From Deltaproteobacteria bacterium (GTDB taxonomy: Bacteria; Myxococcota; Myxococcia; SLRQ01), in NCBI GenBank assembly GCA_029210625.1, contig JARGFU010000034.1:1-44142 (forward strand): 44,142 nt of DNA. Direction: 5' to 3'. This document shows, one piece after another, positions 1 to 44,142 of the stretch (the stretch's first letter is position 1; every line of letters begins with the position of its first letter). Made by a program: the position numbers and the translations under genes. The notes under the pieces are model-generated. The model had not been told where the DNA came from and did no database searches. It saw only the letters and a program-made list of their open reading frames with translations.

Positions 1-317
1 ACGGCCCGCCTGTGTGCATAAGAAAACTGTCTACGAAACCGGATCAAGTCCAGGGCGCCTGCCTGCCGAGCCTGCCCGAGCTCATCGCCGACCTGTCGGC
101 GCCGAAGTACACCTACCGCAACGCGCGCGGCCTCTTCCAGCTCGAGAGCAAGGACGCGATGCGAGCCCGGGGAATGCGCTCACCGGACATCGGCGACGCC
201 ATCGCCCTGACCTTCGCGGAGCCGGTGGCGATGCCGTCCACCGACCCGCTGCGCGAGGCGATCTTCGGGCACCGCCAGGACCGCGCCCACATCGACTTCG
301 ACCCCTTCGCGAGGTGA
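1..317 (+). CDS. Phage terminase large subunit, C-terminal part (cut by window edge)
   Basis: The frame is open to the left edge, so only about 104 C-terminal residues are visible. The end of the protein reads as the tail of the RNase H-like nuclease domain of tailed-phage large terminases: a segment LESKDAMRARGMRSPDIGDA followed by IALTF. In this family the last aspartate of the S-P-D-x-x-D-A motif helps bind metal. The enzyme cuts concatemeric phage DNA and pumps it into proheads. It lies directly before the portal gene, the usual order, with three bases to the next start. The GTG at 12 is an internal valine codon, not a start. The ATPase half must lie outside the window. Confidence 0.8.
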   Translation, partial: GPPVCIRKLSTKPDQVQGACLPSLPELIADLSAPKYTYRNARGLFQLESKDAMRARGMRSPDIGDAIALTFAEPVAMPSTDPLREAIFGHRQDRAHIDFDPFAR

Positions 318-320
318 CCC

Positions 321-527
321 ATGTGCACGGGAACTGGCATCGCCACCATCACGGACAACCGCCCGGAGAAGGAGCCGCCGCCCACGGTGGATCCCGTGGT
401 CGAGGAGGCACGCAGGGCCTCGCTCGAGAAGTCGCGCCGGAAGTACGGGCTGCGGGCGACGCTGCTGGGCTCGGAGCCCTCGATCGGCGAGGAGCTGGGC
501 GACCGGAGGACCCTCATCGGTAGCTGA
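321..527 (+). CDS. Small phage protein between terminase and portal
   Basis: A 68-residue protein starting at an ATG three bases after the terminase stop. It begins MCTGTG, is proline- and glutamate-rich in the middle, and ends with a basic patch followed by RATLLG. Short proteins with a Cys near the N-terminus and a terminal xTLLG-type motif are common between terminase and portal genes in podovirus-type prophages. Their function is not established. There is no membrane segment. Assignment to the packaging/portal region rests on position and the weak terminal motif. Confidence 0.6.
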   Translation: MCTGTGIATITDNRPEKEPPPTVDPVVEEARRASLEKSRRKYGLRATLLGSEPSIGEELGDRRTLIGS

Positions 528-529
528 AG

Positions 530-2224
530 ATGGCGGAGCTCTCCCGAAAGAAGCGGTACCTCTCCCGCTACGAGGCGCTCAAGCGCAAGCGCGAGCCGAA
601 GATGGCCGTCTGGCGCGCGCTGTCGGAGCAGCTCTCGCCCCACCGGTTCAAGGACGGGATGGACGACGACCCGGCCGCGCGCTCGCGCTGGGCCGCCATC
701 ATCAACAACACCCCGGTCCTCGCGCTGCGCACCCTGGCGGCCGGGATGATGACGGGTATCACCAGCCCGGCGCGGCGGTGGTTCCGGCTGACGGTGGCCG
801 ACCCCAAGCTCGGACGGCTCACCTCGGTGCGGGAGTTCCTCTACGAGGTAGAGCGGCGGATGGAAGAGGTCTTCGCCCGCTCGAACATCTACAACGTCCT
901 CTTCGAGATCTACGAAGACCTCGGGAGCCTAGGCCCCGCGGTGCTGGTCATCGATGAGGACGAGGAGGACGTCATCCGGGCCTACTCGCTGCTCGCCGGC
1001 ACCTACTGCCTGGCGGCCAACTCCCGGCGCCGGGTCGACACCCTCTACCGAGAGGTCGTGATGACCGTCGAGGCCATCGAGGAGAAGTTCGGCCTCGAGA
1101 ACGCCTCGGAGAGCCTGCGCAAGCTGCGGACCGAGAACCGCCTCGACGAAGACGTGCTGCTGCTGCACGTCGTCGAGCCCGACCGGCAGTTCGACGGCCG
1201 GCTGCTCGGAGAGCACCGCTTCCCCTATCGCAGCGTCTGGCTCGAGCTCGAGAAAAACCGCGACGACCTGATCCTCCACGAGGGGGGGCAGTTCTCGCAG
1301 CCGTTCGTCGCGTCCCGGTGGGCCGGCGACGAGTACGGCTACAGCCCGGGAATGCTGACCCTGGGCGACGCGAAGGGCCTGCAACAGCTCGAGCTCGACA
1401 AGGCGAAGGCCTCGAGGAAGGTGACCGACCCGCCGATGAAGGCGCCGGACAACCTGCGCACCGGCCGGGTCTCCCTTGTCCCAGGAGACATCACCCGCTA
1501 CCCGCGGGGTATGGGGGCGGACTCGATCACTCCCGCCCAGGTCCTGCCGCCTGCGGCGATCACCATCTTCGACAACTCGATCAACAACCACGAAGAGCGG
1601 GTCAACGCCGGCCTCTACGCCAACCTCTGGGTCTCCCTGCTCGCGCGCGAGGGGCAGCCCCTGACGGCCCGGGAGGTCGCCGAGCGCCACCAGGAGAAGC
1701 TCCTCCAGCTCGGCGGGGTCGTCGAGCGGCTCAACGACGAGCTGCTCGATCCGCTGGTCGACCGGGTCTTCGACATCATGCTGCGCTCCGGCGAGCTCCC
1801 CCCGGCCCCGCCGGAGCTCGAGGGGATGCCCTTGCAGGTCGAGTACCTCTCGATCGTCACCCAGGCGCAGCGGATGGTCGGCTACTCCGGGGTGCAGGAG
1901 TTCCTGAACGCCGCGCTCGGACTGGCCGGGGCGGACTCGACCGTGGCCGACCGCGTCGACCTCGACGCGGCGATCTCGATCATCGCCGAGATGCTCGGCG
2001 TCCCGCCGGCGATCGTGCGCAGCCTCGAGGCAGTCGAGCAGATCCGGCAGCAGAGGGCCCAGCAGCAGCAGCAGCAGAGAGCGCTGGAGGCCGGGGCCCA
2101 GGTCGCCCAGAGCGCTCGCGACCTCGGCCAGGTCGACATGACCGACGACAACGCCGCCTCCAGGCTCATCGAGCAGCTCAGCCCGGTGGCGGCCGCGCAG
2201 GTCGGGAAAGGGCAGCCGGGATGA
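530..2224 (+). CDS. Portal (head-tail connecting) protein
   Basis: 564 residues, in the range of podovirus portals. The N-terminal segment around residues 58-86 (INNTPVLALRTLAAGMMTGI, then TSPARRWFRL) is the signature of the head-tail connecting protein family. Portals form a dodecameric ring at one capsid vertex through which the terminase packs DNA and from which the tail hangs. The C-terminus is helical and glutamine-rich (QQRAQQQQQQ near residue 510), as often seen in the crown region. The start ATG at 530 follows the preceding stop by two bases. The stop overlaps the next gene's start in an ATGA arrangement, indicating coupled translation. Confidence 0.92.
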   Translation: MAELSRKKRYLSRYEALKRKREPKMAVWRALSEQLSPHRFKDGMDDDPAARSRWAAIINNTPVLALRTLAAGMMTGITSPARRWFRLTVADPKLGRLTSVREFLYEVERRMEEVFARSNIYNVLFEIYEDLGSLGPAVLVIDEDEEDVIRAYSLLAGTYCLAANSRRRVDTLYREVVMTVEAIEEKFGLENASESLRKLRTENRLDEDVLLLHVVEPDRQFDGRLLGEHRFPYRSVWLELEKNRDDLILHEGGQFSQPFVASRWAGDEYGYSPGMLTLGDAKGLQQLELDKAKASRKVTDPPMKAPDNLRTGRVSLVPGDITRYPRGMGADSITPAQVLPPAAITIFDNSINNHEERVNAGLYANLWVSLLAREGQPLTAREVAERHQEKLLQLGGVVERLNDELLDPLVDRVFDIMLRSGELPPAPPELEGMPLQVEYLSIVTQAQRMVGYSGVQEFLNAALGLAGADSTVADRVDLDAAISIIAEMLGVPPAIVRSLEAVEQIRQQRAQQQQQQRALEAGAQVAQSARDLGQVDMTDDNAASRLIEQLSPVAAAQVGKGQPG

Positions 2225-2595
2225 GCGACCGGGTGCACCACGGTCAGACCTCGGATGAGGAGGTCCAGGCGAAGCTGGCCCGCCTCGACCAGAAGGTGGA
2301 CGAGGCCTGGGACCACCGGCTCTCCCACGTCATGCGCTCGAGCCAGGGGCGAGCCTTCGTGTGGGGGTTGGTCCTCTCCGCCGGCCTCTACGAGGGCGAC
2401 TTCGAGCCCGACGCGAACCGCACCTACTTTCTCGAGGGCCGGCGCTCGGTCGGCCTCGACCTGATGAGGGAGACCCAGCGGGTCTGCCCCGAGCACCATG
2501 TGTTGATGATTCAGGAGCGAATCACCGAGGCGGCGCTGGACGAGAAGCTGCGCGCCGCCATCACGAACCACGTGCCCAAGTCCAGGGAGGACTGA
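2221..2595 (+). CDS. Bbp19-like phage structural protein
   Basis: 124 residues starting at the ATG that overlaps the portal stop (ATGA). The central part (SSQGRAFVWGLVLSAGLYEG, then a stretch ending YFLEGRRSVGLDLM) followed by HHVLMIQE matches the pattern of the Bbp19 family. That family is named after Bordetella podophage BPP-1 and lies next to the portal in many podovirus-type prophages. The family is linked to the virion by gene position; its molecular role is not settled. The same frame stays open far upstream over the portal gene, but that extension is a GC-driven shadow. Confidence 0.7.
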   Translation: MSDRVHHGQTSDEEVQAKLARLDQKVDEAWDHRLSHVMRSSQGRAFVWGLVLSAGLYEGDFEPDANRTYFLEGRRSVGLDLMRETQRVCPEHHVLMIQERITEAALDEKLRAAITNHVPKSRED

Positions 2596-2597
2596 CC

Positions 2598-3389
2598 ATG
2601 GCCGAGACCACCGATCCGAAGACCACCCAGCCCGAGAACCCGCCCGCCGCCCCGGCCGAGCCGGCGCAGACCGGCGGCAGCGCTCCGGCGGCGACGCCCG
2701 AGAGCGAGGCCTCCACCTCCGAGGGCCAGGCCCCGGCCGAGCCCGAGGGCACCCTCCTCGGCAAGCAGGAGCCGGCCGAGTCCGGTGCAGAGGGCGCCGA
2801 GGGTGACACCAAGGCCGAGGGCGACGAGCCCGCGCCCATCGAGCTCGCCTTCCCCGAGGGGGTCGAGGTCGACCAGGCGTTGCTCGAGGAGTTCAAGCCC
2901 CTGGCCGCCGAGCTCGGCCTCGACAGCGAGGGCGCCCAGAGGGTCGCCGACCTCTACCGCAGCGCCATCGAGCGCCAGGGCCAGGCGGCCCAGGAGGCCG
3001 TGAAGGTCCAGGAGGCCACCTGGCGGCAGGCCGCCATGAAGGACGAGGAACTCACCTCCGCCTTCGGCGAGAAGGGCCTGGACTCGGCGATCGCCTCGGC
3101 GAGGCGGGCCCTGACCCACTTCGGCACCCCCGAGCTCGCCGCCGAGCTCGAGAAGTCCGGCCACGGCTCGAACCCCGAGATCCTCCGGGTGCTCGCCCGG
3201 GTGGGCGCGCAGCTCAAGGAGGACACCTTCGAGGGCCCGGGCTCGGGCGGCAGCGTCTCCACCGAGGAGGAGCAGCTCCGCAAGGACTACCCCTCGATGT
3301 ACGCGCCGGGCGCGAAGCCCTCGGCCACCGGCAACACCGAGGAGGACCAGCTGCGCAAGGACTACCCCTCGATGTACCGCGGCGGCTGA
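2598..3389 (+). CDS. Capsid scaffolding protein
   Basis: 263 residues, starting at the ATG two bases after the previous stop. Residues 1-75 are a low-complexity Pro/Ala/Glu/Thr stretch. Residues 80-205 are predicted helical with a repeated pattern (VDQALLEEFKPLAAELGLDS; WRQAAMKDEEL; ALTHFGTPELAAELEKSGHG; NPEILRVLARVG) seen in podovirus scaffold proteins encoded just before the major capsid gene. The last 43 residues hold two copies of EE(E/D)QLRKDYPSMY, from a 42-bp duplication. The short LRKDYPSMY peptide may be the capsid-binding tail, so its doubling is notable. Scaffolds guide prohead assembly and leave before packaging. Confidence 0.75.
   Translation: MAETTDPKTTQPENPPAAPAEPAQTGGSAPAATPESEASTSEGQAPAEPEGTLLGKQEPAESGAEGAEGDTKAEGDEPAPIELAFPEGVEVDQALLEEFKPLAAELGLDSEGAQRVADLYRSAIERQGQAAQEAVKVQEATWRQAAMKDEELTSAFGEKGLDSAIASARRALTHFGTPELAAELEKSGHGSNPEILRVLARVGAQLKEDTFEGPGSGGSVSTEEEQLRKDYPSMYAPGAKPSATGNTEEDQLRKDYPSMYRGG
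3261..3377 (+). repeat. 42-bp direct duplication inside scaffold gene
   Basis: Two 42-bp copies at 3261-3302 and 3336-3377 differ at only a few positions, and their starts are 75 bases apart, so the frame is kept. Each encodes TEE(E/D)QLRKDYPSMY. The copies sit at the extreme C-terminus of the scaffold. Confidence 0.85.
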
Positions 3390-3463
3390 AAGCCACCTCT
3401 CGAACCCCTTCAACCCTCTTTCGAACGCAGTTTCAACCCTCCCCTGAACCCAAGGAGTGAATC
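3390..3463 (+). promoter_or_regulatory. Leader of the major capsid gene with repeated TTCAACCCTC
   Basis: This 74-base gap is the longest non-coding stretch so far in an otherwise overlapping operon. It is rich in C, T and A, with TTCAACCCTC twice (one copy ends near 3418, the other near 3441). It also contains CCTCTCGAACC at 3396-3406, which recurs at 4495-4505 ahead of the cement gene. A strong Shine-Dalgarno (AAGGAG) lies just before the capsid ATG. It is likely an unstructured leader that boosts capsid translation. A promoter or processing site is possible but not shown. Confidence 0.45.
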
Positions 3464-4402
3464 ATGGCCACCATTGGCTCCGACAATCCCACCATCGCCG
3501 ACTGGGTGAAGTTCATCGACCCGAAGGGCGCGCCCGCCCGCGTCGTCGAGAAGCTCGCCCAGGAGAACCCCCTCGTCGAGATCATGACCGCGAAGGAGGG
3601 CAACCTCCCCACCGGCCACCGGGTCTCGGCCCGCAACGCGCTCCCCTCGCTCGGGTGGCGTGAGATCAACGGCGGTGTGGCGCCGAGCAAGAGCCGCCGC
3701 GAGACGATCGACGAGTCCTGCGGCATCCTGCAGGGCTACTCGCAGGTCGACGAGGACCGGGGCTTCATGCAGGCCATGGCCAACGAGGTGGAGACGGGCT
3801 TCGCCTACTTCTCCACCTCGGTGACCCCGAGCAAGTTCCACGGGCTCATCCCGCGGCTCGACGCGCTCTCCGACGCCCAGGTGGTCGCCGGCGATCCCTC
3901 GCCCAGCGGCGCCGACCAGGCCTCGATCCTGCTGTGCGTCTTCGCCCCGGACACCGTCTACTCGGTCTTCCCGAACGGCAGCAGCGCCGGGATCACCCAC
4001 GAGGACCGGGGGCTGCAGACCATCGACGACGGCTCGGGCGGCAAGTACGACGCCTGGGTCACGAAGTGGAAGTGGAAGATCGGCCTGGTCGTCGAGAACA
4101 AGAACTACATCGCGCGCGCCTGCAACATCGACGTCTCGCAGCTCAAGGCCGACGCCTCCTCGGGCACCGACCTGCTCGACCTGCTCACCGTGCTCCACGA
4201 CACCGTCAAGAGCACCCGGGTGGGCCGGCCGGCCTACTTCATGCCCAAGAGCGTGAAGACCATGGTGCAGCGCCAGGCCCAGAAGAAGCAGAGCAACCTG
4301 CTCGACTGGATCGACCGGGGCGGCCAGCAGGTCGCCACCTGGCTCGGGATCCCCATGTACGTCTCCGACGGCATGACCACCTCCGAGGCCATCGTCTCCT
4401 GA
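3464..4402 (+). CDS. Major capsid protein
   Basis: 312 residues. The body matches the HK97-fold capsid group found in podovirus-type prophages with Bbp16/Bbp19 proteins. Recognisable blocks include the N-terminal VEKLAQENPLVEIMTAKEGN, YFSTSVTPSKFHGLIPR near residue 115, VYSVFPNGSSAGITHEDRG near 165, and KWKWKIGLVVENKNYIARAC near 205. It is preceded by a strong AAGGAG ribosome site and a long leader and followed by a 14-bp hairpin, all fitting a very highly expressed gene. Codon use is strongly biased to C/G-ending codons. It assembles the icosahedral shell around the scaffold. Confidence 0.9.
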   Translation: MATIGSDNPTIADWVKFIDPKGAPARVVEKLAQENPLVEIMTAKEGNLPTGHRVSARNALPSLGWREINGGVAPSKSRRETIDESCGILQGYSQVDEDRGFMQAMANEVETGFAYFSTSVTPSKFHGLIPRLDALSDAQVVAGDPSPSGADQASILLCVFAPDTVYSVFPNGSSAGITHEDRGLQTIDDGSGGKYDAWVTKWKWKIGLVVENKNYIARACNIDVSQLKADASSGTDLLDLLTVLHDTVKSTRVGRPAYFMPKSVKTMVQRQAQKKQSNLLDWIDRGGQQVATWLGIPMYVSDGMTTSEAIVS

Positions 4403-4415
4403 TCGTGGCTCCTCC

Positions 4416-4449
4416 TCGCGGTGGGGGCGTGCGGTCGCCCCCACCGCGA
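4416..4449 (+). terminator. 14-bp perfect hairpin after the capsid gene
   Basis: The arm 4416-4429 (TCGCGGTGGGGGCG) pairs perfectly with 4436-4449 around a six-base loop (4430-4435). No T-run follows, so it may act as a weak or partial terminator, or protect the 3' end of the capsid mRNA. Confidence 0.7.
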
Positions 4450-4519
4450 AGGCCCCCGCTCTCATCCCTCCTCCGCACTCTGTTTCTCTCCTCTCCTCTC
4501 GAACCGAAAGGAACCCACC

Positions 4520-4918
4520 ATGATCGGTGACGCGAAGAACAAGCTCTCCAACAACCAGGCCCTCGCCGGGACCTCGGTCGTGCAGTCGACCGACGTCTAC
4601 AACGCCGGCGCGGCCCTCGACCTCGGCGCCGGCGGCCGCCCGAAGGCCTTCACCCGCATCGAGGACACCCCGACCGGCACCTCGCCGACCCTCCAGGTCG
4701 AGTTCTGCGGCTACGACGACGAGGCCCGCACCACGGGCAAGGTCGTCTTCGGCCACCTGCCGGCTGCGGCCCGGGCGAAGGACGACTTCCTCGAGGTCCC
4801 CATCGCCAGCACGGGCAAGAAGAAGCGCTGGTACGGCTTCGAGTACCTGCAGGGCGGCACCACCCCCGTCCACAACGTCACCTCGGGCCTCGCCCTCGAC
4901 CTGCAGCAGAACGACTAA
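4520..4918 (+). CDS. Bbp16-like capsid cement protein
   Basis: 132 residues from the ATG at 4520, preceded by AAAGGAA. The pattern MIGDAKNKLSNNQAL near the start, a beta-rich middle, and a C-terminal LALDLQ fits the Bbp16 family of small proteins that decorate or stabilise capsids and are encoded right after the major capsid gene. The frame is open further upstream, but that stretch crosses the hairpin and is not coding. Its leader shares the 11-mer CCTCTCGAACC with the capsid gene leader, and it is followed by its own hairpin. It should be made in amounts close to the capsid protein. Confidence 0.75.
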   Translation: MIGDAKNKLSNNQALAGTSVVQSTDVYNAGAALDLGAGGRPKAFTRIEDTPTGTSPTLQVEFCGYDDEARTTGKVVFGHLPAAARAKDDFLEVPIASTGKKKRWYGFEYLQGGTTPVHNVTSGLALDLQQND

Positions 4919-4926
4919 GGGTCGCT

Positions 4927-4957
4927 GATGGGTGAGCCCGCGAGGGGCTCACCCATC
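4927..4957 (+). terminator. 13-bp perfect hairpin after the cement gene
   Basis: The arm 4927-4939 (GATGGGTGAGCCC) pairs perfectly with 4945-4957 around a five-base loop. It sits eight bases after the cement stop and before the ribosome site of the next gene. No T-tract is present. Confidence 0.7.
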
Positions 4958-5003
4958 GCCCGAGTCCCTTCCTCCATCCTTCACCCCATTCCAGGAGAAC
5001 GTC

Positions 5004-5438
5004 ATGGGAAAGACCGTCACCGAGACCAAGAAGGCCGCCGAGGCCGAGGTCACCGAGCCCAAGCGCAAGCCCGAGGTGCCCCGGTACCTCGTCAAGAAGC
5101 CCTTCTACCGGAAGGGGCGCTACGTCGCCGCCTCCAACGACGACCCCAAGCGCCTCGAGTACGACGGCGAGCCCTCGAGCAAGTGGGAGCCCCTCAACGA
5201 GGAGGCCCGCAAGGCCCTGGTCGAGCTGGCCATGAAGCGCCGGGAGCTCGAGACCAACAAGAAGAGCGGCGAGTCCATCGCGCTCGAGCGCGAGATCGAC
5301 CGGCTGCTGGGCCTGGACCTCGGTGAGGTCCTCGCCGCCGCCCAGGCGCCCGAGGAGCCCGACGAGGCCCCGGAGGAGCCCTTCGTCCTCTCCGAGGCCC
5401 CGGTCGCCTCGCGTGCCTCCGACAACCTCATCCTCTGA
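5004..5438 (+). CDS. Small capsid-region phage protein, function unknown
   Basis: 144 residues. The ATG at 5004 has CAGGAG about nine bases upstream; an earlier in-frame ATG at 4932 lies inside the hairpin and is not credible. The N-terminus is basic (residues 1-40), then PFYRKGRYVAASNDDPKRL suggests a small beta unit, followed by charged helix (residues 60-110) and an acidic Pro/Glu tail. Similar short proteins with an FYRxGRYV motif sit between capsid and adaptor genes in related prophages. The role is unknown; a head-completion or minor capsid function is a guess from position. Confidence 0.65.
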   Translation: MGKTVTETKKAAEAEVTEPKRKPEVPRYLVKKPFYRKGRYVAASNDDPKRLEYDGEPSSKWEPLNEEARKALVELAMKRRELETNKKSGESIALEREIDRLLGLDLGEVLAAAQAPEEPDEAPEEPFVLSEAPVASRASDNLIL

Positions 5439-5458
5439 CCCAAGAGCGGGGGTCGCTC

Positions 5459-5488
5459 GCCCGGCGGGTGCCGTAAGGCCCGCCGGGC
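5459..5488 (+). terminator. 10-bp hairpin before the tail genes
   Basis: The arm 5459-5468 (GCCCGGCGGG) pairs perfectly with 5479-5488 around TGCCGTAAGG, within which CC and GG can extend the stem. It is the third such hairpin in a row after a capsid-region gene, and the last before the overlapping tail genes. Confidence 0.65.
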
Positions 5489-5511
5489 ACCTCCCCTGCA
5501 CGCCGCTCTAG

Positions 5512-6126
5512 ATGGCCACCAACAAGCACCAGATCGCCAACCTTGCCCTCTCCCGCATCGGGTCCACGAAGTTCGTCACGGACTTCGACACCGACGCGAC
5601 GGCCGAGGCCCGGGCCATCAAGCAGATCTACGACTTGATCCTCGACGACATCCTCGAGGCGGTTCGGCCGCAGTTCGCGCTGCGGCGGGCCACCCTGGTT
5701 GAGGACACGGCGTCCACCCACGCTGACGTGGAGTGGGCCTACAAGTACAGCCTCCCCTCGGCCCTCGTCTGCATCGTCGGCCTCGAGAACGCCGCCGGCC
5801 GCCTGGTCCGCTCGGACCAGCGCCTGGCCTACGCCCTCGAACACGACGGCACCAAGCAGGTGCTGATGACCGACGAGGCAGACGCGGTGCTCATCTATGT
5901 GTATCGCGAGACCACGACCACCCTCTACCCGCCGAGCTTCACCTCGGCCCTCGCATGGCAGCTCGCCGCCGAGCTCGCCCGCTCCATCAAGGTGAGCGCG
6001 CGCCTCGCGGCCGAGGCCGACCGGATGGCGCTCATCGCCATCATGGAGGCCCGCGCCCAGGCCGAGTCCCAGGGTGAGACCGGCGGAGAGCCGCTACCGG
6101 CGGAGCTCGCCGCGAGGAACTCCTGA
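5512..6126 (+). CDS. Head-tail adaptor, tail tubular protein A (T7 gp11-like)
   Basis: 204 residues. The N-terminal block (IANLALSRIGSTKFVTDFDT, then EARAIKQIYDLILDDILEAV near residue 50) is typical of gp11-like adaptors, as is a later SALAWQLAAELARSIKVS helix near residue 145. The protein forms the ring between portal and tail nozzle. It starts 23 bases after a hairpin and ends in a TGATG overlap with the nozzle gene, the expected partner. Length is close to T7 gp11. Confidence 0.85.
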   Translation: MATNKHQIANLALSRIGSTKFVTDFDTDATAEARAIKQIYDLILDDILEAVRPQFALRRATLVEDTASTHADVEWAYKYSLPSALVCIVGLENAAGRLVRSDQRLAYALEHDGTKQVLMTDEADAVLIYVYRETTTTLYPPSFTSALAWQLAAELARSIKVSARLAAEADRMALIAIMEARAQAESQGETGGEPLPAELAARNS

Positions 6127-8603
6127 TGCCAGGCGCGCGGCAGGCCAGCTTCGCGGGCGGCGAGATCAGCCCCCGGCTCTTCGGTCGGACCGACGTGGCG
6201 CGCTACGCCCACAGCCTGCGGCGCTGCGAGAACATGCTCGTCACCCCCACCGGGGCGGCGCTGAACAGGCCGGGCTTCGAGTACCTCGGCGACTGCAAGA
6301 ACAACTCGGCGGCCCGGCTGATCCCCTTCTTCTACTCGGACGGCTCGGCCTACGTGCTCGAGCTGGGCAGCGGGTACCTGCGCATCTGGAAGGACGGTGT
6401 CCAGGTCGAGAACCCCCCTGGCACTCCCGTCGAGGTGGCGACGCCGTGGCTCGCGGGTGATCTGCCCTACCTGATGTGGTGCCAGATCAACGACGTGATG
6501 TACCTCTGCGATGGGGCGGCGGCCTCGCCGAGCTCGCCCTACAAACTCACCCGCACGAGCGACACGGCCTGGACGCTGGTGGTGCTGAACCCACCGATGT
6601 CGGGGCCGGCGGCGCCGGCCGTTGCGCCGGTGCACTCGACCACCCCCGCCTCTCCGGTCAACCAGACCGTCTCCGACGTCAATCAGGAGCGGGACTATCG
6701 GTGGGTCTACACGAACATCGACCCCAACGGGAAAGAGAGCACGTCGAACGCCGCGCCGCTGATCTCCAGCGTGCGCATCGAGGGCGACGGCTACGTCATC
6801 CTCCTGTGTACTCGCGACTCCTCGCTGATCAACAAGGTGGCGCTCTACCGGGCCGAGGCGGGTGGACCCTACGGGTTCATCACCGAGGAGAGCGTCACGA
6901 GCACCGGCGTCGGCAGCACCAAGGCGGTGAAGGACTTCGGCTCGCCACCGGACTACACGAGGCAGCCCCCCACCGCGCGAGATCCCATCTACCAGGAGTA
7001 CCACCGCGCGGTAGCGCTCTTTCAGCAGCGCCTGGTCTTCGGGGGCGCCCCGGAGAACACCGGCAGCGACTTCTACAACAGCCCCCAGACGCTGCATCTC
7101 TCGACCGTCGGCGACATCGAGACCTTCGACACCTTCTTTCCCGTCGAGCCGGACCACCCGATGGAGCTCACCATCGGCTCGACGCGCCGGGAGGTCATCC
7201 AGGCGCTCGTCCCCCTGGGCCGCCACCTGCTGATCCTCACCGACGCCGGAGCGTGGACCCTGGACGGCGCCGGCGGCGCGCTCGCCCCAGCCTCGTTCGA
7301 TCTGCAGCCCCAGGACTACGCGGGGGCGGCCCCGGTGATGCCGGTGGTGGTCGGCAACAACGTCCTCTACGTGCAGGCCAGAGGGAGCGGGATCCGCGAC
7401 ATCAAGTACGACTACCAGGTCGGCGGCTACCGCGGTGCCGACGTGACCACCCTGGCGCACCATCTCTTCGATGGCCACTCGATCGTGCAGCTCACCTACC
7501 AGGAGAAGCCGCACCACGTGCTCTGGGCCCTGCGCGATGACGGCGCGCTGCTCGGCTTCACCTACCTGCCCGAACAGGAGGTCTGGGCCTGGCACCGCCA
7601 CGCCGCCTCGGGCTGGCAGTACGATGTGAGCGGCACCTTGGAGACGCAGAGCAGCGGCGTCTTGGCCGACGGGGCGATCCGCGCGATCTGCGTCGTGCCG
7701 GAGGGAACCGAGGATGCCCTGTACGTGATCACCCGCCGCAAGAGCGGCGAGGGCCACTACCTCGAGCGGATGGCGAGCAGGCGGGTGCCGAACATCCGGC
7801 AGGGGATCTTCCTTGACAGCGCCCTGCGCTTCGATGGTCGGGCGACCCCCGACGACGGGACGATGACAATCCAGAACTACGAGGGCCTCACGGCTGGCGA
7901 TCGCGGTGAGGTCCTGGCGGGCGTATCCAGCTTCGTCGCCGGCGACGTGGGCGACTGGATCGTCTTCGAGCCGGACAGCACCTCGAGGGTCTGCCGCCTC
8001 GAAATCACGGGCTACATCAGCGCGTTTTTAATAGAGGTCCGTCTGCTCGACGACTGCCAGGACGCGACCCCCGGCTACGACTGGGCGTGGGGACGAGCCT
8101 CTTTCTCGGGCCTCGATCACCTGGAAGGCGAGACGGTCAACGTCTTGGCCGACGGCGCCGTGGCCACCGAACTGCCAGTCAAAAGCGGCGCGGTGGGTCT
8201 CGCCACGCCTGCAGTCGATGTCGTGATCGGCCTCGCCTACGTCTCGCAGATCGAGCTGCTGGACCTACCGCCGGCGCAGTTCCGGGACCGGGCCGAGCCC
8301 AAGGCACTCTCCGGGGTGACCGTGGAGGTCGAGGACACCCGGGCCTTCTCGGCGGTCACGCGAGAGGGCGAGGTCGAGGGTGGTGGTTACTTCGAGCAGG
8401 CCGAGAGCGATGTCGGCAGCGTCGTGAAGCGTGAGGCCGCTGCCGAGACGGTGGGCTACATGTCGCTGCCCCGAGAGGTGACCGGGGCGATGCGGGTGGA
8501 GCTCGACCGGACCTGGAACGTCACCGCGCGGCCAGCGATCCTGCAAACCGAGCCGATTCCGCTGGCGGTGCTGGCGGTGACGAGGGAGTTCGCCGGTGGG
8601 TGA
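6126..8603 (+). CDS. Tail nozzle, tail tubular protein B (T7 gp12-like)
   Basis: 825 residues, close to T7 gp12 in length. The opening (QASFAGGEISPRLFGRTDVA, then LRRCENMLVTPTGAALNRPG) is the hallmark of podovirus nozzle proteins, in which ASFAGGEISPRL and the N-R-P-G motif are conserved. The rest is beta-rich, as expected for the hexameric tube closing the tail. It is translationally coupled to the adaptor gene by TGATG. Its stop is one base from the stop of the opposite-strand lipoprotein gene, which interrupts the operon here. Confidence 0.9.
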   Translation: MPGARQASFAGGEISPRLFGRTDVARYAHSLRRCENMLVTPTGAALNRPGFEYLGDCKNNSAARLIPFFYSDGSAYVLELGSGYLRIWKDGVQVENPPGTPVEVATPWLAGDLPYLMWCQINDVMYLCDGAAASPSSPYKLTRTSDTAWTLVVLNPPMSGPAAPAVAPVHSTTPASPVNQTVSDVNQERDYRWVYTNIDPNGKESTSNAAPLISSVRIEGDGYVILLCTRDSSLINKVALYRAEAGGPYGFITEESVTSTGVGSTKAVKDFGSPPDYTRQPPTARDPIYQEYHRAVALFQQRLVFGGAPENTGSDFYNSPQTLHLSTVGDIETFDTFFPVEPDHPMELTIGSTRREVIQALVPLGRHLLILTDAGAWTLDGAGGALAPASFDLQPQDYAGAAPVMPVVVGNNVLYVQARGSGIRDIKYDYQVGGYRGADVTTLAHHLFDGHSIVQLTYQEKPHHVLWALRDDGALLGFTYLPEQEVWAWHRHAASGWQYDVSGTLETQSSGVLADGAIRAICVVPEGTEDALYVITRRKSGEGHYLERMASRRVPNIRQGIFLDSALRFDGRATPDDGTMTIQNYEGLTAGDRGEVLAGVSSFVAGDVGDWIVFEPDSTSRVCRLEITGYISAFLIEVRLLDDCQDATPGYDWAWGRASFSGLDHLEGETVNVLADGAVATELPVKSGAVGLATPAVDVVIGLAYVSQIELLDLPPAQFRDRAEPKALSGVTVEVEDTRAFSAVTREGEVEGGGYFEQAESDVGSVVKREAAAETVGYMSLPREVTGAMRVELDRTWNVTARPAILQTEPIPLAVLAVTREFAGG

Positions 8604-8604
8604 T

Positions 8605-9006
8605 CTACGGTCGGTACAGCTCGAGGTTGCCGACGGGATAGTCGGTCGTGATCATCACGGTCTCGACCCCAAAAACGCCGTCGAGCAACTGTGGAGCAGT
8701 GAGGGGCCACTCGCAATGGCCCTGGATCACTCCCAGCGACCCATCCCATCCTGCAGCCGAAGCGAGGCACGACCCCTCGTAAGTGGTTTGATCGCCGCGG
8801 ACCGTGTTGCGGCAGTCGAGCACCGCTGGGCCGACGAGCAAGTCGTTGTCTCCCTCGAGCGTGATCAACCCACTGCACCTTCGACCATCCGAGAAGCCGC
8901 CGACCACGCTCCACTCACCGGAGAGGTCGGGCTCCTTCGCGCCTCCAGGTGCGCCGCAAGCGGTGGACAGAACAAGCAACCCAAGAACCAAGAGAGTAGT
9001 TTTCAT
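8605..9006 (-). CDS. Opposite-strand prophage lipoprotein (candidate moron gene)
   Basis: 133 residues from the ATG at 9006; the frame runs further upstream, but the Met at 9006 gives a clean signal peptide. Residues 1-16 (MKTTLLVLGLLVLSTA) are a basic, hydrophobic type II signal ending in a lipobox with Cys17, so the mature protein should be lipid-anchored outside the cytoplasm. The mature part contains DLSGEW near residue 27 and four more cysteines that could form two disulfides. The base composition is visibly less GC-rich than the flanking tail genes. It is the only minus-strand gene in the late operon and lies between virion genes. Such position and orientation fit a lysogenic-conversion gene, for example surface exclusion of other phages. 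The exact role is unknown. Confidence 0.75.
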   Translation of the reverse strand: MKTTLLVLGLLVLSTACGAPGGAKEPDLSGEWSVVGGFSDGRRCSGLITLEGDNDLLVGPAVLDCRNTVRGDQTTYEGSCLASAAGWDGSLGVIQGHCEWPLTAPQLLDGVFGVETVMITTDYPVGNLELYRP

Positions 9007-9055
9007 GCGCCGTAGACCTGCCACATCGGATCGTCTGACGCCAGAGGCTGGGCGG

Positions 9056-9559
9056 GTGCGCCTCGCGCAGGTCAGATCGCACGACATGGTGGAGCTCGCG
9101 GACCACATGCGGGAGGCCGACGTGCAGGAGGTCCGCGCCTCCGGCGGCTACCAGCAGCCCATCGACGCGGTCTTCTTGTCGGTGGAGATCTCGGCCCAGG
9201 CCAGAACCGCCTTCATCGACGACCGGGTGGCGGCGATCTGCGGCGTGGTGCTGGTCCGCGATGGAAGTTTGATCGAACGCTACTTCAACAGGCGTTGCAG
9301 CTACCCCGGCGTCGCCTGGGCGCTGACCTCGCAGGTAGTGGATCTGCACCCGCTGCTCTTCGCGGCGGCTTCCCGGCGGCTCCTCGAGGAGGCGGATTGG
9401 CTGGCGCCCTACGACCTGGTGTGCAACTTCGTCTCGGCCGAGAACACCCCCAGCCTGCGCTGGCTACGGTGGCTCGGCTTCGAGGTCCTCGAGCCCATCC
9501 CCTTCGGGCCGCGGGATCTTCCCTTCCACCCGGTGGTGAAGGAGCGAACCGATGTGTGA
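9056..9559 (+). CDS. T7 gp13-like (internal virion protein A) phage protein
   Basis: 167 residues from the GTG at 9056, where the family-like N-terminus begins (RLAQVRSHDMVELADHMREA, then DVQEV). An ATG at 9005 in the same frame would add 17 residues but overlaps the divergent lipoprotein start. The central region (AAICGVVLVRDGSLIER; then WLAPYDLVCNFVSAENTPSL; WLRWLGFEVLE) resembles gp13-like proteins with a GNAT-type fold found between nozzle and ejection-protein genes. T7 gp13 is needed for correct assembly of internal proteins. No acetyltransferase activity should be assumed. The end overlaps the next gene by eight bases. Confidence 0.6.
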   Translation: MRLAQVRSHDMVELADHMREADVQEVRASGGYQQPIDAVFLSVEISAQARTAFIDDRVAAICGVVLVRDGSLIERYFNRRCSYPGVAWALTSQVVDLHPLLFAAASRRLLEEADWLAPYDLVCNFVSAENTPSLRWLRWLGFEVLEPIPFGPRDLPFHPVVKERTDV

Positions 9560-10040
9560 GCCGGTCTCCGCGAGCATCGCGTCTCTTGGCCTCATGGCCG
9601 CAGGGACTGCGGTCGGTGCAGTAAGCAAGCACCAGCAGGGTAAGATGCAGCAGACGATCCTCATGCGAAACGCCGAGCTCGTCGATATGGAGGCCGACGA
9701 CATCCGCCACCTCGGCGGGCTCGAGGCCCAGCGGATCCGCCTCGTCGGCCGGGAGCTCGAGGGCCGGCAGGTCGCAACCTTCGCCGCCGGAAACGTGGAC
9801 CTCTCGGGGGGGACGCCTGCGGCCGTGGTCGCCCAGACGGCGGCCTACACCGAGCTCGACGCCGCGATCGCCCGGGTGAACGCCTCGAGGGCGGCCTGGG
9901 CGAAGGAGCGCGAGGGCGAAAACCTGCGATTCCAGGGCCTGATGGCACGCAAGGCCGGCGATACTGCCGCGTTCGCCACGCTGCTCTCGGGGGGCGCCCA
10001 GGCCGCCGGCGCCGCCTACGGCTACTACGGGAAGCGTTGA
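9552..10040 (+). CDS. Internal virion protein B (T7 gp14-like)
   Basis: 162 residues. It starts MCEPVSASIASLGLMAAGTA with a short hydrophobic segment, then a long helical region (residues 30-150) and NVDLSGGTPAAVV near residue 80, then an Ala/Gly-rich end. This pattern (MC-x-P start, alanine-rich amphipathic segment, long helix, short S-G motif) is typical of gp14-like ejection proteins, which leave the capsid first and form a pore in the outer membrane. It overlaps the previous gene by eight bases and precedes the gp15-like gene by three. Confidence 0.75.
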   Translation: MCEPVSASIASLGLMAAGTAVGAVSKHQQGKMQQTILMRNAELVDMEADDIRHLGGLEAQRIRLVGRELEGRQVATFAAGNVDLSGGTPAAVVAQTAAYTELDAAIARVNASRAAWAKEREGENLRFQGLMARKAGDTAAFATLLSGGAQAAGAAYGYYGKR

Positions 10041-10043
10041 CCC

Positions 10044-12059
10044 ATGCCTGTCGTCCCCCTCGCCCAGCCGACCGGTAGGATCGCCCCGCTGCGGGCGCCT
10101 CGTCAGTCGCCGAACGTCCCCGACGCCACGGCCGAGCTCGGAGCGGCCATCGGCCAGGTCGGCCGGGTGCTCGGGCAGATCGCCCAGCAGGAGCAACAGC
10201 GCGCGGATCGGGTGAAGGTGCAGGACGCAGAGAGCCAGTGGCTCGACCTGGTCAACCGGCGGCTACACCAGGACGAGGACGGCTACCTCTCGGCCCAGGG
10301 GATGGACGCCGGCGACCGCAAGGACTCGGTCCTCGAGGAGCTCGGCGAGGCCCGAAAGCAGCTCTCCACCGGCCTCGACCAGCGCCAGCGAGAGGCGTTT
10401 CTGGCCTCGACGGACAGCCCCTGGCGCTCGACCCAGAGCCAGATCTGGCGCCACGCCGACCGGGAGCGCGAGCGGGTCTACCTCACGAGCTTCGAGGCCC
10501 GCGTCGAGAAGGGCCTCGATCGCATCGCGGGGTCCTGGGACGACCCAAAGGTACGGGACGACGAGCTCGTCGGCCTCTCGGCCGCCGCCATCGAGGAGGG
10601 GGATCGGCGGGGACAGGACCCCCAGGCCTTCGCCAACGAGCAGCTGGTCAAAGCCGACCAGGTCATCCTCGAGGCGATGCTCGGCGCAGAGGATTATCAA
10701 GGGGCCGAGGTCTATCTCGAGCGCCCCCAGGTGCGCGAGCGGGCCGGCCGAGAGGCCGAGCGCTACCGCAGGGTGATCCGGGCGGGCAAGCGGGAAGCCC
10801 AGGTCTCGAGGGCCGCCGACGAGCTCGTCTCGAAGACCATCGACCCTGGCACCGGCCGGGTCGACATCGAGCGTGCCTTCGCTGCCGTGGACAAGCGCTT
10901 CAAGCCGGGGAAGCTGCAGGACGCGGTGCGCGACGCGGTCATGGGCCGCGCTCGGCTCGCCCACTCCGACTGGCAGGGGCGCTCCCAGAAGGCCTACGCG
11001 ACGGCCTACCAGGCCTTCGAGCTCGGTGGGCGCCGGTGGGCGGCGATCCCGGTGCGAGCTCGCCGGCAGCTGCTCGAGGTCGACCCCGACGGCTACGAGC
11101 GCCTGCGGCGTCTGGGTCTCGCCGAGCAGCGAGCGCGGCAGAGAGGGGGCAGGGGGGTATCGGCTCGGGGTTTGAGCTCGGCCGACCAGCTCTTCAAGCT
11201 GCGCTACGACATGGCCAGCAACCCCGCGAAGTACCGAACCATGGACGGGGCCACCTTCGACGACCTGGCGCGCCGGCTGGATCTCTCGCCCAGGGACACA
11301 AAGACGGCGCAGGTGAAGTTCCTGTCGCTGACCGAGGCCGGGACGCGGGAGCAGGAGCGTCGGGTGAATCACGACCCGATCCTGCTGGCCGAGGCGCGCC
11401 GAGCCGGCGTGGTCAAGGGAGCCCGGCCCGGTCCGGAGGAGAGGCGGCTGCTCGATGTGGGCGAGGATCGCCTCGAGGAGTTCCAGCGGTCGTTCCGGGA
11501 CGAGAAGGGCCGCTGGCCTTCGGCGGCCGAGGTGCGCACCGAGGTCGACCGGCTGCTCACCAAGGGCGAGATCGTGGACGGGGGCTGGCTCGGGATCTTC
11601 GACAAGGGCAGCACGTTGCTCGGGGCGATCACCGAGGGCCAGGAGGGGGCGTTCACCGAGCTGCCGGCCTCGAGGGACATAAACGACCCAGTTTCGGAGC
11701 TCTCACCCCGTTCGGTCGAGCTCGAGGGTGGCGGCGCCACCGGTGAGGAGGCTGAGAAGCTGCTCGAGGGCGTGCTTCCCGAGCAGCCGCTGCCGCTGGC
11801 CATCGAGCGGAGCATGGCGCGTGCGGTTCACGGGGACAACCCGGAGGTACCGGTGGTGGGGGGATTTGAGACCCCACCCGAGGAGAGGGCCGCGCTGCTC
11901 GACTACCTGCGGCCCCTCGAAGAGGAGGCCAAGGAGGAGCGCACGGGGATCCCGATTTGGTTCCGGAGGGGAGCCGAAGCGGAGCTGCGTCGCCGCGGGT
12001 GGCCGGTGGGTGATGAGGCGGTGGAGCGCGCCTGGGACCGCTGGGGAGGAGGTCGCTGA
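10044..12059 (+). CDS. Internal virion protein (T7 gp15-like)
   Basis: 671 residues, close to T7 gp15. Almost wholly helical and charged: residues 28-60 (ATAELGAAIGQVGRVLGQIA and a following Gln/Arg stretch) look coiled-coil, then repeated motifs such as FEARVEKGLDRIAGSWDDP and VYLERPQVRERAGREAERYR. No membrane segment or enzymatic motif was found. By position between gp14-like and gp16-like genes it should be an ejection protein that forms the periplasmic tunnel during infection. It ends in a TGATG overlap with the giant gene. Confidence 0.75.
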   Translation: MPVVPLAQPTGRIAPLRAPRQSPNVPDATAELGAAIGQVGRVLGQIAQQEQQRADRVKVQDAESQWLDLVNRRLHQDEDGYLSAQGMDAGDRKDSVLEELGEARKQLSTGLDQRQREAFLASTDSPWRSTQSQIWRHADRERERVYLTSFEARVEKGLDRIAGSWDDPKVRDDELVGLSAAAIEEGDRRGQDPQAFANEQLVKADQVILEAMLGAEDYQGAEVYLERPQVRERAGREAERYRRVIRAGKREAQVSRAADELVSKTIDPGTGRVDIERAFAAVDKRFKPGKLQDAVRDAVMGRARLAHSDWQGRSQKAYATAYQAFELGGRRWAAIPVRARRQLLEVDPDGYERLRRLGLAEQRARQRGGRGVSARGLSSADQLFKLRYDMASNPAKYRTMDGATFDDLARRLDLSPRDTKTAQVKFLSLTEAGTREQERRVNHDPILLAEARRAGVVKGARPGPEERRLLDVGEDRLEEFQRSFRDEKGRWPSAAEVRTEVDRLLTKGEIVDGGWLGIFDKGSTLLGAITEGQEGAFTELPASRDINDPVSELSPRSVELEGGGATGEEAEKLLEGVLPEQPLPLAIERSMARAVHGDNPEVPVVGGFETPPEERAALLDYLRPLEEEAKEERTGIPIWFRRGAEAELRRRGWPVGDEAVERAWDRWGGGR

Positions 12060-15000
12060 TGCCTCACGTTCCCCGCCACCCCGACCTGGAACAGGGTCTC
12101 GACGAGCCGGTTCCCACCGCCCAGCCCGACTTCGGCGCCCTCTTCGACTTCGACGCGGAACCGCCACCGGCGGCGCCAACGGTCGCAGCCGAGCTGCCGG
12201 CGGTTGAGCCCCCGGGCGACGCTGGCGGCCCCGACTTCGGGGCACTCTTCGACGAGCTCCAGGCCGGGGACGCCACGGACCTCAAGGCGAAGAAGCGGCT
12301 GCTCGACTGGCGGATCGCCCACCCCTCGATGGACCCGGACAAGGCCGGCGAGGTGTTGCGCCTGACGGCGTCGCTCACCGCCTCGGGCGCGAAGATCGAC
12401 CCGTCCTTCGTGGCGGACAACATCGACCGCATCAAGGCCAGGGCCTTCGAGCAGCCCCTCGACACCGAGCAGCTCGCCAGGGAGCACCCGGCCCTCGCCG
12501 CCTTCCTAGCCTCACCGGAAGGCGCCGCCGGCGCCGACGACGTCGGCAGCCTCCAGCGGCTCTCCGAGACGGCCAGGGATCTGGACCTCGTCTCGTCCGA
12601 GAGCCTGGTCGACGACCTGCACCGGACGGTGTCGGGGATCCTGCGGATCGACTCTGAATGGATACCGTCCGAGCAGGCCGAGGGGGTCGACTGGCTGCTG
12701 CGGGCGCCGCGTGACGTGCTGGGCGACAAGGCCCGAGAGCAGGAGATGATCTACGCGGGCTTCCGGGCGATGCGGGGCTGGGGATCACCTGCGGAAGAGG
12801 AGTACGCGAAGGCGCTCTTCCGTCGGCTGCAGCGCACCCACGGCGCCGACGGTTGGCTAGAGAAGGCCTGGGCCGGGATCTCCGACTGGGGCAGCGAGAT
12901 CGCCGTGGACCTCGGGGTGCGGGCGGTTGGTGGTGTCGTTGGGGGCAAGGTCGGGGCTGGCATCGGAGCCCTCGGCGGCTCGGCTGCCGCTCCTGGCCCA
13001 GGGACGGTTGCCGGCGGTGGCGGGGGTGCGGTGGTCGGTGCCGCGGTGGGGCAGTTCACCAGCGACTTCGCCTGGTCCTACTACCAGACCGCCGGATCGC
13101 TCTACACGCAGGTCCTCGTCGAGGCCGAGGCCAAGGGCCTGGAGGTCGACCGCCAGAAGGTCGTGGACGCGGTTGACAAGGGGTCGATGGCGATCGCCGG
13201 GATGTTCTCGCTCTCCTTCGGCAAGGTCCTCGGCCGGGTGCCTGGGGTGCGCGAGGTCTACGGAAAGGTGATGAAGCGCGCGGTGAAGGACGCGCTCGAA
13301 GCAGGCACGGTGCGGCGGGCCGGTGGCCGCACCCTGACCCGCCTTGCCACCAACTACGCCCTGGTCGGCGGGATTATGGGCACCCAGGCCGCCGGTCAGC
13401 GAGCGACCTCCGAGTTTGCCCTCGAGGAGGGGTCGCCCGGCTACAAGGCAGACTACTCGACAGTCGACGATGCTTTCGTTGCAGGCGCCGTCGACGCGAT
13501 GATCGGGTTCGGGTTCCTGGGCCTCGCCGGTCCCACCGTGGACCTGCGGACCGACCTGCGCCGCCTGGGAGACGTGCAGGCGCGAGCGGAGCGGATCGAG
13601 GCGGCCGTCGCGGCGGTGAAGGACTCGAAGCTGGCCGATCGGGCGCCCGAGGCGGTGCAGGAGCTCTACCGCAGCTTCCAGGGTGAGAAGCCCGAGCTCG
13701 ACGAGGTCTACTTCTCGACCGAGGACTTCGACGCCCACTGGAAGGGCCAGGGCCTCGAGCCCCGCGTGGCGGCCGCTGAGCTGCTCGGCGACGGCGGCAA
13801 GGCCTACGACGAAGCGAGGGCCACCGGGAGCGACCTGGGCGTGCCGGTGGAGATCTATCTCACGCGGATCGCCCGTGGAGAGAAGGCCTCGCCGCTGGCG
13901 GAGCTCGCCCGCCTCGAGGACGGCGGCCGCTCGATCGTCGAGGAGCGGCAGTGGCGCTCCGAGATGCCCGAGCGGATCCGGGCGCTGGCCGCCATCGACG
14001 TCGACAAGATGGAGGAGGGTCGCCGGGCCCTCTACGAGAAGTGGAAGGCGCAAGCCGTGGGGGCCGGCGTCCGGGAGGACGTCGCCGATGCAAACGCACG
14101 GCTCGTGAGCGCGGTTTTCGACCAGTTCGCAGCCCGTTTGAACGAGGATGCAACGCGGCGTGGAGATACCGCGGAGCGCACGGCGGAGCAGATCTTCGAC
14201 GAGCTCGCTGACGTGGCGATCCTCGGCCCAGGGCAGGAGCGTCCGGCCTCGGCCGAGGCGGTCGCGGCGCAGGCGGGGATCCTCGAGCAGCCCGCCCTCG
14301 CGGAGACGGCGGTGGTTGAGGACCAGGCCGGCGTGACCGTGGGACTTCGACCCGGCGCCTTCAAGGATGACCCCACGGCTGCTCCCTTCCTTCCTCGCCC
14401 CGGCGTCGAGCCGGACCTCACAGCGATCCAACGCACCGCGGTACAGGTGTTCGAGTCGCAGCCCTTCCTTGATCTGGTGCGAGACATCACCGGTGCCGAG
14501 ACCACGACGGCGCACCCGATCCACGGGTCGTGGCAGTTCGTTCCGGAGAGGTCGATCGCGCTGCGAGGGCTCACCGAGGAGCAGGCCAAGCTGCTTTCTC
14601 CGTGGCTCGGCGTCGCGTTCGCGCAAGAGGCTATGGTGTTGGACCGGCCCACCCGCGGTCAGCGCGCAGGTCGGGCCGGGTTTCTCGTGGGGTGGGAAGA
14701 CCGCCATCTCACAGAGGCCGACATCGCCAGGATTGGAAAGGCCTTCAAGGCCGCAAACCTCGACTTTTCGACCACGGTCGACGGGGCGGCTTTCAAGCTG
14801 GTACACTTCGGAGAACCAGACGGCCTGGCCGACTTCTCTGACCGGATAGCAGCTGTCGCGGCGGCAGAGGGCATGCGGTTCTGGTCCTATCGGTCGAAAA
14901 GCGAGCTACAAGGTGCAGAGACTTACTCCCTACGATCTCGACACGGCGATGAAGATGCTCAAGGAGCGGCACGGGATAGAGGAGGTCCCGCCGGACCATC

Positions 15001-18000
15001 CGATTTATTCGGAAGGCTCGTCGCTCACGTTCTTGTCCCCTACGCCCGAGCGGCAGGAGACGCCGGCTACGACTTCGACGCCGGACGATTCGCCCGACGC
15101 TTCGGGCTCGACGACGCCCAGCGAGCGCTGATCGAAGAGCGGCTCCGCGCAGCGGAGCCCTCGCGCCTCGAGCAGAGTGCGGCGCCGGACATCGACACGG
15201 TGTTCCCCGACCTGGGGGCCGGTGTCCTGCGGTTCGAGCAGCCAGCCTTCCACGGCACCGCCGCGACCGAGGTCGCTCGAATCGACCTGGGCAAGGTCGG
15301 GTCTGGCACCGGCCTCGCCGCCGAGGGTTGGGGGTTCTACGCCACCGAGCTCGAGGCCATCGCCGAGCTCTACCGCGAGGCGGCTGAGGAGCGCGCCGGC
15401 GTCGATGGCGACGGCCAGGTGCTGCGTCTCGACATCCCCGAGGACACCGATCTGCTCGACTCTCGCGCTGCCGTGTCCGCCCAGCGCCCCGAGCACATCA
15501 CGGCGCTGCGAAAGGCCGGCCTCGTCGAGACCCGAGACGGCGATCTGTGGGTCACCGCCGGCATTCTCGAGCAGCCCGCGTCGGAGACGACGGCCAAGGA
15601 GCTCTACAGAGCGATCGCCGACCAGTGGCTTATGGGCGTGGGCGCCTTGCGTGGCATTGAGGCCTCGCGGCCTGACGAGGCGGCCTCTCGATTCCTCTCC
15701 TCCATCGGCATCCTCGGGATCCACTACCCGGCCGAGCTCGCTCCCGGCGGCGTGCCCGGCCGAAACTTCGTCGTCTGGGACGAGGCGGGGATCTCGATCC
15801 TCGACCGGCTGCACCAGGAAGAGACCACCGTCGGCGACTCGCGCGGCTACATCGAGTTCGCGGCCAAGGAGGGGGCCGCGCCCCGGAAGTTCAACATCCG
15901 GATCCTGGAGACGGCCGACGAGAGCACCCTGGCGCACGAGACCGCTCACTTCCTCATCGAGGTGATGGGCGACATCGTCTCCCTCGACGAGTCTCCCGAC
16001 GCGATCCGCTCGGACTACGCGACCCTCCTGCAGTGGATGGGCTACGAGTCGTCCGAGGCGCGCCGGCCGGCGCTGCAGGAGCGCCGTCAGCTCTCCGGCC
16101 GTCGTGACCTGTCTGCCGACGAGGTCTCGCGCCTGGGGGAACTCGATGCCCGCGAGGAGCGGCTGTCGCGTGGGTTCGAGGGATACCTCGCCGAGGGTCG
16201 TGCGCCGTCGCCCGAGCTCGCCGGCGTCTTCGCCCGGTTCCGGGGATGGATGCTGCGGATCTACCGCGGCCTCGTCGGCATCGAACGGCAGTATCGGGAG
16301 CAGTTCGGGCAGGACCTCGGCCTCAACGACACGGTGCGCGGGGTCTTCGATCGCCTGCTCGCCTCGAGCGTCGAGGTGGAGGCAGCGCGCCGGGCGGCCG
16401 ACCAGGGGATCTTCGCGCCGGCCTTCGAGCGGATGACACCGGAGCAGCAGGGGCTCTACACGCGGCTTGACCAGGACGCGCGAGACGAGGCGCAGGCCGA
16501 GCTCTTGCGGCGCATCACCGAGAGCCAGCGTCGCGAGAACAAGGCCTGGCTGCGCGCCGAGAAGCGGCGGATCCGGGAGGAGATCGAGGCAAAGCTCGAT
16601 GACGAGCCCGCCTACCGCGCCATCAAGGCGCTTCAGGCCGGCGAGGTTCCCGGCCGGGAGGGGAGCGTCAAGCTCGACCGAAAGGCCGTGGAGGCCGCGA
16701 TCGGAGTCGAGGGTCGGCGAGCCCTTCCCCGCGGCGTCACCGCGCCCCGGGGCGGTGTGCACCCCGACGCCGTCGCCGCCCTGTTGGGCTTCGACGACGG
16801 TGACGCGCTGATCGCTGCTATGAGGGAGGCCGAGCCCAGGCGGGAGCGGGTCGACCGTGAGACCACGGCCGAGCTCGAAGCCACCTACGGCAAGGAGCTG
16901 CTCGAGGACCCCGAGGCCCTGGCCGAGGCCGCGCTGGCGTCGGTCCACAGCGACAAGGCGGCGCTCAAGGTGCTGCTCGAGATGCGGTCGCTGGTGGGCG
17001 ACCTAAAAGGTGAGGCCCGCCGATCCTCGGCCGCCGACCTGGGCGTCCTCCAAGACAACGTGCGGCGCATGCTTTCCGACAAGCAGCTGCGGCAGATCTC
17101 GCCGGGACGCTATCTGCGCAGCGAGCGGGCGGCGGCCGCCCGGGCGCTCGAGGCCGCACTCGAGGGCGACCTCCACCGGGCCTACGCGGAGAAGGAGGCC
17201 CAGCTTCTCAACATGCTGCTCTACCGCGGCGCCAAGGAGATCCGGGAGATGTCCGGAGTCGCCGAGCGTCGGCTCAAGCGCATGCGCAAGCAGTCGCGCC
17301 GCGCTCGCCTCGGGCGAGCCGCCCCCCTCTACCGGGACGCCGTCGACGGGCTGCTGGCGGCCGTGGGGCTCGGCCCGGCGCCGGCGACACCCGTGTCGAT
17401 GGAGGCGCTGCTTTCCCAGCTCGAGCGAGACGCTGTCGGCGTCGAGCGGGTGGAAGACCCGGTGACGGGTGAAAGCCGCCTCGAAGCGCAGTTCGACGCC
17501 GATCTCATCGCCGGGGTGCTGCGGGCTCCGAAGCGATGGTCGCATCTCACCCCGAGGGAGGCGCAGGCGATCTCCGAGGCCGTCGCCGTCGTCGATGCCG
17601 TCGCCAAGGTCACCACCGAGGTGGAGGTCGACGGCCGCCGGATCGCGCGAGCGCAGTGGCTCGGAGAAGCGGCCGCCACAGCCGCGAGGAACCTCCCCAA
17701 GGCAAAGCCTCTCGAACTCTCGCGGGCCCGGGAGGAGGCGAGTGTGCTGCAGCGGGCTCGCCGCTTCCTCGAGAACGCCGACGGTCTGCTCCTCGAGATG
17801 GAGACCATGATCACCATGCTGGATGGTGGGGATCTCGACGGGCCCTTCCGAAAGGCGATCCTGGAGCCCTACCGGAAGGCCCGCTTCAAGGAGGGCGAGC
17901 TCGCAGCCCAGTACCTCGAGCAGTTGGTGGCGCAGTGGGAGCAGATGCCGGCGGAACTGGCACGTCGCGCGGGTGAGTCGGTCGACCTCACGACCGCGCT

Positions 18001-19867
18001 GCCGGTGCCCAAGGCTCTGTCGGCCCGCGCCAACCGCCACATCCGGCCGAGGTCCGACCTCTGGGTCATCGCCCTGAACCTCGGCAATGCAGGCAACCGG
18101 CAGCGGCTTCTCGATGGCTACGGCTGGACCGAGGCCCAGGTGATGGCGGTGCTCGACGAGCACCTCACCCGCGAGGAGTGGGAGTGGGTGCAGGCCGTCT
18201 GGGACTCCCTCGAGTCGCTCTACCCCGAGGTCGCGCGGGTGCACGAAGAGGACACCGGCTTGCCCCTGGGCAAGGTCGAGGCGACCGAGGTGGAGACCCG
18301 GCACGGCACCTTCCGGGGCGGCTACTTCCCCGCGGTCTACGACTCCCGGCTCTCCGGCCTCGGCACCAAGCAAGAGGAGAGCCCCGCCACGGTGGCTGGC
18401 GTGCTCGGCGGGTCGTTCACGAGGCCGGCCACGGCCAAGAGTCACACCAAGGGCCGGGCCGCGCAGGTAAAGGACTACCTCCTGCTGGACTGGAGCGTGC
18501 TGCCCTCGCATGTCGGCCAGGTCGTGCACGACATTGCGTTCCGGGCTTACCTCAAGCAGACGGCCAGTCTTTTCCTCGACGGCCGCTTCCAGGCCATCCT
18601 CGCCGAGCGCCTGGGAGACCAGCGCGCCAAGCAGTGGATCCCCTGGCTGCAGGCTGTCGCCGCCGGCACTGCGAGCGCGGTGCCATCCAACCAGAAGGAG
18701 GTCTACCGGACCATCCGCGGCATGCGGAATCGCTCGGCCATCGCCATCATCGGCTGGTCTCTGCCGGTAGCGCTTGGCGATTTTACCAACCCGCTGATGG
18801 CGGCCGCCGGCGGCCTGGTCTCGCTGCGGCACCTGACGCCGGCGCTGGCTCGGGCGGCCAACCCCTTCGGCTTCTTGAAGATGCGGCAGTTCGTGCTCGA
18901 GCACAGCGAAGAGGTGGCCCATCGAGCCCGACAGGACGAAACCTCTTTGGTGCACCAGCTCGAGGTGATCGGCGGCAAGGAGGTACAACTAGGTCCGGCC
19001 AAGCAATTCATCCGTGGGATCCAGGAGAGCGCCTTCGCTTTGATGCGCTGGACCGATGCCCTGACGACCACACCGACCTGGTGGGCGGCCTACCAGCAGG
19101 CAATGCAAGAGCGTCGGGTCGCTGTGATCGAGGGCAAGCTCGACGAGGCTACCGCGCACCGGGAGGCGGCCGAGGCCGCCGACTTCGTCATCGGGCGGTT
19201 GTTCCCGTCGCACGAACCAGGTGAGCGCAGCGCAATCCTCAACGATCGGGGCTTCCTCGGCTCGCTGCTGATGTTCCACAGCTACATGAACAAGATGTAC
19301 AACCTGCAGCGCCTCACCGCGCACGACGCAGTCACCGCGTGGCAGGACCCGGGCACGACGAGCTATGGGAAGCTCGGTGCGACGGCGAAGGCCACCGGCC
19401 TGTTGCTGGCGCAGTGGGTTGTTTTCGGTGCCGCCGGCGAGCTCCTCTCCGGCCGAGGTCCAGAGCAAGGAGAAGAGGACTGGGAGTGGGCGCTGCGCAA
19501 GGTGTTGTCTGCCCCCTTCTCGACGATGCCGTTCGTCGGCCAGGGCGTCGAACAGGCGATCGGTGCGGCGCTGACCGGCTCTCGGCCGAGGCCCTCGATC
19601 CGGGCGGCACCTGGCCTGGCGGTCATCGATACGGTCATCCGCAACTGGGATCGGATGAAGAGGGAAGACGATCCGGAGAAGGCGCTCTTCGACCTGTTCG
19701 AGATCGTGGGCGTTGTGATGGGGCTCCCCACCAACCAGGTGCGGCGCACCGGCCGGTTCCTCGCGAGCGGTGAGGCTGACCCGAGTAGACCTGGAGAGTT
19801 CGCGAGCGGTGTCATCTATGGGCAGCGCCCGCGACAACCCGAGAACATCTTCACATTGGAGGACTGA
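12059..19867 (+). CDS. Giant polyvalent ejection protein (gp16-like) with ART-like and zincin domains
   Basis: 2,602 residues, about twice T7 gp16. Order seen: acidic/Pro N-terminus with two DFGALFD motifs; glycine-rich membrane-active stretch (about 287-345); helical region; an ART-like domain (about 1062-1240: FHGT, GWGFYAT, later NFVVWDEAGISIL) like the ADP-ribosyltransferase domains of phage polyvalent proteins; a zincin motif H1293-E-T-A-H1297, with RGFEGYLAEGRAP near 1371 supplying a likely third ligand; coiled coil (about 1484-1515); a long C-terminus with hydrophobic segments (about 2443-2465). No transglycosylase motif was recognised. It likely enters the host with the DNA and may modify and cleave host proteins. 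About 47 codons from 14898 read better in another frame (separate entry). TGATG couples it to the gene behind. Confidence 0.8.
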   Translation: MPHVPRHPDLEQGLDEPVPTAQPDFGALFDFDAEPPPAAPTVAAELPAVEPPGDAGGPDFGALFDELQAGDATDLKAKKRLLDWRIAHPSMDPDKAGEVLRLTASLTASGAKIDPSFVADNIDRIKARAFEQPLDTEQLAREHPALAAFLASPEGAAGADDVGSLQRLSETARDLDLVSSESLVDDLHRTVSGILRIDSEWIPSEQAEGVDWLLRAPRDVLGDKAREQEMIYAGFRAMRGWGSPAEEEYAKALFRRLQRTHGADGWLEKAWAGISDWGSEIAVDLGVRAVGGVVGGKVGAGIGALGGSAAAPGPGTVAGGGGGAVVGAAVGQFTSDFAWSYYQTAGSLYTQVLVEAEAKGLEVDRQKVVDAVDKGSMAIAGMFSLSFGKVLGRVPGVREVYGKVMKRAVKDALEAGTVRRAGGRTLTRLATNYALVGGIMGTQAAGQRATSEFALEEGSPGYKADYSTVDDAFVAGAVDAMIGFGFLGLAGPTVDLRTDLRRLGDVQARAERIEAAVAAVKDSKLADRAPEAVQELYRSFQGEKPELDEVYFSTEDFDAHWKGQGLEPRVAAAELLGDGGKAYDEARATGSDLGVPVEIYLTRIARGEKASPLAELARLEDGGRSIVEERQWRSEMPERIRALAAIDVDKMEEGRRALYEKWKAQAVGAGVREDVADANARLVSAVFDQFAARLNEDATRRGDTAERTAEQIFDELADVAILGPGQERPASAEAVAAQAGILEQPALAETAVVEDQAGVTVGLRPGAFKDDPTAAPFLPRPGVEPDLTAIQRTAVQVFESQPFLDLVRDITGAETTTAHPIHGSWQFVPERSIALRGLTEEQAKLLSPWLGVAFAQEAMVLDRPTRGQRAGRAGFLVGWEDRHLTEADIARIGKAFKAANLDFSTTVDGAAFKLVHFGEPDGLADFSDRIAAVAAAEGMRFWSYRSKSELQGAETYSLRSRHGDEDAQGAARDRGGPAGPSDLFGRLVAHVLVPYARAAGDAGYDFDAGRFARRFGLDDAQRALIEERLRAAEPSRLEQSAAPDIDTVFPDLGAGVLRFEQPAFHGTAATEVARIDLGKVGSGTGLAAEGWGFYATELEAIAELYREAAEERAGVDGDGQVLRLDIPEDTDLLDSRAAVSAQRPEHITALRKAGLVETRDGDLWVTAGILEQPASETTAKELYRAIADQWLMGVGALRGIEASRPDEAASRFLSSIGILGIHYPAELAPGGVPGRNFVVWDEAGISILDRLHQEETTVGDSRGYIEFAAKEGAAPRKFNIRILETADESTLAHETAHFLIEVMGDIVSLDESPDAIRSDYATLLQWMGYESSEARRPALQERRQLSGRRDLSADEVSRLGELDAREERLSRGFEGYLAEGRAPSPELAGVFARFRGWMLRIYRGLVGIERQYREQFGQDLGLNDTVRGVFDRLLASSVEVEAARRAADQGIFAPAFERMTPEQQGLYTRLDQDARDEAQAELLRRITESQRRENKAWLRAEKRRIREEIEAKLDDEPAYRAIKALQAGEVPGREGSVKLDRKAVEAAIGVEGRRALPRGVTAPRGGVHPDAVAALLGFDDGDALIAAMREAEPRRERVDRETTAELEATYGKELLEDPEALAEAALASVHSDKAALKVLLEMRSLVGDLKGEARRSSAADLGVLQDNVRRMLSDKQLRQISPGRYLRSERAAAARALEAALEGDLHRAYAEKEAQLLNMLLYRGAKEIREMSGVAERRLKRMRKQSRRARLGRAAPLYRDAVDGLLAAVGLGPAPATPVSMEALLSQLERDAVGVERVEDPVTGESRLEAQFDADLIAGVLRAPKRWSHLTPREAQAISEAVAVVDAVAKVTTEVEVDGRRIARAQWLGEAAATAARNLPKAKPLELSRAREEASVLQRARRFLENADGLLLEMETMITMLDGGDLDGPFRKAILEPYRKARFKEGELAAQYLEQLVAQWEQMPAELARRAGESVDLTTALPVPKALSARANRHIRPRSDLWVIALNLGNAGNRQRLLDGYGWTEAQVMAVLDEHLTREEWEWVQAVWDSLESLYPEVARVHEEDTGLPLGKVEATEVETRHGTFRGGYFPAVYDSRLSGLGTKQEESPATVAGVLGGSFTRPATAKSHTKGRAAQVKDYLLLDWSVLPSHVGQVVHDIAFRAYLKQTASLFLDGRFQAILAERLGDQRAKQWIPWLQAVAAGTASAVPSNQKEVYRTIRGMRNRSAIAIIGWSLPVALGDFTNPLMAAAGGLVSLRHLTPALARAANPFGFLKMRQFVLEHSEEVAHRARQDETSLVHQLEVIGGKEVQLGPAKQFIRGIQESAFALMRWTDALTTTPTWWAAYQQAMQERRVAVIEGKLDEATAHREAAEAADFVIGRLFPSHEPGERSAILNDRGFLGSLLMFHSYMNKMYNLQRLTAHDAVTAWQDPGTTSYGKLGATAKATGLLLAQWVVFGAAGELLSGRGPEQGEEDWEWALRKVLSAPFSTMPFVGQGVEQAIGAALTGSRPRPSIRAAPGLAVIDTVIRNWDRMKREDDPEKALFDLFEIVGVVMGLPTNQVRRTGRFLASGEADPSRPGEFASGVIYGQRPRQPENIFTLED
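14898..15040 (+). other. Alternate-frame coding stretch in the giant gene
   Basis: From about 14898 the main frame gives compositionally odd peptide (YSLRSRHGDEDAQGAARDRG) with codons rare for this region. The frame one base later gives a protein-like sequence (SYKVQRLTPYDLDTAMKMLK, then ERHGIEEVPPDHP) with typical codons. Near 15040 the main frame again looks normal (YDFDAGRFARRFGLDD). The switch points coincide with an A-run (14897-14900) and a C-run (15037-15040). This could be two compensating indels, real or from sequencing, or a nested reading frame (GTG 14913 to 15131). Confidence 0.5.
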
Positions 19868-20322
19868 TGAAACCGTTGAGAAACCTTCTTTCCATGGCCA
19901 TCCTTCTGTCGGTGCTGGTGCCCGCTGCGGCTGTCGCATCGACCAGCTATTCCGGCGGCAAGCTGCACGGCACCGCGGTGCAGATCTCCTGCACGACGGG
20001 GTCGGAGACCGGCACCCCTCCGACGACCGACCCCGAGACCACCTCGCAGGGGCTGGCGCTCTACGGCATGAGTGGGTTCACCGTATACGCCGAGGCCGCG
20101 AGTGCCTTCACCGCAGGGGGCTTCTTGGCTGCCTACCTCTGGCTCGCGCCTTCCAGCAAGTGGGTCCGCGCGCCCGACCTCGACCTCTATGTCGATTCGG
20201 CTCTGGCGGAACAGGGGTGGGCTGGGTTCCAGGTGGTCTCCTCCACAGGAGGCATCGTGTACTTGCCCTCGGGCGTCGGGGTGGCGGTGGACATCCACAT
20301 CATCGCCACCAAGGCGAGGTGA
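19867..20322 (+). CDS. Small Sec-exported phage protein, function unknown
   Basis: 151 residues. Residues 1-24 are a Sec signal peptide (basic start, hydrophobic core, AVA-S cleavage site). The mature part is small-residue-rich and probably all-beta, with SSTGGIVYLPSGVGVAVDIH near the C-terminus. The ATG overlaps the giant ejection gene's stop (TGATG), so it is translated from the virion transcript. An export signal is unusual for a late structural gene. The last 27 codons are repeated right after the stop in the same frame, so readthrough of TGA would append a second copy of the C-terminal motif. No family was recognised. Confidence 0.7.
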   Translation: MKPLRNLLSMAILLSVLVPAAAVASTSYSGGKLHGTAVQISCTTGSETGTPPTTDPETTSQGLALYGMSGFTVYAEAASAFTAGGFLAAYLWLAPSSKWVRAPDLDLYVDSALAEQGWAGFQVVSSTGGIVYLPSGVGVAVDIHIIATKAR

Positions 20323-20486
20323 AAATGCGCCGGCTGCTCGCCCTCCTCGCCCTCCTCGCCCTCCTCCACAGGAGGCATCGTCTACCTGCCCTCGGGCGTC
20401 GGGGTCGCGGTGGACATCCACATCCTCGCCACCAAGAAGTGATCATGCGCTACCTTGTTTTCCTCGCCCTCCTCCCCGGCATGGCC
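20241..20486 (+). repeat. 123-bp imperfect tandem duplication
   Basis: Copy 1 (20241-20363) holds the 3' end of the small secreted gene, its stop, and an ATGCG start followed by a CTCGCCCTC-rich signal-peptide-like segment. Copy 2 (20364 to about 20486) repeats the same order and supplies the start and signal peptide of the 619-residue protein. Differences are mostly single bases, and copy 1 has three extra bases before its ATG. The remnant ORF from 20325 (MRRLLALLALLALL) is in frame with the downstream gene and has the better ribosome site (GAGGTGAAAATG). Confidence 0.85.
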
Positions 20487-22304
20487 CTCGCGCAGGGGGT
20501 GATCTACCAGCCGCAGGTGGACCGCTCCTCAAGGCTGGTCACGATGGCCGACCGCGGCGTCCCGCAGTACCGGATGACGACCTCGCCCCCGGGCGCGCTG
20601 CCGCCCTGCACCGAGGCCAACGGCTGTGTGATGCAGTGCGCTGTGACCGCCGCTGGCCATGGCTGCAGGGAGGGCGACGGCACCACGATCACCGTCGAGA
20701 ACCCCCTGAACAACGTGACGGCGGACTGCTTCGGCCAGCCCGACTCCTGCCTGCGTATGGAGCACAATGCGAACGACGACCCCTACCTGTCGGCCGGGAC
20801 TGCTGACGCGCTGGGGCTCCCGGCGGTGGTGACCGGACCCCACACCGTCGTCTCGGTCGCCTTCACCGATGACACCAACGGTGCCACCAACATTCGGGGG
20901 TTCAGCTACGGGGTGGCCAACACGACAGGCGTCGAGAACTTCCTTTCCGCAACATCTGGTGCGTGCGCCTACAACAACAGTCCGACGCGAGACCTGGCCG
21001 GAATCTCGGTGCCGCTCCAGGACGGCTGGAACGTGATGACGTGCCGGACATCCTCCAGCACCAGCCGACTCGCGCGAGTCAACGGGAGGCACGGCGCCGA
21101 GAATACCTCTGCCTGGACGGTCGACGATCCCACCGGTAACAGCTTTCAATTCGGGTCGTTGGGTACATCCCTATCCGTCCACGGCTACCTCCACTCCCTC
21201 ACCCTCTACTCTCGCGCCCTCTCGGACGCAGAGGTGGCGGCGATTGAACGCGGGTACTACGGCACCTCGGCCGCCACCGTCCGCGACTCCATCGCGGCCT
21301 GCGCGAAGGGGAGCGGGGCGAGCCGGACCTACGATCTCCTCGGCTACGATTGGCCGTGCACTGACCTGGTGAGGGGTATCGATGGGTACGGCACCATCCA
21401 GAACTACGCGACGGAGTCCTTCGACGTGCCGTCGCTCACCGTGGTGGGCACGCCCACCGTAGCCGCCCTTGCTGCCGGGCCCTTCGATCGCGCCCTGGTC
21501 GGCGCTGGCGCCTACACCGTCGGCGACGACGACGCTGGCGTGGCCGAGCTTTTCTATCTTTTCCCACCCAGCTCCGGGACGATCCCCAACGACGCTACGG
21601 TAACCGTCTCATTCCAGGCGCTCGCTGGCACCGCTACCCCCAAGACGCAGATCGGGTGCATAGGAGGCACCGGCACCAGCACGGTGGAGCACACTCTCAC
21701 CGGAGACTGGGCCACCTACACCGACACCACGACCTGCGCCGCGAACACCGACACCTACGTCCGGTACTACCCGGCGGGCACCGTGGCTTCGGCAACCGGC
21801 ACCAACTCGATCACGGCGATCCAGGTCGAGGTGGGGGGCGTGGTGCATCCCGTCTGCCCCAGCCTCGGCGCGGCGACGACCTGCGCCGCCAACGTCGAGG
21901 CCTTTCCTCCACCACATCAGATCCCACGGAAGATCGAGTTCGACCTCACTCACTACGACGTGGGCAGCTCCGAGACTCGCTACATCCTCGACTGCTTTGC
22001 CACGCAGGGGTTTGCCTTCCACCAGGGCGGGAGCGACTCTGTCACCTTCACCACCTCGCAGGCCGACGGGGACAACAGGATCAGCACGACCGGCCCCCGC
22101 TCTCCGACCGCAGGCGTGGCAGACCACTTCGCTGTCATGTGGGACCCCAGGTTCCAGCAGACGCTGTTCGCGAATCGCATCCTGGAAGACTCCGACGCTG
22201 CCTCGAAGGTGCCGTCATCCTACAACGACCCCTGCTACCTGATGACCAGCAACGGCGGCGCGCTGCTCAACTGGGCTTCGGTCAACAACCTGGTGATCTG
22301 GTGA
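20445..22304 (+). CDS. Sec-exported LamG / carbohydrate-binding-like phage protein
   Basis: 619 residues from the ATG at 20445. Residues 1-16 (MRYLVFLALLPGMALA) are a Sec signal peptide. A LamG / concanavalin-like jelly-roll spans about 110-275, ending YLHSLTLYSRALSDAEVAAI. Residues 340-470 resemble a carbohydrate-binding module (DATVTVSFQALAGT, GDWATYTDTTTC, ITAIQVEVGG). The C-terminus (about 490-619) resembles a second LamG unit (HFAVMWDPRFQQTLFANRIL; ends VNNLVIW). About twenty cysteines fit an oxidising compartment. By position it replaces the tail fibre, but a signal peptide suggests export. It could be a surface adhesin or decoy made by the lysogen, or a receptor-binding protein. An in-frame start at 20325 is possible. 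The stop overlaps the next start (GTGA). Confidence 0.7.
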   Translation: MRYLVFLALLPGMALAQGVIYQPQVDRSSRLVTMADRGVPQYRMTTSPPGALPPCTEANGCVMQCAVTAAGHGCREGDGTTITVENPLNNVTADCFGQPDSCLRMEHNANDDPYLSAGTADALGLPAVVTGPHTVVSVAFTDDTNGATNIRGFSYGVANTTGVENFLSATSGACAYNNSPTRDLAGISVPLQDGWNVMTCRTSSSTSRLARVNGRHGAENTSAWTVDDPTGNSFQFGSLGTSLSVHGYLHSLTLYSRALSDAEVAAIERGYYGTSAATVRDSIAACAKGSGASRTYDLLGYDWPCTDLVRGIDGYGTIQNYATESFDVPSLTVVGTPTVAALAAGPFDRALVGAGAYTVGDDDAGVAELFYLFPPSSGTIPNDATVTVSFQALAGTATPKTQIGCIGGTGTSTVEHTLTGDWATYTDTTTCAANTDTYVRYYPAGTVASATGTNSITAIQVEVGGVVHPVCPSLGAATTCAANVEAFPPPHQIPRKIEFDLTHYDVGSSETRYILDCFATQGFAFHQGGSDSVTFTTSQADGDNRISTTGPRSPTAGVADHFAVMWDPRFQQTLFANRILEDSDAASKVPSSYNDPCYLMTSNGGALLNWASVNNLVIW

Positions 22305-22882
22305 ACCCCCGCAAGAGGAACCTGGTGATCGCCGCGCTGATCGCAGCCGTCGCCTCGAGCGGCGGGTACTCCCTCTATCTCGGGGCAGTCGAGCGACGCT
22401 GCACCGTGGTCGAGATGTCCTTCGCCTGCGGTGTGCTGGAGACCTACGCCCCTGCGCTGGCCGCGGGCTGCGAGGGGCGCCGCCAGCTCGAGCTGGTCAT
22501 GACCGCGACGGCCGCAGAGGTGCTGGCCGACGTCGACCTGATCATCCCAGCGATGGAGGCGGCCACCGGCATCACCGAGGCCCAGGCTCGTGAGTTGCTC
22601 GGCGGGTCGAGGATCGTGCACATCAGCGATCGGGTCGGGTCCGATGCGCAGTGCCCCGACCGGCGAGTCACGATCCGCAAGCCCACGGGGACGGGGTGCC
22701 TCGCAGGCCTGGTCAGCCGCGACGGTGCGCCTGCTCGCTGGGTGCGCCAGTGCTGCGGGCCTCTGTGCGTGTGCGTGGGGGTTTGCTGTGCGACCGTTCC
22801 GCAGTTCGTGAATTTGGCCTCGGAGATGGACGTGATCTTCTGCTCGACCTGCGCGGCGGAGGCGCGCTGCCAGTCCCCTTGA
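22301..22882 (+). CDS. Membrane-anchored cysteine-rich protein, function unknown
   Basis: 193 residues from the GTG that overlaps the LamG gene's stop. MNPRKRNLVIAALIAAVASS followed by GGYSLYL is a positively charged start plus one hydrophobic segment, so either an anchor or uncleaved signal, with the rest outside the cytoplasm. The middle (residues 45-110) is helical. The C-terminus is cysteine-dense (residues about 148-190: QCCGPLCVCVGVCC, then FCSTCAAEARC). It could be a disulfide-stabilised partner of the LamG protein, or a holin/spanin-like protein of unusual type, but no lysis motif was found. It is the last phage gene before the boundary structures. Confidence 0.6.
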   Translation: MNPRKRNLVIAALIAAVASSGGYSLYLGAVERRCTVVEMSFACGVLETYAPALAAGCEGRRQLELVMTATAAEVLADVDLIIPAMEAATGITEAQARELLGGSRIVHISDRVGSDAQCPDRRVTIRKPTGTGCLAGLVSRDGAPARWVRQCCGPLCVCVGVCCATVPQFVNLASEMDVIFCSTCAAEARCQSP

Positions 22883-22896
22883 CGGACTTCCCGAAC

Positions 22897-22973
22897 GGGC
22901 GTTGAACGCCCCTGTGAGGGCTCTTCCAGCCGCCTCCGCCAGGCGCCTCCGCGCAAAAGCTGCGCGGAGCCCT
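22897..22973 (+). terminator. Structured stretch closing the phage operon
   Basis: Fifteen bases after the last phage stop is GGGCG-TTGAA-CGCCC (22897-22911). Then AGGGCTC (22917-22923) can pair with GAGCCCT (22967-22973) around an inner hairpin CTCCGCGC/GCGCGGAG (22947-22969, loop AAAAGCT). No clear T-run follows. A likely transcript end, or part of the right attachment or end region. Confidence 0.55.
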
Positions 22974-22975
22974 AC

Positions 22976-23015
22976 TTAGTCTCAGAACAGGACAAAATTA
23001 GTCTCAGAACTGGAC
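22976..23015 (+). repeat. 18-bp direct repeat at the phage/chromosome junction
   Basis: TTAGTCTCAGAACAGGAC at 22976-22993 and the same with one change (A to T) at 22998-23015, separated by four A/T-rich bases. It is markedly AT-richer than its surroundings. It may be an insertion-sequence end or part of an attachment/recombinase site. No transposase gene is adjacent. Confidence 0.7.
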
Positions 23016-23045
23016 GTTCCCTACACCGACGCGCTTCACCCTCCG

Positions 23046-23651
23046 GTGGGCGCACGACCCCGAAGGCGGCGGCGTGGGTTCTGGTGGCTTCTCCTCATCG
23101 CCGTGCTCGCCTCGGGGTCGTGCGCTCTCCTCCGGGCCCGACCGCTCCTCGTGGCCACGATCCGCTATCACCGGCCGCCGGAGGCCTACCACCTGCCGGT
23201 GGAGGGGCTCTCCCCGGCCGACCTGGTGAGCACCTGGCACGCCCCCCGGAGCGGCGGGCGGGTCCACGAGGGCGCCGACCTCTTCGCCCCGCGCGGCACG
23301 AAGGTCCTCTCGGCGGTGAGAGGCGAGGTCTTCCGGATCCGCGACGGCGGCCTCGGCGGCAAGAGCGTGACCGTCATCGGGGAGGGGCCGGCCTTCTACT
23401 ACTACGCCCACCTCGACGGGTGGGCGCCAGGCCTACGGGAGGGCCAGCCGGTCACCGCCGGCCAGACCCTGGGCTTCGTCGGGAACACCGGCAACGCGAG
23501 GAGTACGCCCTCGCACCTGCACTTCGGGGTGTACCCGATCCTGCGGGCGCGGCCCGGCCGCCCGGTGGATCCGATCCCCCTCCTGAGGGCGCTGGGGCTC
23601 CCTCGCGCTCCGCCGGAGGAGGCGCCCAGCCAGCTGCCACCCAGTGCTTGA
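23046..23651 (+). CDS. Membrane-anchored M23-family metallopeptidase
   Basis: 201 residues from a GTG at 23046. A run of arginines and a hydrophobic segment (residues 4-24) form an N-terminal anchor or signal. The LytM/M23 domain (about 65-180) has the zinc motifs HEGAD (with FAPRGT), AHLDG and HLHFG. M23 enzymes cleave peptide cross-bridges of murein. The domain is complete, so the product should be active in the periplasm. It begins 31 bases after the direct repeat, so it is either the first chromosomal gene or a captured lysis-type gene. The ribosome site is poor, and the start is the least certain part. Confidence 0.8.
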   Translation: MGARPRRRRRGFWWLLLIAVLASGSCALLRARPLLVATIRYHRPPEAYHLPVEGLSPADLVSTWHAPRSGGRVHEGADLFAPRGTKVLSAVRGEVFRIRDGGLGGKSVTVIGEGPAFYYYAHLDGWAPGLREGQPVTAGQTLGFVGNTGNARSTPSHLHFGVYPILRARPGRPVDPIPLLRALGLPRAPPEEAPSQLPPSA

Positions 23652-23664
23652 AAGAGGGTGAGCT

Positions 23665-24057
23665 CTAGAGCCCAAGTGCCCGGTAGACCTCTGGAATCTC
23701 CGGGTCAGGCTCGAGCATCACTTCAACTTCTCGCTCGGGGTCCAGGGGCGGAGCCTCGCTCACGGCGCCCGGCACGATGGCCAGCACCGGCTCCCGCAGC
23801 TCGCCCTCCAGGACCTCCAGCGGCTCCAGGAGGAGGGCGTGGTGGCACTCGTCGACGAAGAAGCGCTCCAGCATCCGGGCCCGCAGCCGGACCCCGGAGG
23901 GGGAGAGCCGGTCGGGGGCGACGGGGGCCGCGCGCTCCGGGCAGCCGGGCAGGTCCAGGGTCCCGGCCTCCGGTCCCTGCTCGTGCTCGGAGAGCCCGCA
24001 GGCCGGGGCGAAGGCCAGGGCGGCCAGGAGGCCGATGGAGACCGCGCGCATCCTCAT
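23665..24057 (-). CDS. Predicted lipoprotein coupled to the sigma54 activator gene
   Basis: 130 residues. Residues 1-19 (MRMRAVSIGLLAALAFAPA) are a signal peptide ending at Cys20; the lipobox is imperfect (Pro two before the Cys). The mature part is acidic/proline-rich and ends DPEIPEVYRALGL, with no recognised domain. On the minus strand its ATG overlaps the TGA of the activator gene (TGATG), so the two are co-translated. Its role is unknown; it may belong to the response controlled by the activator. Confidence 0.65.
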   Translation of the reverse strand: MRMRAVSIGLLAALAFAPACGLSEHEQGPEAGTLDLPGCPERAAPVAPDRLSPSGVRLRARMLERFFVDECHHALLLEPLEVLEGELREPVLAIVPGAVSEAPPLDPEREVEVMLEPDPEIPEVYRALGL

Positions 24058-26180
24058 CAGTCTAGATCCCGGTCCCCGTCCGGGCCAGATTCCGGTCGGG
24101 GCCGCGGGACGTCGATGTCGAAGCGCTGGATCTTGTTGTAGAGGGTGCGCAGGGCCACCCCGAGATCGGCGGCGGCGGCCTTCTTGTCCCCCTGGTGGCG
24201 GGCGAGGGCCCGCTGCACGGCCGCCCGCTCCATCTGCTCGAGGGTGAGGACCAGCGAGGGCTCCCGGGTGGCCCGGGTGGAGGCCGGCGGGAGGGAGGCC
24301 TCCTCGATCAGCTCCCGGGCCAGGAGCTCCGGGCCCAGCTCGAGGCCGTCGGCCAGCACCACCAGGCGGGCCACCACGTTCTCCAGCTCCCGCACGTTCC
24401 CGGGCCAGGGGTAGGCCTCCAGGGTCTCGATCAGCTCCGGGGTGGGGCGCATCGCCCGGCCCCGCTCGGTGGCGTCGAGGAAGTGGCGGGTCAGCAGGGC
24501 GATGTCGTCGGGGCGCATCCGCAGGGGGGGCACGTCGATGACGAGGGCGGCCACCCGGAAGAAGAGGTCGCTGCGGAAGGCGCCCTGATCCACCGCCCGC
24601 TTCAGGTCCCGGTTGGTCGCCGAGATCACCCGGACGTCGGCCCGGCGCAGCTCGGTGCCGCCCACCCGGTAGTACTCGCCGCTCTGGAGGAAGCGCAGCA
24701 CCTTCGACTGGAGGGCCGGGCTCATCTCGCCGATCTCGTCCAGGAAGAGGGTGCCCTGGTCGGCCGACTCCACCAGGCCCCGGGCGCCCCGGGTGGCGCC
24801 GGTGTAGGCCCCCCGCTCGTGCCCGAAGAGGGTCGACTCCAGGAGGTTCTCGGGGATCGCCGCGCAGTTGAGGGTCACGTAGGCCTTGCCCGAGCGGGGC
24901 GAGACCCGGTGGATGAGCTGGGCGAAGAGCTCCTTGCCCGTGCCGGACTCCCCCTGGATCAGGCAGGTCGCCTCCGAGGCGCCCACCCGCTCGGCCATCT
25001 CCAGCGCCTCGCGCAGGGAGCGCTCCTGGCCGATGATCTGCAGCCCCTCCCGCTCCTCGGAGAGGCGGGCCTTCAGGGAGCGGTTCTCGACCTCGAGGAG
25101 GGTCTTCTGGGCGGCGATGGCCTGGTTGGCCTGCTCCAGCTCGGTGGTGGCCTCCGCCAGCTGCGCCTTGAGGGTCTCGTTGAAGCTGCGCACCTCCGCG
25201 TAGAGGTGGACGTTCTCCAGGGCCGCGGCGCAGAGGCCCGCCACCGCGGAGAGGGCCGTGGCGGTCTCCTCGTCGAAGGCGTCGGGCTGATCGGCCTCGA
25301 TGTTGATCAGCGCCACGACGGCGTCCCGGGAGCGCACCGGGACCACCAGCTCGGAGAGGCCCGGGTAGGCCGGGTGCCCGACGTACTGCTGCTCCCGGCG
25401 GGTGTCCCGGATCAGCACCGGCTCGCCGGTCTCCAGGCAGCGGCCGAGGATCCCCCGGTTGGCGCCCACCTGCAGCCCGGGGGTGACCTCCACCGGCCCG
25501 GCCACCGCCGTCAGGGTGAGGATGCTCTGCCCGGGGTCCACCCTCCAGATGGAGGTGAAGGCCCGGCCGATGCGCTCGTGGACCCGCTCGACCACCCGCG
25601 AGAGGAGGAGGTCGGGGTCCAGGGTCGAGACCACCGCCTTGGTGACCTCCGAGACCAGGCGCAGCTGCCGGGTGCGCAGCTCCTCCCGCTGCCGGAAGTG
25701 GGCGCGCTCCACCGCCACCGAGACGTGACCGGCCACCCCCCGCAGGAAGCGCAGGTCGTCCTCGGTGAACCAGCCGGCCTCCTCGCTGCCGACCACCAGC
25801 AGCCCCGGCCGGCCCCCGCCGAGCCAGAGGGGGGCCGCGGCCACCGAGCGGCAGTCGGGGCAGAGCGGCGAGCCCGGGCTCTCCAGCAGCCGCGCCTCTC
25901 CTGCCGCCAGGACCGAGCCCAGGCCGCTCGAGTCGGTGGCGACCCGCTCGATCCGGTCCGTGCCCACCCGGCGGGCCTCCAGGACCCCGTGGCGGCGATC
26001 GAGGAGGGCCAGCACGAAGAGGTGGTGGCGCAGCACGCCGCGGCTGATCTCGGAGGCGGCCTCCAGGATGCCCCGGACCTCGCTCTCCGCGTGCACGGCG
26101 GTGGCCACGGCGTGGAGCCGCTCGAGGGCGGTGGTGCCGAGGCCGGCGGCGCTCTGCTCTCCGAAGGACGAGGGCGACAT
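24057..26180 (-). CDS. GAF-GAF sigma54-dependent transcriptional activator
   Basis: 707 residues from the Met at 26180; the frame runs on upstream across ribE, but the domain layout supports this start. Two GAF domains (about 10-165 and 170-330) likely sense a small ligand or redox/metal state; the first has a Cys pair (CPDC). A coiled coil (330-375) joins the AAA+ domain (about 380-610) with Walker A GESGTGKE near 410 and a GAYTGA loop near 459 (Tyr for the usual Phe, a known variant) that touches sigma54. A Fis-type helix-turn-helix ends the protein (AAVQRALARHQGDKKAAAAD and on). It has no receiver domain, so ligand control through GAF is likely. Divergent from ribE across 81 bases holding two palindromes; the lipoprotein gene follows. 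Confidence 0.9.
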   Translation of the reverse strand: MSPSSFGEQSAAGLGTTALERLHAVATAVHAESEVRGILEAASEISRGVLRHHLFVLALLDRRHGVLEARRVGTDRIERVATDSSGLGSVLAAGEARLLESPGSPLCPDCRSVAAAPLWLGGGRPGLLVVGSEEAGWFTEDDLRFLRGVAGHVSVAVERAHFRQREELRTRQLRLVSEVTKAVVSTLDPDLLLSRVVERVHERIGRAFTSIWRVDPGQSILTLTAVAGPVEVTPGLQVGANRGILGRCLETGEPVLIRDTRREQQYVGHPAYPGLSELVVPVRSRDAVVALINIEADQPDAFDEETATALSAVAGLCAAALENVHLYAEVRSFNETLKAQLAEATTELEQANQAIAAQKTLLEVENRSLKARLSEEREGLQIIGQERSLREALEMAERVGASEATCLIQGESGTGKELFAQLIHRVSPRSGKAYVTLNCAAIPENLLESTLFGHERGAYTGATRGARGLVESADQGTLFLDEIGEMSPALQSKVLRFLQSGEYYRVGGTELRRADVRVISATNRDLKRAVDQGAFRSDLFFRVAALVIDVPPLRMRPDDIALLTRHFLDATERGRAMRPTPELIETLEAYPWPGNVRELENVVARLVVLADGLELGPELLARELIEEASLPPASTRATREPSLVLTLEQMERAAVQRALARHQGDKKAAAADLGVALRTLYNKIQRFDIDVPRPRPESGPDGDRDLD

Positions 26181-26201
26181 GGAGGGGGCGAGGTACCGGC
26201 G

Positions 26202-26244
26202 TCTTGCACTTCTTGCAAGATGGCGCGTGCAGATCCTGCAGGAT
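26202..26244. promoter_or_regulatory. Two palindromes between the activator gene and ribE
   Basis: TCTTGCA-N5-TGCAAGA (26202-26220) is a perfect 7-bp inverted repeat, and ATCCTGCAGGAT (26233-26244) is a perfect 12-bp palindrome. Both lie in the 81-base gap between divergent starts and are plausible dimer operator sites, perhaps for the adjacent activator. I found no good -24/-12 pair and no FMN-riboswitch-like leader for ribE. Confidence 0.5.
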
Positions 26245-26261
26245 TCCTGTATCTCCCGCCC

Positions 26262-26924
26262 ATGTTCACCGGACTCGTGCAGGACGTGGGGACCATCGTC
26301 AGGGCGGACTCCCGGGGCGGCAACGTGCGCCTCGTCATCGAGCCGGACGAGCTCGATCCGGCGACCTTCGAGCGGGGGGAGTCCATCGCCAGCAACGGCG
26401 TCTGCCTGACGGTCGTGGCCCTCGGCAAGAAGCACTACGAGGTCGACGTGGGCCTGGAGACCCTCCAGGTGACCACCGCCGCGACCTGGAAGGTCGGCGA
26501 CCGGGTGAACCTCGAGCGCAGCCTGGCCCTGGGTGACCGCCTGGGCGGCCACCTGGTCCAGGGCCACGTGGACGGGCAGGGCAAGGTGCTGGAGGCGAAG
26601 AAGGAGGCCGGGGTCCTCCACCTCGACATCGCGATGCCCGAGGCCCTCGCCCCCCTGATCTGCGAGAAGGGCTCCATCGCGGTGGATGGGGTCTCCCTCA
26701 CGGTGAACGTGGCCACGAAGGAGCACTTCCGGGTGACCCTGATCCCCGAGACCGTCGAGCGGACGACCCTCGGTGCCCGCAAGAAGGGAGACGCGGTGAA
26801 CCTGGAGGCGGATATCATCGCCCGGCAGATCGCGCGGATGCTGGCCTTCGGGGTGGGGGTCGGCGAGCAGAAGGGTGGGCTGGACCTGGCCTTCCTCGCC
26901 GAGCATGGATACGGAGGCGGGTGA
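26262..26924 (+). CDS. ribE: Riboflavin synthase, alpha subunit
   Basis: 220 residues. Starts with the family hallmark MFTGLVQDVG. The protein is an internal repeat of two lumazine-binding barrels, shown by GESIASNGVCLTV (about 43-55) and KGSIAVDGVSLTV (about 138-150); GHLVQGHVDG near 100 is also conserved. It dismutates two 6,7-dimethyl-8-ribityllumazine molecules to riboflavin. Normal length. It heads a plus-strand run with ribBA and ribH; a ribD gene, often next to it, is not present in this window. A repeat element follows the stop. Confidence 0.95.
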   Translation: MFTGLVQDVGTIVRADSRGGNVRLVIEPDELDPATFERGESIASNGVCLTVVALGKKHYEVDVGLETLQVTTAATWKVGDRVNLERSLALGDRLGGHLVQGHVDGQGKVLEAKKEAGVLHLDIAMPEALAPLICEKGSIAVDGVSLTVNVATKEHFRVTLIPETVERTTLGARKKGDAVNLEADIIARQIARMLAFGVGVGEQKGGLDLAFLAEHGYGGG

Positions 26925-26932
26925 GCCCGGGA

Positions 26933-26974
26933 GAGGCCGTGGACGTGTACGTGCACGTGTACGTGGACGGCCTC
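26933..26974. repeat. GNACGT hexamer element, copy 1
   Basis: GAGGCCGT (26933-26940) and ACGGCCTC (26967-26974) are perfect inverted ends. Between them hexamers of the form GNACGT run with second bases G, T, C, T, G, a symmetric order. It lies in the ribE-ribBA gap and can fold into a hairpin. Confidence 0.85.
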
Positions 26975-27016
26975 GGTGGCTAGCAGAGTCGGGTGCCTTG
27001 GGTTAGGTTGCGCGCG

Positions 27017-28201
27017 ATGTCGATCCAGCGAGTCGAAGCCGCCCTGGAGGCGATCCGGGCCGGAAAGATGGTGATCCTCGTCGACGACGAGGATCGCGAG
27101 AACGAGGGCGACCTCGTCCTGGCGGCCGAGAAGGTCACCCCCGAGGCCATCAACTTCATGGCGCTCGAAGGAAGGGGCCTGATCTGCCTCACCCTCACCG
27201 AGGAGCGCTGCCGGCACCTCGACCTCCAGATGATGGTCGGCGAGAACACCTCGCCCCTGGGGACGGCCTTCACCGTCTCGATCGAGGCGGCCTCCGGCGT
27301 GACCACCGGGATCTCGGCCGCCGACCGGGCCCACACCATCAAGGTGGCCATCGACGAGAAGAGCGGCCCCCGGGACCTCTCCCGGCCGGGCCACGTCTTC
27401 CCCCTGCGCGCCCGCCGGGGTGGGGTGCTGGTGCGCACCGGCCAGACCGAGGGCAGCGTCGACCTGGCCCGGCTCGCCGGCCTGAACGCCTCCGGCGTCA
27501 TCTGCGAGATCATGAAGGAGGACGGCACGATGGCGCGCCGCCCCGACCTCGAGGTCTTCGCCGAGAAGCACGGCCTGCTCATCCTCTCGGTGGCGGATCT
27601 GATCGACTACCGCATGGAGCGCGAGCGCCTCGTGAAGCGGGTGGTCGAGGCCGAGGCCGAGGTGGCCGGGCTGGGGAGCTTCAAGGTCATCGCCTACGAG
27701 TCCGAGATCGATCAGGAGGCCCACCTGGCCTTCGTGCGCGGAGAGTGGACCGAGGAGGACGCGGTCCTGACCCGGGTCCAGAGCCAGGACCTGCTCACCG
27801 ACCTGCTGGCCGCGGCCCGCCAGGACGGCGGCCGCCCCCTCTTCGAGCGGGCCCTGGCGCAGATCGCCGCCGAGGGGCAGGGGGTGGTGGTCTGCCTGCG
27901 CAACCAGGCCAGCTCCGCGCCCGACCTCCGCGGCCGGATCGAGGCCCTCTCGCGGCCGCCCAGCGAGGTCGGGGACGAGCCCCGGACGGTGCGCCCCGAC
28001 CTGCGCGAGTACGGAATCGGCGCCCAGATCCTGCGGGACCTCGGGGTGCGCAAGATGCGCCTGATGACGAGCACGCCCACCAAGATCGTGGGGCTCGAGG
28101 GCTTCGGTTTGACCATGGTGGAGCACGTCCGCCTGGCGAAGGAGAACGGCTCCGCCGGACCCGAGGGCTCGGTGGTGGTCCTGGATCAGAAGAGGAGCTA
28201 G
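27017..28201 (+). CDS. ribBA: DHBP synthase fused to a degenerate GTP cyclohydrolase II domain
   Basis: 394 residues from the ATG at 27017. The N-terminal RibB half (1-205) is intact: [11 protein letters not shown] near 22-32 with the acidic metal ligands, and [14 protein letters not shown] and [11 protein letters not shown] near 130-155. It makes dihydroxybutanone phosphate from ribulose 5-phosphate. The C-terminal RibA-like half keeps [20 protein letters not shown] and [10 protein letters not shown] but lacks the zinc cysteine cluster (where RCDCG is expected the protein reads [11 protein letters not shown]) and the LRQEGRGIG loop (reads [11 protein letters not shown]). Cyclohydrolase activity is therefore unlikely, and another ribA is expected elsewhere. 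Followed by ribH after seven bases. Confidence 0.9.
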
Positions 28202-28208
28202 CAGCGAG

Positions 28209-28673
28209 ATGCCCACACGGATCGAAGGTGGTTTCGAGGGGAAGGGACTGAAGGTCGCGGTGATCGCGGGCCGCTTCAACGGCTTCGTGGTCGATCACCT
28301 CATCAGCGGCGCGGTGGACACGCTCACCCGCCACGGGGTGGGCGCGGACGACATCTCCATCGTGCGCTGCCCGGGCGCCTGGGAGCTGCCGGTGGTGGCC
28401 GCGAGGGTGGTCGAGGCCGGCAAGGTCGACGCGGTGGTGGCCGTGGGCGCGGTGATCCGCGGCGGCACCCCCCACTTCGACTACGTCGCCGCCGAGGTCT
28501 CCAAGGGCCTCGCCGCCGTCGCGATGGGCGCGAAGATCCCGGTCACCTTCGGCGTGCTGACCACCGACTCCATCGAGCAGGCGATCGAGCGCAGCGGCAC
28601 CAAGGCCGGAAACAAGGGCTCCGACGCCGCGATGGCGGCCCTGGAGATGGCCAACCTCCTGAAGGCGCTCTAG
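28209..28673 (+). CDS. ribH: 6,7-dimethyl-8-ribityllumazine synthase
   Basis: 154 residues, normal for the family. Conserved blocks: [19 protein letters not shown] (substrate-binding FN near 23), [10 protein letters not shown] near 60, [17 protein letters not shown] near 85 with the catalytic His, [20 protein letters not shown] near 115, and NKGSDAA. It condenses the pyrimidine and DHBP precursors into lumazine, the substrate of RibE. The stop TAG overlaps the AGGAGG ribosome site of nusB. Confidence 0.95.
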
Positions 28674-28682
28674 GAGGCCACG

Positions 28683-29135
28683 GTGGGCAAGCGCCGCAAG
28701 GCACGAGAGTGCGCCCTCCAGGCCCTCTACGAGATCGACACCGCGGGGCAGGATCCGGGCGACGCGATCCAGCACCTGGCCGAGAGCTTCGGCACCGATG
28801 ATCCGAAGATCCTCGGCTACGCCGAGAGCCTCATCCGGGGGGTCTGGGGCAACCTGGAGGAGCTCGACGCGGTGATCCAGGAGCACTCCCCCAACTGGAC
28901 CCTGGAGCGGATGGCCCGGGTGGATCGGAACATCCTGCGCCTGGCGGCCTTCGAGCTGCGCTTCCGGGAGGACGTCCCCCTGAAGGTCGTGCTCAACGAG
29001 GCCATCGAGGTGGCCAAGCGCTTCGGCGCCGAGGGCTCGGCGGCGTTCATCAACGGCGTCCTCGATCGCCTGGCCCAGACCCTGCGCGGGGAGGCCCCGC
29101 AAGAGGCGGCCGGGGAGGACGAGGAGGACTCGTGA
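28683..29135 (+). CDS. nusB: Transcription antitermination factor NusB
   Basis: 150 residues from a GTG at 28683, six bases past a perfect AGGAGG. The pattern KRRKARECALQALYEID, then ERMARVDRNILRLAAFEL and VVLNEAIEVAKRFGAEGSAA, FINGVLDRL is diagnostic of NusB, which binds boxA RNA with NusE in rRNA antitermination. It ends with an acidic tail. The ribH-nusB order is common in proteobacteria. The stop overlaps the next start (GTGA). Confidence 0.95.
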   Translation: MGKRRKARECALQALYEIDTAGQDPGDAIQHLAESFGTDDPKILGYAESLIRGVWGNLEELDAVIQEHSPNWTLERMARVDRNILRLAAFELRFREDVPLKVVLNEAIEVAKRFGAEGSAAFINGVLDRLAQTLRGEAPQEAAGEDEEDS

Positions 29136-29593
29136 GCCGCCCCAAGCGGATCCCGGCCTCCCTCGAGGCGCTCGACGGGCTCGAGGCCGACACCGTCCTG
29201 CTCTTCCTTCCCTCGGACGAGCGCCCCCCTCAGGGGGTCACCGGGCTGGTCGACTGGCGGCTGGCCGGCGCGATCTCCCGGCTCTCGGCCCGCGGCTGGC
29301 TGATGGGGCAGGAGGGCGAGCTCTGCCTCTCCCCCGGCCGGGCGCGCCTCGAGGGGGCCCGCCTGCTGGTCTGCGGCGTGGGGGAGGAGAAGAAGGTCAG
29401 CGAGGCCTCCCTCCAGAAGGCGGTCACCCGGGCCTGCGAGGCGCTCGGCGAGATCGGCTGCAAGACCCTGGCCTGCGGCCTGCCGGCCTTCGGCAAGGAC
29501 CCGGCGGGGCTCGGCGCCTCGGTGGAGCGCACCCTGAAGGCCAACTGGTCCGGCCCGCTCACCCTCCTCGAGCCGAAGAAGCGCGCAGGGTAG
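29132..29593 (+). CDS. Stand-alone leucyl-aminopeptidase N-terminal-like domain
   Basis: 153 residues from a GTG overlapping the nusB stop. The pattern DTVLLFLPSDERPPQGVTGL, VDWRLAGAISRL, RARLEGARLLVCGVGEEKKV resembles the macro-type N-terminal domain of M17 leucyl aminopeptidases, but the catalytic C-terminal domain with the metal ligands is absent: the protein stops after a helical tail. It is not a peptidase by itself. The following stop and next start are four bases apart, so this is not a recent frameshift of a longer gene. Similar short proteins occur in delta-proteobacteria; the role is unknown. Confidence 0.7.
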   Translation: MSRPKRIPASLEALDGLEADTVLLFLPSDERPPQGVTGLVDWRLAGAISRLSARGWLMGQEGELCLSPGRARLEGARLLVCGVGEEKKVSEASLQKAVTRACEALGEIGCKTLACGLPAFGKDPAGLGASVERTLKANWSGPLTLLEPKKRAG

Positions 29594-29597
29594 GGGG

Positions 29598-30590
29598 ATG
29601 GCCGGGGGACGCCAGAGCGCGGTCCTCGCGGCCGTGATCGGCAACGGGATCCTCATCGGCGTGAAGGGGGCGGCGTTCCTCCTCTCCGGCTCCGGCGCGA
29701 TGCTCTCCGAGGCGATCCACTCCGTCGCCGACACCACCAACCAGCTGCTCCTCTACCTCGGGGTCCGGCGCTCGGCCCGGGGCGCCGACGAGCAGTTCCC
29801 CTACGGCTACGGCGCCGAGCGCTACCTCTTCGCCCTGATCTCGGCCGTCGGGATCTTCATCCTCGGCGCCGGCGTCACCGTCTACCACGGGGTGCACTCC
29901 CTCCTGGTGCCCCCCGAGCTCACCGTCTCCTGGATCGACTACGCGGTGCTCGCCGCCGCCGGCCTCATCGAGGGCTTCGTCCTCCTCCGGGCGGCGCGGG
30001 AGGTCGCGGCGGGCAAGGGCAGCCAGTCCTTCCTCGAGTACCTGAAGAGCGCCACCGACCCCACGGTGCTCGCCGTCCTCTTCGAGGACTCGGTCGCCGT
30101 GGCGGGGGTGGTGGTCGCCGGATCGGGGATCGCCCTCTCGGCCGCGACCGGCAGCCCGATCTACGACTCGGTCGGCTCGATCGTGATCGGCCTCCTCCTC
30201 GCGGCCGTGGCCGTCTGGCTGGGCCTGAAGAACCGGGACCTGATCCTGGGCCGCTCGATCCCGCCCCACCTGCGGGAGCAGGCCGTGGCCCTGATCATGT
30301 CCCAGCCCTCGGTGGTGCGGGTCCAGGACGTGAAGACCCTGGTCATCGGCGCGGATCGCTTCAAGTTCAAGGCCGAGGTCGACTTCGACGGGGGCTACAT
30401 CGGCCGGAAGCTCCTGCCCTGGGTGCGCGAGAACCTCCCGGAGGCCGGGGACGAGGCCGCGGCGGAGGCCTTCGCCGCCGAGTTCGGGGACCAGGTCGTC
30501 CAGGCGCTGGCCGACGAGATCGACCGGATCGAGGGCGAGCTGGCGCCGACCTTCCCGCGGCTCCACCACGTCGATCTGGAAGCCGACTGA
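29598..30590 (+). CDS. Cation diffusion facilitator (CDF) family transporter
   Basis: 330 residues with about six membrane helices in the first 215 residues. The TM2 metal site reads SEAIHSVADT (His and Asp four apart, the H-x3-D form typical of zinc CDFs), and TM5 has FEDSVAVAG. The long insert TDPTVLAVLFED resembles the SLC30A9-like branch. A C-terminal cytoplasmic domain (about 225-330) follows. It probably exports zinc or another divalent cation in exchange for protons; the metal cannot be read from sequence alone. It starts four bases after the previous gene and ends the operon. Confidence 0.88.
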   Translation: MAGGRQSAVLAAVIGNGILIGVKGAAFLLSGSGAMLSEAIHSVADTTNQLLLYLGVRRSARGADEQFPYGYGAERYLFALISAVGIFILGAGVTVYHGVHSLLVPPELTVSWIDYAVLAAAGLIEGFVLLRAAREVAAGKGSQSFLEYLKSATDPTVLAVLFEDSVAVAGVVVAGSGIALSAATGSPIYDSVGSIVIGLLLAAVAVWLGLKNRDLILGRSIPPHLREQAVALIMSQPSVVRVQDVKTLVIGADRFKFKAEVDFDGGYIGRKLLPWVRENLPEAGDEAAAEAFAAEFGDQVVQALADEIDRIEGELAPTFPRLHHVDLEAD

Positions 30591-30700
30591 GGGCGTCGGC
30601 GGGGGAAAGGCCCTCTGGTTCCGAGGTCCGGGGCGGTGCTATCCTCTCCTTCGGGTCTGATCCTCCTTTTTTCGGGGGGTTAGCAGTACCGGTTCCTGCG

Positions 30701-31093
30701 ATGAGTGCCCCGAAGATCAAGATCCTCGTGGTCGAGGACTCCGCTGCGATGCGATCGCTGGTCGCGTCCACCGTCGAGTCGATCCCGGGGGTCGAGGTCG
30801 TCGAGAGCGACAGCGGCTTCGAGGCGCTGCGCCTGCTGCCCCGCGAGCCCGTGGATCTGATCATCACCGACATCAACATGCCCGGGGGGATCAACGGGCT
30901 GGAGCTGATCAACTTCGTGAAGAAGAACCCCCGCTACAAGCACGTTCCCCTCATCGTGATCTCCACCGAGGGCACCGACCGCGACCGGGAGAAGGGCATG
31001 AAGCTGGGGGCCGACGCCTACCTCATCAAGCCCTTCGAGCCCGACGATCTCGTGGCCGAGGTCGAGCGGCTCCTCGTGGCCGGCGCCCCCTGA
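30701..31093 (+). CDS. CheY-like single-domain response regulator
   Basis: 130 residues, one receiver domain. Acidic pair E12-D13, phosphoacceptor D57 (LIITDIN), conserved S/T at S88, and K110 in LIKPF are all present, so it should be phosphorylated, most likely by the CheA encoded two bases downstream. No output domain. A 110-base gap precedes it and presumably holds the operon promoter; TATCCT at 30640 is a weak -10 candidate without a convincing -35. Confidence 0.92.
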   Translation: MSAPKIKILVVEDSAAMRSLVASTVESIPGVEVVESDSGFEALRLLPREPVDLIITDINMPGGINGLELINFVKKNPRYKHVPLIVISTEGTDRDREKGMKLGADAYLIKPFEPDDLVAEVERLLVAGAP

Positions 31094-31095
31094 CG

Positions 31096-33285
31096 ATGAC
31101 GAAGCCTAGACCACCGGGGAAGCGGGCGCTGGTGGAGTTCCTCTCCGAGGCGCAGGAGATCATCGAGACCCTCTCGCGGGACCTGCTCGATCTGGAGAAG
31201 GGGACCGCCGGCGGGAAGGTCGATCCGGACGTGCTCAACGGCGCCTTCCGCGCCGCCCACACCCTCAAGGGGATGAGCGGGATGTTCGGGGTGCAGCGAA
31301 TGAGCCGCCTGGCCCACCGGATGGAGGACGGCCTCGACGCCCTGCGGATGGGTCGGGTCCCCCTCGAGGCCGCGCTGCTCGACCTTCTCTTCGAGGGCAT
31401 CGAGATCCTGGGTGAGATCTGCTCCGAGGTCTCGGACACCGGCTCGGCGGAGGGGCCCGGGGGCGGGGACGATCGGATCGACGACCTCGTGCGCCGCCTG
31501 GAGATGCGGCTGGAGCGCTCGGGGAAGGCCGCCTCGGACGATCCCCTCGACACCATCCAGCTCGCCACCTCGATCCGGCAGGTGCTCACCGAGTACGAGG
31601 AGCACCGGCTGCGGGAGAACGTACGCCAGGGGGCGAGCCTCTTCCGGGTGATCGCCTCCTTCGACCTGATGACCTTCGACGGGGACCTCTCGGAGCTCTC
31701 CGCCCGGCTCAAGGGGATCGGCGAGGTGGTCTCCACCCTGCCCTCGGGGGAGGCCTCCTCCGACACCCGGATCGACTTCGAGCTCATCCTCGGGACCGAG
31801 GCCTCGCTGGAGGTGGTCGTCGCGGCCGCCGGCGAGCTGGCGATGGAGGTCCAGCCGATCCTGCGGGTCGGGCAGGTGGCGCCGTCGGCGCCCTCGCCCC
31901 TCCGGGGCGCCTCGCTCCTCGACGAGCCCGCGCGGCCCGCGCCGGCGGCCCGGCCGCTGACCCAGGTCGGCGCCACGGCCGTCCGCCCCCTCGAGGACGA
32001 TCCCGACGCCGAGGCGGCCGCCGCGGCCCTGGAGGCCGGCCGCGCTCCCGAGGCGGTGGGCTCGCTGCGCTCGGTCTCCCGCACCGTGCGGGTGGACATC
32101 GGCCGCCTCGACGCCCTGATGAACCTGCTGGGCGAGCTCGTGCTCACCAAGGTGAACATCCAGCGGATCAGCGACCGGCTGAAGCAGAGCAACGTGGCGA
32201 CCAAGCTCTCGGGAGAGCTGCAGAAGGAGTCGCGCCTGCTCGAGCGCAAGCTCGAGGAGCTCCAGGCGGGCGTCCTCGACGTGCGGATGGTCCCGCTGGC
32301 GCAGCTCTTCGACAAGCTCTCGCGGATGGTGCGCAAGACCTCGCGCGAGTCGGGCAAGGAGGTCGACTTCACTGTGGCGGGCGGAGAGACGGAGCTCGAC
32401 AAGCTGATCATCGAGGACCTCTCCGATCCCTTGATGCACCTCATCCGCAACGCGATCGATCACGGGATCGAGTCTCCCGAGGAGCGAGAGGCCAGGGGGA
32501 AGCCCCGGTCCGGGCAGGTGAAGCTGCGGGCCTATCAGGAGGGCAACCACGTCGTGATCGAGGTGCAGGACGACGGTGCGGGCATGAACGAGGCCGCCAT
32601 CGTCGACACCGCGATCAAGCGGGGGCTGATCACCGCCAGCGAGATCGGCGACCTGAGCTCGCGGGACATCTTCGGCTTGGTCTTCCTGCCGGGCTTCTCC
32701 ACCGCGTCGGCGGTGACCGACCTCTCCGGCCGGGGCGTGGGGCTCGACGTGGTGAAGCACAACGTCGCGGCGCTCTCCGGCATCATCGACGTCCGCTCGC
32801 AGCCGGGGGAGGGGACCACCTTCGCCCTGACCCTCCCGATCACCCTGGCCATCCTCCAGGCGCTGGTCGTGCAGGCGAAGGACCAGGTCTTCGCCCTGCC
32901 GCTCTCCGGCGTGCTGGAGATCCTGCGGGTCAACCCGGAGGAGGTCCGGCGGCTGCAGGGTCAGGCGGTGATCGACCTGCGCGGGGCGACCCTGCCCCTG
33001 GTGCGGCTGGCGAGGCTCTTCGAGCTGGACGAGGAGGAGCTGCCCTCCGGCCGCTTCTACGTGACCATCGTGGGGCTGGCGCAGAACCGGATCGCGGTCG
33101 CCCTCGACGGGCTCCTCGGCCAGCAGGACGTGGTCATCAAGGGGCTGGGCGACCGGCTGGCGAAGACGCCGGGGATCGCCGGGGCCACCGACCTCGGTGA
33201 CCAGCGCACCACCCTGGTGATCGACGTGGCGGGGCTCATCGAGGAGGTCCTCGAGGGCCGTGAGTCCAAGGCGAAGGCGAGCTGA
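31096..33285 (+). CDS. cheA: Chemotaxis-type histidine kinase CheA
   Basis: 729 residues. HPt domain (about 10-115) with phosphorylated H55 in AAHTLKGMSG; a second HPt-linked region (about 170-255) that is P2-like in position; a Pro/Ala linker; dimerisation helix (about 330-395, RLDALMNLLGELV); ATPase domain with N box HLIRNAIDHG near 448, DDGAGM near 492 and GRGVGLDVVK near 546; CheW-like domain (about 590-720). All kinase motifs are intact. It passes phosphate to the CheY proteins and CheB of the same operon. It starts two bases after cheY and ends in a TGATG overlap with the H1-tailed cheW. Confidence 0.95.
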   Translation: MTKPRPPGKRALVEFLSEAQEIIETLSRDLLDLEKGTAGGKVDPDVLNGAFRAAHTLKGMSGMFGVQRMSRLAHRMEDGLDALRMGRVPLEAALLDLLFEGIEILGEICSEVSDTGSAEGPGGGDDRIDDLVRRLEMRLERSGKAASDDPLDTIQLATSIRQVLTEYEEHRLRENVRQGASLFRVIASFDLMTFDGDLSELSARLKGIGEVVSTLPSGEASSDTRIDFELILGTEASLEVVVAAAGELAMEVQPILRVGQVAPSAPSPLRGASLLDEPARPAPAARPLTQVGATAVRPLEDDPDAEAAAAALEAGRAPEAVGSLRSVSRTVRVDIGRLDALMNLLGELVLTKVNIQRISDRLKQSNVATKLSGELQKESRLLERKLEELQAGVLDVRMVPLAQLFDKLSRMVRKTSRESGKEVDFTVAGGETELDKLIIEDLSDPLMHLIRNAIDHGIESPEEREARGKPRSGQVKLRAYQEGNHVVIEVQDDGAGMNEAAIVDTAIKRGLITASEIGDLSSRDIFGLVFLPGFSTASAVTDLSGRGVGLDVVKHNVAALSGIIDVRSQPGEGTTFALTLPITLAILQALVVQAKDQVFALPLSGVLEILRVNPEEVRRLQGQAVIDLRGATLPLVRLARLFELDEEELPSGRFYVTIVGLAQNRIAVALDGLLGQQDVVIKGLGDRLAKTPGIAGATDLGDQRTTLVIDVAGLIEEVLEGRESKAKAS

Positions 33286-34229
33286 TGGCGGGCCGGGACG
33301 AGAAGGGGAGCGGGGGCAAGCGGCCCGCGAAGAAGGCGGCGAAGAAGGTGGCGAAGAAGCCCGCGAAGAAGGTGGCCCGGAAGGCCGCGAAGAAGACGAC
33401 GAGGAGGGCGCCTCCCGAGGACGCCGGGGCGCCCCCCGCCGTCGCGCCGCGCGCGGCCGAGGTGCCCCCGGAGCCCGTCCCCTCTCCGGCGGAGGACCTG
33501 GCCCTGCTGGAGGAGGCCTTCGCCGCGCGGAGCATCGAGGAGAGCCTCCCCGCGCCGGCCTCCTCCCGCAGCCTCCGGCCCTCGCGAGGCGCGCCCGAGC
33601 CGGAGCTCGAGGCGGAGGAGGAAGAAGAGGAAGAGGAAGAGGAGGAGGTCGATCCCCTCGACCGCTTCTTCTTCCGCCCGGATCAGGGCCCCCAGAAGGG
33701 CCTCGAGCTGGCGCTGGCCGCGCTCGCCGCGGCCCCCGACGCCGGCTGGCGGGAGGCGCTGGAGGCCGACAAGATCGAGGCCTTCCTCACCTTCCGGATG
33801 AACGACGAGTGGTACGCCGTGCCGATCGCCGCGCTCCAGGAGATCGTGCGGCCGCTCCCGGTCACCCCCGTCCCCCGCACCCCCGAGCACGTGTTGGGCG
33901 TGGTCACCCTGCGCGGGGTGGTGCTGCCGGTCCTCGATCTCCACCTGCGGCTGGGGCTCGAGCACCCCACCACCGATCGCAGGTCCCGGCTGCTGGTCCT
34001 CGACTCCCAGGAGGGGCCGGCGGCCTTCCTGGTCGAGGAGGTCGGCGGCGTCTGGCGGCCACAAGACCCGCGGCGCGAGCCGCCTCCGAGCTCCCTGGGG
34101 GCGCGGGGTGAGCTGATCGAGACCCTCCTGCGGGCGGACGAGCGGGTCCTGCCCCTCCTCGACCTGCGGGTCTCCCTGGCGGTCGAGCTCGAGGAGCGCG
34201 GCCACCGCGGCGAGGCGAGGGGCGGATGA
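33285..34229 (+). CDS. CheW with a histone H1-like N-terminal tail
   Basis: 314 residues, twice the usual CheW length. Residues 12-41 are an H1-like lysine/alanine repeat (KKAAKKVAKKPAKKVARKAA and on), able to bind DNA or polyanions. Residues 42-105 are a Pro/Ala/Glu linker, then eleven glutamates in a row (111-121). The CheW domain proper spans about 163-300 (AFLTFRMNDEWYAVPIAALQ; VLGVVTLRGVVLPVLDLHLR). CheW links receptors to CheA. The basic tail could tether the array to the nucleoid, and the acidic run could fold back on it. It overlaps the next cheW by four bases. Confidence 0.85.
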   Translation: MAGRDEKGSGGKRPAKKAAKKVAKKPAKKVARKAAKKTTRRAPPEDAGAPPAVAPRAAEVPPEPVPSPAEDLALLEEAFAARSIEESLPAPASSRSLRPSRGAPEPELEAEEEEEEEEEEEVDPLDRFFFRPDQGPQKGLELALAALAAAPDAGWREALEADKIEAFLTFRMNDEWYAVPIAALQEIVRPLPVTPVPRTPEHVLGVVTLRGVVLPVLDLHLRLGLEHPTTDRRSRLLVLDSQEGPAAFLVEEVGGVWRPQDPRREPPPSSLGARGELIETLLRADERVLPLLDLRVSLAVELEERGHRGEARGG

Positions 34230-34702
34230 GCGCGCCGGGCCAGAGCAGCGAGAGCGTCAGCGTGAGGCTCTGCTCCTTCCAGGTGGGTGAAGAGACCTAC
34301 GTCGTGGACATCATGCGGATCCAGGAGATCGTGAACCCCCTCCCGGTCACGGCCCTCCGCAGCGGCTCCGAGGTCATCGAGGGGGTCATCGATCTGCGCG
34401 GTCAGGTCGTGCCGCTGGTCGACCTGCGCCGGCAGCTGGGGCTCTCGCCCTCGGTGGCCTCCCACGCCCGCAAGCAGATGATCGTGAACGTGGGAGGCAA
34501 GCTGGTGGCCTTCCTGGTCGACGCCATGGGGCGGGTGATCGAGGTCTCCCGGGACGAGATCCAGCGGACCGAGTCCGTGGAGGGGAGCGCGGCCGCCGAG
34601 CTCTTCCCGGGCGCGCTCCGTCACAAGGGCACCCTCTACCTCCTCCTCGATCTCCAGGCCGTGATGGAGCGGGGCGGCGTCAGCGAAGGAGACCTGCCAT
34701 GA
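34226..34702 (+). CDS. cheW: CheW scaffold protein
   Basis: 158 residues, a single CheW domain of normal size (about 12-150): LCSFQVGEETYVVDIMRIQE, then EVIEGVIDLRGQVVPLVDLR. It couples receptors to CheA. Two CheW genes in a row suggest that the plain and the H1-tailed forms share or compete for the same array. Coupled at both ends by ATGA overlaps. Confidence 0.92.
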   Translation: MSAPGQSSESVSVRLCSFQVGEETYVVDIMRIQEIVNPLPVTALRSGSEVIEGVIDLRGQVVPLVDLRRQLGLSPSVASHARKQMIVNVGGKLVAFLVDAMGRVIEVSRDEIQRTESVEGSAAAELFPGALRHKGTLYLLLDLQAVMERGGVSEGDLP

Positions 34703-36732
34703 CCCTCGACGAGCTGCGCGAGGCCCTGGCCGACGAGGAGGAGGAGGTCCGCTACCGGGCCCTGCGGCTCTCGCAGTCCGGGCTCGAGGCGGACACCCCC
34801 GGCCTCTCCGCGCTCCTGGTCGAGGCGCTGGCCGACCCCGCCTGGCGGGTGCGCAAGCTCGCCGGGCAGCGGCTGGTGGAGCTCGAGGACGAGGACGCCT
34901 TCGACGCGATGGTGCGGGTGATGGCGGACGAGGACGACGCCGCGGCCCGCAACGCCGCGGCCGACGCCCTGGTGCTCGCCGCCGGCGCGGCGGTGCCCGC
35001 GCTGCTGCGTGCCTTCGGTGGGGACGACGCGGACCAGGCCAAGTTCGTCATCGACGTCCTCGGTGACATCGGGGATCCCCGGGCCGTCCCGCGCCTGGTC
35101 GAGGCCCTCGCGCTCGAGGATCCGAACCTGCGCGCCGCGAGCGCCGAGGCCCTCGGGAAGATCGGAGGCCGGGACTCCGCCGACGCCCTCATCGGCCTCC
35201 TCGACGGCGACGACCTCCTCCTCACCGTCTCGGCGCTCGAGTCGCTGGTGCGGATGAGGATGGCGGTGCCCTTCTCGGTCCTCACCCCCCTCGCCGAGCG
35301 GCGCCTCCTGCGGCGCCCGGTCCTGCGCCTCCTCACCCGCTGCGAGGGTGAGCAGGTCCTCGAGACCATCGTCGAGGCCTTCTCCGACTCCTCGCGGGGC
35401 ACCCGCGAGGTCGCGGTGACCGCCTTCGGCGAGTGGCGCCGCCGTCACGACCTCGACCGGGTGATCGCCGCGGAGCTCCTCGCCCGCAGCGACGAGACGG
35501 CGCTGGTCTCGGCGGTCGACGATGCCCTGGGCAGCTCGGATCTCGCGGTCCAGAACGGCGCCCTGGAGGTCCTGGCCTCCCGCGCCCTCCCGCAGATGCT
35601 CGACGAGGTCCTGGAGACCGCCGCCGACGAGCGGCTCGAGGAGCTGGCGCTCGAGGCGCTGCTCCGGATGGGTCCGGCGGTCTCCGCCGAGCTGCTGGCC
35701 TGCGCTCCGGACCTGCCGCCGGCCGCGCGCCGGGTGGCCTACGGCGCCCTCTCCCGGATCGGGGACGAGCGGGCCGTCGCGCCCCTGGTGGCGGCGCTGG
35801 ACGAGGGGGACGACTCGATGCGGGCCGAGGCGGCCCGGGCGCTCGGCGAGCTGGGGGACGCGAGGGCGGTCGGACCGCTCAGCCGCCTCCTCGGCCGCGC
35901 CAACCGCGAGCTCGCCCGGGCAGTGGTGGAGGCCCTGGCCCAGCTGGCCCGGAGCGAGCGGGAGCCGGTCCTGGAGGCCTGCCGGGAGCGCCTCGGCTCC
36001 GAGGAGCCCCTGCGCATCGCCGACGTCTGCCGCCTGCTGGGCGAGGTCGGCACCCTGGCCGAGCTGCCGCTGCTGGAGGTGACGCTGCCCCACCCGGACG
36101 CGCGGGTGCGGCAGGCCGCCATCAGCGCGGTGGGGCACCTCGCCGGCGCCGACGCCCTCGACGCCCTGCGCCGGGCCCTGGCCGACGAGTCCGCCGAGGT
36201 CCGCTCGGCGGCGACCCGCGCGCTGGTGGAGGAGGTCGGCCACGAGGCCGTCGAGGCCCTCCGGGTCGCGGCGGGAGACGACGACGCCCAGGTGGCCAGC
36301 CTGGCCATCCAGGGCCTCGGTCAGCTGCGGGATCTCGAGAGCGCCGAGCTCCTCCTCGAGCGGGTCGCCGACGGCCGGTCGGCCCACGCTCCCGCGGTGG
36401 CCCTCGCCGCCCTCGAGGCCCTCGACCGCCTCGACGCCCCCCTCCTCGGCGCGGCGCTCCTGCGCGGGGCGGCGCACCCGGAGGCCGAGGTGGTCAAGGA
36501 GGCCATCGCCATCGCCTCGCGCAGCGGGACGCCCGGCGCCACCGAGATGCTGCTGGAGGCGGCCCGGCACGAGGCCTGGGACGTGCGGCGGGCCGCTGCC
36601 CTCGGGCTGGCCGAACTCGGGGACGCCGACGCCCTCGGTCCGGTGCAGGAGCTGCTGGCCGCGGAGAGGGACGAGATGGTCGCCGCGGCGCTCGAGAGCG
36701 CGCTGCGGTCCCTGGAGGCGCGCAAGGCGTGA
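34699..36732 (+). CDS. HEAT-repeat protein of the chemosensory operon
   Basis: 677 residues made of about twenty tandem HEAT-type helical repeats of roughly 31 residues, each with the pattern A-x-x-A-L-G-x-L-G/D-D-x-x-A-V-P-x-L (for example IGDPRAVPRLVEALALEDPN near 130 and LGDARAVGPLSRLL near 385). No signal or membrane segment, so a cytosolic solenoid for protein binding. It lies between cheW and cheR with four-base overlaps on both sides, so it is part of the system rather than a neighbour. Likely an adaptor for the kinase array or its output; the partner is unknown. Confidence 0.85.
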   Translation: MTLDELREALADEEEEVRYRALRLSQSGLEADTPGLSALLVEALADPAWRVRKLAGQRLVELEDEDAFDAMVRVMADEDDAAARNAAADALVLAAGAAVPALLRAFGGDDADQAKFVIDVLGDIGDPRAVPRLVEALALEDPNLRAASAEALGKIGGRDSADALIGLLDGDDLLLTVSALESLVRMRMAVPFSVLTPLAERRLLRRPVLRLLTRCEGEQVLETIVEAFSDSSRGTREVAVTAFGEWRRRHDLDRVIAAELLARSDETALVSAVDDALGSSDLAVQNGALEVLASRALPQMLDEVLETAADERLEELALEALLRMGPAVSAELLACAPDLPPAARRVAYGALSRIGDERAVAPLVAALDEGDDSMRAEAARALGELGDARAVGPLSRLLGRANRELARAVVEALAQLARSEREPVLEACRERLGSEEPLRIADVCRLLGEVGTLAELPLLEVTLPHPDARVRQAAISAVGHLAGADALDALRRALADESAEVRSAATRALVEEVGHEAVEALRVAAGDDDAQVASLAIQGLGQLRDLESAELLLERVADGRSAHAPAVALAALEALDRLDAPLLGAALLRGAAHPEAEVVKEAIAIASRSGTPGATEMLLEAARHEAWDVRRAAALGLAELGDADALGPVQELLAAERDEMVAAALESALRSLEARKA

Positions 36733-37580
36733 ACCAGGAGCGTCCGCAGCTCGACGACGAGACCTTCCGTCTGCTCAGTGATCTCGTCCACGACTACTGT
36801 GGCATCTCCTTCCACGAGGACATGCGCTTCCTCCTGGAGCGGAGGCTCCACACCCGCCTGGAGATCCTCGGGCTGCACAGCTTCCGCGACTACTACCGCT
36901 ACCTGCGCTTCGACTCGAACCGGCAGCGGGAGCTGGAGGAGGCCGCCGAGCTGCTGACCACCAACGAGACCTACTTCTTCCGGGAGCAGCCCCAGCTGCG
37001 GGCCTTCACCGGGGACATCCTCCCCGGGATGGCCGAGTCGCGCGGCCGGCGCAAGCGGCTGCGCATCTGGTCGGCGGGCTGCAGCACCGGGGAGGAGGCC
37101 TACACCATCGCCATGCTCCTCCTGGAGAGCGGGCTCTTCGAGGGGTGGCGCCTCGACGTCTTCGGCACCGACATCTCCCGGGCGGTGCTGGCCACGGCCC
37201 GCCGGGGCGTCTACCGCCAGCACGCCCTCCGGGAGACCGACGAGCGCTTCATCCACCGCTACTTCGAGACGGCGGAGGACGGCGCGCGGCGCGTCAGCGA
37301 CGAGGTGCGGAGGATCGTCTCCTTCGGTCACCTCAACCTCGCCGACCCGCAGATGATGGGCCTGGTGGGGGAGATGGACGTCATCTTCTGCCGGAACGTC
37401 CTGATCTACTTCGGCGCCGAGGTGAAGCGGGCCCTCATCGGCCGCTTCTACGAGCACCTGGCGCCAGGCGGCTACCTGCTCCTGGGGCACTCCGAGTCCC
37501 TGCTCAACCTCTCCACCGACTTCGAGCTCGTGCACCTCGATCACGACCTCGTCTACCGCCGACCCGAGGAGAAGCGATGA
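36729..37580 (+). CDS. cheR: Chemoreceptor methyltransferase CheR
   Basis: 283 residues from a GTG overlapping the previous stop (GTGA). The N-terminal helical domain (about 8-90) with TTNETYFFRE is followed by the SAM-binding domain: IWSAGCSTGEEAYTIAMLL near 115, DVFGTDIS near 142, and DVIFCRNVLIYF near 218. It methylates glutamates of receptors. No TPR extension. No receptor gene is in this window, so its substrate is encoded elsewhere. Confidence 0.95.
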   Translation: MNQERPQLDDETFRLLSDLVHDYCGISFHEDMRFLLERRLHTRLEILGLHSFRDYYRYLRFDSNRQRELEEAAELLTTNETYFFREQPQLRAFTGDILPGMAESRGRRKRLRIWSAGCSTGEEAYTIAMLLLESGLFEGWRLDVFGTDISRAVLATARRGVYRQHALRETDERFIHRYFETAEDGARRVSDEVRRIVSFGHLNLADPQMMGLVGEMDVIFCRNVLIYFGAEVKRALIGRFYEHLAPGGYLLLGHSESLLNLSTDFELVHLDHDLVYRRPEEKR

Positions 37581-38683
37581 GCCAGGAAGGCCTGCGGAGA
37601 CTGAAGGTGCTGGTCATCGACGACTCGGCTCGCAGCCGCGAGGCGGTCGTCGAGGCGCTGCGCGCCCTGCCGGCCATCGAGGTCGTGGGGATCGCGGTGG
37701 ACGGCGAGGAGGGCCTCGCGCGCTGCCTGCAGCTGCAGCCCGACCTCATCACCGTCGATCTCGAGATGCCCAAGATGGACGGCTTCACCTTCCTGCGGAT
37801 GGTGATGGCCCGGGCGCCCACCCCCGTGCTGGTGGTGAGCTCCTACGCCCGCAAGGAGAACGTCTTCCGGGCGCTGGAGCTGGGCGCCGTCGACTTCATC
37901 CCCAAGCCCGGCGGCGCCGACGCCGGGAGCGCGGTGGCGTTGCAGGCGCTGCTGGCCGAGAAGATCGAGATCGCCCGCTCGCTGCGCCGGGCGAACCTGC
38001 GCGCCGTCGCGCCCGCGACGCCCGAGCGGACCCCTCGCCCGGCCGCAGCCCGGCAGCGGCCCGAGGAGCGGAAGCAGACCGAGTGCCCCCGGGTGATCGC
38101 CATCGGCGCGTCCACCGGAGGCCCCCCGGCGCTGCAGCACATCCTGAGCTCGCTGCCGGCGGACTTCCCGGCGGCCGTGGTGGTGGCCCAGCACATGCCG
38201 GAGCGCTTCACCGAGGCCTTCGCCGCGCGGCTGGATCGCACCTGCGAGGTCGAGGTCCGGGAGGCCGCCGACGGGGACCTCCTCCTGCCCGGCCGGGTCC
38301 TCCTCGCGCCAGGGGGGAAGCAGATGTCGGTCTCCCTGGTCGAGGGGCAGGCCCGGGCGAAGGTCGGCCCCGCCGCCGATGGATCCACCTACGTGCCCTC
38401 GGTGGACGAACTCTTCCTCTCGGTGGCGGCGCTCTGCGCCGACCGGGCCATGGGGCTGATCCTCACCGGCATGGGCCGGGACGGACGGGAGGGGATCATC
38501 ATGTTGAAGAAGGCCGGGGGTACGACCGTGGCCGAGTCGGAGGAGACCGCCATCGTCCACGGGATGCCCAAGGAAGCCGCCGACACCGGCTGCGTCGATC
38601 GCGTGTTGCCCCTGGAAGAGATCACCGCGGCGATCCTCGCATTTGCCCGGACCGGGCGATTGCCCGCAAGTGGGAGCCGGTGA
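37577..38683 (+). CDS. cheB: Chemoreceptor methylesterase/deamidase CheB
   Basis: 368 residues. Receiver domain (about 8-125) with D15-D16 and phosphoacceptor D61; basic/Pro linker (about 140-168); methylesterase domain (about 172-360) with the Ser in IGASTGGPPA, His in VAQHMPERF and Asp in LTGMGRDG. Phosphorylation by CheA should switch on demethylation, the counterpart of CheR. Overlaps cheR by four bases (ATGA). Confidence 0.95.
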   Translation: MSQEGLRRLKVLVIDDSARSREAVVEALRALPAIEVVGIAVDGEEGLARCLQLQPDLITVDLEMPKMDGFTFLRMVMARAPTPVLVVSSYARKENVFRALELGAVDFIPKPGGADAGSAVALQALLAEKIEIARSLRRANLRAVAPATPERTPRPAAARQRPEERKQTECPRVIAIGASTGGPPALQHILSSLPADFPAAVVVAQHMPERFTEAFAARLDRTCEVEVREAADGDLLLPGRVLLAPGGKQMSVSLVEGQARAKVGPAADGSTYVPSVDELFLSVAALCADRAMGLILTGMGRDGREGIIMLKKAGGTTVAESEETAIVHGMPKEAADTGCVDRVLPLEEITAAILAFARTGRLPASGSR

Positions 38684-38749
38684 TAGCTACGTTGGCCGGG
38701 ATGAGGAACTGGAGATCAGGTATTGCGCCGTCGGCGGGGGGCGTGACCG

Positions 38750-39121
38750 GTGAGTGAGAGACGGATTCTCGTCGTCGAGGACTCGCCGACCATGCGTCAG
38801 CTGATCGTCTTCGCGCTCTCGCGGGTCCCCAACATCCGCTGCGTCGAGGCCGAGGACGGCGTCGAGGGCCTGAAGCGGATCCACAGCGAGACCTTCGACC
38901 TGGTCGTCACCGACATCAACATGCCCCTGATGGACGGCCTCAAGCTCCTCTCCCGGATCCGCAGCGACGATCGTCACGCCGAGGTCCCGGTCATCGTGGT
39001 CACCACCGAGGCCGGCGCCGAGGATCGGGCGAGGGCGATGTCGCTCGGGGCGAATGCGTACATCATCAAGCCGATCCGGGCGCAGCAGGTCGTGGAGACA
39101 GTGCGGACGCTGCTGGGGTAG
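38750..39121 (+). CDS. CheY-like response regulator, second in the operon
   Basis: 123 residues from a GTG at 38750. Receiver only: E10-D11, phosphoacceptor D55 (LVVTDINMP), T85-T86 at the switch position, K107 in IIKPI. Similar to the first CheY but clearly diverged. The 66-base gap to cheB is the largest inside the operon. One of the two CheY proteins may act as a phosphate sink and the other as output; which is which cannot be read here. A hairpin follows. Confidence 0.9.
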   Translation: MSERRILVVEDSPTMRQLIVFALSRVPNIRCVEAEDGVEGLKRIHSETFDLVVTDINMPLMDGLKLLSRIRSDDRHAEVPVIVVTTEAGAEDRARAMSLGANAYIIKPIRAQQVVETVRTLLG

Positions 39122-39133
39122 GGGGCGGGTGTA

Positions 39134-39149
39134 CCCCCGAGGTCGGGGG
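39134..39149 (+). terminator. Hairpin after the che operon
   Basis: CCCCCGA (39134-39140) and TCGGGGG (39143-39149) are perfect complements, 13 bases after the cheY stop. No T-run. Likely the end of the che transcript. Confidence 0.55.
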
Positions 39150-39172
39150 CTCGGGGTCTGGCCCCTGGAGAA

Positions 39173-39208
39173 GCCGTGTACGTGTACGTGGACGTGTACG
39201 TGGACGGG
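39173..39208. repeat. GNACGT hexamer element, copy 2
   Basis: After GCCGT come GNACGT hexamers with second bases T, T, G, T, G, ending ACGG. Same unit and orientation as the copy after ribE, but the closing GGCC is degenerate (GGGG). Confidence 0.8.
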
Positions 39209-39280
39209 GGTGTCGGGGTGTCGCGGTAGGAATGAGGTCGTCGTTCCACCCTCTCTCCTCGCGGGGGCGTTTCGTGATCG

Positions 39281-39349
39281 GTGATCGGACCGCCCTCGCC
39301 GCCGGCCCCTCCTTCGGGTGAGGGCCGTCGTCGAGGGCGGCCCGATCAC
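39281..39349. repeat. Long inverted repeat before the four-helix-bundle gene
   Basis: Arms 39281-39298 (GTGATCGGACCGCCCTCG) and 39332-39349 are complementary except for one position; the inner stretch can extend the stem with GGCCC/GGGCC around CTTCGG. It ends 21 bases before the gene's ATG, so a transcript through it would carry a strong hairpin next to the ribosome site. Confidence 0.75.
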
Positions 39350-39370
39350 CTCAATCCACGGAGAATCGCC

Positions 39371-39736
39371 ATGCCGCGCAGAACATCCTTCCTTCCTCAC
39401 GAGCGCCTCGATGCCTACCGCGTTGCCATCGAGCTCATCGCGGGGCTGCGCTCGGTTCACGAGACCGGGCTGCCTCCTCACATCCGCGATCAGCTCCAGC
39501 GAGCCAGCCTCTCCATTGCGCTCAACATCGCCGAAGGTACGGGGCGAGTCGGCAAGGACCGGCTCAAGTTCTATCGAATCGCTCGGGGTAGCGCCTGTGA
39601 GACGGGTGCTCTCCTGGACGCCATCGAGGTCAGTGGAGTCGAACTCGACGATTCCTTCGAGCACCTCCACAACCTCTGCGCCCGGCTCTACGCCATGCTC
39701 ACCCGCCTCGCCGAACTCCAGATCAAGGCGGCCTGA
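39371..39736 (+). CDS. Four-helix-bundle (23S rRNA intervening-sequence type) protein
   Basis: 121 residues from the ATG at 39371, preceded by GGAG. The pattern LDAYRVAIELIAGLRSVHE, IRDQLQRASLSIALNIAEGT, FYRIARGSACETGALLDAIE is that of the IVS/four-helix-bundle family, first known from insertions in 23S rRNA genes but mostly found free-standing. The molecular role is not established. It lies between a long hairpin upstream and, on both sides, inverted copies of a hexamer element, which suggests a cassette. Convergent with asnS. Confidence 0.85.
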   Translation: MPRRTSFLPHERLDAYRVAIELIAGLRSVHETGLPPHIRDQLQRASLSIALNIAEGTGRVGKDRLKFYRIARGSACETGALLDAIEVSGVELDDSFEHLHNLCARLYAMLTRLAELQIKAA

Positions 39737-39753
39737 TCGGCGCCAGGATCAAG

Positions 39754-39797
39754 GGCCGTGCACGTTCACGTACACGTACACGTACACGTACACGGCC
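39754..39797. repeat. GNACGT hexamer element, copy 3 (inverted)
   Basis: GGCCGTG (39754-39760) and CACGGCC (39791-39797) are perfect inverted ends. Read on the minus strand the hexamers are GNACGT with second bases T, T, T, T, A, then C. It is opposite in orientation to copy 2, so the two face each other around the four-helix-bundle gene. Confidence 0.85.
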
Positions 39798-39800
39798 TCT

Positions 39801-39825
39801 CCCGGGGGCCACCGAGGCCCCCGGG
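39801..39825. terminator. Bidirectional hairpin between convergent genes
   Basis: CCCGGGGGCC (39801-39810) pairs perfectly with GGCCCCCGGG (39816-39825) around ACCGA. It lies 16 bases beyond the asnS stop and 64 beyond the four-helix gene stop, so it can serve both. Confidence 0.7.
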
Positions 39826-39841
39826 GATCCTGGTCCCTCTC

Positions 39842-41173
<1,332 letters not shown>

Positions 41174-41253
41174 GGGGCGCGCAGTCTATTTGGCCGCACG
41201 CGGGCCAGCAAGCGGGTGGCGCCGCCCGCCCCGGATGGTTAGAGTCCCGCGCC

Positions 41254-43739
<2,486 letters not shown>

Positions 43740-43743
<4 letters not shown>

Positions 43744-44142
43744 GACGGCGGCGTCCGCTGGAGCTCCTGCTCGGCCTGCTCCTCGCGGGCGGGGGCTCCC
43801 TCGCCTGCGGCTACCGCCTCGCGGCCCGGCCGCCCCTCCCCGGAGGGGTCGAGCGGGTGCGGGTGGAGATCCTCTCCAACGACACCTCCGAGCTGGAGCT
43901 CGGCGCCATCGTGGCGGAGGCCCTCTCCCGCCACGTGGCCCGGGAGGATCGGCTGGCCAGCGGCGCCGCCCCGGACGCCCGCCTGATCGGCCGGGTGCTG
44001 AGGCCGAGGACGGGCGGGGTGGCCTTCCCGCCGGCCCTCCAGGGGGCGGGGCTCTACACCCAGAGCCTGGGGCTGGAGCTGCGCCTGCTCGACCCCGGGG
44101 GGAAGGTCCTGGGTCAGGCCCGGGTCAGCGCCAGCGAGCCCT
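43740..44142 (+). CDS. lptE: LPS-assembly lipoprotein LptE, N-terminal part (cut by window edge)
   Basis: 134 codons visible from the ATG overlapping the leuS stop (ATGA). Signal peptide (MRRRRPLELLLGLLLAGGGS) ending in lipobox SLAC, with Cys23 followed by GYRLA, the mature start typical of LptE. The rest (VERVRVEILSNDTSELELGA, then AIVAEALSRHV) fits the family. LptE plugs the LptD barrel that places LPS in the outer membrane. The 3' part lies beyond the window. Confidence 0.8.

Follow-up and report, generated by a model that had tools for sequence, protein, structure and literature searches.

The window, a 44,142-nucleotide stretch of DNA from a Deltaproteobacteria bacterium, a myxobacterium (contig C34), carries genes of a prophage that, judging from its gene content, is Mu-like with a BPP-1-type podovirus module (Table 1). 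The BPP-1-type order was present, with a head-tail connector portal, GP7 capsid, tail tubes, a gp14-like protein and a giant ejection protein, the last of which matched BPP-1 bbp10, AF, HU1, Carin1 and others by tblastn. The Mu-like genes (MuA/MuB, Gam, GemA and a Mor-type activator; PF02914 2e-59, PF09077 5e-25, PF07352 6e-38, PF06252 1e-23, phrog_836 3e-35) were found on contig C49, together with the amidase endolysin of the prophage. C49 appears to adjoin C34, without sequence overlap between the contigs, and the end repeats (GTCTCAGAAC; C34 22979/23001, inverted at C49 8686/8802) bracket the element. An M23 peptidase at 23046 was rejected as phage endolysin, since it lies outside these repeats and belongs to a family that is widespread among relatives of the host.

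Table 1. Features of the late region of the prophage in the window (contig C34).
Feature	Position	Strand	Remarks
Structural module	530..12059	+	portal, Bbp19-like, scaffold/protease, GP7-type capsid
Structural module, continued	530..12059	+	tail tube A and B, gp13-, gp14- and gp15-like proteins
Giant gp16/Bbp10-like ejection protein, 2602 aa, no Cys	12059..19867	+	coupled to the cassette, directly 5'
Small exported-type protein, 151 aa	19867..20322	+	Sec signal predicted, about residues 1-24
Pseudogene remnant, tandem second copy of the 151-aa gene	20325..20444	+	leader MRRLLALLALLALL, then out-of-frame 3' end
Large putatively exported receptor-binding-type protein, 619 aa, 16 Cys, LamG	20445..22304	+	Sec signal predicted, about residues 1-16
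193-aa protein, GTG start, 14 Cys	22301..22882	+	N-in signal-anchor (or cleavable signal), Cys-dense C-terminal part
Strong stem-loop, 9 bp, no T-run	22947..22969	+	3' of last gene; z -2.65; probable end of late operon
Two copies of TTAGTCTCAGAACWGGAC, right end of Mu-like prophage	22976..23016	+	inverted copies at C49 8686, 8802

The sequence-only reading had described a cassette of three coupled genes behind the giant gene, and we recovered it with the same three products, the stop codon of the giant gene overlapping the ATG of the 151-aa gene (CTGATGA, 19865-19869) and the start of the 193-aa gene overlapping the stop of the 619-aa gene (GTGA, 22301-22304). That reading had overlooked the wreck of a duplicate between the first two genes. 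The remnant keeps its own ATG and a signal-like leader, followed, in a shifted frame, by a copy of the 3' end (20362-20444) with 86% amino-acid identity to the 151-aa gene and mostly synonymous changes. A diversity-generating (DGR, Mtd) cassette was rejected because the differences between the duplicated 3' ends fall on synonymous third positions and not on adenines; there was also no reverse transcriptase ORF 3' of the giant gene.

Sec signals were called with a home-made scorer of the von Heijne type, which is approximate; it read all controls correctly (OmpA, MalE, PhoA, Lpp and LacZ) and called 10 of the 351 open ATG frames of the window (2.8%), so that two or three signals in succession are not expected by chance. 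The 151-aa and 619-aa proteins scored SP@24 and SP@16, respectively, and are thus predicted to be Sec-exported, in agreement with the sequence-only reading. The LamG region proposed for the 619-aa protein was likewise confirmed (PF13385, E 8e-9, passing the curated Pfam cut-off), as were the N-terminal anchor and cysteine-dense tail of the 193-aa protein, whose hydrophobic N-terminus is flanked by KR and which has 10 of its 14 cysteines within its C-terminal 61 residues, starting at C133. Neither the 151-aa nor the 193-aa protein matched a known family, no homologues of the 151-aa and 619-aa proteins were found in GenBank phages or IMG/VR, and an AlphaFold model of the 619-aa protein made without alignment was unusable (pLDDT 36). 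A holin or spanin function of the 193-aa protein was not favoured, the endolysin being on C49 and neither a lipobox partner nor a coiled coil being present.

In about 20 relatives from outside the myxobacteria, the slot 3' of the giant gene is occupied by a signal-less gp17N-type fibre or spike. The cassette thus occupies the tail-fibre slot of its relatives, with a carbohydrate-binding-type domain in its largest product; a gp17N-type fibre was absent 3' of the giant gene, where the 151-aa signal protein directly follows instead, and the prophage yielded no other fibre candidate. The co-occurrence of the three genes as a set, which the sequence-only reading had suggested searching for, was recovered in part. 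Two Myxococcota prophages, G157 (123/646/211 aa) and G070 (113/636/184 aa, in an Archangium sp. MAG), also have a BPP-1-type giant gene followed by a small signal protein, a large signal protein and an N-anchored Cys protein, in the same order and with near-identical sizes and overlaps although sequence similarity is low. Homology was detected only for the large protein, which was distantly similar to its G157 counterpart (local z 5.0, 0 of 200 shuffles); the 151-aa and 193-aa proteins had no detectable homology to their counterparts, and profile comparison among the large proteins gave no match. A weak match of the 193-aa protein in another genome (G083) was discarded, the locus being dissimilar. 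G157 differs by an extra 402-aa signal-bearing fibre-like protein and G070 by a signal-less gp17N fibre before the trio.

We tentatively favour, at somewhat less than an even chance, an exported receptor-binding module: the three genes would fill the fibre slot and their products would be exported and dock onto particles at lysis. The 151-aa and 619-aa proteins would reach the periplasm late in the lytic cycle, where the LamG protein would form disulfides as it folds, and the membrane-anchored, Cys-rich 193-aa protein, made from an overlapping start, would probably assist or retain it; at lysis the exported protein would meet finished particles and dock as their receptor-binding part. For P22 tailspikes, docking as the last assembly step is established. 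The start/stop coupling to the ejection gene supports this reading. The 619-aa N-terminus matched no virion-attachment domain in PHROG or Pfam, which argues against docking, as does the possible capture of exported fibres by receptors of the cell itself.

The sequence-only reading had assumed that virion proteins normally lack export signals, but this does not hold for Mx8, Mx9 and other myxophages, whose fibre proteins carry them. An N-terminal export sequence directly precedes the fibre N-domain in the Myxococcus phages Mx8 and Mx9, in the Mx8-like contig L097 and in five further Myxococcota prophages, G126, G121, G035, G033 and G026 (in the last it is more anchor-like). Behind these differing signals the domain is conserved, as would be expected if it must still bind the particle. 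Among 80 IMG/VR contigs with the domain, it begins directly at Met in 77, and a signal before it was found only in Mx8 itself and L097. The habit thus seems to recur in viruses of myxobacteria without being universal in Myxococcota, as Mx4, G130, G073 and the gp17N and Mu-type fibres have no signal. Two candidates were set aside: Mx4 as a further case, its fibre-region proteins being signal-less, and Mx8 p54 as an alternative fibre (Peptidase_S74), which sits among ejection genes and was read as an internal protein.

Within the same phages, cysteine made up 2.27% of exported-type proteins vs 0.25% of cytoplasmic virion proteins, a roughly ninefold difference, and it made up 0.36% of 68 signal-less fibres; in fibres with the N-domain alone it was 0.70%, an enrichment that was not significant (P 0.05). 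A cysteine pair in the signal-bearing small proteins of Mx9, G121 and G157 was missing from the signal-less L097 homologue. Some tail-fibre-type proteins may thus be sent out of the cytoplasm instead of being attached to particles inside. That short-tailed myxophages export receptor-binding and fibre proteins by Sec, fold them with periplasmic disulfides and do not finish their virions until lysis or later is a more tentative proposal, and we would claim with the same reserve that this is an assembly route of tailed phages undescribed in the literature searched.

The main rival, which we consider rather unlikely, is that the cassette encodes an exported surface module outside the virion, serving receptor masking or superinfection exclusion, close to the decoy or barrier role first suggested for it. 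Exported copies of fibre-type binding proteins would occupy receptors or glycans on the cell that makes them, so that progeny escape capture by debris and other phages are kept out, in the manner of T5 Llp, phi80 Cor or lambda Lom. The predicted Sec-type signals of the window proteins are compatible with masking, and the G070 gp17N fibre and the AF and AH02 tailspikes, all signal-less, coexist with exported-type proteins, as one would expect of an additional exported protein and not of the virion fibre. The counterpart in the Manatee Spring phage ctUh1700 is lipoprotein-like (LLLGAMGC), and lambda Lom shows that tail genes can include one for an exported protein (PMC12309495). In contrast, the cassette is coupled to the late operon and not to a lysogen promoter, the fibre N-domain is conserved behind the signal in Mx8-type proteins, this virion has no other fibre candidate, and neither a lipobox nor an outer-membrane barrel was found in the window proteins.

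It is improbable that the hydrophobic N-termini are not used for export and are kept on fibres assembled in the cytoplasm, for instance as hydrophobic attachment or membrane-touching tips. Export itself is predicted, by an approximate scorer, and the N-termini of G026 and the 193-aa protein are more anchor-like than cleavable, but the n-h-c architecture and AXA sites recur across many unrelated sequences, and both the cysteine enrichment and the pair lost in the signal-less homologue speak against this reading. Least probable is a surface or secreted adhesin or polysaccharide-binding moron serving the lysogen and unrelated to infection: the LamG domain on an exported-type protein and the position of the cassette at the right-hand end of the Mu-like prophage, a usual moron site, favour it, but start/stop coupling ties the first gene to the late ejection gene, the homologous slot is a fibre slot, and a sigma-70-type scan, which does not cover myxobacterial promoters, gave no site for the internal lysogen promoter first envisaged. 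Of the original surface-complex interpretation, export thus stands as a prediction, while a receptor-binding role is no less likely than a surface adhesin of the lysogen because of the fibre slot and the lack of another fibre candidate.

The prevailing view is that tailed phages complete their virions in the cytoplasm. If systematic, export signals and cysteine enrichment on fibre-type proteins would imply either completion outside it or dual use, with receptor-binding proteins doubling as exported receptor masks. As Mx8 and Mx9 are laboratory phages with the trait, the question is directly testable in Myxococcus xanthus.

No described system with this three-gene layout was found in the literature searched, as the sequence-only reading had anticipated. 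The fibre slot of BPP-1 (bbp9, mtd) and AF (AF_019) shares the position after the giant ejection protein, but its fibres are signal-less with a gp17-type N-domain, and BPP-1 has a DGR whereas the window has none. In ctUh1700 (MW202637), a small signal protein and a large binding-module protein follow a large tail gene; the large protein, which matches PHROG tail family 5939 as does that of G157, is lipoprotein-like, however, and the third gene encodes a lipoprotein-like HExxH protein. Its tail protein had no match in 195 Myxococcota genomes. T5 Llp, phi80 Cor and lambda Lom are likewise exported envelope proteins encoded by phages, but are small lipoproteins or a beta-barrel, with no LamG and no trio in a fibre slot. 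The trait extends beyond Myxococcota to the Pseudomonas phages AF (AF_025) and AH02 (gp17), in which a fibre-like protein with a clean Sec signal lies at the end of the late operon, although as a single gene of different sequence beside a signal-less tailspike. Mx8 and Mx9 are P22-like and have no sequence homology to the window proteins, Mx8 p64 having a fibre N-domain and no LamG and Mx9 p15 a GDSL/SGNH esterase part, but they too are short-tailed myxophages with export signals on proteins of the fibre region, both on the putative tail fibre (Mx8 p64, Mx9 p14) and on small proteins encoded 3' of it (Mx9 p15, Mx8 p66 and p67).

The three ORFs that the sequence-only reading had described downstream of the giant gene (encoding the 2602-aa gp16/Bbp10-like ejection protein), with their stop/start overlaps and N-terminal signals, were all present in the sequence. 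Signals were scored with an approximate home-made von Heijne matrix, which classed OmpA, MalE, PhoA, Lpp and LacZ correctly and called 2.8% of random open ATG frames in the window. Short signals were sometimes missed, and those of the large proteins of two Myxococcota genomes, G157 (MIHLALALALAAAPYS) and G070, an Archangium sp. MAG (MLLALVLAQATALG), were judged by eye. The 619-aa protein had a significant LamG match and contained 16 cysteines, the 193-aa protein 14. The 151-aa gene has a decayed tandem duplicate (see table), in which a start codon and a signal-like leader share one frame while 83 bp copied from the 3' end lie in a different one. Its differences from the intact gene are mostly synonymous, indicating that both copies were formerly selected as proteins.

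The co-occurrence expected of a coupled cassette was recovered in G157 and G070, with constant gene order, close or overlapping starts and similar sizes (151/619/193 aa in the window, 123/646/211 in G157, 113/636/184 in G070). The large protein of G157 resembled those of the window (local z 5.0, 0/200 shuffles), G070 (z 15.7) and the Manatee Spring phage ctUh1700 (z 27.8); similarity between window and G070 was weak. The 151-aa and 193-aa proteins of the window matched nothing, their counterparts included. Since homology was detectable for the large proteins only, the trio may be regarded as a conserved set on the basis of its architecture and one distant homology. In ctUh1700 (MW202637, 11170-17111), the large tail gene is followed by a series of ORFs with a signal or lipobox, among them a lipoprotein-like protein with HExxH and sequences resembling tail fibres; the first small gene is unannotated.

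A Mu-like transposable prophage, about 38.6 kb long, holds the trio as the last item before its right end. The window makes up the whole of contig C34 in a myxobacterial genome of 6.1 Mb and carries structural genes of BPP-1/T7-like podovirus type. A second contig, C49, carries the large terminase at its end, together with MuA, MuB, Gam, GemA, Mu gp27, a Mor-type activator and an amidase endolysin. Paired GTCTCAGAAC inverted repeats mark each end (C34 22979/23001 and C49 8686/8802), flanked by ribD (C49) and the ribE/ribBA region (C34), named from reading without family search. We infer the adjacency of the two contigs, as they do not overlap. In the prophage (window positions 1-23020 and C49 8680-24285), transposition genes of Mu type (MuA, MuB, Gam, GemA, Mor) stand alongside a module for a short-tailed, BPP-1/T7-like virion; transposable podoviruses of such make-up seem little described. 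Just beyond the right end lies a gene for an M23 peptidase whose N-terminus has a membrane segment (23046-23651). It was rejected as phage endolysin and read as a host gene, being outside the end repeats and of a family widespread among relatives of the host.

In about 20 loci of relatives (Pseudomonas, Cobetia, Bordetella, Caulobacter, Sphingomonas, Stenotrophomonas, Agrobacterium, Mesorhizobium, Planctomycetota and others), the giant gene is followed, as first gene of any size, by one for a gp17N-type fibre or tailspike, in either case lacking a signal. In those Myxococcota loci that extend far enough, the signal-bearing trio immediately follows the giant gene in the window and G157, a gp17N fibre precedes the trio in G070, a gp17N fibre lies close to the contig end in G073, and G043 had no fibre in this slot. 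We found no other fibre candidate in the window prophage.

Export signals also occur on recognizable fibres. In Mx8 p64 and Mx9 p14, a predicted Sec signal (residues 1-28) directly precedes the fibre N-domain TRNSVGTYTLPGGNPVVSGTTISSTWANSTLQDIA, at which homologues in Stenotrophomonas BUCT555 and Bradyrhizobium ppBjS10J-1 begin with Met. Among 195 Myxococcota genomes, further copies in G126, G121, G035, G026 and G033 all had an N-terminal extension (more anchor-like in G026), and that of G080 was frame-shifted. Of the best 80 IMG/VR relatives listed, 77 begin with Met directly at the N-domain and two bear signals, one being Mx8 and the other a contig whose ejection genes are of Mx8 type (Fisher's exact P ~2e-11, or 5e-7 after rough collapse of near-duplicates, kinship being ignored). 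The signal sequences differ from lineage to lineage.

Other signal-bearing proteins adjoin Mx8-type fibres, including a small protein and a GDSL esterase part, which are fused in Mx9 p15. Homologues of the p15 N-terminal part are a G121 gene and an unannotated Mx8 gene, opposite which the annotated p65 is probably not a gene. Signal-bearing members of this small family have a cysteine pair (AIWC, WWC; IDC, IWC in G157), replaced by V and A in a signal-less member on an Mx8-like contig, which is a natural comparison for export-linked cysteines. Cysteine content was 2.27% in exported-type proteins; in the same phages, cytoplasmic virion proteins had 0.25%, and a set of 68 fibres lacking a signal had 0.36%.

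Location of individual features
Feature	Record	Position	Context
Decayed copy of 151-aa gene	window	20325-20444	between 151-aa and 619-aa genes
Small signal-bearing gene	Mx8 (L069, NC_003085)	~37850-38169	between p64 and p66; one-base frameshift in record
Small protein without signal or Cys	L097, Mx8-like contig	2657-2929	just upstream of signal-bearing fibre
AF_025, fibre-like, clean Sec signal	Pseudomonas phage AF (L010)	13263-14285	late operon end
AH02_17, fibre-like, clean Sec signal	Pseudomonas phage AH02 (L173)	5950-7098	late operon end

The signal was absent from Mx4 (contractile tail), the Mu-type fibre of G130 and the gp17N fibres of G070 and G073, and Pseudomonas phages AF and AH02 encode a signal-bearing fibre-like protein alongside signal-less tailspikes. 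The feature is thus concentrated in Myxococcota phages without being restricted to them, and sometimes sits on an additional protein. Full-text searches on tail-fibre signal peptides, export of structural proteins by phages and the tail fibres of myxophages returned no description of the feature, and neither the Mx9 and Mx4/Mx1 genome announcements nor a myxophage review mentions signal peptides on fibres; as the literature covered includes few subscription papers, such absence is weak evidence of novelty.

We tentatively suggest that the exported protein could be the receptor-binding part of the virion, which would fold in the oxidising periplasm and dock on the virion at lysis. Docking is favoured by conservation of the N-domain that follows the signal, the lack of another fibre candidate in this prophage, the late-operon coupling and the cysteine enrichment. 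Slightly less likely, in our view, is that copies sent out of the producing cell mask its receptors, for which the coexistence of signal-less fibres in G070, AF and AH02 argues. Docking and masking would both fit, and sequence cannot choose between them. Llp and Cor are functional analogues for receptor masking. Lom is another (PMC12309495).
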